Both the position numbers and the translations under genes were made by a program. Source: Leptobrachium leishanense (taxonomy: Eukaryota; Chordata; Amphibia; Anura; Megophryidae). From it: a stretch of 64,000 nucleotides of DNA. Below, piece by piece: positions 1-64,000 of the stretch. The stretch covers positions 64,276,637-64,340,636 of the forward strand of contig CM019067.1 in NCBI GenBank assembly GCA_009667805.1, given 5' to 3'. Below the pieces are notes generated by a model. The model was not told where the DNA came from, made no database searches, and worked only from the letters and a program-made list of their open reading frames with translations. Numbering within the stretch: position 1 is the stretch's first letter; every line of letters begins with the position of its first letter.

Positions 1-228
1 CTGTCAGGATTGAACTGTAATGATCAGCACAGGAGATCTGGGGGCGTACTCCTTTATTCAGGTGTGGTGTGACGTGTTTGGTGTTTAACTGTTTATGTGT
101 TTCACTGCTGGTTCAGAGGAGCAGGATCCCAGTACTGGTTCTGGGGTTGGGCTGTATTGGAAAGGTGCTGCCCGAGGTTCAGAGGATGAGGCGTGACAGC
201 TTTTTCCAGACGTGGAGCAGCGGGTTTG

Positions 229-629
229 CATCGGCTTATTGGATCGGATCGGATCGGATAATTTATTAAATTGGATCGGATCCAATAATTTCTGTGGTTA
301 CAAATAAAAGAAAAGTGCAGCAAAACCACCAAAACTATCAGATCTGATAATTTCGTCGGTTTATCAAATCGGTTGCAAGCCGATAATCTGCCGGACCTGC
401 CGAAAGTAACGGATCTGATCATTTCGACGGCTTTGCAGTGCTTTTTTTTTCAATCAGCGATTTTGCTGAATTCAACGCAGGGTCGGGGAATTTGATTCCT
501 CAAAGTGCGGGGAACAACAAAGCACTGAAATGTCAGTGACAATTCAGTGCTCTCTGAATAACCCCTTAAAAGGGCTAATTATCCCTGTATATGACGTTAC
601 AATAAAATGATACTTTTTTGCTTCAGATT
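229..629. repeat. Degenerate repeat DNA before the first LINE
   Basis: A short GGATC-rich stretch (240-290, iterations of atcgg) is followed at 420-575 by sequence ending attcagtgctctctgaata, which resembles the ends of the GGGGTTATTCA-type MITEs found at 17034, 21684 and 44567. No gene is seen in 1-629. Confidence 0.35.
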
Positions 630-1478
630 GTTAGAAACATAGAAACATAGAAAATGTCGGCAGATAAGAACCTTTCGGCCCATCTAGTCTGCCCAATTAC
701 ATGGATACTTTACCTGGATTTATCTTTTGTTTAGGATAGCCTTATGCCTATCCCATGCCTGCTTAAATTCAATCACTGTTTTGGCCTCTACCACTTCTAC
801 TGGAAGGTTGTTCCATGTATCCACCACCCTCTCAGTAAAATAATGCTTCCTGATGTTACTTTTAAACCTTTGCCCTTCTAATCTAAGACTATGTCCTCTT
901 GTTTTGCTATTTTGTTTCCTTTTAAATATACTCCCTTCCTCTACCTTGTGGATTCCCTTTACGTATTTAAATGTTTCTATCATATCTCCTCTGTCTCGTC
1001 TTTTTTCCAAGCTATATATGTTAAGATCATTAAGCCTTTCCTGGTAACTTTTCTCCTTCAAGCCGTACACCATTTTAGTTTCCCTTCTCTGAACTCTCTC
1101 TAAGAGGTCTATATCCTTCTGGAGATACGGTCTCCAGTACTGCACACAGTACTCCAAGTGAGGTCTCACCAGTGCTCTGTACAGTGGCATGAGCACTTCC
1201 CTTTTCCTACTGCTAATACCTCTCCCTACACAACCAAGCATTCTGCCAGCATTTCCTGCTGCTCTATTACATTGACTACTTACCCTTAGATCCTCTGAAA
1301 TAATAACCCCTAAATCCCAACCCTCAGATGTTGAGGTTAGGACTGTATCAAATATTCTATATTCAGCCCTTGGGTTTTTACGTCCCAGGTGCATTATCTT
1401 GCACTTTTCCACATTAAAACTCAATTGCCACAACTCCGACCATTTTTTTAGTTTACCTAAATCATTTACTGAAACCAC
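629..1478 (-). mobile_element. 5'-truncated LINE (CR1/L2/Rex1 group), 3' part of reverse transcriptase ORF
   Basis: On the minus strand an open frame (1478-720) encodes the C-terminal part of a non-LTR retrotransposon pol: NDLGKLKKWSELWQLSFNVE, then HLEYCVQYWRP and the terminal VVDTWNNLPVEVVEAKTV block. The element ends at 629 in a short tail of GAAACATA repeats. It is nearly identical to the copy at 2859-4615, so both are young. The reverse transcriptase palm is missing because the copy is 5'-truncated. Confidence 0.85.
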
Positions 1479-1708
1479 AGTAAAGACCGTCTACAATGCC
1501 AAAAATTAAATTCTTAAAAATAAATGCTAATAATAAATGCTAATAAGTCCTATTTGCCTGGTTTTGATGGTTACTTTACTTATATAAGCCAGAAAATACA
1601 ACTGCACGAGAGAAGCTGCACACTTGCAACGGCTAATTTTAGCTAATTTGTTTTTTTTGTATGTTGTTTTACCATTAGTCTACTTCTTTCTCTTGTTTCT
1701 TGTTGCAG

Positions 1709-1857
1709 AGATGATGGAGAGGAGCCCACCATTACAAGCGAATATGCTGAATCCCAAATTCATGAACTCATTAAGCGTATGCGAGAAAGAACCAACCATT
1801 ATAAAGAAAAACTGTCTGACACAGATATTTCATCAGCTGAGACAAGCCCTACAACGT
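1709..1857 (+). CDS. CNGB3: CNGB3 exon 1 of 10 in window: cytoplasmic N-terminal region
   Basis: CNGB3 is the beta subunit of the cone photoreceptor cGMP-gated cation channel, acting in the outer-segment plasma membrane with CNGA3. This exon encodes 49 codons of the cytoplasmic N-terminus, beginning DDGEEPTITSEYAES and including IHELIKRMRERTNHYKEKL, which corresponds to the conserved basic helix before S1 in vertebrate CNGB3 (comparison from memory). The acceptor is ttgcag at 1701-1708. The donor is placed after 1857 (acgt|gtaatt), because only this choice keeps frame with the next exon; a donor two bases earlier (gtgtaa) would bring a stop into frame there. Upstream exons for the variable N-terminus are not in the window. 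The ten exons total 1,285 nt and read through without a stop. Confidence 0.88.
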
Positions 1858-2040
1858 GTAATTTTCAGTTGTTATAATTACTTTTTTGAAATAGAAAAGT
1901 ACTGAATGTAACGAAAACTGATCTATGTAGTCAAAAGGAAACAAATAAAGGTTAGAAAACTCTTGAAGAGGAATAATGAAATATAGGATTATTCAGTAGA
2001 AGCATCTCTATATATGAATGACTAAAACAGTTACATAGTT

Positions 2041-2858
2041 ATATAGGCTGAAAAAAGACATGCGTCCATTGGGTTCAGCCTCTCCCACATCACCTACTGC
2101 TGTTGATCCAAAAGAAGGCAAAAAACCCAGTCTGAAATTCTCACCAATATGCAACACACTGGGGAAAAAATCCTTCTTGACCCCAGAATGGCAGTCAGAT
2201 TTCTCCTTGGATCAAGAAGCTTACCCACATATTAAATATTATAACCCTTAATATTCTGTGTCTGCAGGAAGTCATCCAGTCGTTTTTTAAAAGTCTGTAC
2301 AGTCTCTGACCCAACCACCTCAACAGACAGAGAGTTCCACAGCTTTATTGTTCTCACCGTAAAATAACCCTTCCTATGCTTTAGACTGAATTTCCTTTTC
2401 TCCAGTCTAAATGGGTGATGTCGTGTTCTGTGTATAGTCCTGTTAATAAATAGGTTTCCAGACAATGGTTTATAATGGCCCCGTATATATTTATATAAGG
2501 TTATCAGATCCCCTCTAAGGTGCAGATCTCTTAACTAAACAGTTTTAAGCTTGTTAGTCTTTCCTCATAACTTAAACCTTCCATTCCCCTTATTAATTTA
2601 GTTGCCCGTCTCTGCTTCTTTTCTAGCGCTATAAGACAGGTTCTTAAGACAGGTGCCCAAAATTGCATGGCCTATTCAAGGTGCAGTCTTACCATTGATT
2701 TATACTGAGGCAAAATTATGTTTTCATCCTGAGAGTGAACTCCCCTTTTAATGCATGCCAATACTTTGCTGGCCTTGGCGGCTGCTGTTTGAATTGCACA
2801 TTGTTACTTAGTTTGAAGTCTATAATTATTCCCAAATCCTTCTCCTGCTTGGATTTAG
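2041..2858 (-). mobile_element. LINE B, 3' half (split by LINE A insertion)
   Basis: The minus strand encodes a decayed pol C-terminus (LWNSLSVEVVGSETVQTFKK at 2232-2465) with several stops. It is a second CR1/L2-group family, distinct from the elements at 629 and 2859. Its 3' end at about 2041 carries the AGACATGCGTCCATTGGGTT motif, which recurs at 9785. The other half resumes at about 4620. Confidence 0.75.
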
Positions 2859-4615
2859 AAACATAGAAACATAGAAAAATGTCGGCAGATAAGAACCTTT
2901 CGGCCCATCTAGTCTGCCCAATTACATGGATACTTAACCTGGATTTATCTTTTGTTTAGGATAGCCTTATGCCTATCCCATGCTTGCTTAAATTCAATTA
3001 CTGTTTTGGCCTCTACCACTTCAACTGGAAGGCTGTTCCATGTATCCACCACCCTCTCAGTAAAAAAATGCTTCCTGATGTTACTTTTAAACCTTTGCCC
3101 CTCTAATCTAAGACTATGTCCTCTTGTTTTGCTATTTTGTTTCCTTTTAAATATACTCCCTTCCTCTACCTTGTGGATTCCCTTTACGTATTTAAATGTT
3201 TCTATCATATCTCTTCTGTCTCGTCTTTTTTCGAAGCTGTACATGTTAAGATCATTAAGCCTTTCCTGGTAACTTTTCTCCTTCAAGCCGTACACCATTT
3301 TAGTAGCCCTTCTCTGAACTCTCTCTAAGATGTCTATATCCTTCTGGAGACACGGTCTCCAGTACTGCACACAGTACTCCAAGTGAGGTCTCACCAGTGC
3401 TCTGTACAGTAGCATGAGCACTTCCCTTTTCCTACTGCTAATACCTCTCCCTACACAACCAAGCATTCTGCTAGCATTTCCTGCTGCTCTATTACATTGA
3501 CTACTTACCCTTAGATCCTCTGAAATAATAACCCCTAAATCCCTTTCCTCAGATGTTGAGGTTAGGACTGTATCAAATATTCTATATTCAGCCCTTGGGT
3601 TTTTACGTCCCAGGTGCATTATCTTGCACTTATCCACATTAAAACTCAATTGCCACAGCTCCGACCATTTTTTTAGTTTACCTAAATCATTTGTCATTTG
3701 GCTGATCCCTCCAGGAACGTCAACCCTGTTGCAAATCTTTGTGTCATCAGCAAAATATGACATACCTTTTCCATTAATACCTTCTGCAATATCACTAATA
3801 AAAATATTAAAGAGAATGGGTCCAAATACTGACCCCTGAGGTACCCCACTGGTACCTTGCGCCGAATAAACTCCATTTACCACAACCCTCTGTTGCCTGT
3901 CACTAAGCCACTGCCTAATCCATTCAACAATATTGGAATCCAAGATCAAAGATTGCAATTTATTGATAAGCCTTCCATGCGGAACAGTATTAAAAGCCTT
4001 ACTTAAATCTAAATAAGCAATGTCTACTGCACCACCGGTGTCTGTTATTTTTGTTACCCAATTAAAAAAATCAATAAGATTAGTTTGGCATGATCTCCCT
4101 GAGGTAAACCCATGTTGTTTCTGATCCTGTAATCTATGTGTTTTTAGATGTTCAACAATCCTTTCCTTTAACATGGTTTCCATTAATTTCCCCACTACTG
4201 ACGTAAGACTAACTGGCCTATAGTTCCCCGATTCCTCCCTACTACCCTTCTTGTAAATGGGCACAACATTTGCTAATTTCCAGTCTTCTGGGACGACTCC
4301 TGTTAGCAAGGATTGGTTAAATAAATCTGTTAACAGTTTTGCTATTACATCACTGAGCTCTTTTAATAATTTAGGGTGGATCCCATCAGGCCCCATTGAC
4401 TTATTTGTCTTTACTTTAGACAGCTGCTGTAGAACCTCCTCCTCTGTAAACTGATATGTAAATGTCTCGTTAGTGTTTCCTCCTAACTGAGGTCCCTTTC
4501 CTTCCTTTTCTTCTGCAAAGACTGAACAAAAATATTCATTGAGGCAGTCAGCGAGACTTTTATCCTCTTCTACATACCTTCCTTCCTTTGTTTTTAATCT
4601 AACTAATCCAAGATC
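2859..4615 (-). mobile_element. LINE A with reverse transcriptase ORF, inserted in LINE B
   Basis: A 483-codon frame (4396-2945) begins MGPDGIHPKLLKELS and is open further upstream to about 4615. It holds the reverse transcriptase palm: GNYRPVSLTS, HGFTSGRSC, the catalytic YFADDTK box, and the C-terminal LPVEVVEAKT block. It was probably translated as one pol ORF; endonuclease and ORF1 are missing, so the copy is 5'-truncated. The 3' end is a GAAACATAGAAACATAG tail. LINE B sequence flanks it on both sides and AAATC is present at both edges on the minus strand, a candidate short target duplication. Exact clade within CR1/L2/Rex1 is not decided. Confidence 0.85.
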
Positions 4616-5230
4616 TAAGATTTCCCTAAATCTGTACCTTTTAGAGTATAAATTGCTTGTGTGTTCTTCACTCCAATGTGCATAACGTTACATTTATCTA
4701 CATTAAATTTCATCTGCCATTTAAGCGCCCAGTCCCCCAATCTATCTAAATCCCTCTGCAGCGAAGTAACATCCTGCTCACATTGTATCACTTTCCTAAT
4801 TTTGTGTCATCTGCAAACACTGATACATGACTTTCAATGCCTATCTCAAGGTCATTTATAAATAAATTGAATAGAATTGGTCCTATAACAGACCCCTGAG
4901 GGACACCAATTACCACTGATGTCCATTCTGAAAATGTACCATTATGACCACTCTCTGTACCCTATCTTTTATCCAGTTTTCTATCCAAGAACAAGTATTT
5001 TCATCTAGACCAATTTTTCTTAATCTAAATAGTAACCTATTGTGTGGAACTGTGTCGAAAGCTTTGGCAAAATCTAAGTAAATTATGTCCACTGCGACCC
5101 CCTGATCTATACTTCTACTTACTTCCTCATAGAACGTAATTAGGTTAGTCTGACATGATCTGTGTTTCATAAAACCATGCTGATTTTTGCCAATTACATT
5201 ATACCTCCCAATAAATTCCTGAATATTATA
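4616..5230 (-). mobile_element. LINE B, 5' half: reverse transcriptase fragment
   Basis: The minus strand encodes SCQTNLITFYEEVSRSIDQG, YLDFAKAFDTVPHNRLL (palm), then KFNVDKCNVMHIGVKNTQ. A continuing KDLGIIIDFKLSNN segment appears on the far side of LINE A at about 2840. The order shows one LINE B copy split by the LINE A insertion. Confidence 0.75.
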
Positions 5231-5660
5231 CAGTTAATGACTGTAACACAAAAATTGGCTTGACCTAGAAATCAGTAACTATAAAGAGTGCAGGGGAGGT
5301 CTGGCAAGGGGAGCAAATGCCCCCTGGCCCACTAGATTATAGGGCCTATGAGCCACAAGTTCATAGCCCAATTACCAACTAAATACAATATGAGGTGCAC
5401 GTGCATGTCTATAAACACAGCACAGCAGTAGACAGGCCTCCATGGAGCTATTGTCCTCATTAATAGGAGAGTTATAGGGATTATATTAGTGCCAATTAAA
5501 TATTCTTAATATTTTTTCACAGTTGTATATATAATTTTGTGGGATAAAAATGACACAATGATATGCAAATATAATTTATAGTAAGGATATTTAATTCATC
5601 TATAGTATATACCAAATTCTATGAGAGAAACAGGAAACTATATACAAAAGGTGTGAAATG
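5231..5660. other. Intron stretch, AT-rich, nothing recognised
   Basis: No coding, RNA or clear terminal-repeat signal is visible. Confidence 0.5.
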
Positions 5661-5664
5661 CGCT

Positions 5665-6125
5665 TTAACCCTTTAAAGGACCACTTAAGAACCAAGGACG
5701 TACGATGTACGTCATGGTCCTTTAATCCCGCCTCCTTCCTATACTCACCTCTCTGGCCAGGTTCCCATGTTGGTCTAGCAAGCTTGAATCCTGCCTCACG
5801 TATTTATGGGGCCCGTCTGTCGTGATGATGTCATTGCCGTGTGCCCCTGGCACCTGCAGTGGGGAATGTGAAAGGGGAGGGGGGTTTCTTTTGGAGCCCT
5901 CTCCCTCCCAAACGGCTAGGGTTAGAAAAAAAAGAAACCTACTGCTGGAAAGGGCAGAGTCTGCCCTTTTCAGCAGTACCTCTCTGTAACCCCTTAGGTG
6001 CCGGTTTGCAATTTGAACCCAGAACTGGCTGACATCTTGGATGTCAGCCAAGCCTCTGGTCACTCCCCCACCTGCTGATGTTGTTGCCGTATGTGCAAGG
6101 ACATCAGTCGGCCAGTTAACTCCTG
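5665..6125. mobile_element. Probable piggyBac-type MITE fragment
   Basis: It begins TTAACCCTTTAAAGGACCAC and contains the GC-rich block gacatcttggatgtcagcc, also found in the TTAA elements at 24759 and 57388. The right end is not clean. The 139-codon minus frame inside it is not a gene. Confidence 0.45.
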
Positions 6126-6348
6126 TTACTAAAGCACACATATGACCTACATAATTCCTCTATCGCCTTTTGTGTTTAAATTTCATCATCAATGCATAAG
6201 ACTAAAAAATTTATATAAGAATATCTCCCCCAATATGTCTGTGATACAATAATCTGCATCTGAACTGTATACATAGATAAACTACCCATTAAGAGGAACT
6301 GTTTCCTGGGCTCCGGCAACTCTGTCCACCTTGACTTCCACTGACTGC
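6126..6348. other. Short intron stretch, nothing recognised
   Basis: No feature seen. Confidence 0.4.
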
Positions 6349-7114
6349 TAGGGATGTGCGTTTCGGGTTTCGGAATTTCGGAATTTTCACGAAATTTCCC
6401 GATTCGTGTCTTCGGATTCGGCCGAATTTCCGAATCGGGTGGGACCCGAAAACCGACAGATCCGAAAAGTTTTCCGAGCCGAAACGAAAAAATTTCGGAT
6501 TTTTAGAATGGACTTGAAATGTGTCAAATCGAAATTTATTTTTGCTCTATTCATGATTTCGGTTCCATTCGTGATTTCGGTTCCATTTCGGTAATTCTGG
6601 AAATCGTATCTTTAACTATTAACGGTTATATCGCTGATTCTGTAAATTTTGTATTTGTAAATGCGTATCACTTGTTTCTTGTGGCATTCGGGTCAGTTTA
6701 GCGTTTTTTAAATCGTTTTGTTCATTTTTTTTGTTCCTTGGCTTTCATACCATTTTAATATGATTAAATAAAGTTGTGAAATGTATATTCATAAGAAAAA
6801 AAGGATCTTTATTTAATATAAAAAAACACGATAGAATCGCCAGAATTATCATAGACACTTTGAAACGAGGAGAACAGACGTTCCGAAAAAATGAAAATTT
6901 CCGAAATTTCGGAAAAGTCGATACAAAAAACGAGCAAAGTGACCCGAAAACACGAAAAATGGTCGATATTCGGAAAAAAAAATGTACACGAAAAACGAGC
7001 CGAACCGAACCGAATCGAAACAGAAATCGGTCGAAACGAGCCGAATCGAAAATTTTAAACATCCGAACAAATTGAACCGAATCGAACCAAAGAAAAAATC
7101 AGTGCACAAGCCTA
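6349..7114. mobile_element. hAT-type non-autonomous element (TTCG-rich), 8-bp TSD
   Basis: Termini are TAGGGATGTGCG on the left and CACAAGCCTA on the right, with a perfect 8-bp target duplication CTGACTGC (6341-6348 and 7115-7122). The interior is built from irregular iterations of cgaaa/tttcg. An 8-bp TSD and TAGGG-type ends indicate hAT. Short open frames inside come from the low-complexity composition. A copy in opposite orientation is at 52611-53277. Confidence 0.85.
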
Positions 7115-7863
7115 CTGACTGCCTTGGCCAACATTGAGGCGCAGAAATGAGTCACACACACACAGAATTCAGTTATCTTCGCTGTGCACAGCTTTGAGCT
7201 TGCACATATCTTTTATTGGAACCTTAGAGAGAAAGGGAGGGTTTGTTACGTAAGAGGACCCCAGGAACAGTCATGGGCCAAATGTGATCTAGACACAAGT
7301 TGTCTTTGTGCATAGCTTATCTGAATGTTCTGTATGGCGGGAACATGCAGCTTATGTTACTGAACATTTTATTATGGAGACATTCTGATACAGTAACATT
7401 TGAAAACACCTTAATTGTAAGGCAGAGGTTTTAACTCCTTGCTACATCTCCTTACAGTCTGTCACCACACAACTTCCAAGACCTGGGTTTGGTTTATGAG
7501 GTAGCTAAAAACCTTTAGAGGTTACCAAGTTTTTTATTATCTACTGTGCATTTATGCTAATGGGGTGTACTGGTTGGATACCCAGATGAAATTTCTTGGG
7601 AACTATTAAATGAGACCATTATTATTGCATCAATACTAGATATTCTAAAGCGAAATACACCAGTATGGATTATTCTAGTTCAATCTGAGTGGCTCCCTAT
7701 AAATCACTCTAAAAATCTGCAGCAATGACAATATGTTACCAGCGTCACAGGTATTACTTCCAACCCAAGAAAATACCCAGTAGATAACAAAGGTAATAGT
7801 GTAGTATATGTAGTCAGCAACTTATAATAGTTGAGTTAATGTTTTCATTTATGGTACTTTTAG
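7115..7863. other. CNGB3 intron, unique-looking
   Basis: No transposon termini, RNA gene or exon recognised. Confidence 0.45.
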
Positions 7864-8064
7864 CCTTCGTTGAACCTAAGCCGCGACAGCCACCTCCACC
7901 TATAAAAGAAGAGAGCAAGGAAGAGAAGGAGACAGAAGCACCAGAACCACTTGAACAGGATGAAGAGCATTACTGTGACATGTTGTGCTGTAAATTCAAG
8001 AGACCTTCACTTAGAAAACGACTTCAGAGCTTGATGATTCCGCACACAATCGATGCCTATACAG
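7864..8064 (+). CDS. CNGB3: CNGB3 exon 2 of 10: proline/glutamate-rich linker before S1
   Basis: This exon encodes 66 whole codons: a low-complexity stretch (PKPRQPPPPIKEE, then a Glu-rich run) followed by the conserved pre-S1 segment KRPSLRKRLQSLMIPHTIDA. The acceptor is ctttttag and the donor is ACAG|GTATGA. The pre-S1 segment corresponds to the region just before the membrane domain in CNGB3. The Pro/Glu-rich half is expected to diverge between species. It is phase-compatible with the exons at 1709 and 11138. Confidence 0.9.
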
Positions 8065-9231
8065 GTATGACCTTTCTTTGCTTCACGGATAGCTTTGTAA
8101 CAGTAAACAAGATAGAAGTTGTATGGTAAGGTTGTGCATTACCATAAACACCATGGATGACAGCATATGAGCCATAAGATGGCTCACAAAATTGTGAGTA
8201 ATGTCCTTAGAGACCATTTATAACGATTTTGTGTACCGATGTTGCTGCTATATTAGATCTCTTGTTTTCACCATAGAAATATTGTGGATGTGACTCATTA
8301 GAATAATACGGTTCTGTACATAACGTCCCCTGGATCTGGGTATTCATCTCAGAACATTAATTTACATATTCTTTTTTATCAGTTACAGTGACGAGGGTGT
8401 AAAGATGGAACAGCAAAATACTATGTGGGTCTGTTATCCCTTTATAACATATTTTATAAAAAGTCCTCTAGTGGCCCAGTCACCCGTTGGTTAGACCAAA
8501 CAGTATTACTTTACTGCTCTCTGGGGATATTTTACTTTGGTTTAATGCCAGACACAGATGGAGAGTGATCCGTTTGGAAGAGCTTGTTCTCCATCTCTTG
8601 GGCTACATTAGCATATCCCATACAAATTGTAGGAGACGCTAATGTAGCGTAACCTGACGCTACACCCAAGACGCAAGCTGAAGTTGCCTCTCAGATGGAA
8701 TAATCATTTTAAAAAAGAACACAGTGCTCAAGCCCCTGAACGGCTCGAGCTCTGTGCTCAACAGCAACATTGGAATAGGGTCCATGGTGTGCTGAAATTC
8801 AACAAATACCTCTAGGTCCAGACTGGGACCAGTGACTGGCCTGAGCAAGGGGTGGGCCATTGGTGTCCTGAATGGGTTTGTGAGCTGACCATGGAAGACA
8901 TAAGGGGTGATTTCAATGGGAAGGTCAGATGGTCTGGCCTCACTGCACAAAAAAAAGGGCTTATTTGTGCTGGATTTTACAATTAAGGCAGTATTGTGAT
9001 GACTGCTGAAATATTTCGATTTTGCCACCAGCAATGACAAAGCTAGCATAGGCCATGAATGTACCAGCTGGGTGTCCCTTATTCATCTCTTTTATCTTCA
9101 AGCTTTTGCAAATTGGTGTTTGCCCAGTTTGCCTATTGGCCATTAAGATTTGGATACCTGTTTCTAGCTATAAAGCATAGTGTTAGAGCATATGATTTCA
9201 CACAAAGATAGTTAAGACACACTAGGAAGTG
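8065..9231. other. CNGB3 intron, nothing firmly recognised
   Basis: A short inverted motif around gctacattagc / gctaatgtagc (8600-8655) hints at a MITE relic. No gene. Confidence 0.4.
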
Positions 9232-9570
9232 TTCACAGCACCTAGGGATAAAATGACTTGGGGAAATCCCACTCGTGTCCATCCAAGATGAGCTCAAACA
9301 AACTATTAAAGTTGCGGATGTAATAAATATCGATATAAATAACAAAAATTTATATTGATGTTATATTAAATCTGCAACTATTAATAGTTTCTTTGAGCAC
9401 ATCGCACGGTCGTGAGCATCCCCTCTTGGAGTCCATAGGACTTAAAGTCACTTATCCTGGCGTTAATGCTTACTTACCCGAATGCTACAGTTAGCATAGT
9501 TTCTTTGAGCACATCTTGGATGGACACGAGTGGGAATTCCCTTCGTTGTTTGATCCCTGGGTGCTGTGAA
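9232..9570. mobile_element. Hairpin MITE with TTCACAGCACC ends, carrying a 92-bp insert
   Basis: Long inverted arms: TTCACAGCACC at 9232 is mirrored by its complement ending at 9570, and the arm sequence CCCACTCGTGTCCATCCAAG is repeated inverted around 9520-9535. The right arm is interrupted by a 92-bp insert (9404-9495) bounded by a 20-bp direct repeat (9384-9403 and 9496-9515). The insert matches 10787-10878. Confidence 0.75.
9404..9495 (+). repeat. 92-bp insert, near-identical to 10787-10878
   Basis: Read together with adjoining bases, 9403-9497 and 10786-10880 differ at only one position of 95 by eye, in direct orientation 1,383 bp apart. It interrupts a MITE arm and is flanked by 20-bp direct repeats. 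Confidence 0.85.
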
Positions 9571-9769
9571 TTCTAAATTTTTGGGTTACCCCAGGGCTCA
9601 ACAAGTAATTTGTGATGGTCAAATAAATAACGTAATACTGTATGTTTGCTTTTTTGCATTATTTTTACTCTAGGAAATGTTCATTATTAATAGTTTTGGT
9701 TTTCCACTTTGTACTTTTTCTCTTTCTCTGCAAGTGAGTTTGGGTATAGAAAGGCCCAGCAATCCCAGA

Positions 9770-9960
9770 TACATAGACTGAAAGAAGACATGCGTCCATT
9801 AAGTTCAAGCTTTCACACAATCAGCTGTTCTTATTGATCCAAATGAAATCCAAAACTCCAATCTGAAGCGCTCTCGAAATAGGCAACAAATAGGGAAAAA
9901 TTTCCTTCTTGATCCCAGAACAGCGTTCAGATTTCACCTTGGGTCAACCTACATATTCAA
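9770..9960 (-). mobile_element. LINE B-family 3' end fragment
   Basis: The AGACATGCGTCCATT motif and the following block (cttcttgatcccagaacag) match the 3' end of LINE B at 2060-2210. It is truncated to about 190 bp and joins an L2 tail at 9960. Confidence 0.65.
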
Positions 9961-10662
9961 TATTATTATTATTATTATTGTCATCATTTATATAGCGCCA
10001 ACCATTTTCGCAGCGCTTCACAATAACCAAAGGGAACAAAATACATATAAACGGACATAGGATGGAAACAAGAGGTGTAGAGGGCCTTGCTCATAGGAGT
10101 TTACAGTCTAGAGGGATTGGGGTTGAGGAAGACAAGAGGAATTTCACTAGATAGCAGGATCATTAGTGCCAGTGGTTTGGGAATGGTGGGGCCATACAAG
10201 CGGCTTCAATCAAGTGTGAGTAGGTGAGCAGAGGGATGAGTTGCATCAGTGATGCGGTACGCTAATCTGAAGAGATGGGTTTTGAGGGATTTCTTGAAGG
10301 CCTGAAGGTCGGGGGAGAGTTTGATAGGGCGAGGCAAGTCATTCCACAAGGCAGGTGCTGCCCTTGAGAAGTCTTGGAGGTGAGAGTTGGCCGTGCATGC
10401 GTAGACAGATGACAGGTGGAGACCACCTGCTGAACGACGTTGTCTAGATGGAACGTGCTTGTGGAGTAACGAAGACATGTAGGGAGGGGGATGAGTTATT
10501 GAGTGATTTGAACATGAGCATCAGTATTTTAAACTGTATCCTGAAACGTACAGGAAGCCAATGGAGGGACAGGCAGAGGGGGGAAGTACGCGAGGTGCGT
10601 TTAGTGAGAAAAATTCTAACTCTTAGGGTGCTATCATGTGCCTGTAGATAAAATGAGAACAC
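9961..10662 (-). mobile_element. L2-type LINE fragment, pol C-terminus and 3' tail
   Basis: The tail is TATTATTATTATTATTGTC followed by tttatatagcgccaacc at the left end. The minus strand encodes the pol C-terminal block (FSRAAPALWNDLPRPIKLSP, KKSLKTHLFRLAY at 10206-10478) and an overlapping upstream frame (LHWLPVRFRIQFKILML), joined by a frameshift. A decayed relic. Confidence 0.8.
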
Positions 10663-10890
10663 TATGGTTGCAAATTTCCACTTAGCGTCCCCGTTTTACA
10701 AGTAGATTATGAGGCAGGTGTTGAATCCAGCAGCCTGCACCGTAACGGTCGTAGTCTCTAGTATGCTTGTGGCAGGCAGTGCTAACGCACTGTCGTGAGC
10801 ATCCCCTCTTGGAGTCCATAGGACTTAAAGTCACTTATCCTGGCGTTAATGCTTACTTACCCGAATGCTACAGTTAGCATTCACTAGAGA
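10663..10890. mobile_element. MITE relic containing the source-like 95-bp block
   Basis: It contains tagcgtccccgtttt, gctaacgcac and the 95-bp block shared with 9403-9497, and it ends tagggccc. The composition resembles the family at 46045, 51731 and 58829. Confidence 0.45.
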
Positions 10891-11137
10891 ATAGGGCCCT
10901 TAATATTTGGTACGTGTACTGGCTAGCCCCTCCTGTACTGTTATTTTTTCCATTAGCATTTCTCTCATACGTTGCGATGTGACACATTCTAAATTTTGAT
11001 TTTCTCCTTGACTCCCGGGGGGGGGGGGCGACTCCCATTGTTCCCATATCAATCAATATTGAACCTCAACCAAAAAATCAATATAACAGATTTCATTTGT
11101 ATTTGATCATTTATCTGTTCTTTGTATCTTTCTCTAG
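10891..11137. other. Short intron stretch with a poly-G run
   Basis: A run of about ten G is at 11020-11029. Otherwise nothing recognised before the S1-S2 exon. Confidence 0.4.
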
Positions 11138-11346
11138 ATCCTCACTATGTTTTTTGGCTCTTTCTTATCACTCTATCGTTCAACTGGAACTGTTGGTTCA
11201 TTCCTCTGAGATGTGTCTTTCCATTCCAGACATCTAACAACTTATTTTACTGGATGGTCATGGACTATACCTGCGATGCCATATATCTTTTGGATATGTT
11301 TGTTTTTCAGCCAAGACTTCAATTTATAAAAGGAGGAGACATAATA
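11138..11346 (+). CDS. CNGB3: CNGB3 exon 3 of 10: transmembrane segments S1 and S2
   Basis: 69 codons contain S1 ([17 protein letters not shown]), the invariant extracellular FIPLR motif, S2 ([17 protein letters not shown]) and the start of the S2-S3 loop ending [13 protein letters not shown]. The S1 motif [10 protein letters not shown] and PRLQF are hallmarks of CNG channel subunits. The acceptor is tctctag and the donor is ATA|GTAAGC. The phase-0 donor fits the small exon at 15989. Confidence 0.95.
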
Positions 11347-11847
11347 GTAAGCAGAGATTGATACCAAGCAAATTGTGATTTAGTCCCTTTGAACTCCCTT
11401 ACATATTTTGATCAATTCAGTGCATTAACCTGTAACACCTGACATATCCTGCGTAAACTGGAATGATTAATGACAGGGAAGAGACAGATGTTTCTGTCAC
11501 TGTTTCATTTAATCTCTCTATGTGCCTGCAGAATGACTGATAAAGATCCCCACCTCTCTCCTCCCTCACTGTAACAAAAGCTTAACAAACGTTACTGCTG
11601 CATTACAGCTGCCAGGGAGAGGGCAGAATACAGGGACATCTCTGGGGTCACTCACTGCTGTATGGGAATAAGATTCAGGCCTTCAGGGGTTATAATTAGG
11701 GATGCACCGATACCACTTTTTTAAGACTGAGTACGAGTACCGATACTTTGTTTCAAGTACTCACCGATACCGAGTACCAATACTTTTTTTATGTCATGTG
11801 ACCGCTTTCCAATAAGATCAGACCTCATATAAAAATTCCGCCAGCTC

Positions 11848-13028
11848 ATGGATATGTCCCCCAGCTTTCATGGATTATGCCCCAGCTCTCATGGATATGA
11901 TCCCACCTCATGGATATGCCCCCTAGCTCATGGATTTGTCCCCCAGCTCATGGATATGCCCCCAGCTCATGGATTTGCCCCAGCTCATGGATATGCCCCA
12001 GCTCATGGATTTGCCCCAGCTCATGGATTTGCCCCCAGCTCATGGATATGCCCCCAGCTCATGGATATGCCCCCAGCTCATGGATTGCCCCAGCTCATGG
12101 ATATGCCCCAGCTCATAGATATGCCCCAGCTCATGGATACTGCCCCAGCTCATGAATATGCCCCAGCACACACGTGGATTTGCCCCAGCTCATGGATATG
12201 CCCCAGCTCATGGATATGCTCCAGCTCATGGATATGCCCCAGCTCACACATGGATATGCCCCAGCTCATGGATATGCCCCAGCTCGCTCATGGATTTTCC
12301 CCAGCTCATGGATATGCCCCAGCTCACACATGGATATGCCCCAGCTCATGGGATATGCCCCAGCTCATGGATTTTCCCCAGCTCACACATGGATATGCCC
12401 CAGCTCATGGGATATGCCCCAACTCACACATGGATATGCCCCAGCTCACACATGGATATGCCCCAGCTCATGGGATATGCCCCAGCTCATGGATATGCCC
12501 CAGCTCATGGGATATGCCCCCAGCTCATGGATTTGCCCCCAGCTCATGGATTTGCCCCCAGCTCATGGATTTGCCCCAGCTCATGGAAATGCCCCCAGCT
12601 CATGGATATGCCCCCAGATCATGGATACTGCCCCAGCTCATGGATATGCCCCAGCTCATGAATACTGCCCCAGCTCACACATGGATTTGCCCAGCTCATG
12701 GATATGCCCCAGCTCACACATGGATTTGCCCCAGCTCATGGATATGACCCAGCTCATGGATATGCCCCAGCTCACACATGGATTTTCCCCAGCTCATGGA
12801 TATGCCCCAGTTCATGGATTTGCCCCAGCTCATGGATTTGCCCCAGCTCATGGATATGCCCCAGCTCATGGATACTGCCCCAGCTCATGGGATATGCCCC
12901 AGCTCACACATGGATTTGCCCCAGCTCATGGGATATGCCCCAGTTTACACATGGATATGCCCCAGCTCACACATGGATATGCCCCAGCTCATGGATATGC
13001 CCCAGCTCATGGATATGCCCCAGCTCAC
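11848..13028. repeat. VNTR, about 18-23 bp unit (AGCTCATGGATATGCCCC)
   Basis: About 60 tandem units with variants of 18 and 19 bp (four or five C) and longer ones with CACACATGG. Because 18 is a multiple of three, long open frames arise in all three forward frames; these are not proteins. The array ends in CAGCTCACCTGG, like the array at 50465. Confidence 0.95.
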
Positions 13029-13034
13029 CTGGCA

Positions 13035-13505
13035 CCTGGAGCTCTCCGTGATGATACTTACCTTCCTGAGCGACGCCAGGAAAGTCTTCGCGCGTGCGCT
13101 CGTTGGAAGGCCCCCAGCCGCGACCACGTGGGACCATGTGATCGCGGCTGGGGCCTTCCAACGAGCGCACGCGCAGAAACTTTCCAGCGTCGCCCAGGAA
13201 GGTAAGTATCATTGTGGAGAGCTCCAGGTGCCTGTCCGAATGCTCTATCGGCATTCGGACAGGCCCTGCAGCTGCTCACTGTGTTCATACTTACCTTCCT
13301 GAGCGACGCCGGGAAAGTTTCTGCGCATGCGCTTGTTGGAAGGCCCCAGCCGTGATCACATGGTCCCACGTGGTCGCGGCTGGTCGGCCTTCCAACGAGC
13401 GCACGCGTGAAGACTTTTCCGGCGTCGCCCAGGAAGGTAAGAATGAACGCGGTGAACAGCTGCAGGGCCTGTCCCAATGCCGATAGAGCATTCGGACAGC
13501 CGCCC
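13035..13505. repeat. Nested palindrome, two hairpins in tandem
   Basis: Arms of about 85 bp pair around 13130 (cttccaacgagcgcacgcg and its complement) and again around 13350. The two hairpins are themselves related, so tacttaccttcctgagcgac occurs at 13058 and 13289 and its complement at 13192 and 13430. A separate short palindrome centred near 13245 reads gtccgaatgctctatcggc. CpG-rich. Confidence 0.8.
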
Positions 13506-13707
13506 CAGCCCCTCGGATGCCGGCATGCCGGCTCAATGCCGGCTTCCGGTATCGGGGAAATTTCTGTACAATATAGATACAAGGTGCTACTGTAATTTCC
13601 ATACACAGGCATTATGTCACCTACAGATATTATTTTTATATTCTATTGGTATTTATTGGAAGCCGCATTGCTAATAATCTCATTATAATCGCTAGAAATA
13701 TCCATAA

Positions 13708-14152
13708 GGCCTGTGTCAGACGAACACAGGGATCGCGTCCGTTTTGCCGCACATTTTAACGTCCGTCGTAGCATAAAATTATGATCAATAGAGACCCACA
13801 CACGAAGTACGTGCGCACATGTGCGGACGCACAACGCACGTGGCACCGGACGCAATTTAGGCAAGAACGTCAAACCGCTAGGACTGACGCACAGAGTGCG
13901 CCACGTCCGCGTAGATTTGTGTGTGAGTGATGGAACGTAGTCAGACGGACTGCATTTTTGACGGACAAAATGTTTTTTCTTATGTATCAATTTTTTTCAT
14001 TTTACATATTAATTTTATTTCCCATCTACATCAGTCAAAAAAAGTCCGTCAAAAACCAGACCGTGTGGTGTCTACAGTATCATCAGTCAGAAAATACGTC
14101 AGTTGTGCACGGACGCACAGTGTGCTCAGAATGCGTTCCTCTGACATTAGCC
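13708..14152. mobile_element. PIF/Harbinger-type MITE, copy 1 (diverged)
   Basis: Ends are GGCCTGTGTCAGACGAAC and its approximate complement ending ctgacattagcc. TAA precedes it and TTA follows it. It shares the GTCAGACGAACGC terminus and gtacgtcc-type interior with 47613-48039 and 56850-57277. Confidence 0.65.
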
Positions 14153-14486
14153 TTAGGTAGAATATTGAGTAGCATAACAAGCTGATTTATATTATTTAAA
14201 TCTTGTACTATCTGTATGCATAATTTCCGTTTAATCCTACATTTAAGGGTTAACTATGTATCTCATGTTTTAAATAAATATTGTAATAGTATTTTTTAAA
14301 CAAAAAGTGCTTGGTAGAGAGAGGGTTAAATAATTGTAATAAAAATTGGGTTGTCCTACACTTACACATCAGAAGATGTAATTGCACAATGTATGGACAA
14401 TGATAAGTTAGTATATATGATAACTTACAGGTCTATTCACTAAAAGGTGAAACTCAGAAGAATTTGCAGAAGAGGACAATGTAGAC

Positions 14487-14672
14487 CAGTGGTTCCCAAC
14501 CGCAGTCTTCAAGTACCCCCCAACAGGCCAGGTTTGCAGGATATGTGAAGCACAGCACAGGTGATATGATTTGCTGCTCAGTGATTGCAGGATTCAGTCT
14601 GCATTTCCCCAAGGTGAAACCTTAAAACCTGGCCTGTTAGGGGTACTTGAGGACCACGGGTGGGAACCACTG
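14487..14672. mobile_element. hAT MITE (CAGTGGTTCCCAACC), copy 1
   Basis: 186 bp with inverted ends CAGTGGTTCCCAACC / GGTGGGAACCACTG and an 8-bp target duplication with one mismatch (atgtagac / atctagac). A second copy sits in the retrovirus at 33208-33391. Confidence 0.9.
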
Positions 14673-14971
14673 ATCTAGACCAAATCGCCAATTTGGAAAG
14701 TGAGATAAATGGGAGAATTATTCTGGTTTGGCTATTCTGACCTAGAATTTTCACTTCTTTTGCCAATTCTCCTGAGTTTCACCTTTATGGAATAACCTGT
14801 TAATGTGTCTTTCCCCTGCATCCTCATTTGAGATGGGCATGAGTCAGAAGAGACGACGACCAGTTGCATGCACAACTTATATATGAATTATCCTTTCCGA
14901 GGCATCTCTTAAGTCATCCTTTCAACTTATAATACGTTACTGTTTATAAGAGGTTTTATAGGTTATTTTAA

Positions 14972-15794
14972 CCCCTTCACTACCAAGCAATTTTTTGTTG
15001 AAATTTTTTATCACAATATTTATTTGAAACATGGCATGCAAAATTAACAATTAAATACAGGGTAAAATAGAAAATCCTGCACAGAGATTGTTATTCTGAG
15101 ATAGTTAAAAAAATTAAATAATGTAAATTCGCTAATTTTTAATTATTCATGTATTCATAAAAACATTGTTGGAATGAAAGATTCTGAAATCTAGATGGTG
15201 TCCTTTATCTTACAGTGTCACCCGAGGTCTGCATTATCAGCATACAGGCAGAAATTGCCTTTTTGTCATATACTGTAACTGTGATAAAGATAAATAATAA
15301 ATATATCCTCCTTTTAGCGATTTGTAGTGATCATAATGAGATTATTAGCAATGCGGCTTCCAAAAAACACCAATAGAATATAAAAATATTATCTGTATGT
15401 GACATAATGATGTGTATGAAAATTACAGTAACACCTTGTATCTGTACTGTACAGGGATTTTCACTCATCATAACCACCCGAATCTTATCCCTGTACAGCA
15501 GTGAGTGACCCAAGACCTCTCCCTGGTTTCTGCCAAATTCCTGGCTGCTATAATACAACAGTAATGTGTTTGAATTTTTTTGTTACAGTGAGGTTCGGGG
15601 CTGCTATATGCAGCTTCTTCTATCTCTCTGCAGGGTGCTTGGAGTTAGATAAGAGAGTGGAATTCATTTCTCCACAGATTGCACACGAATCCTGCTTTAC
15701 AAAAGTGTGAAAATTGTATTTTGATATGCTAACAAGTGCCTTTCAAAGTATTACAATGCAAAATTGAGATAACTTGACTTTGGGGTGGAAGGGG
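14972..15794. mobile_element. piggyBac-like TTAA element, copy R2 (no nested insertion)
   Basis: Perfect TTAA on both sides (14968-14971 and 15795-15798). Ends are CCCCTTCACTACCAAG and GGGTGGAAGGGG. 823 bp, no transposase. Relative to R1 and R3 it lies inverted and preserves an unoccupied version (ggttatgatgagtgaaaa) of the site at which both carry a transposon. Confidence 0.8.
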
Positions 15795-15988
15795 TTAAAG
15801 ATGCATGTTGGATTAAGAATAAGCATACGTCTCATTTTAATAACTAGTAAAGGAATTTGTTCATGAATGCAGCCTTTCAAAGTGCGGGCAGTTAGATATC
15901 CTTGAGATCAAATTGTCAATCAAAATACATATAAAACACAGTAAAAAGGAACATAGTCAACAAGTATTTATTTTTTTCCTATATCAAG

Positions 15989-16039
15989 ACAGACAGGAAG
16001 CAAACAAGGAAAAACTATTGGGAATCTGCAAAGTTTCGA
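15989..16039 (+). CDS. CNGB3: CNGB3 exon 4 of 10: 51-nt micro-exon, S2-S3 loop
   Basis: This 17-codon exon reads TDRKQTRKNYWESAKFR and corresponds to the cytoplasmic S2-S3 loop of CNGB3, which has the pattern LRKHYRTSTKFQ in mammals (from memory). It starts after the AG at 15987-15988, the only acceptor that keeps phase 0, and ends at CGA|GTGAGT. It was found by matching the gap between the neighbouring exons. The first residue is Thr where the mammalian protein has Val. Confidence 0.82.
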
Positions 16040-17033
16040 GTGAGTATCTAACATTTAAAGCACCAGGTTTTGTCATATTGTCTGAAAAGAGCATCTGCAA
16101 AGCTCCTACATTACTGTATAACCTCGTAGGAAAGGACTCTAAAATAGAAAAGACATACTTAAATGAAAATGTATTATTAACCATATTGGGGAAACGGCTC
16201 TACTTAGAGAATAAAAATACATAACTCAAGCGATTTTACCATAGAATAGGCATAATGGAATAGAAATTGAGTATAGGTCATTATATTATAGGTCATTATA
16301 CAACACAATAGAAATACAGAGTGTCTGTGAGAGCTATGAAATAGTCATGGTACAAGCCACTGACAGGAAAATAGAGGATGATAGAACGAAGGCGAAAGCC
16401 AAAAAATGAAAAAAGAAATCAGTGGAACGCGCAACATCAAGCTAGGTTATAAAATAATCAGTGATACGACATACCATCAATACCATTTTATTTTCCATAA
16501 AACCAAACCAAAGGTCCAGTGGTTTTAGGGATAATGACTCTCCATTACCTACACACTAAAAATATACAGCTTGTGTTCCTCGGTATAAGTTCACTGTAAG
16601 ACCTTTTTGACAGGTAGAGTGTTCCCTGTGAGAGCCAAAAAGCGCTACATGATGTGCATTTTAGCCAAGCTATGTGGTTCCGTGCAGAAAAAATGGATCT
16701 CAAAGTCCTTCAAATAATTTCAGCACATCGGCTGTCGTGTTCGATGTGCTGTAATGTCAGGGGCGTGTTCTGGAGCTTAATTGTAAATAGATTTTGTTTG
16801 CAATAAACAAAATTCCTTAGCATTCCATTAGAGTTAGACCACACCAATCGATATCGAGGCACCAGCAGGCGTTTTTGAAGATTGAGTATACTCGATGTTG
16901 GTAGTGAAGGGTTTAAGAGCAACATAGGTATATCTAGGCAAATAACTATTCTGGTATTTTAAATGTTTGATGCATTTCCAACACAGGTTTGCATATCATA
17001 TCCGAATTTTGCCAATCTGATGGCAAGAGTATA
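16040..17033. other. CNGB3 intron, nothing recognised
   Basis: AT-rich, no termini or exon seen. Confidence 0.4.
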
Positions 17034-17511
17034 GGGGTTATCCATTCTCTTTCATTCAGCACACTTCGTCGAGCTCAATTCGTGAACCCTGCAGTGAATT
17101 CAGCATTCACTGCAGGGTCCCCAAAGTGTCCCAAATCGATCCGACGAACGCCGCCCATAAACCGCCAAACGCCGCAGAAAAATCAAGGAACTGATCCAAT
17201 AAACTGCCGAACGCTGCAGAAAAATCAACAAACTGATCTGATTAACCACAGAATGCCACCGCAAACCCACTGAACACAGCTAACGATCTGCCGAACAGAC
17301 CGCCGAATAAGGGTAAGAAAAACACACGCAAATTTTAAAAGGCTTTTTAAAGAACTAATGCATGGAAATAATGTATATGGTCCTTTGAAAAATAATAAAA
17401 AGGTCTGTTACAGAATAAAAACAGAACGTCATTTAAAAAAAAATCTGAATCAAAAATTTCAGAGAAAAAATCCCCAAAAAATCCCTTAAAAACTTCTATA
17501 AAATAAATTAA

Positions 17512-18332
17512 CCCCTTCGCTGCGGTGGACGCGCTCAGCGTGTCCAACCGCATGTCACGTTCCATGCGGTGGACGCGCTGAGCGCGTCCTCACTTTGGGG
17601 CCAGCGTTCTGCATAGCACGATGACGCCAGTCCTGGAGTTAACCCCTAGCTGTCACCAATGGTGGAGATAGGGGGTTCCAATGAACCCCCTATCTCCGAT
17701 CCGTGGCAGATAGGGGTTAAAGTTTGGTACTGTTGGATCGGCCAGAGCATGGCCGTTCCAACGATACCAAACACGACTGTGAAAAAAGTTTTTTAAAAAA
17801 ATTAAAAATAAAAATAAAAATAAAAAAATATTTTAAAAAAAATTATAAAAAAAATAAAAAAAAAATTTCTTTTTTTTGGTTTGTTAATTCAGCAATATTG
17901 TTCCCATTTCAATTATAATGTGAACAATGATGCTGCACTAATTATTTTTGTATGCGGTGCGTTTGTTAAAAATCGTGTAATTTTCCCCAAAAAAAAATGT
18001 AACGAGACCCCATCTCTAATTTTTTTAACAAGCGCACCCCATACAAAATATAACCGCAATTGCTCGCATGTTAAAATGTGAAAAAAAAACACTTTACACG
18101 TTGTAAATTATTGAAAATTCATATTTTATTGCATTTTTTGTTATAATATACAGACAGGTCATGACGTATACATATAATAATGACATATTATGAATCTGTC
18201 GAGTCTGGCGGAAAGAACGATATATAATATGTCTGGGTCATATACTAAAATAAGCCTTCAAAACGCGTTTAAACATGATGATGTAAAAATGACCTCAGCA
18301 CAGGGGCGGGAAAAGCCTCAGCAGCGAAAGGG
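17512..18332. mobile_element. piggyBac MITE, copy P1
   Basis: Flanked by TTAA (17508-17511 and 18333-18336), with inverted ends CCCCTTCGCTGC / GCAGCGAAAGGG. 821 bp. It contains a palindromic gccaccaatggtggagata-like block (17650-17715), an A/T-run segment and a conserved 3' part (tatgcggtgcgtttgttaa). No transposase. Confidence 0.9.
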
Positions 18333-18605
18333 TTAAGAGACTTTTTGCTGCAAATTAAAAAATTAAATGGTTAAATAAAAAAATACAAATAAAATAAAAA
18401 AAATTACATTGCCACCTATGGGATTCGCCTGTTTAAACCAGGTCGAACGAAACCACTGAAAATCTGGAAATTTTGCCAACTTTTCCTTGCTGTTTGTGCT
18501 TCTCTGAACATAATAACCATTATTTGTCAGTGATTAAACATTAATTATGGGGAATTTCACTGCCGCCAAATTGCACTGTATTTAGCTGGCAATTCGCCAA
18601 TATTT

Positions 18606-18728
18606 TGTTTTTTTGAGAAAGCATTTTACCAGGTGTTACACTTACTGATGAAGTGCTCTTGCAGGGATTCGAACTTGTGTCTCCACGATCTCCACAGTCA
18701 TAGAGCAGTGATGTTACCTCTACTAGAC
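18606..18728 (-). mobile_element. tRNA-derived SINE with 9-bp target duplication
   Basis: A perfect duplication CCAATATTT flanks it (18597-18605 and 18729-18737). On the minus strand it shows a polymerase III B-box-like GTTCGAATCCC and ends in an A-rich tail (caaaaaaac). The A box is degenerate (taacatcactgctc). A SINE rather than a tRNA gene because the cloverleaf is not complete. Confidence 0.8.
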
Positions 18729-18830
18729 CCAATATTTGGTGAACTGACAGCTTTTGGAATAGCCGAATTGCCACAAAATACACTATTCAGTGCTATTCAG
18801 TGGCCAATTTGGCTCTCTATGAATAACCCC

Positions 18831-19828
18831 TTAAGTATCTACATGATTTACAAGAACACATCATGGAAAAAAAAATTCAATTGTTTCACGCTATGTATCC
18901 TCCCTGTCAAGTAACTACAGGAAGTAGCTAAAGGCCTACCTAATGACATTGTGTGCGCAACTTGCACTTACGTAGTAATTGGATGCCTCTTAAAGCAGAC
19001 GCAATAAAAGTCACTGTAGAGATGGCAAATTGAACATTTGAGACTACTTTGATGTGTATAGATTCTTGTCTCCAGGAAACTCAACCACCGAAGACTGTCC
19101 AGTGGCCACTGGCTGAAACCACTTAGGAAAAAGTTTAGGATTCTCAAAGTTCTGTCCCATAGAAGAGAGAAAGCTGGGGGATATAAAGGAGGGGAAACAG
19201 GCTTCTGTCATCATGACAACTCTAGCTAATGTGAGCAGTAAGAGTGGCAAACTCTCCCCCTTCACTCCTAATATCGAGAGAACTCGGATCTTCAAAGGCA
19301 CAATCCGGTGCCCAATATCAAGTTATCTTGAGCTGTATCTGTGCTGGAAAGAAAATCTAATGACATTTCATTTGCATTTGCTCCAGAATGTGCCCCAATG
19401 GATTTCAGCATCTTGAATATGACACTTGGGGTGCTAAAACATTATTGAACAGCCGTGAATCTATGTCTAAAACACAAATCCCCAGCTGGTTCAACATGGA
19501 GACCAATAATGCAGTTGCTCATTTTTGCCAGTAGATGGGCAGACACATGCCTGACAAATTGGTTATTAAGGTAAGGAGTAAATAGGGAATATTCCCAAAT
19601 ATTTCTTAGTGTGAGTGTCAATAAAAGTGAATTTCCAACACACCACTGGTTCCTGACAGTGGTTTTCTGGAAAATATCTTGTTAGGGAAGAGGTTAATGC
19701 AGAGCAATCTCATTTATAACCAAACTAGCTGTAGCTGTTTCGCTTTAACATTTAGTTGACCTTTGACTGAAGATATGACCCCATCCCCCCAAAAAAAACA
19801 TCAAGACATAATTTGTATTCAGTGGATT
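18831..19828. other. CNGB3 intron, nothing recognised
   Basis: No exon, RNA or clear terminal repeats. Confidence 0.4.
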
Positions 19829-20700
19829 ATTATTATTATTGTCATCATTTATATAGCACCAACAGTATCCACAGCGCTTTACAATAACCAAAGGGAATGA
19901 GATAAACGGACATATGATGGAAACAAGAGGGGCACTATTACATTCTTCGCAGAAACGTTAACGCGTGCGCAAAAACGCATTAACGCAAGGGGAAAAACCC
20001 TTTGCGCTGAACATCGTATTACAATGTCCGCACAAAAAATACACGTTAACGTCTAACGCGGGTGGACCTGCACGAACCCTTTGTGAGCGTAATGTACGTT
20101 GCGCGTCCTATACTTAACATTGTGAGCGCAAATGCGTTTGTGCGCTGGTGCGCGCAAGGTATTACAATCTTAGCGCAAAATTTAACGGACAGCGTTTGCG
20201 CGCATAATTTTAACGTCTTTGAAAAGCTGCTGTTAATGGCAAATCTGAACGTCCTGGCCGAACCTAAATACACCAGCCCAAAAAAAAATACAGCAATGTA
20301 TAGTTACACATTCTACACATACCCAAACAATAAAATGGAGAAGTTGTGCGTGCATTTATTATTGCTGCAGCATATATACTCAGATTGACTTTGACAGGCG
20401 CAAAAACTGAACGGGAGACAATTGTGGTTCTTAATTCAGATTCACCGATTTCTGCGCGCAACGTTAATGCGCGCGCGTTTTTGCGCATCTTTTTTACACG
20501 TGGCATATTTTGACGGATGGAAAAATGCGCTTGGATTGTAATAACAGCATTAATTTACGCGCGTTAACGTTTAACGCTGCACGCCAAAAAAATAGCACTG
20601 CCCGGGCGTTTTGCGCAAAGAATGTAATAGTGCCCGAAGTGTAGAGGGCCCTGCTCATAGGAGTTTACAATCTATAGGGGATTAGAGGGATTAGTAATAT
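19829..20700 (-). mobile_element. L2 LINE 3' tail interrupted by MITE N1
   Basis: tattattattattgtcatc followed by atatagcaccaacag (19829-19929) is the L2 3' end seen intact at 9961. It resumes after the MITE as gtgtagagggccctgctcat (20639-20700). Confidence 0.8.
19930..20635. mobile_element. MITE family N, copy N1 (GGGCACTATTACATTCTTCGC)
   Basis: Inverted ends GGGCACTATTACATTCTTCGC and its near complement ending aatgtaatagtgccc. CpG-rich (gcgcgcaaaacg). Comparison with the intact L2 tail at 10085 suggests a 3-bp duplication GAG/GAA. The superfamily is not certain. Other copies: 24479, 27276, 55829. Confidence 0.8.
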
Positions 20701-20823
20701 ATTGGCAAAACGAACATGTCTAAAATTTGTATTAATTCTTTATAACTTCCCGCTACCATTGTCTTACTATATGGTATTAATATTAGCAGTACCCAACTGT
20801 TACGAAGGTAAGATAGCTCAGTG

Positions 20824-20895
20824 GGTTTATGCACCCGCTGGAAAGTTTTATGTGCAACATGAATGATCTGCCCTCAAGGCATCAGATCGCTAAAG
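20824..20895 (+). repeat. Possible tRNA-related SINE head
   Basis: gatagctcagtgggtttatg matches a tRNA A box (TAGCTCAGTGG), but no B box follows at the right distance. Possibly a 5' SINE fragment. Confidence 0.3.
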
Positions 20896-21545
20896 TAAGA
20901 GTTGGATAATCTGAATTTCTATTAAAAATATAATCAATGTCCCAAATGGGTTGAAAAGTTCTGCCTTCGTTTTTTATCACTCGCAGGTTTTTTAGTAAAC
21001 ATTTTTAAGGATTTATTTATTTATACGATCGGGGCAGAGATTGCAATTCCTTTTCTAATATGTCATGAGAATACAAACTAAAAAGCATTTTGCGAAGCTC
21101 TGAAACATTCTGACGGTAATTATCCTTGATGCCTCATTGAAAACATTTCATATTTGTTAGGGGATCTTATAAAATATGAATATTACAACTGCAGACTCTC
21201 GAAATGTTGCGTTCTCATCCGAGGAAAATGCTAAAATATTATTTCATAAACAGGATAAGAAATCAATTTACTTAATGGCAACGACTAAATCAGGCCGTTT
21301 GTTTACTGATGGGAAAGAAAGTGCAACATTTTCTATAACAGAAAAATTATCATTAGTTAAATAGAATTTCTCCTGGGAGCCGTCCAAGACTGAAAATTTA
21401 AATCGACGCATTGTAGTCCGTTTTCTGCTATCCAAAGTTAATGGGCATTGGAGTCCTTTTGAGAAGATCACATGTAGATCCGCCAAATAAAATGTCACTT
21501 GTTCCATTCCATTGGAACACTAAACTATGCTATGTTGCTTCACAG
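20896..21545. other. CNGB3 intron, nothing recognised
   Basis: No terminal repeats or exon before the S3-S4 exon at 21546. Confidence 0.4.
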
Positions 21546-21632
21546 CTTGATGCGGCATCTGTGATACCATTTGATCTCCTATACGCAGTCATTGGATTTC
21601 AGCCGGTATTAAGAATAAACCGAGTTTTAAAG
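21546..21632 (+). CDS. CNGB3: CNGB3 exon 5 of 10: S3 and S4
   Basis: 29 codons run from LDAASVIPFD (S3, with the conserved ASxxPFD motif of CNG channels) to VLRINRVLK, the end of the voltage-sensor-like S4. The acceptor is ttcacag and the donor is AAG|GTAAAG, both phase 0, joining the micro-exon at 15989 and the exon at 28607 without a frame change. Confidence 0.93.
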
Positions 21633-21683
21633 GTAAAGTGTGTTCACTGTGTATTTTCTGAACTAGCAATATTTTATTTTACA

Positions 21684-22284
21684 GGGTTATTCAAAGAGCT
21701 CCGAATTGGGGCCGAAAGGTAACCGAACGCTGAAATTCAGCATTCGGTTACCTTTCCTGGCCATTTGGCTATTCAGAGAGCAGGCAGTTCACCAAATCCT
21801 GGCGAATTGCCTGCACATACAGTGCCTGTTCGGTGCCTGTTCGAGGGCAGTGAAATCCCCATAGAGAAGCAATGCTTCGTCTATTCAGAGAACAAAAACC
21901 AGCAGGGAAAAGTTGCCGAATTGCCCTGCCATTCAGTGGTTTCATTCGACAGGTTTATTCAAACGAATCCCATAGGCTTCAATATTAAAAATATTCTCCT
22001 TTTAATTCAATATCTAATAAACCGTTGATTATAATATTCTGCAGTAAAAAGTCTCTTGATTTATAGATTTTTTAGGATCTTTTAGACATTTTTCGGGATT
22101 TTTTTGCGAAAAATTTTTTCCGTTTATTTTTTAAATCGTTTTTTCTTTTTTCTGTAGCAGCCCTTTTTATTATCATTCATTGGATCTTATATGTAAATTT
22201 CAGACATTTTTGTTCAGTAGTTCTATGTAGTATTGTTCAGTCGTTCAACTGGAGAGCTTATTTTCGGATATTAAAAAAAGAGCA
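21684..22284. mobile_element. MITE of the GGGTTATTCAAAGAG family
   Basis: The left end is gggttattcaaagagctcc. It shares cattcagtggtttcattcg and cccataggcttcaat with the copy at 44567. It holds an internal short palindrome (ggtaaccgaacgctg / cagcattcggttacc). Its right end is lost against the TTAA element at 22289. Confidence 0.6.
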
Positions 22285-22288
22285 TTAA

Positions 22289-23365
22289 CCCGTTGACTAC
22301 CAAAAACTTGTATACGCGACTGCATTGAAGTATATTATAAAACCCCATTTGTATACTTTTTTAACTTCATGATTATTGTTCTTCCTAGGGAGAAACTAAA
22401 TTGTTTGTTAGATGTGTTCAACAGGCTTTACTCCTGGTCACTCACTACTATACAGGGATAAGATTCAGGGGGTTATAATTAGAGGTGTACACAGCTGAAA
22501 AGTTTTTTTTTTTTTTACTTTTAAAATAATTTTGTTTTCGGAATTTCGTTTCATATTTCAGAGCTTCTTTCGTTCACATTTTGTTATGTTTCAGATCGAT
22601 TTGAAATTTGATATCGATTCAAGATTTGATATATCGATTCGATAGTTGATACATCGATTCGATAATTGATATATCAATTCGATATCATTTCGATAGTTGA
22701 TATCGATTCGAATTTCAGATTACGAAATAAAACCCCAGTTAATCAAATTTTTATTTTATGATGAAACAGTATAACAAATTAAATTTGTTAGATAAGGTTT
22801 CATTTAGTTTCGAATGTGGATCAAATCGATTCGTTATTTCGGAAGTACTTCAGAAATACAAATAACGTAATTTGTTGCGAATTCCAATTTGTTACAAAAC
22901 CAATGCACACCTCTAGTTATAATGACTGAAAACAACCATACAGTACAGATACAAGGTGTTACTGTAATTTCCATACACCAGCATTATGCCACATACAGAT
23001 ATTATTTTTATATTCTATTGGTATATTTTGGAAGCTGCATTGATAATAATCTCATTATAATCAACATATTCAGGATATCTGAACACTTTATTATCTACGT
23101 GCATCACAGTTACTGTTACTGCAGGATAAGGGACGCCATCTAGCATTTAGAACCTCTCATCCCAGCAATATTTCTGTAAAAGAAAAACAATTACATCTAC
23201 ATTTAAAAATGAGCAAATTCAAGTTGTTAATAATATAACTAACTCAAAATGACAATCTTTAGCAGAATTGCTATTTTAACTGTAAATTAAGTGCAACCTA
23301 TGTTTCAAATAAACGTTACGACAATGTTTTTTGTTACAGTAAAGAGCACTTGATAGTGAAAGGGG
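22289..23365. mobile_element. piggyBac-like TTAA element, copy R1, with nested hAT
   Basis: TTAA at 22285-22288, left end CCCGTTGACTACC, right end aaaggggtaaa (TTAA decayed). The core matches R2 and R3. Interrupted at 22480-22915. Confidence 0.7.
22480..22915. mobile_element. hAT-type element (TAGAGGTGTACAC ends) in R1
   Basis: 436 bp, termini TAGAGGTGTACAC and GTGCACACCTCTA-like (tgcacacctcta), perfect 8-bp duplication GTTATAAT at 22472-22479 and 22916-22923. The interior is an iteration of gatatcgattcga-type motifs without coding capacity. Confidence 0.88.
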
Positions 23366-23369
23366 TAAA

Positions 23370-24195
23370 CACGGTTTGGGAATATCTCATGAATGCCTCT
23401 CATCAATGCCTTTATCAGTTTGTGTACCTCAAGGCTCTGTCCTTGGTCCTCTGCTCTTCTCTATCTACACCTCCTCACTGGGCAAAACCATTAACAGCTT
23501 TGGCTTTAATTACCACCTCTGTTCTAATGATACTCAGATCTACCTGTCTACCCCGATCTCTCTCCTCCTGTCCTTTCCAAAGTCAGTGACTGTTTATCTG
23601 GCATCTCCTCCTGGATGGCCTGTCACCACCTAAAGGTTAACATGTCAAAGACCGAGCTCCTACTAATTCCTCCCTCTAATGCCTCCCAGCCTCCTGACAT
23701 CTCTATCATGGTTGATGGTATTACTATCTCCCCATCAAACCAGGTTCGCTGTCTCGATTTACATTTGACTCTGCTCTTTCCTTCATCCCCCACATCCAGT
23801 CTCTTTCCTCCTCCTGCCGCTACCAATTACATATTATTTCCAGAATGCGACCATTTCTTACCACTGACACAACAAAGCATCTCATCCATGCCCTTGTAAT
23901 CTCCCGACTTGACTATTGTAATAATCTTTTAGATGGTCTACCTCTCTCCCGCCTCTCCCCCCTACAATCCATTCTGAATGGCTCTGCCAGGCTCATCCAC
24001 CTCACCCTCACATTTAAGTGATTTTGAGTGTCAGAAGTGGAATTATTTATTTCTTTTGTCTCCCTGGTCTCCCCATCTCCTTAAGTCCAATGTCCTTCTC
24101 CACCTGCTGCTGCTTCAAACACTCCCCATTCCTAGTGACATCTCTCCTCTGACTTTTATGTACCATTCTTTATCTCACCCACACCCTGTAATGTA
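23370..24195 (+). mobile_element. L2-type LINE fragment, reverse transcriptase to C-terminal region
   Basis: Forward-strand frames include [20 protein letters not shown] (palm), then SNDTQIYLS where an active enzyme has ADDTQ, then VDGITISPSNQVRCL. The frame shifts between 23589 and 23640, so it is a pseudogene copy. The same VEGITISPSNQVRCLG block occurs in the L2 at 39487. Confidence 0.82.
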
Positions 24196-24470
24196 ACTCC
24201 TTCACTGCTGAGCCATTTCACCTCTCTGTGCTGAGCTCATTTTATGAGATTTGAAGTCATGTTTTATTGTACGACCCAGAGAAATTATTTATCCTCTTTT
24301 ACAGGAGACTCGGCAGATTCATAATATATCATTATTATATGTATATGTCATGTCCTGCCAGAATGCTATAACAAAAAATGTAAATAAATTTGAATTTCCA
24401 TTTAAATTTCAATCATCTACAGTGTGTAAAGTAATGTTTTCACATGTTATCATCTGAGCCTTTATGGTTA
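24196..24470. mobile_element. piggyBac MITE end fragment
   Basis: taactccttcactgctgag and later agactcggcagattcataa match the end of the P-family MITE at 57388 in the same orientation. Truncated. Confidence 0.6.
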
Positions 24471-24478
24471 TATATACT

Positions 24479-26301
24479 GGGCTTTATTACATTCTTCGCG
24501 CAAACGTTAATGCCGGCGCAAAAACGCATTAACCTTTTGCGCAGAACGTCGTATTACAATGTCCGCACAAAAAATGCGCGTTAACATCTACCGCGGGTGA
24601 ACCTACGCGAACCCTGCACGAGCGTAATGAACTGCGCGCGTCCTATACTTAACATTGTGAGCGCAAATGCATTTATGCGCTGGTACGCGGATGGTATTAC
24701 AATCTTAGCGCAAAATTTAACGCACAGCGTTTGCGCGCATAATTTTAACGTCTTTTAACCACTTGGCTGCTATGGACACGCTCAGCGCGTCCAGCCAAGT
24801 GGTTCTCCTGTGCGTCCATGCACAGGAGGCAGCAATCCGCCGGATGTCAGTCTTGGATGTCAGTCCAGCACTCGGGACCCCGGCGGGGACATTAGATGTC
24901 ATCGCGGCGACGCGATGACATCTAATTCAGGCGCCCCCCCGCATGTGCGGAGGAGGCGCCTGAAAGGGACGGGGGAGGTCCTTCGGACCTCTCTCCCTCC
25001 CGATCGCCAGGGAGCAGGGAGTTAATACAGGCACCGCTTGGAAGGGCACAGCCTGCCCTTCCAAACGGTGGCTGTCATTAACCCCTGGGGAGCCGGATCA
25101 CGAATCAGCGCTGAAAAGCGCCGGTTCGTGATCCTTTCCCGGAGCTGGCCGACATCTTGGATGTCGGCCAAGCCTCCGGGAACTCCCCCTGAGGACTGGC
25201 GTCATCGTGCATAGCACGATGACCCCGGTCCTGGAGTTAACCCCTAGCTGCCACCAATGGTGGAGATAGGGGGTTCCAATGAACCCCCTATCTCCCGATC
25301 CGTGGCAGCTAGGGGTTAAAGTTTGGTACTGTTGGATCGGCCAGAGCATGGCCGTTCCAACGTTTCCAAACATGACTATGAAAAAAGTTTAAAAAAAAAA
25401 AAAAGTTTTTTCTTTTTTTTGGTTTGTTAATGCAGCTATATTGTTCCCATTTCAATTATAATGTGAACAATGATGCTGCACTAACGATTTTTGTATGCGG
25501 TGCGTTTGTTAAAAATCACGTAATTTTCCCCAAAAAAAAATGTAACGAGACCCCATTTCTAATTTTTTTAACAAGCGCACCCCATACAAAATATAACCGC
25601 AATTGCTCGCATGTTAAAATGTGAAAAAACACTTTACACATTGTAAATGATTGAAAATTCATATTTTATTGCATTTTTTGTTAAAATATACAGACAGGAC
25701 ATGACGTATACATATAATAATGATATATTATGAATCTGCCGAGTCTGACGGAAAGAACGATATATAATATGTCTGGGTCATATACTAAAATAAGCCTTCA
25801 AAACACGTTTAAACAAGATGTGCGAAACAGGTAAAAATGAGCTCAGCACAGAGGCGGGAAAAGCCTCAGCAGCGAAAGGGTTAAAAGCTGATGGTAACAG
25901 CAAATCTGAACGTCTGGCCGAAACCAAATAAACCAGCCCAAAAAAAAAATACAGCAAAGTATAGTTACACATTCTATGCATACCCAAACAATAAAATTGA
26001 GAAGTTGTGTGTTTTTTTATTATTGCTGCAGCATATATACACAGATTGACTTTGACAGGTGCAACAACCTAACGTGAGATAATTGTGGTTCTTAATTCTG
26101 ATTGGCTGAATCGAGTGAAAATACAGTCCGCACACCGATTTCTGCGTGCAACGTTAATGCGCACGCGTTATTTTTTGACGGATGAAATAATGCGCAAGGA
26201 TTGTAATACCAGCGTTAATTTACGCGCGTTAGCGTTTAACGCATCGCGCAAAAATTCACGCGTTTACTGTGCATTTTTTCGTGAAGAGTGTAATAGGGCC
26301 C
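24479..26301. mobile_element. MITE family N, copy N2, split by piggyBac MITE P2
   Basis: Left end GGGCTTTATTACATTCTTCGC, right end agagtgtaatagggccc. The two halves (24479-24754 and 25885-26301) align with N1 when the TTAA element is removed. Confidence 0.8.
24759..25880. mobile_element. piggyBac MITE, copy P2
   Basis: TTAA at 24755-24758 and 25881-25884, ends CCACTTGGCTGC / GCAGCGAAAGGG. It carries a GC-rich palindromic module (24800-25220, with ggccgacatcttggatgtcg) that P1 lacks, then the shared gccaccaatggtggagata block and the 3' part shared with P1. Confidence 0.88.
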
Positions 26302-27186
26302 ACTATGAGGTACACTTGTTAAAAAAAATAAAAATGGGAACTCGTTACTCTATTTTTCTGAGAAAAATTATGGGTTTTTTAGATAAAATCCCATATTTTC
26401 AATTGTGCAACAGTATTCTTCACATTATAATTGAAAAGTGAACAATAGTGCTGCATTAATAAAGAAAAAATAATAATTTTTATTTATTATTTATTTAGCT
26501 TACAATTAACCTGGTTATGGTTCATGCTCCATGCTCTGGCCTTTCCAATGATATCAAACATGACCCTCTAGCTGCCACCAATCGGGAGATACGAGGGTCC
26601 AAAGACCCCCTATCTCCACCATAGGGTTTCCATAGGAAATCCCTGGGCAGCTAGGGGGTTAACTTGCTAACTGACATCATTGATCCATGCGGATGTCATG
26701 CAGGTGATGAGGGGAGACCCGGAGGCGGGGCTGACATCTAAGATGGCAGCCCCCACCAGAAATAGTCCGCAATCCTGCGCTGACTAGTGCCAGATCACAG
26801 CCTGGCACTTAAGGGATTAAAGAGAGGCATTGCTGGAAAGGTCAGACTGATCATTCCAGTGATGACTCTCTTGATTTTGTACCCCTCGGCAACTGGGAGA
26901 TAAGATAAAGGGGTCCAAAGGACCGCCCTTCCCTTCAGGCACTCCCCCGTTGCGTTTGGGGAGTGCCTGAAACTGACATCATGCCCAGTGCGATGACGTC
27001 AGTGTGCCGGGAAGGTTGTAAATCTGGAGGTCTGACCTCAAGGAAGTCAGACTTCCGTGGGACCCCAGACGGAGAGGTGAGTATCGGGCGAGAGAGGGCA
27101 TCAAAGTGATGATGCATGGGGAACGTCCTCTGTATACACCAGGGACACATGAGGATGTCCCCCACACGTCATCTTCATTCAAGGGG
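26302..27186. mobile_element. Diverged piggyBac MITE relic P4
   Basis: cacttgttaaaaaaaataa, cattataattgaaaagtga and the gccaccaatcgggagata block follow the order of the P family but in reverse. It ends caagggg before TTAA at 27187. The left terminus is missing. Confidence 0.6.
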
Positions 27187-27275
27187 TTAAGCCACTTAAG
27201 CACTACTGTCTCTCCCTATCACTCCTCTGTTTCTCTGCCTCATCTACTTATTCCATGGTGTCACCCTACTGTACT

Positions 27276-27759
27276 GCAAAATTTAACGGACAGCGTTCGC
27301 ACGCATAATTTTAGCGTCTTTGAAAAGCTGGTGTTAATGGCAAATCTGAACGTCCTGGCCGAAACCAAATACACCAGCCCAAAAATAAAAAAACAGCAAA
27401 GTATAGTTACAGATTCTACACATACCCAAACAATAAAATTGAGAAGTTGTATGTGCATTTATTATTGCTGCAGCATATATACTCAGATTGATTTTGACAG
27501 GCACAAAAACTGAACGGGAGACAATTGTGGTTCTTAATTGTGATCTGCTGAATCGCGTGAAAAAACAGTCCGCACACCTATTTCTGCGCGCAGCGTTAAT
27601 GCGCGCGCACCTTTTTTACACACGTTATTTTTTAACGGATGAAAAAAATGCGTGAGGATTGATATACCAGCGTTAATTTACGCGTGTTAACATTTAACGC
27701 TTCGCACACAAATTATCGCGCTGTGCGAGCGTTTTTTCGCAAAGAATGTAATAGAGCCT
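27276..27759. mobile_element. MITE family N, copy N3 (5'-truncated)
   Basis: It matches the right two thirds of N1 (caaaatttaacggacagcg, then accaaatacaccagcccaa) and ends aaagaatgtaatagagcct. Confidence 0.75.
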
Positions 27760-28606
27760 GAAGTATTTTCCCTCCTCTTCTTCCTCTGCTTACCTTATTT
27801 TACAGGAAGTGGGATAATCCCTAGTGGTCCAGCAAGATGATAAAAAGGTTTCCCTATTGGGAGAGCGTTCAATATGCACCTCTACCTGGTGCAAACCATA
27901 CTAATCGCTCCTTTAGTGATGAGTCAAGATGCTCTTACTGTCCCCAAATACAGAGGTCCACAGGGAAATTTGTTGGCATTTTGGAGGGCCAGTGCTGAGT
28001 GGCATGAAGGAATCTTAACATGTGTGGCACTTATACAAGGTACACAGCGTTTGGCAAGGATCAGGGACCCATGGAGTCACTGGGCCCTTTAACATATCAT
28101 GGGCAGTCACTGCCCCCTGATGGCAGCCTTGGTGTCTTCCATCATTTTCCTCTTTGCCATGTTTGATAGCACCCAATGACACTGCCCCATCCGAGCATCC
28201 TTTTTGTTGTCTCAGCCAACTGTGAAAGTATCAAGCTTTGTTTAGATAAGACTAGGATACAGCATCCCGTTCCCAGCTCTTTAATGAGGTTGGCACCATG
28301 ATAAATTTTGGAGAATGCGCCTGTCTATCTATTAAGGTCCCAGATTCAGAGCTTACCAGCCTGGCATTCATAGCATTAAGGTCCTTAATAGGTAAATTTA
28401 AATGTTTGAACATTTTACAGCTGATTGCTCAAGTTATCGAAAGTAAAATAAAACCACCTGGGAACCTCTACTTGGCTGTGACGACATAACAAAATCTAGG
28501 TCAGGCTGTACAGCTTAAAAAGAAAAGATAAAACGGAATTTTATAGGCCTGTGCTGTTGTCTTGGTATAGCGTTCTGTGTCATATTAATTTACTTTATTT
28601 CTCCAG
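27760..28606. other. CNGB3 intron, nothing recognised
   Basis: No exon, RNA or terminal repeats seen before the S4-S5 linker exon. Confidence 0.4.
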
Positions 28607-28671
28607 TATCGTACATTCTTTGAATTTAATGACAGACTGGAAGCAATCCTGGACAAAGCTTATATTTACAG
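28607..28671 (+). CDS. CNGB3: CNGB3 exon 6 of 10: S4-S5 linker
   Basis: 21 whole codons plus two bases encode YRTFFEFNDRLEAILDKAYIY. FFEFN.RLE..LDKAYIYR is the S4-S5 linker signature of CNG channels. The acceptor is tttctccag and the donor is ACAG|GTACAG. The split Arg codon is completed by the first base of the exon at 30023. Confidence 0.94.
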
Positions 28672-29524
28672 GTACAGTACCTACATGCACAGGTTTTACA
28701 CATGGCTGCGACACTACCACTAACATAAGCTGTAACTAGATAACTTGTGCATTACAAAAGAATAAATTATAAAACACATGCTACTGATTTTTTCTTTGTT
28801 TGACGTAATTACATGTAAAAAGAAAAAATAAGGTTACGTCTTTAGCTCCGGTTTCCAATTTAAGGATTTTCCCCAGGATGCAACATTTAGCAAAATCATA
28901 TGGTCTCACTTTACAGCTGTGGCATAGGATAAAGCAGCAGTGAAGAGGCAAAGGTGTGAGGAAGGGAATGTTCAGATAAGGCTGCAAGGGGTCTATTGTG
29001 TTGTCTATGCTTTCCGAGATAAGAGATGGAAGCTGAGTAAGATTTCATAGTGGGCTAACAACACTTTAATCTGCCCCCTGATGATGTTATTAACATATAA
29101 AACATTCCACACAACGCAAGCCAGTAGGTCAGTGTCCTGGACTTCTGACCCATAGAGTCCATTCTGAGCTCAATGTCCCACAAAAAGAAATAAGTGATGT
29201 AAAGCTACTGTGGGGGGGCGAGCAGATTACACAGCACAAGATCACAAATTAGATTCACCCAGTGACATAGTTTAAACTAAACATAGAAGAGAAAAACAAA
29301 GCACATGTAAGATATCAGCAACATAAAATAAAAAAAGAACATTTAATTCTTACGGTGGTATTGGGCCCTTTAAGTATTATGCCTAATAAATGTATATACT
29401 TGAGTAAATGTATGTCCTATCATCCCATCATCTAAACAGATACATATAGAAAAAATGGTGTCGCGCCCATACTCACCAGGGCGGCTGAAACAACCAGGAG
29501 TAATAATTCAGTTCATGTATAAAA
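28672..29524. other. CNGB3 intron, nothing recognised
   Basis: No exon or mobile-element termini seen. Confidence 0.4.
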
Positions 29525-29713
29525 CATAACAAGAAAAAAAGCTGTCATCTGCGCTCGTTTCTATACAATTCCATGTGCATCAAAACACAATTAGAGGTTT
29601 TAGTTTGCTCATCCTTCAATGGCCATTCAAGCTAACTAAAACCTCTAATTGTGTTTTGTTGCAAATGGAATTGTATAGAAGCGAGAGCAGATGACATCTT
29701 TTTTCTTGTTATG
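29525..29713. repeat. 189-bp palindrome with about 80-bp arms
   Basis: cataacaagaaaaaaagctg at 29525 pairs with the complement ending at 29713; the arms also share aaaacctctaattgtgtttt. The loop is about 24 bp. catcatctaaa occurs on both outer sides (29429 and 29715), so it may be a foldback transposon with a longer duplication. Confidence 0.8.
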
Positions 29714-30022
29714 CATCATCTAAATAGGATCAGATGGGTTTGTTAAAAGGCTTTTGATACTTTATTCCTCTTCATATATTAAAACAGCCTTCACATATTA
29801 TCCTGCATGCCAACATAGGGCATAATTGAAATTTCTGAACTCAGGATTATTTGCAAAATGTATTTTCTGTGCAAAGAAAACAGTTTAGCTACAATGCAAA
29901 CATCAAGTGAATTGATTTGTTTCTTATACAGCTAAGCCAGGCCTGCTAAGTACCTATTAATATACTTTTCCCCTAAAAGCTTTGTTTACATTTATCTAAC
30001 TTTTTTTATTATTTATTTACAG

Positions 30023-30145
30023 AGTAGTTCGGACAACTGGTTATCTTCTGTTCATTCTTCACATCAATGCATGCATCTACTACTGGGCCTCGACCTATGA
30101 AGGCCTTGGTACCACTAAATGGGTTTATGATGGGAGTGGCAACAT
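30023..30145 (+). CDS. CNGB3: CNGB3 exon 7 of 10: S5 and pore turret
   Basis: 41 codons encode [20 protein letters not shown] (S5) and the extracellular turret ([14 protein letters not shown]). HxNAC.YYW is conserved among CNG subunits. The acceptor is tttacag and the donor is AACAT|GTAAGT. The Tc1 transposon at 30184 begins only about 40 bp beyond this donor. Confidence 0.95.
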
Positions 30146-30183
30146 GTAAGTTTCCACATATTTCTCATATAGATAGATATATA

Positions 30184-31825
30184 GTCAGGTCCAGAAATAT
30201 TTGGACATCGACACAATTCTAAGATATTTGGCTCTATACACCACCACAATGGAGTTGGAATGAAACAAACACAATGTGCTTTAACTGCAGACTGTCAGCT
30301 TTAATTTGAGGGTATGTAAATCCAACTCCGGTGAACGGTGTAGGACTTACAGCAGTTTGCAGATGTGCCTCTCACTTGTTAAGGGACCAAAGGTAATGGG
30401 ACAGTATAATAATCATAAATCAAATTTCCCTTCATAACACTTTGTTGCAAATCTTTTGCAGTCAATCACAGCCTGAAGTCTGGCATGCATAGACATCACC
30501 AGACGCTGGGTTTCATCCCTGGTGATGCTCTGCCAGGCCTCTACTGCAACTGTCTTCAGTTCCTGCTTGTTCTTGGGGCATTTTCCCTTCAGTTTTATCT
30601 TCAAGTTAAATGCATGCTCAATAGGATTCAGGTCAGGTGATTGATTTGGCCATTGCATAACATTCCACTTCTGTCCCATCAAAAACTCTTTGGTTGATTT
30701 TGCAGTATGCTTTGGGTCATTGTCCATCTGCACTGTGAAGCACTGTCCAATGAGTTCTGCAGCATTTGGCTGAATGTGAGCAGATAATATTGCCCGAAAC
30801 ACTTCAGAATTCATCCTGCTGCTTTTGTCAGCAGTCACATCATCAATAAATACAAGAGAACCAGTTCCATTGGCAGCCATACATGCCCACGCCATGACAC
30901 TACCACCACCATGCTTCACTGATGAGGTGGTATGCTTAGGATAATGAGCAGTTCCTTTCCTTCTCCATACTCTTCTCTTCCCATCACTCTGGTACAAGTT
31001 GATCTTGGTCTCATCTGTCCATAGGATCTTGTTCCAGAACTGTGCAGGCTTTGTTAGGTGTTGTTTGGCAAACTCTAATCTGGCCTTCCTGTTTTGAGGC
31101 TCACCAATGGTTTACATCTTGTGGTGAACCCTCTGTATTCACTCTGGTGAAGTCTTCTCTTGATTTTTGACTTTGACACAGATACACCTACCTCCTGGAG
31201 AGTGTTCTTGATCTGGCCAACTGTTGTGAAGGGTGTTTTCTTCACCAGGGAAAGAATTCTTTGGTCATCCACCACAGTTGTTTTCCGTGGTCTCCCGGGT
31301 CTTTTGGTGTTGCTGAGCTCACCGGTGCGTTCCTTCTTTTTGAGAATGTTCCAAACAGTTGTTTTGGCCACGCCTAATGTTCTTGCTATCTCTCTGATGG
31401 GTTTGTTTTGTTTCTTCAGCCTAATGATGGCTTGCTTCACTGATAGTGACAGCTCTTTGGATCTCATCTTGAGAATTGACAGCAACAGATTCCAAATGCA
31501 AATAGCACACTTGACATGAATGCTGGGCCTTTTATCTGCACATTGTAATTGGGGTAATGAGGTAATATCACACACCCGGCCATGGAACAGCTGAGAAGCC
31601 AATTGTCCCATTACTTTTGGTCCCTTAACAAGTGGGAAGCACATCTGCAAACTGCTGTAAGTCCTACACCGTTCACCTGAGTTGGATGTACATACCCTCA
31701 AATTAAAGCTGACAGTCTGTAGTTAAAGCACATTGTGTTTGTTTCATTCCAACTCCATTGTGGTGGTGTATAGAGCCAAAGATGTTAGAATTGTGTCGAT
31801 GTCCCAATATTTCTGGACCTGACTG
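30184..31825 (-). mobile_element. Tc1/mariner transposon with ~220-bp inverted repeats
   Basis: Inverted repeats 30184-30404 and 31604-31825 begin AGTCAGGTCCAGAAATATT and remain similar over about 220 bp. TA-rich sequence flanks both sides, though the exact TA duplication is blurred. It contains one transposase reading region on the minus strand. It lies in the intron 39 bp after the S5 exon donor. Confidence 0.93.
30413..31467 (-). pseudogene. Tc1-family transposase, broken by one frameshift
   Basis: About 350 residues, the usual length for Tc1 transposase. The N-terminal part (from MRSKELSLSVKQAIIRLKKQ at 31467) has the paired-type helix-turn-helix (REIARTLGVAKTTV) and the GRPRK AT-hook linker. 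The C-terminal part has the DDE domain: WTDETK, then DNDPKHTAKS and [12 protein letters not shown], spacing D34E. A single-base frameshift followed by a stop at 31075 separates the two parts, and the second frame continues to 30413. All three catalytic residues are present. Excision-integration activity would need another source of enzyme. Confidence 0.92.
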
Positions 31826-32142
31826 TGCATAATATAGTAATATCTAAACAATCTTGTTAGCAATTGAAACTACATGCTATACTTCGTTGTTTGTGTTAGA
31901 ACAATAAATGAGTACCAGCTCTCTCTTAGCATTAATAATTTTAAAGTGATATTCTATTAAAAATAGAGTTCTCTTTTCTTGCCCTGAAACAATTGGGCAG
32001 ATGCAGCTGACAGCCTATGCCCAATAATTTTATTTAATATTTTTGTTATTTTAGGTTTTCTTACTCACCTTTTGTCCCTCGGCAAGCGCTGCTCCTCCTC
32101 TTTTAGCTCAGGGGTTTCTGAACCCGGAAGCCCCTGCAGTTA
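31826..32142. other. Intron stretch between Tc1 and the retrovirus-bearing MITE
   Basis: Nothing recognised. TA at 32141-32142 is the left target dinucleotide of the element at 32143. Confidence 0.5.
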
Positions 32143-32439
32143 CACTGGTGGCCAAAATTGTGGATGCATCTTACTTTCTTAATGTTATTGCTGTTTCTCT
32201 TTTCTTTGGTGACCAGTCTGACCTTTTGATTGACGGTATCGTTAATTTCTACAAATATAGTTATTTAAGTACATTTTAGGTCAAAACAGCACAATATTAT
32301 TTTAATTTATTTAATTATTCTAATATAATTTTAAAAAATACATAAAATGGAAAATAGTTTTCTAAGCTCGATATAGAATTGTAGGCATTGCAACTAGAGT
32401 CTCTGTTATGCATCATAATGCTTTATTCTGATCAAGAAA

Positions 32440-33114
32440 TGTTACCGGAATCTGCTAGGTTCACTCGGGACGAGGCCGGACCGGACATGAGCAAGGATTG
32501 TCTGAACACGAGTCTCTTCAGGAAAGGCAAACTTTATTGTGTCATCACACAGAATGCTCACACAGGATTGAATCGCAAAGAGTGAGCCCTGAACTCACCC
32601 CGACAAGGGGTTTTATACCCCAAATACATAATTAGGTACATCCCAACTAGCCCACCTCCCGGTGACACTATCCCACCCCACGTGGGTTAGTACCTCCCTT
32701 GGTCGATTACAAAGACATTCCATACATTGACCATAAATTGGCAAACTTCATGTTAGTTTGACAGAAAGTGATTTGCTGCTACGCTCAATCCGGCCTGTGC
32801 CCACCTCCCTAGAGCCTGCTTATTTGTTGAAGATAAGACCTGGTCTGTTTTCTACGTTCTTCTTTGTCTCGCTGTAGGCCTCTGTGACCTTGGTGTATCC
32901 ATTTGTCATCCTGTCCCTCCGTGCCAAGAGCAGCCCGGATCTTCCTCAATTTTAATTGCTTCTCTGCTAATCTAACACATTCCTAAAATTCTTTGTAAGC
33001 TTCATTCTAGTTTCTACTGAAATCTACCTAGTTATTTTCAAGTGAACCAATATTCTGAACAAGATGGCCGCCTGGCTCATAATGGCGACCATCTTCCAGC
33101 CTGATTCCACTTCA
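32440..33114 (-). repeat. 3' LTR
   Basis: 675 bp, on the minus strand TGAAGTGGAATC ... CGGTAACA. It could extend to 32434, because CAAGAAA is shared with the other copy beyond the CA end. An AATAAA-type signal would be read as tttatt on the plus strand (32532-32537). Confidence 0.93.
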
Positions 33115-33126
33115 TTCCCCCCTTGG
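33115..33126 (-). promoter_or_regulatory. Polypurine tract
   Basis: On the minus strand CCAAGGGGGGAA lies immediately upstream of the 3' LTR, as expected for the plus-strand primer of reverse transcription. Confidence 0.9.
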
Positions 33127-33207
33127 CTCAAGCCTCAGGTTCTTTTCCTGATGCTTGTAGCCATCACACCCCACTAGTGTTATTCTTGAGTTCCTCATAC
33201 TTTAGGG

Positions 33208-33391
33208 CAGTGGTCCCCATCCCAGGCCCTCAGGGCCCACTAACAGGCCAGGTTTGCCAGATATCTGAAGCACAGCACAGGTGTTATGATTTGCTGCTCA
33301 GTGATTGCAGGATTCAGTCTGCATTTCCCCAAGGTGATCTGCAAAATCTGGCCTGTTAGTGGGCCCTGAGGACCAGGGTTGGGGACCACTG
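33208..33391. mobile_element. hAT MITE (CAGTGGTCCCCAWCC), copy 2, inside the retrovirus
   Basis: 184 bp, ends CAGTGGTCCCCATCCC / TTGGGGACCACTG, perfect 8-bp duplication CTTTAGGG (33200-33207 and 33392-33399). Closely related to 14487-14672. It lies between env and the polypurine tract and so postdates the provirus. Confidence 0.95.
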
Positions 33392-33399
33392 CTTTAGGG

Positions 33400-34002
33400 G
33401 ACCTATTTTTGTTGGGAACATGTCTTGTGGGATAATCAGTGGTATATTTTGTGTCTGTGTGGGTGTCAGTGCTCTCTTGCATAGTGGCCATAGACATAGC
33501 CCTATGCGGTACGTCAGTGTCCCTACGACCAAGATCACCACCACCATAAGAATCATGGATCCAATCTGTGAGATAAATCTCAGAATGGATCCAAACCACT
33601 CTCCGATTGCTCCGAACCCACGGAGTGGATTCCAGCCTTCAGCAGCGATCCTCCTTGCTGTGTTCTGTAACTGTGCTACCTTCTCCTGGTGATCTTGGAT
33701 TACCTGGTAATAGTCAGGGACATCATGTGTAGTGTTCCTGATGAAGGTGCAACATTCATAATGCATTGTCATTTCACACAATCCAGAGCCGCACTGATCT
33801 GTTCCAGTGCCATATCATGTATCATTTGTACCTTTCGTATTTCTCGTACTTCCAGATTCAGCAGCTATATATCCATACTAGTCTTGTTCAAAATCTCATC
33901 CATCAAACTGGCATAACTGTTCATTCTTACCATCAACTCTCTTCCCCATCCAGTCCATGCCGGCAGCCACGCCCATATTCGATCTGCATTCTTGAACAAC
34001 TC
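33400..34002 (-). pseudogene. env: env, transmembrane subunit (broken)
   Basis: The TM region follows the RQKR cleavage site in the SU entry. The first ~45 residues are in the SU frame and stop at 33865; the rest is in another frame (33781 downwards). Visible parts are a cysteine motif read here as CX7CC (one residue longer than the usual gammaretroviral CX6CC), NTT glycosylation, and a membrane span within SMILMVVVILVVGTLTY followed by a short cytoplasmic tail. A frameshift lies between 33865 and 33781. The reading frame runs on into the hAT MITE, so the natural stop is uncertain. Confidence 0.85.
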
Positions 34003-34944
34003 TCTCTTCTGTCTTTCAAACACCAGTGGGTACCTAGGGTGGAGTGCTGTGTCTGTATTAGTGTCTTCTCCCCTTACCCTCTGAATTGGGATCAATTTAG
34101 CCAGATAACACATTCCCGTTATTGTTGGTGGTACCCATGTGTAACACACCTTTCCACAACACACCTGGTACCCCCCTTTCAATATAAATGGTGACAAGTG
34201 TAGTGTTCCCTTTGCTATCTCTATCATCAGTTGTCTCAGTCGTTTCATCATATCCAGTGCACTCTGCCTCCCATTTGTCACATTCGCAATCACCTCTTTC
34301 TGATCACTTGTGAGCTTTCTACATCGTATGTATAGAAAATTTGACTGCTCCTTTGTGTTAAAGGTGTAAATGTATGATGTCCAATTGAACTTACTTGAAT
34401 AACACCCTCCACCCTTGTTATTTGATTCCCTATCTGGTCCTAGTTGAAAGCACCATTCTGGTGGGTATACTGGCCCTATTATGGGGTACCCGGGACTGAA
34501 TGATTCTGGTTTTTCTCTTGGTGCATCGAAAGCATGTATTGTGACATTCCCTGATGCAAACATGCTCAAATTCATTGGAACAGAGGCAAATGGTATGTGG
34601 ATTGTCTCTGGGTGCAACCTACTACACACCCAGCATGCGGTTTGCCCGGACTTCTTAGCATAGTCATATTTAAATTGCACAAGTAAATGTCCTCTTGGCA
34701 AAATTTCGGACGTCGCCTCTCGCTTTTGTCTCCACATAGTACGATTCTCCATCACCGGGTGCGTACCATTCCAGATATGGGAGATATCCACTTTCTTGGT
34801 GGTGCTTGGACACCTGGGGCATACTCCATGCGAGAGTCCATAAATCAAGTTTGCAAGGTACAAAATCAGTACCACAAATGCCCCAAATGTCAAAATCCCT
34901 TGGGCAATTCTCTTCACAGTCACATAAACCCAATCCCTCCCCAC
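34003..34944 (-). CDS. env: env, surface subunit (SU)
   Basis: Receptor-binding part of the viral envelope; the frame is open from 34944. Residues ~13-36 are a hydrophobic signal/anchor segment. There are N-glycosylation sites at about residues 59, 67, 124, 133, 187 and 221, and a CWVC motif at 104-107 of the kind that links SU to TM in gammaretroviruses. A furin-type RQKR at 311-314 marks the SU/TM boundary. A second RQKR at 72-75 suggests a separately cleaved leader. SU is short, about 310 residues including the leader. No similarity to a particular named virus can be claimed. Confidence 0.88.
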
Positions 34945-35116
34945 CGGAATTTAAAAAAAAAAAGACATTTCTGGTTGATCAAGGGTGGGGGCTGGGCCCC
35001 TAAAAAGCACCCTTGGGGTATCCCCCTGCTGGTGGATAGTCAGGCCTTATTGTGTCCATCAAAACACCCACTTGTGAAATCATTTGGGTGCTTTCAGTTG
35101 GATCATTCAGACGCTC
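34945..35116 (-). other. pol-env spacer
   Basis: It contains an A-run (tttttttttt on the minus strand near 34953-34962) and no coding signal. Possibly near the env splice acceptor. Confidence 0.4.
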
Positions 35117-36324
35117 ACGGCTGTGGTCTTTGTCAGCTTTAGCCTCAGTGGATTGGTCTCGTTGGTGACGACCTTCCATGCTGGTTCAGGACTGGCTGCA
35201 GCTACTTTCAGTCTGGAGTGATGTATCCACGGGACCACCTCGGCAACCTTTACTGCTGTAGGGGTTGATAACAGGACAAGGTAAGGACCTCTCCACTTTG
35301 GGCCTAGTGGGTCATTTTTCTACTCTTTCAGCCATACTGAGTCACCTGGACAATACTTATGCAGTGGGGGATATAAAAAGTGAGGTATATTATCTCCCAC
35401 CCAGGTATTCAATTTCTGCATTGATTTACCTAACAGTACAACCTGATCATTTAGTTTAGTTTCTCCCAATGCCCGAAGGTCCCCCCTTAGTCCACTAATC
35501 AGAGGGGTAGGCCATCCAAACATAAGTTTGTACGGACTTAGCTTCAATTGGGGGGTTGGCCTGCACCTAATGTGCAATAGGACTATCGGCAGCACATCCA
35601 ACCAGCCTAGTGACGTCTCTTGGCACAGTTTGGACATCAAAGTCTTTAGGGTGCGGTTCATTCTCTCGACTTTTCCCGAGCTCTGGGGCCTGTAAGCAGT
35701 ATGTAGCTTCCAGGTGATGCCCAACAGGCGGGCAAGCTGTTGTAAACAGTTCTGTATGAATGCAGGGCCATTGTCCGACCGTATCTCGAGAGGAAGTCCA
35801 TAGCTTGGTATTATTTCATTCATCAGACTCTTCACCACTTCCACAGTCTTTTCTGTTCTTGTTGGGAAAGCTTCCACCCATCCTGTCATAGTACACACCA
35901 TTACCAGTAGATATTTGTATCCTTTGCAGGGCGGCAACACTGTGAAGTCTATCTGTAACGATGCCATTGGGGATAGCCCGATTGGCTGCTTCCCTGGAGG
36001 TTGAGATGGGCCTGTTCTTGGGTTATTTTTGGCACATGTCACGCACTGCTGGGCTATTGCTTTGCAGACTACTGACAGTCCTGGTACGTAGAAATGTGGC
36101 TCCAATTGTTGTTCCATCATTTCTCTTCCGCCATGGGTACTTGCATGGAGCGTTCTTACAATCTCAGGAGCCAATGTTGCTGGTAGGACTATTTGTCCAT
36201 TCTTTAACTGCAACCATCCATCTTCTCCATATCCGCCTTGTTCCTCCGATAGCCATTTCTTCTTTTTCTCTGAATATACGGGTGTCCATTCACTCAGTGG
36301 CGCCAGTAGGAGTGCAGCCACCAC
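35117..36324 (-). pseudogene. pol: pol: integrase
   Basis: Joins the DNA copy to the host chromosome. The frame from 36348 shows the N-terminal zinc-binding module (HAST-H ... C-VTC), the catalytic triad in QIDF, RSDNGPAF and GKVERMNR with D35E spacing, and the SGKVERMNRTLK block. A TAG at 35320-35322 interrupts the C-terminal domain; the same frame then continues with WRGPYLVLL and PTAVKV, typical of the gammaretroviral integrase C-terminus, to a stop near 35117. Upstream it is contiguous with the OGFr domain with no visible boundary. Confidence 0.92.
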
Positions 36325-36962
36325 TGGTTTTGCTTTGTATCGTGCCAATTCTCCATGGTTTCCCCAGACAAATTCTTCTTTTGGGAAATAGTATCGCCAT
36401 GCAAAGAACAGCAGATCTTGTCTGTCCTGTGAATCTCTTACTGCTGGTATGAAAAGTTCATTGCACTTTTTTTCAATCTTGTCAGTTTGTTTTTGATAAG
36501 GATCTCCTTGAGGAAGAACCTCACCAACGGGGCTTGGTATTCTTCTGCTCCCAACTCTCCCAAACTTAGCAGTATTCGTGTAATCCGTAGATTATTATGA
36601 GGGTTGGTTGTTAGATTTTCGAAACGTGAAGCGAAATTTTCTGCTCGTTCAACTTCGGTTACTTTTGTATCTTCTTCACACTCCCCCATTAATTTTACGC
36701 CGAAGAATTTCAGCATCATTTTGTATGCTCTGCGTAGTCTTTGCCGAACTTCTGAGGTGTTGATCATTAGGCGTGTCTCTTGAGGATTCAGAGGAGTGGA
36801 GTAGAAATTTCGGCCTTGAGACTGGGTTGGGAAAAGCCATTGGATATAATCATGATTGAGTTCTAATAGTTCATAATCATCTTGCCATTTGTGCAATATA
36901 ATTTCGATGAACTCGCCTTTGGGTTCAAATTTTCTCCAATTCATGTAGAATTCGTAGTTTGG
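36325..36962 (-). pseudogene. pol: captured OGFr (opioid growth factor receptor) conserved domain
   Basis: About 212 residues between RNase H and integrase. Diagnostic stretches are YEFYMNWRKFEPKGEFIEII, DDYELLELNHDYIQWLFP, NNLRITRILLSLGELG, YQAPLVRFFLKE and, after a frame change, LLFFAWRYYFPKEEFVW. Host OGFr proteins have the same blocks in the same order (NHSYIQWLFP, NNLRITRILKSLGELG, QAPLVRFFLEE, from memory). OGFr is a vertebrate nuclear-envelope-associated protein that binds met-enkephalin and restrains growth; the role in a virus is unknown. The domain is in frame with RNase H (same open frame from 37235). One apparent single-base loss in a T-run near 36450 shifts the last third, which then continues into integrase. 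No introns, as expected from RNA-level capture. Confidence 0.9.
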
Positions 36963-37455
36963 CATGGGAGGTTGAGGCTCTTGCTTGCAGAGCAGGACTT
37001 TGGCTTGATCAATTGTTAGCAATGGTTTTGCAGCTGCTTTTGCGGCCTGGTCAGCGCGCCTGTTGCCTTTTGGGATTTCATCATGACCTTTCTGGTGGCC
37101 ACGACAGTGCATGATACTCACAGCACTTGGTTTCCATACAGCTTCTAGGAGGGCTGCGATTTCTTGCTGCATACTTGATTTGTTGTCCTGAGGAAGTAAG
37201 TAGTCCTCTTTCTTTGTAGAGTGCACCATGTGCATGGACCGTCATGAAAGCGTACTTGGAGTCAGTGTAGATATTCACTCTTTTGCCTTCGGAGATTTCT
37301 AGAGCCCTGGTTAGGGCTGTTATTTCAGCCAGTTGTGCAGATGTATGGCCTGGTAGTGGATTTGCTTCCATAATTTCTTCTGCTGAGACAACTGCATAGC
37401 CGGAGACTTTCTTCCCATCATCCATATAACTGCTACCATCGGTGAATATCTGTAG
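36963..37455 (-). pseudogene. pol: pol: RNase H
   Basis: Degrades the RNA strand during reverse transcription. Active-site blocks: FTDGSS (about 37446), SAQLAEITALTRAL, YTDSKYAF, and the C-terminal GNRRADQAAKAAA at about 37060-37020. A frameshift near 37200 separates the two halves. After about residue 75 of the lower frame a 17-residue linker leads directly to the OGFr domain. Confidence 0.92.
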
Positions 37456-38790
37456 ATCGTATTTGTCTAGGGGTACATCTTTCAAATCTGGCCTGCTACT
37501 GAACACTTCTTCCATCACTTGGAGGCATTCATGATCTGGATCCTCTTCACAATCAGGCAGTAAAGTAGCAGGGTTCAAGGTAGTGATGAGGTACAAATGA
37601 ACCCGTGGATTCTCACACATCATAGCTTGGTACTTTGTCATCCGGCTGTTGCTGAACCAGTAGCTTCCCTTTACATCCAGCAGGGCTTTGACAGCATGGG
37701 GCACCTTGACATGAAGAACTTGTCCAAGGGTCAGCTTGTCTGCTTCTGCTATCAGCATTGCGGTGGCTGCCACGGCTTTCAGGCATGGGGGTAGGCCACA
37801 GGCCACAGGGTCAAGTTGCTTGGAGAGATAGGCCACAGGCCTTAGCCAGGAGCCAAAACTCTGAATCAGCACTCCTGTCACTATTTGATTGTGTTCATGC
37901 ACTTACAGCTGGAAGGGCTTGCTGTGATCTGGCAGTCCCAGTGCAGGAGCTCCATTAACAGAGTCTTTAATTTTAGGAAAGCTGCTGTTTGCTCTTCTTC
38001 CCAGAGGAAGGGGTCATGCTCTCCTCCTTTGGTGGCTTGATGGAGGGGCTTAGCAATATCTGCGAAGTTGGGGATCCACAGGCGGCAGAAGCCTGCAGCT
38101 CCCAGAAACTCACAGACTTGTCTTCTGGTCTTTGGTTGGGGTATTCGGCATACTGCTTCTTTTCTTTCTGCCCCCAATGCACGCTTGGTACCTGTTAATT
38201 GAAAACCTAAATATTTCACAGTCTGTTTGCATATTTGTGCCTTTTTTTTAGATACTCTGTAACCTGCAAGGCATAGTAGATGTAGCAGGGCTTTTGTGGC
38301 AGATAAACAGTCTTTTTCTGTGGGAGAAGCCAGTAATAAATCATCTACATACTGTAGTAAAACAACTCTGTCTGGCTGAGCGTTGAAGGACAGGAGGTCC
38401 TGGCTTAGCGCGCACCTGAAAATCGTGGGCGAGTTTTTGAAACCTCGAGGAAGCCGTGTCCAGGTCATCTGGTGGCATGCTCCTGTGGTAGATTCCTCCC
38501 ACTGAAATGCAAAAAGGGGCTGGCTTGCTGGAGCCAGTCGGATGCAAAAGAAAGCGTCTTTTAAATCAAGCACCGTGTAATATTTTGTATCTCCGGGAAT
38601 TAATGCCAATAAATTGTATGGGTTGGGGACCACAGGGTGTAGAGTTACTGTGGCTTCGTTGACGCTCATAAATCTTGGACTGGGCGGTATTCTTGTGTGC
38701 CCTCTTTCAGTACTGGCAACAGGGGTGTGTTCCACGGTGACACGCAGAATTTCAATATGCCGTGGTCTTTAAGTCTCTGTAAATATGTCT
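37456..38790 (-). pseudogene. pol: pol: reverse transcriptase
   Basis: Copies the RNA genome into DNA. Motifs: LDLKDAFFCIRL, LPRGFKNSPTIF, the catalytic YVDD at about 38351-38340, VKYLGFQLTG, and the connection region AYLSKQLDPVA. The frame changes near 38670-38735 and again near 37890, so no intact enzyme can be made. The N-terminal end is fused to the protease frame, as expected for a pro-pol polyprotein. Confidence 0.93.
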
Positions 38791-39486
38791 GGATATTCTG
38801 CTTGGCTTTTTGTGGGATATGATATTGTCTCAAAGCCACAGGCGTTGCACCAGGTTTTAAATCGACGTACACTGGAGGGATATTTACCGCTAGTCCGGGC
38901 GGGTTTTCCTCCGCCCACACCCCAGGAATTCCCAGAAGTAGTGTGTACGGATCTGGGTCGGCCGGCAGAGTTGGTGCCGTGTGCCATTCTTCTTCTCTTG
39001 GCATAATTACTGCAATTTTGACAGGTTGGGTGTGCTGGCTGGCTGGGCTGTACTGCCGTGTAGAGCTGCCACTCTCAGGCAGGTCTAATCGAGCATGTCC
39101 CCCGGGAAGAAATGTAATTTGGGCTTGCAATTTGCAAAGGATATCCTGCCCCAGGAGCTGGATGGGACATTCGGGCATATACAAAAATTCATGTTCAACA
39201 TTATGCCCACCCACACTACATTTTCGAGAAGCAAGGAAGGAGCACTTAGCGGACACCCCCATTGCTCCCATAATATCAACTTCATTTCCCATTGGGGGTG
39301 CAATTTGCTGTGTTACAACAGAATATTCGGCACTGGTGTCAACCATAAAAATTTCATCTTTATTTCCCACTCTCATAGTGACCGTGGGCTCGTGCTTACC
39401 GAGCGGGATGGGCCCAGGTCCTTGTCAATATGTACCTTGCCCCTCAAATGACGTTCCCGCCAACCCCACGAACCCTGCACCGGCAC
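38791..39486 (-). pseudogene. pro: pro: retroviral aspartic protease
   Basis: Cleaves Gag-Pol. The frame from 39376 contains the active-site block as FMVDTSAEY (DTS where DTG is usual; both occur in aspartic proteases), and LLGQDIL near the C-terminal end of the domain. Upstream the frame continues in 39377-39480 but carries a TGA at about 39425. The start is cut off from gag by the L2 LINE. Confidence 0.85.
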
Positions 39487-40394
39487 AATTATTATTATTT
39501 ATTATTATTCTTTATTTATAAAGCGCCAGCATATTCCGCAGCGCTGTACAATAAGCACAGTATAGACAGGGTTACAATACGTTGAACAACATTTGACAAA
39601 CAGTACAGGAGGAGATGAGGGCCCTATTCCCGTAGGAACTCACAATCTGGGAGGGTTGGGGTTGGAAACAGGAGGAGAGGACTGTAAGGTGAGAGTGATT
39701 GATGGTTGCGTCAGTGAGTTGGGTGGTAGGCTTCCCTAAATAGGAATGTTTTCAGGGAGCGTTTGAAGGAAGAGAAGTTAGGGGAAAGTCTGACAGCACG
39801 AGGGAGAGCGTTCCAGAGAGTGGGGCTGCGCGTGAGAAATCCTGCAGTCTATCATGGGAAGAGGTGATGCGGGGAGAAGCTAGGCGCAGGTCACTGTTTG
39901 ACCTTAGGGAGCGGGCTGGGGTGTATTTGGTGATTAGTGAGGACAGGTAGTGGGGAGCTGAGTTAGTGAGGCTTTTGTAGGTAAGGCTAAGGATTTTGAA
40001 CTTAATTCTGCAGTGGATGGGGAGCCAGTGAAGGGGACTCGCAGAGGGGAGCGGCAGAGACAGAGCGGCGGGTGAGGTGAATTAGCCTGGCGGAGGCGTT
40101 CAGGATGGATTGTAGGGGGGAGAGGTGGGACAGAGGGAGGCCAGATAAGAGATTATTGCAATAGTCGAGTCGGGAGATTACCAGGGCGTGTATGAGTTGT
40201 TTTGTGGCGACAGCGGTAAGAAATGGCCGAATTCTGTAAATATTACGCAGTTGGTATCGGCAGGAGGAGGAAAGAGACTTGATGTGGGGGATGAAGGAAA
40301 GAGCAGAGTCAAGTGTAACTCCAAGACAGCGAACTTGGTTTGATGGGGAGATGGTGATACCCTCCACCGTGATCGAGAAGTCAGGAGAAGTCAT
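39487..40394 (-). mobile_element. L2-type LINE fragment inserted at the gag/pro junction
   Basis: The 3' tail (attattatttattattattc, then tttataaagcgccagcata) is at the left edge. The minus strand encodes VEGITISPSNQVRCLGVTLD, SSSCRYQLRNIYRIRPFL and SRLDYCNNLLSGLP, the L2 pol C-terminal region. It is 5'-truncated. The retroviral gag frame resumes at about 40395, so the LINE is younger than the provirus. Confidence 0.9.
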
Positions 40395-42166
40395 ATCTGC
40401 CGTTTGTTACCTGGCCATTGGAGGCTTGACCTCCCGATTCCCCAGCCTCCCCCTGCACCCCAAATTTAGCCAAAAATGCAGGACAATCATTTTTCCAGTG
40501 ACCCTCACCTCGGCACCAGGCGCACTGGTTGGGTCCCAGGGGTTCCCTAGGGGCACCCCTACCTCTGCCTCCCCTAGCCCTTGCTCTCCCTGTCCGGGGC
40601 ACCTCTCCCTCCATTTCCCATATAACCGACCACACCCGTATGCCCTTTCTGTCTCCTTATCTCCTCCCATTTTTCTTCCAGATCCCGGTTATGATACACT
40701 TTATTAGCAATTTCTACCAACTCGCTAATACCTTTTCCTAAGAACCCATCTAGTCTCTGTATTTTATTCCGTATGTCTCTTTGTGATTGACCCACAAAAG
40801 AAGAATTGATTAACCTCTGATTCTCCACTGCCTCAGGGTCAATAGTATATAGGATATACATCCTATAGGATATAGGATATACATCCTATATGCATCTAGT
40901 AACCTTTCTAGAAATGCACTTGGGGATTCTTTAGATTCTTGTACAATATCCGCTATTTTCCCCATGTTTGTGGGTTTCTTCCCTCCCACTTTAACACCCA
41001 TTATCACCGCTGTATGGTACGTCTGTAGGTGAGCAATACCGTCAACAGTATTGTATGGCCATTTGGGATCTGTTTTGGGGTAATGCTCCTCTGCCCATGC
41101 TTCTGGCTGGGGCTTAGCATCTTCTACAGCTTGGGCAAGTAGAATTTTCCGCGCGCTACTATTTATTCGGGCTCTTTCCTCAGTAGTGAACATTGTCAAC
41201 ATTAGTTGCTGACAATCTGCCCATGTGGGGTTATGTGTAAGCATGACTGACTCTATCATACTGACTGACTCTATCATACTTGCCACTGCCGCGGGATTAG
41301 TGGAGTACAGTGGTGTGTGCGTTTTCCAGTTAAATAGGAATGGGACATATGTGTATTGTACTGGACCAGGTGCTCCATTCTCTAGTAAAGGACCTGGCAC
41401 CTCCTGCAGAGGCATTTGCATCTTACTTTTGTTGGGATTGTGCTGATATGGTTCTCAGGGTTTATATATATTGTTCGCTGTGCGAGCAGTGGCCCCTTGT
41501 TTTACATCTTCACTCTCATCATCACTGTCCTCTTGGGATACTAATTTATATACGCTCCCATCGGGCATCTCGATTTTTCCTGGTGGGACCTCTCTGTCTC
41601 CTCCACCCGCTGCCCCCTGGTCTTCCTCTGCAATACCGCGTGGCGGAGCGAAGGGAGCTGGCCGGGAAGTAGAAGCTGCCTGCTCCCCCCTCTCCGCCCG
41701 CGGCACTCAAAGCTTCTCTAGCTGCCCCATAACACGATGGATAGGGCGGGGGCAGGGAATCAATCTCCTCCAGATGTTCTACCAACACTGGTTTCCCTTT
41801 TTCATCATTATATTCTTTATTTGGGGGTGCCTGTTTCTTGTTTTGCCCCGCCATCATTATAAAATGACTTTTATCTTTTACACAATACCTCCATATATCT
41901 ATATATGGGTACTGTTCAGGATGTCCGCATTTCCCGGTGACTTGGGAATGCACTTTCTGTATTAACTCCGGGTCCATTGACCCCTGCTCTGGCCACTCTG
42001 AAACCAACAGTGGCCATACAATTGTACACATTAATGTTAGTTTCTCCTTAGTTAACTCTACACCATAATCATGCGTTGCATATAGCGCTTCAAAATTCTG
42101 CACCATATACCCTAAGGGCGTCTCACCCTTCTTCACCTTCTTGGGTTTGGACGACCCGTTACCCAT
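40395..42166 (-). pseudogene. gag: gag (matrix, proline-rich, capsid, nucleocapsid)
   Basis: Structural polyprotein. The start is ATG at 42166 with MGNGSSKP, an N-myristoylation context. Matrix follows, then a PPPY late-domain motif (DSLPPPYPS) near 41745. Capsid (41421-40810) has FNWKTHTPLYS and the QESKESPSAFLERLLDAYR major homology region. Nucleocapsid has one zinc knuckle CAWCRGEGHWKNDC (CX2CX4HX4C) near 40530. Damage: a frameshift near 41700, a break near 41440, an 18-bp duplication (41242-41277) and a duplicated 30-bp block (40850-40890) that shifts the frame after the homology region. Confidence 0.9.
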
Positions 42167-43218
42167 TGTTACTCTTAAGGGCAGTAACCTTTTTACAATA
42201 CAGATATTACTTTTTAGCAAAAACACTTGAAATTTACTGTCTGGTACTTCAGTCAACAATTCATATATATCGGATTCGCTTCCTCCGTCAGTAGCCGGAC
42301 TGCAGTCGCCTGAGCTGGAAACGTACCTTGGGAGTCCACGCTCAAGTTTGCTTTCTCGCTAGGCGAGTAGGCGCTCAATCACTCACAGCACGTACTTGTA
42401 CCAGATACTTTCAGCACAAAACAATACATAAACAATTCTACTCTCTCTTCTAGCCGAGGGCACGCTGTCCCTCCTCTTGGCTCCTTATACCCAATTGATT
42501 GAACTCTACTCTTGTCTGCTTGTGACTATGTGCACCCTGTTCTATAACAACACTCCCGTCTGCAATTCCAATTTGCCTATGGGTAATCTACCCACCCAGC
42601 ACCACTACCGCTGCAGCTACCGCTGACCTCAATTGGCCCCCTTCACTACACGACGTACACACTAGCACTGACTCAGGGCTCTCAGCCCAGTCACAGAAAT
42701 CCCTCCTCCTTTTCTTGTCCACGTGCAGAAGCTCTGTTTACAAACATTGACTACAACTATGCAACTCCACGTGGCTACCCTCTCCCTCTTTTATAGAATT
42801 ATCCTTTAGTTAACATCTGATCCCCCGGGTCCAGACACGCGCTAGCCACTCTGGCTCTTTTGCTTGTCCGTGCTTTCGGCGGTGGGTTCAGTATGTCAAC
42901 GAGACCGTGGCCGCGGGTCTCCTTATCCAACTATGGTCGGACGTTTCCCTTATACCGGTATCTCTGATACACATACAAACATAGAAGACACTTTACCTAT
43001 CGCCGCGCTGCTCGCTGTTTCCTCAGACTCGGTGGAGTCCCAGCTTCCCGGGCCGGGGGTCCGTTTGGGACGAGACGAGGTCCACTGAACAGGAAATCCT
43101 GCTTGGCGCCTGCAGATGTCAGCTCACCTTCAACGGACGCCCAACCGACGGGATCACTCGCACCTGCAGTCAACCGCCACAGTGTTCAGCAGTCGTTGCC
43201 GTGCCGGCAAGGGCCCGT
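42167..43218 (-). other. Retroviral 5' leader
   Basis: About 1.05 kb between primer site and gag start. Likely holds the packaging signal and env splice donor. Neither could be located with confidence; no ORF stands out. Confidence 0.6.
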
Positions 43219-43236
43219 ATCCCGGACGAGCCCCCA
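43219..43236 (-). promoter_or_regulatory. Primer-binding site, tRNA-Pro type
   Basis: On the minus strand TGGGGGCTCGTCCGGGAT, the 18-nt proline tRNA complement typical of gammaretroviruses, lies five bases after the CA end of the 5' LTR. Confidence 0.95.
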
Positions 43237-43241
43237 AGAAA

Positions 43242-43916
43242 TGTTACCGGAATCTGCTAGGTTCACTCGGGACGAGGCCGGACCGGACACGAGCAAGGAT
43301 TGTCTGAACACGAGTCTCTTCAGGAAAGGCAAACTTTATTGTGTCGTCACACAGAATGCTCACACAGGATTGAATCGCAAAGAGTGAGCCCCGAACTCAC
43401 CCCGACAAGGGGTTTGATACCCCGAATACATAATTAGGTACATCCCAATTAGCCCACCTCCCGGTGACACTATCCCACCCCACGTGGGTTAGTACCTCCC
43501 TTGGTCGATTACAAATACATTCCATACATTGACCGTAAATTGGCAAACTTCATGTTAGTTTGACAGAAAGTGATTTGCTGCTACGCTCAATCCGGCCTGT
43601 GCCCACCTCCCTACAGCCTGCTTATTTGTTGAAGATAAGACCTAGTCTGTTTTCTACGTTCTTCTTTGTCTCGCTGCAGGCCTCTGTGACCCTGGTGTAT
43701 CCATTTGTCATCCTGTCCCTCCGAGCCAAGAGTGGCCCGGATCTTCCTCAATTTTAATTGCTTCTCTGCTAATCTAACACATTCCTAAAATTCTATGTAA
43801 GCTTCATTCTAGTTTCTACTGAAATCTACCTAGTTATTTTCAAGTGAACCAATATTCTGAACAAGATGGCTGCCTGGCTCATAATGGCGACCATCTTCCA
43901 GCCTGATTCCACTTCA
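43242..43916 (-). repeat. 5' LTR
   Basis: 675 bp, same boundaries as the 3' LTR and about 97.5% identical by eye. It would contain the U3 promoter. Right border TTCA against atactac. Confidence 0.93.
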
Positions 43917-44178
43917 ATACTACAACATATACACAATAATATACAAACGAAAATTGGCAAAATTCCTCACCTTTTCACCAGCTAGCTTTCGGTCAATAAT
44001 TTTCAGTAAATCTGCTCAAATTAACTCAAAACGTGTATCAAATGTTGTCAAAAATATTTTGCTTACAATTTGCATAGAATAGCTAATGTCTAGAAGTAAA
44101 AAACAAGGGGGTAAGTAAAGATATCAACCAAAACTGACAAAATCAGAAGGTGTATCCACAATTTTGGCCACTTGTGTA

Positions 44179-44566
44179 TATGACGCAATTAGTGCTCCTC
44201 CGCAACTTCCATAGTATAGGAAACCCAAATTGGGAAACGTTACAAACTTGTGCACTTTACGTACGCAAGATATGTAGCATCTGCGCATGCACAGGTCCAA
44301 TCCATCGACTGCTTCTCTCAGACCATGCACTAACATAAGCAGTCTCAGAGAGGGTGATGTCAGCATACACTCTGCTGACGTTACTAGAGACGATATGTTG
44401 ACTGGCAGCCGGGAAATTCAAAATCCTGGCTGCTGGTGATGGTGGGTGGGGTGGAGGAAACTCCTCCACTTCACCCAGTGTTTTCACCCGATATCAGCAG
44501 AAGGACGGGAGGAGAAGGGGGGGCATTACTCACATCTTTTACAAAGACCACTTTACAAAGACCAAC
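44179..44566. other. Intron stretch right of the retrovirus-bearing MITE
   Basis: Nothing recognised. Confidence 0.4.
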
Positions 44567-45070
44567 AGGGTTATTCAAAGAATGAATTTTCCCGAACGGT
44601 ACAATTTTGGATCCATCCGGCTATTCAAAAAGCTGGCAGTTCGCCAAATATTGGCGAATTGCCAGCAAAATATGGCGATCTTCGATGGTAGTGAACTCCC
44701 CATAGAGAATTAATGGTTAATCTATTCAGAGAACATCGAACAGCAGAGAAATGTCAGTGAAATGCCCTTATTTTCAGTGGTTTCATTCGACAGGTTTAAT
44801 CAGGAGAATACCATAGGCTTCAATGTAAAATATATTCCCTGTTCTAAATTAAACATTTATTAAACCATTTATTCTTTTTATTTGCAGCAAAAAGTCTCTT
44901 CATTTTTATTTTTTTTAGGCATTTTTTGGGATTTTTTCAGAAAAAAAATTTCCCCCAATATTTTAAAAATGGTGTTTTTTTCTGTAACTGACCTTTTTAC
45001 TATTCATAGGTCCATATATATTATTTCCAGGCATTTTCGTTCAGTGGGTTCTTTTTTCAAACAACTTTTA
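44567..45070. mobile_element. MITE of the GGGTTATTCAAAGA family
   Basis: It begins agggttattcaaagaatga and shares aattgccagcaaa, ttcagtggtttcattcgac and accataggcttcaat with 21684. It contains the short palindrome ttcgccaaatattggcgaa. The right end is not clear. Confidence 0.6.
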
Positions 45071-46044
45071 AAAGTTGCATTCTTTTTTTACCCAATGTAT
45101 TTCTTACTCTAACAACCTATCTGGAAGGCAAATGCTGCCATCTGCTGATACAATGGTGTTACTACAGTTCTTAGTTCTGTGCATGATCATCTACGGAAAG
45201 GTCCTTAGAGACATTCAACAGCTGTTTTTAAAAAGTGTTAGCACCTCGTGCATTTAGAGTCACCTAAAAGCAAACAAAACTTTTTTGCAAGTAACGGATT
45301 TAATTTGCAATGATACAACAAAGCTCCAGATCGTGTTAACATGATCTTAGGCTGCTGTGTCTGCTAATGCTGATCGTGTTTACACAATTGTGGTACTGAG
45401 GGAGTTCAGTCTGTGGTTAGAAAGAGATATTAGTAAATCACACCAAGGCATAACTCGCTAGTCTTTGCTGTATATACACATTTTTTTATTCTATTAAAAA
45501 ACACATGCCCTGCCCATAAAACAAACTCTAGTTATAGTTTTGGATTATTATTGCAATTTTTGTTGCTTATGGATTTCATTTTGAACCACTAGTTATATGC
45601 GATTACTTTGCTTATTTATCGACATACAAGTAATAATAATGGTTTAAAAAAAGATAAATGTTTGTCTATATGTTTAAAGGATTGCAATGAGCTGAGAGAA
45701 TTGCTTTAATTAGGAATCTTGGACATGCAGAAAATAAAGTAAACATTTCCTTTCTAAGAAGGTGTCTTGTAAAAGCAGATTTGCAGAATTGCAGAGCCAA
45801 GCATGTTTGGAACGCATGGGTTATCTCAGCTAAAGACGGGATTTTAGGACGCTGCTTTATTATAAACAATGGCAGTAGTAGCTGTGTAATATTTATGTTA
45901 TCATACATTTTTGCCTGCTTGCATTTCTTTTTTTTCCATCCCCAACCTTTCTTTTCCTCCCACCAGTTATTTTTTTTCTCTGATCATTCCTCCCCTCTCC
46001 CCATAGTCTCTCACACTCTCTTATTTCCCTCTCTCCCCTCCATT
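45071..46044. other. CNGB3 intron, nothing recognised; pyrimidine-rich end
   Basis: 45925-46040 is pyrimidine-rich. No exon or terminal repeats. Confidence 0.4.
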
Positions 46045-47340
46045 GGGTACTGTCACGTTCCCACGTTCCAAACCTGTCTTCCCGCCCTCTGTATTTGTAT
46101 TTTGTGTTTTTTCCCTTGTGTTTCTGTTGCTGCCAATTCCTGGGTGGCCTCCCAGGGGTTAATTGGTGTTCTGTGTGCTGCTCACCTGTTGACCCTTGCC
46201 TTGATTTCCCCTGCCTTTATTAGAGCAATGTACCTATAGTACATTGCTGGGTCATTTTACTTTGCCTGGTCTCCTTGCGACTTGTGTCCTGAGAGCTCCT
46301 TGCTGTGTTCCTGTTATCCTCCGTTTGTTCATCCTTGTTTAGTTTTTGCCTCTGTTATTTCTGTTCCAGTTTATGTCAGTTCCTTTTGTGTATTTAGTTC
46401 TGTCTATTGCTGTATTTTGGTTTGCTGTTTATGTTCCATTCTGATTCCCCGGTTACCGATTTTGGCTTGGCTGACTTCCCTTCTGGTTCCTATTCCTATA
46501 TCCTGTATGACGTACTCTCTCTGGTTATGACCTTTTGGCTTTCCTCTATATGACTACTCTATAGTATTTTCCTTGTCTGTACCGTTTCCAGGCAACCCTG
46601 TCATCTGTATACAACAAAAGACTCTGTACGGCTTCAAGGTAATACTTCCTTTAGATTAGATCCGGCTATCCTAAAGACCGGCCTTTCAGTGCAGGGAATC
46701 TTTGGTATTGCCGTACAGAGGTCTTTTGTTAACCCTGTGTTGCTTTCATCTGTCCTTGCAGTTTACACTGCATCTCTGCATATAGGGGCTTCTCTCAGGA
46801 ACCAGGGCCTCACCTTGCTGCGAGTTATATTCATAGGGATATATATACAGACCGACCACTTCCAAGGATCGGAGGGCAAGGATAGGGTGGTGCGTGCCTG
46901 GTGGTACTGCCACCGTGACAGGTACTATTAGAATCTTGACGTTAGCGCTACGATATGTGAGCATTAATGCTAGGTTAAGTGACTTTAACGCATGCCCCAC
47001 ATATTACTTCCCTAACGCTAACGGGTTAAAAAATCCGTGACCGCATCGGTGATTGTGTCAGCTTTCACGAGCTTACTGTACTTTGCGCTCCTCATGTTAA
47101 GTAGAAGGAGAGTAATCAGTAATTAGCGTTGGAAAAGTAAGGTATTACAAAGTCCTAAAGCTAATTACCTCACCGATGTGGTTTCTAAAACCCATCCAAA
47201 AAATCAGATACTCACCTCTCATCCTGCGGCACGAACGTTGGCCCGATCTGCCGGTTCTGGCTGCAGGGAGCAGAGTGAGACTGGGCTCATATAATCTCCA
47301 GTCTCCCTCCGTGAATCGCGTCTGCCTTGTAATATGGTGC
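46045..47340. mobile_element. MITE family Q (GGGYACTATTA...), copy Q1, split by a solo LTR
   Basis: GGGTAC at 46045-46050 and TATTAGAATCTTGACG after the LTR together give the terminal GGGCACTATTACATTCTTAACG seen at 58829. The interior (cccacatattacttccctaac, ctgcggcacgaacgttgg) matches 59850-60200 and, inverted, 52020-52350. The right end is approximate. Confidence 0.6.
46051..46920. mobile_element. Solo LTR 1
   Basis: 870 bp, TGTCACGTTCCC ... CCACCGTGACA, with a perfect 5-bp target duplication GGTAC (46046-46050 and 46921-46925). No internal region, so it arose by LTR recombination. Class not determined; the 5-bp duplication fits Ty3/Gypsy-, BEL- or retrovirus-type integrases. Confidence 0.88.
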
Positions 47341-47612
47341 TAAACCATGGAAGCTACGTGGAAACCTGCAGGTGCAGGTTTTCTCCGTTAGTGTCCCCGT
47401 TTTAGTGCCAATAACGTAATCGTGCCCATTGAGTTTTTCGCAGACAGAATGGTACCGTTTATCTACAGAAACTGCTACAGGATTTTCTGACTTTGCAAAA
47501 GTTGTTTCTATCATTTGATGCATGCTCCAGTTCCTCTCTTGTGTTTTGTTCTAAACCCTCACCACTTTGTTTAGATTTGTCTTTTAAAAAAAGATTTAAA
47601 AAAGCATATTCA

Positions 47613-48039
47613 GGCTGGGGTCAGACGAACGCAGTGCGAACGTGCGTTCAGCCGCACTTTATCATGGCCGTAGTACCAGCAAATGACGTCCAATGACAGG
47701 CAATATGCAAAGTACAGCTGCACAAAAGTTCGGCCGCGCAACACAAGCGGCAAACGAACGCATTTTCGCAAAAACGTCGAACCGCTAGTACTGACGTACA
47801 GAGTGCACTGCGGCCGCATAGCAGCGTGTGTGCGTGATTAGGAGACGTCAGACGCTGCTCATGTCCGGCCAACATAACGTCCAGACACCCAAAGTTTCCT
47901 GGTTTGGATATGTATGAAATCACAGCCGAAATTGCGCATCGTATGACCACTGTCGCATATTCCGTGAAAAAGTACGTCCATGCATTCGGACGCACTTTTT
48001 TACGGACGATGCAAAAAATGCGTTCGTCTCACCCTAGCC
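47613..48039. mobile_element. PIF/Harbinger-type MITE, copy 2
   Basis: Ends GGCTGGGGTCAGACGAACGC and tgcgttcgtctcaccctagcc. Flanks TCA and TAA, consistent with a TWA target. CpG-rich interior with no transposase. Confidence 0.8.
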
Positions 48040-48320
48040 TAAAGCCATCAAAAACATAAAAGCTTAAATTTATATTTGCGTTTTCCCTTTTTTTGTTGCT
48101 GAAATAACATCAATGAAGTTTGATAGAAACTTTATCCGATCATGTTTTTTTTTTAGATTTGGCAAGATAGATTTTGGTAGATTTGTACCAGTTCCAATCA
48201 TGTTTTATTACATTCTCATCAATTTAATACAAAAGTATTAAAAATTTCTCTTAGTGTTCTAATTAATTACTGCAATTACAGCAATTCTTATATCATCTTT
48301 TATGTCTCCCCTAACTATAG

Positions 48321-48462
48321 GTACCTGAGATGTTACTATTTCGCAGTGCGCACTTTGATTACAATAGGAGGACTTGCTGAGCCTCAAACATTATTTGAGA
48401 TACTCTTCCAGTTACTAAATTATTTTTCTGGGGTTTTCGTCTTTTCAAGCTTAATTGGACAG
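48321..48462 (+). CDS. CNGB3: CNGB3 exon 8 of 10: pore helix, selectivity filter and S6
   Basis: 47 codons after the completing G: pore helix ([15 protein letters not shown]), selectivity filter, and S6 ([17 protein letters not shown]). The filter reads TIGGLAEPQ. The TIGG core with Gly in place of the CNGA-subunit Glu is the beta-subunit signature, and FVFSSLIGQ favours CNGB3 over CNGB1. Mammalian CNGB3 has Pro where this exon has Ala (GLPEP, from memory). The intron before it is about 18.2 kb because it holds the endogenous retrovirus. Confidence 0.96.
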
Positions 48463-49027
48463 GTAAAAAAAACACATCTTTGCACTTAGTTACCAGGATT
48501 CTACAGAATTGATGTGATAATGATATGAAAATTCTTTTCCAGTTTTGCAGTTTTGTGTTAATGGTTTATAATCCACTATCTTTTTTTGGCACACATTTTA
48601 GCACCGTAAAAAGGATTATAACGCCTATGAAAGAATACAAAACAAATAAAGGCGATGTAACATATCTGTAACTAAGGAGGCTATACAAGCTGCATTTATT
48701 TACTTTAGAAAGAATTCGGGCACTATCAGGGCCGGTGCAAGCTTTTTTGCCTAGTCAGGCGAAGGTCTGTTTTGGTGCCCCCCCCCTCCCGTCATGTCAA
48801 GCCAATCAGGATAGAGATGCATAATAATCTCTATCGTGAGTGTTCGGTGTCGTCACGCAGAGATTAAAGGATGCTTAAAGTTGGTCTTGCAAGGACAACC
48901 TTTAGCAGCGTTGTGAGTCACTGATTGGGGGGACAGCCACCAGTGCTGTCTTTATGGACTTATATAAACACTGTCTTTCTTCTGGAAAGGCAGTAGTTAC
49001 ATTTGTCAGACTGTAGGAACAACATAT

Positions 49028-49315
49028 TTGGGTATATATTTGCGGCCCCCAGCTCATGTATGGGTATATATTTGCGGCCCCCAGCTGCTCATATGGGTAT
49101 ATTTGCGGCCCCCTGCTCATGTATGGGTATATATTTGCGGCCCCCAGCTCATGTATGGGTATATTTGCGGCCCCCAGCTCATGTATGGGTATATATTTGC
49201 GGCCCCCAGCTCATGTATGGGTATATTTGCGGCCCCCTGCTCATGTATGGGTATATATTTGCGGCCCCCAGCTCATGTATGGGTATATTTGCAGCCCCCA
49301 GCTGCTCATATGGGT
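49028..49315. repeat. Minisatellite, 25-33 bp units
   Basis: About ten tandem units alternate between long (gggtatatatttgcggcc) and short (gggtatatttgcggcc) forms, each followed by CCCAGCTCATGTAT or CCTGCTCATGTAT. The CAGCTCATG core is shared with the arrays at 50465 and 11848. Confidence 0.92.
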
Positions 49316-49916
49316 ATTATTTATGGTATAAATTTTCCCCCAGCGAGTCTCTTACCTCTCTGCTCAGGTGACTGTGTCTGATTGACTGTGACAGTGTGCA
49401 CAGCACTGCTCACTGCTGCCTGCTGACTTCTGCTGCCTCACCTTGGCACTGCAGGCCCCCCCCCCCGTCGCCCGCTGGCGTTCTAGTTCTACTCAGTCCA
49501 CACTCTCAGGCAGTCAGGGAGGGAGTGAGACGAGAGACCAGACCACCAGGGACAATCAGGGACCAGACCAGGTAGTAGGTTTTTTAGTAGCAACAATTTT
49601 TTAGGCTTAGCTTAAACTAGGCACCGCCACCGTCGCTCTCTGCGTCCCCCTCGTGTGACACGTGACGTCACGTCTCGAGGTGACTGGTGCGAGCGGCCGC
49701 TGGCGCTGGCCAGGCATGTGATGCACACGTGCACACGCACCTTTCCCGCTCGCCTGTGATTGGATTCGGGAAGCAAGGCCAGGCAGGGAACCACGTGGTG
49801 CTTGTTGTCCCCTCCCTCTCATTGCCCCCTTCCAATCCCAGGCAGGGGCGGATCCAGAGACTAGTCTCGGAGGGGCACTTACAGAAAATAAGGTGTTTTA
49901 GCAGAGAGCCCGACTC

Positions 49917-50460
49917 ACGAGAATTTACAGAGGGCCCGGCTCACAGGAGCTTACAATCTAGAGGAGCAGAGGGTCCGGCTCACAGGAGCTTACAATCTAG
50001 AGGAGCAGAGGGTCCGGCTCACAGGAGTTACAATCTAGAGGAGCAGAGGGCCCGGCTCACAGGAGCTTACAATCTAGAGGAGCAGAGGGTCCGGCTCACA
50101 GGAGTTTACAATCTAGAGGAGCAGAGGGTCCGGCTCACAGGAGCTTACAATCTAGAGGAGCAGAGGGTCCGGCTCACAGGAGTTTACAATCTAGAAGAGC
50201 AGAGGGTCCGGCTCACAGGAGTTTACAATCTAGAGGAGCAGAGGGTCCGGCTCACAGGAGCTTACAATCTAGAGGAGCAGAGGGCCCGGCTCACAGGAGC
50301 TTACAATCTAGAGGAGCAGAGGACACCCAGGAGCTTACAATCTAGAGGAGCAGAGGGCACCCCGGATTTTACAATCTAGAGGAGCAGAGGGCACCCCGGA
50401 TTTTACAATCTAGAGGAGCAGAGGGCACCCCGGATTTTACAATCTAGAGGAGCAGAGAGC
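49917..50460. repeat. Minisatellite, about 43-44 bp unit
   Basis: About 13 units built from GAGGAGCAGAGGGTCCGG, CTCACAGGAGCTTACAAT and CTAG. The last four units are shorter variants with ACCCCGGATTTTACAATC. The 230-codon forward frame through it is a repeat artefact. Confidence 0.93.
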
Positions 50461-50464
50461 CCCC

Positions 50465-51347
50465 AGCTCACACATGAATTTGCCCCCAGCTCAAGGATTT
50501 GCCCAGCTCATGGATTTGCCCCCAGGTCATGGATTTGCCCAGCACATGGATTTGCCCCCAGCTCATGGATTTGCCCAGCACATGGATTTGCCCCCAGGTC
50601 ATGGATTTGCCCAGCACATGGATTTGCCCCCAGCTCATGGATTTGCCCCCAGGTCATGGATTTGCCCAGCACATGGATTTGCCCAGCTCATGGACTTGCC
50701 CCCAGGTCATGGATTTGCCCCCAGCTCATGGATTTGCCCCCAGGTCATGGATTTGTCCAGCACATGGATTTGCCCAGCTCATGGATTTGCCCAGCTCATG
50801 GATTTGCCCAGCACATGGATTTGCTCAGCTCATGGATTTGCCCAGCTCATGGATTTGCCCCCAGGTCATGTATTTGCCCAGCTCATGTATTTGCCCCCAG
50901 GTCATGGATTTGCCCAGCACATGGATTTGCCCAGCTCATGGATTTGCCCCCAGGTCATGGATTTGCCCAGCTCATGGATTTGCCCCCAGGTCATGGATTT
51001 GTCCAGCACATGGATTTGCCCCAGCTCATGGATTTGCCCCAGCTCATGGATTTGCCCCCAGGTCATGGATTTGCCCAGCACATGGATTTGCCCCCAAGCT
51101 CATGGATTTGCCCCCAGGTCATGGATTTGCCCCCAGGTCATGGATTTGCCCAGCTCATGGATTTGCCCCCAGGTCATGGATTTGCCCCCAGGTCATGGAT
51201 TTGCCCAGCACATGGATTTGCCCCCAAGCTCATGGATTTGCCCCCAGGTCATGGATTTGCCCCCAGGTCATGGATTTGCCCAGCTCATGGATTTGCCCCC
51301 AGGTCATGGATTTGCCCCCAGGTCATGGATTTGCCCCCAGCTCTCAC
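50465..51347. repeat. VNTR, 17-19 bp unit (AGCTCATGGATTTGCCCC)
   Basis: About 48 units in three types, AGCTCATGG, AGGTCATGG and AGCACATGG, each followed by ATTTGCCC(CC). The ordering includes a higher-order duplication (51070-51180 repeats at 51190-51300). It ends in CAGCTCTCACCTGG, as does the array at 11848. The long frames in all three phases are not genes. Confidence 0.95.
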
Positions 51348-51371
51348 CTGGATTGTTGCCCCAGCTCCGGC

Positions 51372-51614
51372 AGGGGTTTAGGGACCCAGATGCCGGGCAG
51401 CGCGGGAGCGCCTGCCCGATCTTGAACAGTCCGTCCTGTGAAGTGGATGCGGCCGGACGCGGTCCGGCCAGTCAGGTGGTACTGAGACTCAGTACCACCT
51501 GATTAGCCGGACCACGTGACCGGCTGCGCACGCACACAGCCGCATCCACTTCACAGGACGGACTGTTCAAGACCGGGCAGGCGGCTCTCGCGCTGCCCGG
51601 CATCTGGGTCCCTC
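51372..51614. repeat. Palindrome with about 100-bp arms
   Basis: gggacccagatgccgggcag at the left pairs with ctgcccggcatctgggtcc at the right, and ctgtgaagtggatgcggc with gccgcatccacttcacag. The centre is ggtactgagactcagtacc. GC-rich; could form a cruciform. Confidence 0.9.
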
Positions 51615-51730
51615 AACCCCCGGGCCAAATCTCGGGGGTCGGTTACACCCCGGGCCGGCGCCCCTCACACTGGCAGGACGCCAGACAGTAAGGCGGCCGC
51701 CTGTGCCGCCTTACGTTAGCGCCGGCCCTG

Positions 51731-52450
51731 GGCACTATCATGTTGCCCTCGCTAAAACCGGGATGCAAAGGAGAAAAATTAGCTTCCCCTTAGCGTCCCG
51801 GTTTCTCCAGTTGGTTGCTGGGCAGGCACAGAGTCCGGCAGCCTGCCCCTTAGCGATCGCTAAGCTTGCGGATGTTGGGAGCAGCACTACAGCACCGTCC
51901 CCAGCATCCCCTCCACGGTGTCCATAGTCTCCACGGAGGATCGTGCTGCCGGATCACATGACCGGCAGGATCTCGCCTCTTGCGATTTCTAGCTGGTCAG
52001 CCGAGTGATCTCTGAGGGAGACGGGGACTATCTTCCTCCCAGTCTCACTCTGCTCCCGGCGACCAGAAGCAGCATATCGGGCCATCGTTCTCGCCATGGG
52101 AAGAAATCTGAGTATGTGATTTTTGGGTGGTTTTGAGCTGCAGGTGATGGATTTCGCAGCAGCTTTTTCCGTTACCTACACCTTTGAGCTGGTGGTAACT
52201 TTTTTGTTAGCGCCAGCTCTTAGTGACTAGCGGTAGGACCAAGTGATCCTAACGCTAGTTAATCTGTGTTTTCACTTTGCGCTCCCCGTGCTAGGTTTAG
52301 AGAGCACAAAGTACAGTAAACTCACGCTACAAATCCCAAATTAATGAGCGTTAATGGGTTTTTTAACCCGGTAGCGATTCAAAGGCAATGTGGGTGCAGC
52401 GCTATGACCTCCATTAAACGAACGCTGTCGCTAGTGTTAGCTTGAAGGAG
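51731..52450. mobile_element. MITE family Q, copy Q2
   Basis: ggcactatcatgttgccctc follows the hAT element, and the outer GGGCACTAT copy lies at 48718-48726. The interior resembles Q1 and Q3 in inverse order (agtctcactctgctcccgg, ccatcgttctcgcc). The right end is not clear. Confidence 0.55.
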
Positions 52451-52610
52451 GATTTTTATAGCATGCATGAAAACATAAAGGACAAAGATATGTCATTTCT
52501 GATGTACTATTGATGTATAAAAGATGTATAATTTTTGTCCCCACAGTTGTGATAGTCGTAGGGTTAGGGATACTTTTTGGTTAGAGTTAGCATTATCCCT
52601 AACCTTTAAC

Positions 52611-53277
52611 TAGGCTTGTGCACCGATTTTTTGTTCGGTTCGTTCGGATTTTGAAAATTTTCGTTTCGTTTCATTTTTCGTATCTACTTTTTTTCGTGAT
52701 TTCGGAAATTTTCGTGTTTTTCCGAACGTCTGTTCTCCTCGTTTCAAAGTGTCTATTAGTTTTAATGTAAACTAATGGTTTTTCGGATACGATAATTATA
52801 CGATACGATAATTCTGCCGATACGATAATTCTGCCATTGAGATTTTCTCATGTTTTACAAGAAGGATACATTGAGATTTCTCATGTTTTACAAGAAGGAT
52901 ACATTGAGATTTCTCATGTTTTACAAGAAGGATACATTGAGATTTCTCTGGTTTTCCAGGAAGGAAACATTGAGATGTGAATGATACAAAACTTAATTAC
53001 AGAATCAGCGATATAAATACGATGTCCGAAATTACTGAAATGGAACCGAAATCAGGAATGGAGCCGAAATCACAAATGGAATGAAAATGAATTTCGATTT
53101 TACACATTTCTAGTCCATTCGAAAATTCCGAAAAGTTTTCGTTTTGGCACGAAAATTCGTTCGGATCTGCCGTTTTCGGATCTTAAAATTTTTCGGAAAA
53201 TCTGCCGAATCCAAATGCACGAATCGGGAAATTTCGTGAAAATTCTGAAATTCCGAAACCCGAAACGCACATCCCTA
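52611..53277. mobile_element. hAT-type TTCG-rich element, copy 2 (opposite orientation)
   Basis: Ends TAGGCTTGTGCACCG and CGCACATCCCTA; perfect 8-bp duplication CCTTTAAC (52603-52610 and 53278-53285). Inside, 52840-52975 is a tandem array of about four 34-bp units (acattgagatttctcatg). Confidence 0.88.
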
Positions 53278-53285
53278 CCTTTAAC

Positions 53286-54345
53286 TCTAATCTTCCATAC
53301 CATTTTCGCTTCATTTTTAGACAACAGATTCTGTTCCTTCTCCAAAGAACCCTAGTCCTAAAATTCAGTAGCTTTCAATAAATGCCCCAGACTTAATTTG
53401 ATTGCTCCCAAAAAATGATATTGCCCTGAAAAATAATCACTTGCTCCTGAAAAAGGCTAACAGAAAAATGACATGAAGCATTGAATTCCGAAGTGTTTGA
53501 TTTGTAGTGTCCTATTTTTTTTCGATTCAGGATAGTTTCCATCATTTCATTTAGGATGAATCCACAAGGTGGCGACTTTCAATGGAATTCTGTTTATACA
53601 AACCAAATTTATATGCTTCCGCGAGCAGGAAGACAGGGATAAGGATGTCATTGAACTATTATTTTTCACCCAACATTCATTACTAGGATACTTGGAGTGT
53701 GCCTTTAACAATTCAGTTAGAGAAAGAAGGGGGAACCAATCGTTCCAAATTGCTGTAAGGCAACGCATTGATGTCAGAATAAAACTGGCTTATAGCAATT
53801 TGGAGTGCCTGGTCCCCCACTTCGCTTTCTGGAAGCCTTGAGGAGTTAGTGACTCCAAGGCTCATTGAGCATCCTAGCAAAGGTACTGAAATATTGTGGC
53901 TGTGATCAGGTTGTTTCTGTTTCTATTCTACATTTAACATTTCAGTTGACTTAAATTATTTTCTCCAAACCAAGTGAAAGTACATTTTAGGGGTCGAATC
54001 CATCATGATTATTTCTAGAATTCCACAATAACAGTTGCAGCAGTAAATCTGGAGGTGAGGTAGTCACAGTCGAGTTAATAGTGTTCTTATCCTTTGGCAC
54101 AAAAGAAGAAGTGTTTATTTGAACTTAAGGAAGAGCAGCTTTATAGTGGGCATAATTCCAGGTTGAAAACAACAAAATGTAAAAGAAACGTAACTAGTAG
54201 TTACTTTTGCAACTCGTAAAAAACGTAACCGTGTTACACCATTAATGTGTTAGAAGTGGAAGGTCTTATATGGTAATTTCTGGCTGTGGATACCATGTGA
54301 TGGGACTTTTATAATATCTTGCCATTCTTCTATTTCCATTTGTAG
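53286..54345. other. CNGB3 intron before the C-linker exon
   Basis: Nothing recognised; short open frames on both strands at 53547-53841 have no familiar motif. Confidence 0.4.
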
Positions 54346-54505
54346 ATGCGTGATGTAATTGGAGCAGCAACTGCCGGGCAGAGCTATTACCGAGCCAGCA
54401 TAGACAAGACCATCTCCTACATGAATACTAACAAAATCCCTAAAGTCGTGCAGAACCGTGTGAGATCCTGGTATGAATACACATGGGCATCGCAAGGGAT
54501 GCTAG
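54346..54505 (+). CDS. CNGB3: CNGB3 exon 9 of 10: C-linker
   Basis: 53 codons start [12 protein letters not shown] and continue through the C-linker helices to [25 protein letters not shown] and RV..WYEYTW are conserved across CNG subunits. The acceptor is catttgtag and the donor is CTAG|GTATAA. The split Asp codon is completed in the exon at 61632. Confidence 0.95.
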
Positions 54506-55828
54506 GTATAAAATTCATATCATGAAATAGAGTAAAATGGGTACAAACACCCAGTATTGCACACCATGAAATATACTGTGAAATGCAAGGTCTAAACCAA
54601 GGTTACCAAATGCTGCCCCAGATGTTTATTGCCTACAATTCTCTGAATTCTTTGAATGCAATAAATGGCCAGAGAATCATGGGAGGTGTAGTTCTGAAAC
54701 ATCTGAGGAGGCCAGAGTTTTTGATCTCTGGTCTAAACAAGGTAAAGCAAAACTGTTCTATTGCAAAACAAAAAACGTTGAGTGATCCACTATGTATCTG
54801 TGTCTTTTTTTAATCAAGTTCTGGTGCAAAATTGTGTTGGAACAGTCGTTTCTCATTGGCGCATATCAGGTTTCTGGGAGAATTGTTGACTGTTTTTTTG
54901 AGAAAGTATTTTACCAGGAAGGATACATTGAGATTTCTCTCTTTTTCAAGTATGTCCTGGGTGGCGAGTATGTACTGTTAGGTGTCTTGTTCTTTCAGAT
55001 AAACGGTCATAAAATGAAATTGAAAGAGGTCAGTCAACCATGAGGGTTGCGTTGTGTGAGCTGCTCTACACATTTGCCATACTCTGTGGCAAAACCGAGC
55101 CTGATTGTAACCGGCAAAAGAATAAATGTGCAGTTGGTTGTGGTTGGTGATATTACATTGTGTCATAATAACCTTCCAGGCCTCTCATACTGTAACTCTT
55201 GCTCTGGCTCGGCATGTACAGCAGGATACTGTACATTTCCGCTTTGTATACTTGTATAAGAAGCAGAAATGTGCTGGCAGCTAGAAAATAATGAGTGACT
55301 GCTATGATGGGAGGGGAGTGACAGAAAGAGAATAACCCAGGTTTGCCATGATTTAAAGAAATAAAAATCAAAAGAATATTTAATAAAAATATTTGAGGAT
55401 ATTTCAAATAAACATGGCATTTCTTTATGTTGATCACACATTGGATTTCTAATGTTGCAAAATTCCAACTACGTACTGATATCAAACAGTACAGAATGTG
55501 TTAGCGCTTTACAAATAATTGTACAAGTACTAACCGATTTACAGGGTGATTCATATAGATCCGAAGCCAAAGTTTTTGTTGTAGATCTTAAACGAATGAA
55601 TGAAAATTAATGAGAGTTTAAAGAAAGGAACCTCCTCTAATGTTGAGCTCCTTCAATCACAGCAAGTGCTGGAAGTGGTCACCATTTTTCTGTGAGACGC
55701 ATGTTGTCCGGGTAATGCATGTTGTTGCTAATGTGTCTCAATATTGCATCAATGTTTTAGACCCTTCAGAAAGCCAAACAAAAAAAAGTCTGAGCTTGTA
55801 ATTATGATAGTTTCCTTGTAGACCTCAT
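54506..55828. other. CNGB3 intron with a possible SINE fragment
   Basis: tttttttgagaaagtatttt and accaggaaggatacattgag at 54893-54935 resemble the tail of the SINE at 18606. No target duplication was found. Otherwise nothing recognised. Confidence 0.4.
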
Positions 55829-56519
55829 GGGCTAAATTACAATCTTCGCACAAACGTTTGCGCCGGCGCAAAAAAACATTAACGCGAGGGGTAAAACCAT
55901 TTGCGCCGAATGCCATATTACATTGTCAGAGCAACAACCGCGCGTAATCGTCTACTGCGGGTGAACCTGCGCGAGATTACTGTATTTTGCGTGTCCTATA
56001 CTTAACATTGTGAGCGCAAATGCGAATGTGCGCTGGCACGCGGATGGTATTACAATCTATTTCGCGGTAATTACCGCATAGCCTTTGCGCGCATAATTTT
56101 AGCAACTCCTAAAAGCTGGTGTTAATGGCAAATCTGAACGTCCTGGCAAAAAACAAATACACCAGCACAAAACAAAAAACGCAGCAAAGTATAGTTACAC
56201 ATTCTACTCATACCAAACCAATAAAATGGAGAAGTTATGTGTGCATGTATTATTGCTGCAGCATATATGCTCAGATTGACTGCGGCAGGCGCAATTTCTT
56301 AACGTGAGATAATTGTGGTTCTTAACACTGATTTTTGCGCGCGATGGTACTGCGCGAGCATTTGGGCGCGTCCTGTTTGTGCACGTTATTGATCGGCGGA
56401 CGAAAAGACGCGCGAGGATTGTAATTCCAGCGGTAATTTGCGCTGCAAAACTTTTACGCTTGGCGCAAAGATTTTGGCTTTGCGCGAGGCCTTTTGCGTG
56501 AAGATTGTAATATAGGCTC
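55829..56519. mobile_element. MITE family N, copy N4
   Basis: Ends GGGCTAAATTACAATCTTCGC and gaagattgtaatataggct. The interior shares gttaatggcaaatctgaacg and accagcacaaaac with N1-N3. Confidence 0.8.
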
Positions 56520-56849
56520 TATATGTGCTTATTTTTTACTTATTTTGTACTTTGATGCAATTAAAGGTAATTATAAGCACAAATCCAATATTATTTTGTA
56601 AAGAAAACCTCTCAATTACAATGTTATCAGAGCTATTTCTAAACTTGCAGGTCTTCATAATTCTGAAAGCTTATTAAGAAAGGTCCTGTTAAAATTTAAC
56701 AAGCACTTTAATAAGCACAAAACAAGACGCAAAGAGACTGGAAGCAGAATATTAAGCACAAATAAATGCCACCTCACACCTAAAATATAAAGCAGTACAT
56801 TCAAGGAACTACATTAATATAGGCTGCAGTGTTATTTACAACTGTTTAA

Positions 56850-57277
56850 GGCTGGGGGTCAGACTAACGCATTTTTAACGTGCGTTTAGACGCACTTAAT
56901 CACGGCCGCAGTAGCAGCAAATGACGCGCAATGACGGCCAATATACGAAGTACGGCCGCACGAAAGTCCGGCCGTGCAACGCAAGTGGAAAATGAACGCA
57001 TTTTTTCGAGAATGCAGAACCGCTAGTATTGACGTACAGAGTGCGCAGCTGCGGCATAGCGCCGTGTGTGCGTGATTAGGAGATGTCAGATGCTGCTCAT
57101 GTCCGGCCAACATAACGTCCAGACACAAAAAGGGTTTTATTGACGATCTGTAAAAAATCCCGCACGAAAATGCGCATCGTATGACCGTTTTCGCGCATTC
57201 CGTGAAAAAATACATCAATGCGTTCGGACGCACTTATTGACGGTCGCTGTGAATAATGCGTTCGTTTGACCCTAGCC
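56850..57277. mobile_element. PIF/Harbinger-type MITE, copy 3
   Basis: Ends GGCTGGGGGTCAGACTAACGC and gcgttcgtttgaccctagcc, with a direct TAA duplication on both sides (56847-56849 and 57278-57280). 428 bp, close to the copy at 47613. Confidence 0.85.
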
Positions 57278-57387
57278 TAATACAAATAATATAGAAATTG
57301 TATTAGAATCAAGGCCTTAGTGGGTCAAAAAGACATGAGTTATAGGAGATTAAATGTCTGGTTTTCACTGTTAATTTAGTTCTTTAA

Positions 57388-58545
57388 CCCTTTCGCTGCT
57401 GAGGCTTTTCACACCTCTGTGCTGAGGTCATTTTTACCGGTTTTGCTCATCATGTTTAAACGTGTTTTGAAGGCTTATTTTATTATATGACCCAGACATA
57501 TTATATATCGTTCTTTCCGGCAGACTCGGCAGATGCATAATATGTCATTATTATATGTATACGTCATAACCTGTCTGTATATTATAACAAAAAATGCAAT
57601 AAAATATGAATTTTCAATAATTTACAACATGTAAAGTGTTTTTTTTTCACATTTTAACATGCGAGCAATTGCGGTTATATTTTGTATGGGGTGCGCTTGT
57701 TAAAAAAATTAGAGATGGGGTCTCGTTACATTTTTTTTGGGGGAAAATTACGCGATTTTTAACAAACGCACCGCATACAAAAATCGTTAGTGCAGCATCA
57801 TTGTTCACATTATAATTGAAATATGAACACGCGATGACGCCAGTCCTCAGGGGGAGTTCCCGGAGGCTTGGCCGACATCCAAGATGTCGGCCAGCTCCGG
57901 GAAAGGATCACGAACCGGCGCTTTTCAGCGACGATTCGTGATCCGGCTCCCCAGGGGTCAATGACAGCCCCCGTTTGGAAGGGCAGGCTGTGCCCTTCCA
58001 AGCGGTGTCTGTTTCAACTCGCTACTCCCCGGCGATTTTTTTTTTTGGGGGAAAATTACGCGATTTTTAACAAATGCACCGCATACAAAAATCGTTAGTG
58101 CAGCATCATTGTTCACATTATAATTGAAATATGAACAAGCGATGACGCCAGTCCTCAGGGGGAGTTCCCGGAGGCTTGGCCGACATCCAAGATGTCGGCC
58201 AGCTCCGGGAAAGGATCACGAACCGGCGCTTTTCAGCGCCGATTCGTGATCCGGCTCCCCAGGGGTCAATGACAGCCACCGTTTGGAAGGGCAGGCTGTG
58301 ACCTTCCAAGCGGTGTCTGTTTCAACTCGCTACTCCCCGGCGATTTTTTTTTTTGGGCAAAATTACGCGATTTTTAACAAATGCACCGCATACAAAAATC
58401 GTTAGTGCAGCATCATTGTTCACATTATAATTGAAATGGGAACAATATTTCTGCATTAACAAAACAAAACAAAAAAAAAGCTTGTTTGTTTTTTTTTTTT
58501 AGAATTTTTTTTTTAAATATTTTTTTATTTTTATTTTTAATTTTA
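57388..58545. mobile_element. piggyBac MITE, copy P3, with internal tandem duplication
   Basis: TTAA at 57384-57387, left end CCCTTTCGCTGCTGAGG. Reverse orientation to P1 and P2. A 308-bp module is present twice (57744-58051 and 58052-58358), followed by a partial third. The far terminus is missing; it fades in T-rich sequence at about 58545. Confidence 0.8.
57744..58358. repeat. 308-bp tandem duplication inside P3
   Basis: aaaattacgcgatttttaac recurs at 57744, 58052 and 58359. Each unit includes the GC-rich ggccgacatccaagatgtcg palindrome. The two 63-codon minus frames are shadows of the duplication. Confidence 0.92.
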
Positions 58546-58828
58546 ATGTCTCTTATTATATTTTGCTGTATATGTGTTCCTTTATCACAGCATTGATTAG
58601 GACCAGCATTTATACATAAAGGATCTGTTGATTAAAGTTACACTTTCGGTTAATTTTTATTAACTAATTTTAGGATTCAAATGCTTTGTATCCTCTGAAT
58701 GTCTGGCTCGAAGCAATCCAGGGTTGGTCAAGTTTTTGAGTCATCAAAATATTGCTACAATATATATTGATTTTCTAAAATCAAAGTAATTTTGCACTAT
58801 ATAAGTCTGTACCGACAGTAAAGACTGT
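58546..58828. other. Intron stretch, nothing recognised
   Basis: AT-rich. Confidence 0.4.
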
Positions 58829-60390
58829 GGGCACTATTACATTCTTAACGCTAGCATTAGCGCTCATATGTGCGAGCGTTAGCACTAGGTTAAGCCCAGG
58901 CAGGTGCGGTGAGGTCAGTGGCTGGTGAGGCGCTGGCTAGTATCACAGCCAGATATACACGGGTTACGTAGTCACAATTTACACATTTGATTGCCGTTAT
59001 ATAGGAGAATAGAGTTTCACTTAATGTGACATCCAGGTTCCCGGTCGGCTCGCATGGGGACCCTGGACGCATGCTTCCACCAGCTGGCTGGGTGCCAGGA
59101 ACTCCAGCGGCACCCGGCGTGGAGACGGCCGATCAGGGGGCAGGGCGCGGCGTGATGACGCGGTGCTGCCGGTCTTTAATCAGGAGCGAGCACATTGAGC
59201 CCTTGCCTTGCCTTGGAGTTTCATTTCCCACATCGCTGCTTTACCGTTTAACTGTGTATATTTATTGCTGACCCTGCATTGTTCTGAGGACCCGATCTGT
59301 TGCCAACTTTGCCTGCCATTCGACTACTCTTTCTGTGTACTCCCTACCTGTTCTGTTTGCCTCCTGGTGCTGCTGATGTGCGCCGATTCTCACCATATAT
59401 CATAGCACAGTACAAGTGTCTAAACGTTGCTGACCCGGTTTTTTATTACGACTATTCTCTTTCTCTATGCCCCTGTCTCCGGTATCTGCTGCTTGTGTGT
59501 GCTACAGATCCTGCCACATATAGTAGCGCAGTACAAGTGTCTAAACGTTGCTGACCCGGTTTGTTATTACGACTACTCTCTCTCTGTACCCCTGTCTGTT
59601 GTGTATGCCATCTGTTGTTATTCTGGTGCGCTTCCATCCTGCCATATACTGTAGCACAGTACAAACTTATATAGATCTCAGTCTGTGATGTATTTTGCTG
59701 GTGCGGTCTCCCTGGCATGTGTGGCTGCTAGAGGTTAGTGTTAGTGGTCCCAACCATCCTAAGGATCGGAGGTTTAGAGGTCTGTCACCAGGGATCCTAC
59801 CAGGTCTGTCCTGGGAAACGTCACGCTTAAGTCCCTATAGCGCATGCCCCCCATATTTACATTACGAACGCTAACGGGTTAAAAAACCCGTTAACACATC
59901 GGTGATTGTGCTCACTTGCACGAGCTTACTGTACTTGGCATTCCCTATGCTTAACATGGGGAACTCAATCAATAGCGTTAGGAATACAAAGTCCTAACGC
60001 TAATTACCGCATCGCTGTGGTACATAAAAAGATAACCACAGGTAGAAGCTGGTGCTAAATGATTCCACTTCTGTGGAATCAGTTAGCACCAGCTGACACC
60101 TTCCCGCAAAAAAATCTGATACTCACCTCTCATCCAGCGGCACGAACGGTGGCCCAATCCGTCGCTTCTGGCCGCCGGGAGCAGAGTGAGACTGGGGACA
60201 AATAGTCTCCAGTCTCCCTCTGCGAATCACTCCACAGCCCCGTACTATCGCATGAGAACGAGATCATGCAGGGATCGCAGCCCGGCAGCACAACCCTCCA
60301 TGGAGTCCTATGACTACAAGAGGTGATACTCGCGACGGGACGTTTGTGCTGCTACAAGTATCCAGGATGGTAGAATTGCATTACAAGCCA
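58829..60390. mobile_element. MITE family Q, copy Q3, split by solo LTR 2
   Basis: Begins GGGCACTATTACATTCTTAACG. The part after the LTR (cccccatatttacattacg, gcggcacgaacggtggccc) matches Q1. About 125 bp between 58896 and 59020 has no counterpart in Q1. The right end is approximate (gaattgcattacaagcc). Confidence 0.6.
59025..59825. mobile_element. Solo LTR 2
   Basis: 801 bp, TGTGACATCCAG ... GGGAAACGTCACG, with a perfect 5-bp duplication CTTAA (59020-59024 and 59826-59830). The terminal CA reads CG, probably a point change. An internal block of about 121 bp (agtacaagtgtctaaacg) is duplicated at 59410 and 59530, with a partial third at 59655. Confidence 0.78.
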
Positions 60391-61631
60391 GAGGGTAGAG
60401 ATCAAGGGTAGAGATCATTTGGAATTGGTAAAGGCTAATAATTCTTTATTAGGAGGAATTTGAATTAAAAACAAACTTACATATTTATGAAATGTGTGAT
60501 TTTGTGTTAAAAAAAAACTGCTGTACCTGTAGCTAATTATTACAATCCCTGAATACCTACTCTTTCGGATCGATAGCTGCCTTGGGGTTTTGAAAGCACC
60601 TAAGTATTCAAGATCCTTGTGCTTTTAATTTTTTTTTTAAACCATCCCATCAGAGTCCATTTAGGCATGCTTAGTTTGCTCCTAGAGGGATTTGTGATGT
60701 CACTTTCCATTGGGACACGTGGGGATCAGTGTCCTAGAAAAAGGAGGCACATTCCCTTCTTTACTAGGGCAGAAAGACAGAAACACATTTTTAAATTTTA
60801 TTTTTAGACTTTTCCCTTTCAGACAACCTCTCACTTTTAATATAAATCTCTGCTGCCACCCTCTTGATGGTCACATGTTGGTTTTGAACATGAAAAATGG
60901 ACCAGAAGAGACAACGTGAGCATAACCCCAAGAGGTTGCAATGTGAAACTCCTCGGAGATTATCTATAATTTATCAACGTTTGAGTTCTTGAAGATAAAT
61001 GTGGCATTGTATAAGACTTTGATCCTTAGAAAACCCATAATCCAATGCGGGAAGAGTTTAAAGATTGTGCTGTTGATCAAAATGTTGTGTCAGCCTCTTG
61101 AATAAAAGCCACTTGGCTGGGTATGGTGTGCCTGGTACCCTCCGTTTGTGTAAATGGAAGAGTTTAGGCTTACCTCAAAAGAATTGATGCTTCCAGGAAT
61201 AAACTACATACTAGATGAGGGAGAACTGACAGAATTACTTTTTATGGTTTTATTAAGAGCATTAAATTAGAATGTATTGCATTCAATAGCACATTCTCAT
61301 TTACAGTAAATCCTTAGGTTCTGATGAATGAAGCATATAATGGATAAAACCTCTGCTTTGTAACTCATTATAAGGTGACTTAGGGTGAAATGTGGTCTTT
61401 ACAGTGATGAGCATGAAGTCAAATTCCAGCGTCACGCCATTTTTACCAGCCGCCATTGGTTTTTTTGCAATAGGTTAACTTTAAAATTCTAAAACTAGCT
61501 CAATTTTCAATATAAGTAATTTGTCTTTTTTTCCATTTTGGTTTATTATTATTGCATATTTAAACTTGTGCTCAATGCCCGATGTTGAAATAAATCTCAA
61601 TTTCTTTTTATTTTGTCTCTGTAACATGTAG
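60391..61631. other. CNGB3 intron, nothing recognised
   Basis: No terminal repeats, RNA gene or exon before 61632. Confidence 0.4.
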
Positions 61632-61729
61632 ACGAATCAGTAATAATGGAGGAAATGCCGACAAAAATGCAACTTGCTATCGCTATTGACGTGAACCTGT
61701 CCATTGTCAACAATGTAGATCTGTTCAAA
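61632..61729 (+). CDS. CNGB3: CNGB3 exon 10 of 10: end of C-linker, start of cNMP-binding domain
   Basis: 32 codons after the completing AC encode ESVIMEEMPTKMQLAIAIDV and then NLSIVNNVDLFK, the C-linker end leading into the cyclic-nucleotide-binding domain. The acceptor is acatgtag and the donor is AAA|GTAAGA. The remaining binding-domain exons lie beyond 64000. Confidence 0.93.
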
Positions 61730-63649
61730 GTAAGATTACACAATTGGGTGCTTTCAGAAGAATTGAAGGATGTTGCGATTTCATGCCAGTGTAGCTGCGC
61801 TGATATATTAGGCAAACTGGAATAATGTTCTATGTTGGCTTATTTCTTTTCTTGTCATTCCTCCAACCAATATGTGAACCTCAAAAATGGCTAAAATTCA
61901 TTACGCGCGATCATCACAGGCTTCAGGTTGTGTATGTTACGTGCCTCTTCCATTACAACATTGTCTTAGGTCACAGTAGTAATTGAAACATCAGATGTAA
62001 TTTACAGACTCCTATAGAATGACCCATAATTTTCTTTTCAATTTTAAAAATGTCTGACCTTATAGATTGGTTTCAGTGTCACGTCTAATATATTTACCAG
62101 CAGAGGTGTACACCTTGAACTCATTTCTCTTTTTTTTTTTTCTCAAGCAGTAGATAGACCTTTAGGTGCCCAATCCTACACGTCATGTTCTACAAACATA
62201 CAAAATCCCATTCTCACAGAAGGTCCATAGCTGGCAAGCCATCAAGTCTTCCCATTATATAAAATTAGTCCGAGGCATATGTCACTAGTAGCCTTTTCAT
62301 CCCCACTTTTTTCCCTTCCTCTCTTTTTGCCCCTCATTATCCTATCCCCGTCTTTTTTCCGATCTATTCCTCTCATCTCCTTTCTACCCCTTCTCTCATT
62401 TTCTTCTCTTTTCCTCTTCTCTCATCTACCTTTCTTATCCTCGCCTCCTATTTTACTGCTTTTGTGTTTGCAGCCCTTCCTTGAATGATTCTCTCAAACC
62501 TTCGTGTAGGGTTTCCAGATCAGCCATGGTTTCCTGAACATCTATTATTATCTCATGCAGGGGGGAGCAAAGGAGAAATTGCTGCCCTGCAACATGTACA
62601 ATTAATATGCTGCAGGAAAGAAATCAAGGCAGGTCACCTGAGATTCCTTTTTGATTTCTAACCTGCAGCGTATGGGTTGTACATGCTGCAGGGTTGCATT
62701 TTCATGTGCTGCCTCAAAGCATGAATAAATTATATGCGTCTAGGAAAATATGGCGGATCGCTCGACCCTACTTTTGTTGTATTACAGTTACGGCGATCCT
62801 TTGCAGACTTCGATTGCCAGTGCCACCTCAATTACCATTCTGGAATTCCTTCACAAATCTACACAATGACTGTGTATGCTTTTTGTTTTTCTAAACCTTA
62901 CCACCACGCCATTATTTACACTTTACAGTGTCACTATTGTCATGCGTCAGTGCACTGTTTCCCCTTACTATGCACGTAGGCTTATTTAATAAAAAGAAAG
63001 TTACATTTTTCATTATTTTATTGATTCTATATTCATCGTCCTATCCCAACCCAAAATCATCCTGACGTAATATTCCTAAACAAAACTTAAATTTTCTTGC
63101 AACCCTAACTTTCCCCATAACGTCCTAAATCTACCCCATACCCTCTTTACTTAACCCTATCCCCAACCATACCTCACCTCCTTATAGCTACTTCCTAAAC
63201 TACCCCATTATTAAATAAGAACCAGTATTCGCATGCTATTTGGAGATTTACCTATCAGCAACATTACGAATATAGAGTTGCCTCCATCACTATAATGAAG
63301 CGACATTCTTAGATACACTGTGACATTACAACATTGCCAAAATACATTTAACGCATTGACACGTATGCCATGCCATATAGATGTGTACACAAGATGAACA
63401 TCATGTTCATTTTTTTTCAGAAATCTCAAAGCCAACCACCAGCTGACTAGGGGTCAACTCGAGCGGCAAACGCATGGGAACGCAGCTTCTCCACTATGTT
63501 TGCAGGGGTAACTGAGTTCCCATTGGTGCCACACACTAGTATAAAGATGTTTTTCAGGTGTTCAATCCTATGTTTCCTTGTTAAATCACTGTAAATAAAT
63601 GATTTATTATATATATTTATATATCCCTTAAACTTCTTCTGTACATATA
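61730..63649. other. CNGB3 intron with pyrimidine-rich tracts
   Basis: 62290-62460 is almost purely C/T on the plus strand, and 63035-63190 is C-rich. The next CNGB3 exon was not found. Confidence 0.45.
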
Positions 63650-64000
63650 AAAACATTGCCTGGCCAAAATAGAAGTCACGCTTTCTAATATTTGATTGGA
63701 CAGTCTTTTGCTGTGATTACGACACACATTCACAGTGGCATCGTTTCAATAAGCTCATGCAATGTCACAATATTTTTTTCCATCCAGAGTCGCATTAATT
63801 TGGCGCCACGATCTTGTATTGATGATGGGAGTCGGACACTGCGTAAAGTCTTCTCCATCACATTATCCCAAAGATTCTCAATGGGGTTAAGGTCTGGGCT
63901 GTGCAGTGGCCAATCCATGTGTGAAAATGAGGTCTCGTGCTCCCTGAACCACTTTTGGACCGTTTGTGTCCAATGATTCTTGGCATTGCCATCTTGGAAT
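63650..64000 (-). mobile_element. Tc1-like transposon, partial (runs off the window)
   Basis: The terminal repeat ggccaaaatagaagtcacg at 63662 is followed by the 3' part of a transposase on the minus strand. Confidence 0.85.
63730..64000 (-). CDS. Tc1-like transposase, C-terminal part (partial)
   Basis: About 90 residues to a TGA at 63730-63732, open to the window edge. Motifs are FQDGNAKNH (second catalytic Asp region, usual QDN replaced by QDG), [18 protein letters not shown] (third catalytic residue E) and a conserved C-terminal tail. A different family from the element at 30184. Confidence 0.85.

What the first reader, a model, noticed from the sequence alone, without database searches (positions are those of the whole stretch)
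36325..36962. OGFr (opioid growth factor receptor) domain captured inside a retroviral pol
Between a clear RNase H (GNRRADQAAKAAA) and a clear integrase (D35E), the pol reading frame holds about 212 residues with the successive blocks of the OGFr conserved domain: NHDYIQWLFP, NNLRITRILLSLGELG, QAPLVRFFLKE and the FAW..F.PK..FVWG end. The first two thirds are in the same open frame as RNase H; the last third is separated only by an apparent one-base loss. So the domain was part of the viral polyprotein and not a later insertion. It is complete and intron-free. Some lentiviruses carry dUTPase at exactly this place in pol, so the site may tolerate an extra module. I know of no described retrovirus with an OGFr domain but cannot check the literature. 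Function is open: the host protein binds met-enkephalin and restrains cell growth.
Basis: partly seen in the sequence, partly recalled or inferred. Interest (0 to 1): 0.96.

Follow-up and report, generated by a model that had tools for sequence, protein, structure and literature searches.

The report
Host growth-receptor domain inside retroviral pol
In a toad genome (likely Leptobrachium leishanense) a large family of endogenous retroviruses carries, between the RNase H and integrase parts of its polymerase gene, an intron-free copy of a domain of the host's own opioid growth factor receptor; it was probably captured once from a spliced host message, it evolves as a constrained protein, and it would likely act in newly infected cells as an extra virion protein.

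Summary
Confirmed. The minus strand of 32433-43916 is a gammaretrovirus-like provirus with two 682-bp LTRs. Its pol holds a near-complete OGFr_N domain (Pfam E = 6.4e-60) between RNase H and integrase. It is no accident of one copy. All 48 loci taken from the same genome by OGFr score have integrase directly after it. All 40 close relatives taken by integrase have the domain or its 3' end directly before it. Of 150 scored copies, 27 lie in open frames of 1000 codons or more. Relatives in lizards, snakes and a caecilian join RNase H to integrase without it. The viral domains form one clade, sister to the toad's own OGFR. The host gene has introns there; the viral copies do not. dN/dS is 0.12-0.23 outside the closest pairs. 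Residues shared with bacterial and phage OGFr proteins are kept. Some copies have 99-100% identical LTRs. Nine literature searches showed no description. The function is inferred: likely a virion-delivered module of the early phase, at the dUTPase site of non-primate lentiviruses.

The parts
32433..43916 (-). Provirus, gammaretrovirus-like, LTR to LTR, defective; has a LINE-like insert (identity recalled) between gag and protease
   Evidence: LTR pair, domain order and frames
43235..43916 (-). 5' LTR (682 bp), followed by a primer-binding-site-like TGGGGGCTCGTCCGGGAT (tRNA-Pro type, recalled)
   Evidence: 97.5% identical to the other LTR, 17 mismatches, no gaps; ends read
32433..33114 (-). 3' LTR (682 bp), preceded by polypurine tract AAGGGGGGAA
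   Evidence: no target-site duplication seen for this copy
40813..41454 (-). gag, capsid part (Gag_p30)
   Evidence: Pfam PF02093 E 6.1e-40
38669..39424 (-). protease
   Evidence: Pfam RVP E 1.2e-11
37884..38768 (-). reverse transcriptase
   Evidence: Pfam RVT_1 E 3.2e-25
36966..37902 (-). RNase H, in two frames (37084-37902 and the first part of 36441-37241)
   Evidence: Pfam RNase_H E 8.6e-16 and 7e-8
36325..36965 (-). captured OGFr_N domain, first about 170 residues in the RNase H frame, the rest in the integrase frame
   Evidence: Pfam PF04664 E 6.4e-60 and 5.7e-5; limits by tblastn
35110..36324 (-). integrase (H2C2 zinc domain, catalytic core, C-terminal part)
   Evidence: Pfam rve 8.2e-18, Integrase_H2C2 6.5e-10; P0209 tblastn 36564-35110
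33868..34950 (-). env, surface part: CWVC motif, RQKR site, N-glycosylation sites
   Evidence: motif scan; no Pfam hit
33115..33867 (-). env, transmembrane part in another frame, with CX6CC and a hydrophobic stretch
   Evidence: frame translation, read by eye

Best explanation
A gammaretrovirus-like lineage carries, between RNase H and integrase of its pol frame, an OGFr_N domain that was probably copied once from a spliced OGFR messenger RNA of a Leptobrachium-line host, and the domain is likely delivered in virions as part of the Pol products and would act early in the newly infected cell. Shown: position, open fusion frames, one clade next to host OGFR, absence of the host's introns, low dN/dS, near-identical LTR pairs. 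Inferred: translated as part of Gag-Pol and packaged; set free at the two flexible linkers by the viral protease, or left as a tail on reverse transcriptase or integrase; target and effect. My committed mechanism, at about 0.35 on its own, is that the module uses the host receptor's route to the nuclear envelope and nucleus to help the integration complex reach chromatin. The 'what it is' part stands at about 0.97; the confidence below is for the whole statement.
For: Pfam E 6.4e-60. Fusion in single public proteins and 27 of 150 scored genome copies in frames of 1000 codons or more. Integrase after OGFr in 48 of 48 loci (44 distinct places), some RNase H before it in 45 of 48 (in L014 only 18 residues, in L016 about 1.3 kb away). 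OGFr or its 3' end before integrase in 40 of 40 integrase-picked copies. One clade of 54 viral rows (100/99), sister to the toad's own OGFR (100/98), Pelobates OGFR next, the four true OGFRL1 rows behind a 100/100 branch. Host gene broken by introns within the domain. OGFr-less relatives with a plain RNase H-integrase joint, and an integrase tree with the OGFr lineage nested among them. dN/dS 0.12-0.17 in all bins with dS above 0.05 for OGFr-picked copies, 0.23 for integrase-picked ones. Host-invariant columns kept 54/63 and 56/62 against 57/143 and 52/134 elsewhere; seven residues universal in 13 bacterial, IMG/VR and phage sequences and in animals all kept in 39 of 44 viral copies. Model: compact helical domain (pLDDT 91.7) between low-confidence linkers. 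LTR pairs up to 100% identical. Host OGFr is reported at the nuclear envelope and to enter the nucleus (PMC5876317, passages); dUTPase occupies this site in non-primate lentiviruses (PMC4531489, passages).
Against: No transcript, protein or particle was examined. Protease sites were not mapped. The domain is less constrained than integrase, and in the integrase-picked sample 20 of 40 copies have a stop in it (scattered places; 14 of the 24 single-frame copies), more than RNase H shows (4 of 30, shorter piece); so a strict need for it in the youngest subfamily is not shown. In the closest pairs dN/dS is 0.41-0.42 (few pairs). Nothing tests the nuclear step: the viral copies lack the host protein's C-terminal part and I tested no nuclear localisation signal. 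Bacterial and phage OGFr proteins show that the domain did not arise for opioid or nuclear work.
Confidence: 0.5

Rival explanations
1. Growth-control decoy: the domain competes with host OGFR for its ligand or partners, lifts the host's restraint on cell division and so supplies dividing cells, as other captured growth genes do.
For: Activation of host OGFR prevents proliferation (PMC10668855, passage); replication-competent retroviruses with captured growth genes exist, src in RSV and cyclin homologues in WEHV (PMC4299795, passage); simple gammaretroviruses need dividing cells (recalled).
Against: Those genes are separate reading frames; a Pol module is made in small amounts (recalled). No ligand binding was tested for this domain.
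Confidence: 0.25
2. Ancient enzymatic or binding activity: the domain keeps the original biochemical job of OGFr_N proteins, still unknown, and serves reverse transcription as dUTPase does.
For: Seven residues invariant across 13 bacterial, IMG/VR and phage sequences are all kept in 39 of 44 viral copies; stand-alone OGFr_N proteins occur in bacteria, a 595-kb phage record and IMG/VR contigs and one in a marseillevirus model; same site as lentiviral dUTPase.
Against: I know of no enzymatic activity for the family, and no solved structure matched by sequence or fold beyond background.
Confidence: 0.2
3. Tolerated passenger: the linker site accepts a folded domain that does nothing; frame and fold are kept only so that integrase is translated and Pol does not misfold.
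For: dN/dS of OGFr (0.23) is higher than of RNase H (0.16) and integrase (0.08) in the integrase-picked sample; stops are frequent there.
Against: dN/dS is far below 1 and the kept positions are those of the host and bacterial family, polar ones included; two lineages 56-57% identical in the domain both keep it.
Confidence: 0.15
4. Host OGFR retrocopies that happen to lie in ERVs, or an assembly artefact.
For: Many database entries are labelled as OGFr proteins only.
Against: Same neighbours in the 48 + 40 loci sampled from many contigs, long open fusion frames, one clade.
Confidence: 0.01

Closest known systems
dUTPase module in pol of non-primate lentiviruses
   Same: Extra folded domain in the same pol frame at the same place, between RNase H and integrase (PMC4531489, passages).
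   Different: dUTPase is an enzyme; ERV1-class elements are listed as lacking it (PMC4299795, table seen). OGFr_N is unrelated and comes from a growth regulator of this very host line.
Host-gene capture by crocodilian ERVs (KIT-ligand in CrocERV29, nectin3 in CrocERV31)
   Same: Host messenger RNA taken into an ERV family, purifying selection reported, origin in the host lineage (PMC4299795, passages).
   Different: KIT-ligand is a separate frame between pol and env and nectin3 replaces env; here the host piece is fused inside the Pol polyprotein and both neighbours are kept.
Replication-competent retroviruses with captured growth genes (RSV src, WEHV cyclin homologues)
   Same: Host growth-control gene carried without loss of viral genes (PMC4299795, passage).
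   Different: Separate genes that promote growth; here a domain of a growth-restraining protein within pol.
OGFR and OGFRL1 of vertebrates
   Same: The captured domain is OGFr_N from OGFR.
   Different: About host residues 69-277 in the common lineages (alignments often start at residue 25-36, over the linker; not examined); the C-terminal part is absent; 51% identical to the toad's own domain.
OGFr_N proteins used by parasites and other viruses (Meloidogyne MiISE6; marseillevirus LCMAC202 protein)
   Same: OGFr_N domain in a parasite or virus (PMC5876317, passages).
   Different: Not retroviral polyprotein modules; their origin was not tested here.

Membership tests
OGFr_N domain (PF04664) | Score above the curated cut-off over most of the profile | tested here: met
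   202.7 bits against a cut-off of 22, profile 6-171, rest in the next frame
OGFr_N domain (PF04664) | Residues invariant across bacteria, phages and animals | tested here: met
   All seven polar/aromatic ones kept in 39 of 44 viral copies, six in 4, five in 1
Full OGFR receptor | Complete protein including C-terminal part | tested here: not met
   Domain is followed directly by integrase
Full OGFR receptor | Binds met-enkephalin | not testable with these tools
   needs a binding assay
Gammaretrovirus-like (class I) ERV | Gag p30 capsid family | tested here: met
   PF02093 E 6.1e-40
Gammaretrovirus-like (class I) ERV | 4-bp target-site duplication (PMC4299795 table) | tested here: inconclusive
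   ATAC, ACGG and ATAT read by eye from the flanks of three of nine related LTR pairs, the other six not resolved; none seen for the window copy
Gammaretrovirus-like (class I) ERV | Integrase groups with class I ERVs; MLV-type integrase C-terminus (PF18697, name recalled) | tested here: met
   Tree of 28 rows; PF18697 precomputed for P0209. Class of the neighbours is recalled
Gammaretrovirus-like (class I) ERV | Covalent SU-TM type env (CXXC in SU, CX6CC in TM) | tested here: met
   CWVC in 33868-34950 and a CX6CC in the next frame; meaning of the motifs recalled
Captured host gene | Host introns absent | tested here: met
   Host domain in at least five segments on C12; viral copies contiguous
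Captured host gene | Viral copies nest with the host's own gene | tested here: met
   100/98 sister to L. leishanense OGFR; 95/81 in the smaller set
Lentiviral-dUTPase-like Pol module (works like) | In frame between RNase H and integrase | tested here: met
Lentiviral-dUTPase-like Pol module (works like) | Set free by the viral protease and packaged | not testable with these tools
   only low-confidence linkers on both sides in the model
Lentiviral dUTPase (member of) | dUTPase domain | tested here: not met
   Pfam finds OGFr_N and no dUTPase in the stretch

The most novel reading that the evidence does not exclude
A retrovirus lineage turned a domain of its host's growth-restraining receptor into a standard part of its Pol polyprotein, kept it through a long radiation up to recent activity, and uses it in the virion core to steer the infected cell's nucleus or cell cycle: a new Pol module of host origin.
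Probability: 0.4. Interest if true: 0.95.

Novelty: new variant of a known kind. Interest (0 to 1): 0.87.

Why it matters
Host-gene capture by retroviruses is known mostly as oncogenes or separate frames, usually at the price of viral genes. Here a host regulatory domain sits inside the Pol polyprotein with its neighbours kept, with one apparent origin, an ordered set of lineages and the donor gene still present in the same genome. That makes two open questions directly testable: how a host messenger becomes an in-frame Pol module, and what the OGFr_N domain, which also occurs in bacteria and phages and for which I found no solved structure, really does. It also warns that gene-family counts of OGFR in this toad may be inflated by ERVs.

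Full report
What is there. The minus strand of window 32433-43916 is a provirus with two LTRs of 682 bp that differ at 17 places. The order is gag (Gag_p30), protease, reverse transcriptase, RNase H, OGFr_N, integrase, env. A tRNA-Pro-like primer site (identity recalled) follows the 5' LTR and a polypurine tract precedes the 3' LTR. The env pieces show CWVC, RQKR and CX6CC. The copy is dead: RNase H, the OGFr domain and env are each broken by frame changes, and a LINE-like stretch (identity recalled) lies between gag and protease.

The OGFr domain. Pfam OGFr_N is hit with E = 6.4e-60 in the frame that starts in RNase H, and its end with E = 5.7e-5 in the integrase frame. The match runs over 36325-36965.

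The organism. The top rows of the protein searches are all from Leptobrachium leishanense. Its OGFR gene gives 31 of 31 identical residues in one segment and 98% over 53 in another, 83-93% in most others. I take it to be this toad or a near relative.

A family, not one copy. The genome search had 5871 first-look candidates for OGFr_N, of which 150 were scored, all above the cut-off. Counting from that list, 133 of the 150 have no stop in the match, 27 lie in open frames of at least 1000 codons and nine in frames of exactly 1440. I took 48 loci (44 distinct places) by OGFr score, mostly ones without stops. Integrase follows in 48 of 48. Some RNase H precedes in 45 of 48: none was found for L018, L019 and L039, only 18 residues in L014, and in L016 it lies about 1.3 kb away. 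To avoid picking by OGFr, I searched with the window's integrase: 37,748 first-look candidates, 123 scored, one of them the window. Of the other 122 I read the 40 with even ranks 2 to 80. OGFr is at least 90% complete in 36; in the other four 23 to 98 residues of its 3' part adjoin integrase and no RNase H was found. None lacks it. All 40 are close kin of the window copy (94-97% in integrase), so this tests the young subfamily only. Public proteins show the fusion in one frame, for example P0209 (882 aa, 49 member sequences) and P0121; these are gene predictions.

Gain, not ancestral. ERV pol proteins of Anolis, Thamnophis, Sceloporus, Podarcis, the caecilian Rhinatrema and unnamed contigs join RNase H to integrase with a short linker and no OGFr (one row, P0253, was cut at a wrong place there and is not used). 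In an integrase tree of 28 rows the OGFr lineage is nested among such elements, next to Pelobates fuscus P0212 (89/79) and P0217 (97/95). P0212 lacks the start of integrase, so it does not show the joint; P0217 does. Whether OGFr-less kin exist in the same genome did not complete.

Origin. In a tree of 74 domain rows all 54 viral rows form one clade (100/99), sister to the two OGFR rows of L. leishanense (100/98), with Pelobates OGFR outside; the four true OGFRL1 rows are far off, while two frog rows annotated as OGFRL1 (P0193, P0296) fall on the OGFR side. The smaller tree agrees with weaker support (95/81). Old branches (L014, L018, L019, L026, P0042) keep pieces like the host protein's N-terminal part ahead of the domain (in L018 one piece lies 1.3 kb away). 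So a longer piece was probably taken in and later trimmed. The host gene on C12 shows residues 32-286 in at least six tblastn segments; one intron of 108 bp has GTAAGT and TTCAG ends. Viral copies run through these places, so a spliced message is the likely source.

Constraint. Pairwise NG86 dN/dS for 43 OGFr copies is 0.12-0.17 in every bin with dS above 0.05, and 0.42 in the four closest pairs; RNase H gives 0.07-0.22 in bins above 0.05, integrase 0.09-0.22. Those copies were picked by OGFr score, which favours conserved ones. In the integrase-picked set OGFr gives 0.23 (24 single-frame copies), RNase H 0.16 (30) and integrase 0.08 (40), the last lowered by the picking. In that set 20 of 40 copies have a stop in OGFr (no position shared by more than three) and 14 show more than one frame segment. 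The most likely reading is decay after insertion, but the stop rate is above that of RNase H (4 of 30, shorter piece), which speaks for weaker constraint than on the enzymes. Between the two main lineages identity is 69% in RNase H, 56-57% in OGFr and 78% in integrase. Positions invariant in 36 animal sequences are kept at 54/63 and 56/62, others at 57/143 and 52/134 (Fisher 5e-10 and 2e-12). Seven residues that are universal in 13 bacterial, IMG/VR and phage sequences and nearly so in 38 animal rows are all present in 39 of 44 viral copies.

Recent activity. For ten copies with long frames I fetched the LTR sides only. Nine gave a pair: 97.1, 99.7, 99.1 (227 bp only), 99.9, 100 (640 bp), 99.0, 97.4, 99.4 and 99.3% identity; one gave none. 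The 99.4% pair belongs to a copy nearest the second lineage (L033). No substitution rate was measured, so I give no years.

Structure. A model of P0001 shows a compact OGFr part between linkers with pLDDT under 50. The window's own piece (174 residues) models at pLDDT 91.7, helical but for two short strands. No solved fold matches beyond background. The one clear match among viral models is a marseillevirus protein already called opioid growth factor receptor.

How it likely works. Shown: an in-frame, constrained module at the place where non-primate lentiviruses keep dUTPase (PMC4531489, passages). From this it follows, as inference, that it is made with Gag-Pol and reaches the target cell in the virion. 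The host protein is reported at the outer nuclear envelope and to enter the nucleus, and a nematode effector with OGFr_N enters plant nuclei (PMC5876317, passages). I therefore favour help to the integration complex at the nuclear envelope or in the nucleus, at about 0.35. Growth-control decoy (0.25) and an ancient, unknown biochemical activity (0.2) are close rivals; a mere passenger is less likely (0.15).

Novelty. Host capture into ERVs is known (KIT-ligand between pol and env, nectin3 in place of env, PMC4299795, passages), and so is an extra Pol module (dUTPase). A host regulatory domain fused inside Pol did not show up in my nine library searches. I file it as a new variant of a known kind.

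Noticed in passing
L001:7926-8426 (uncultured phage LR756511.1, 595 kb): A stand-alone OGFr_N protein of 167 aa in a huge phage record (Pfam E 5.5e-26); the domain is not specific to animals.
   Followed up: partly
L002-L013: Further OGFr_N relatives in six bacterial contigs (two Chlamydiae, Chitinophagaceae, Phenylobacterium, Roseomonas, one unplaced) and in six IMG/VR contigs; function unknown.
   Followed up: partly
UniRef entries of Leptobrachium leishanense: Many proteins named as OGFr-domain proteins of this toad are ERV pol pieces, so gene-family counts of OGFR may be inflated.
   Followed up: partly
L014, L018, L019, L026 upstream of the OGFr start: Old copies keep stretches like the host OGFR N-terminus (for example DSWDEEEE in L026), signs of a longer first capture.
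   Followed up: partly
window 11841-13027 and 50473-51343: Two tandem arrays of related short units (CCAGCTCATGGATATGCC and CATGGATTTGCCCCCAGCT), with long open frames by repetition.
   Followed up: no
window 39752-40406: LINE-like stretch (recalled from its frames) inside the provirus between gag and protease; part of it (40070-40387) has an 86% identical copy at 23691-24007 on the other strand.
   Followed up: no
window 631-1467 and 2855-3692: Direct duplication of about 838 bp at 97% identity, beside a 580-codon LINE-like open frame (recalled) at 2948-4687 minus.
   Followed up: no
window 30416-31722 minus: Tc1-like transposase frames (recalled from the translation).
   Followed up: no
window 32429-32432 and 43917-43920: No target-site duplication was seen around this provirus although some related copies show one; it may be a recombinant.
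   Followed up: no
P0020 (Clarias magur), P0230 (Sycon), P0255 (Mercenaria), P0264 (Ruditapes): Host proteins with two OGFr_N-like stretches in tandem.
   Followed up: no
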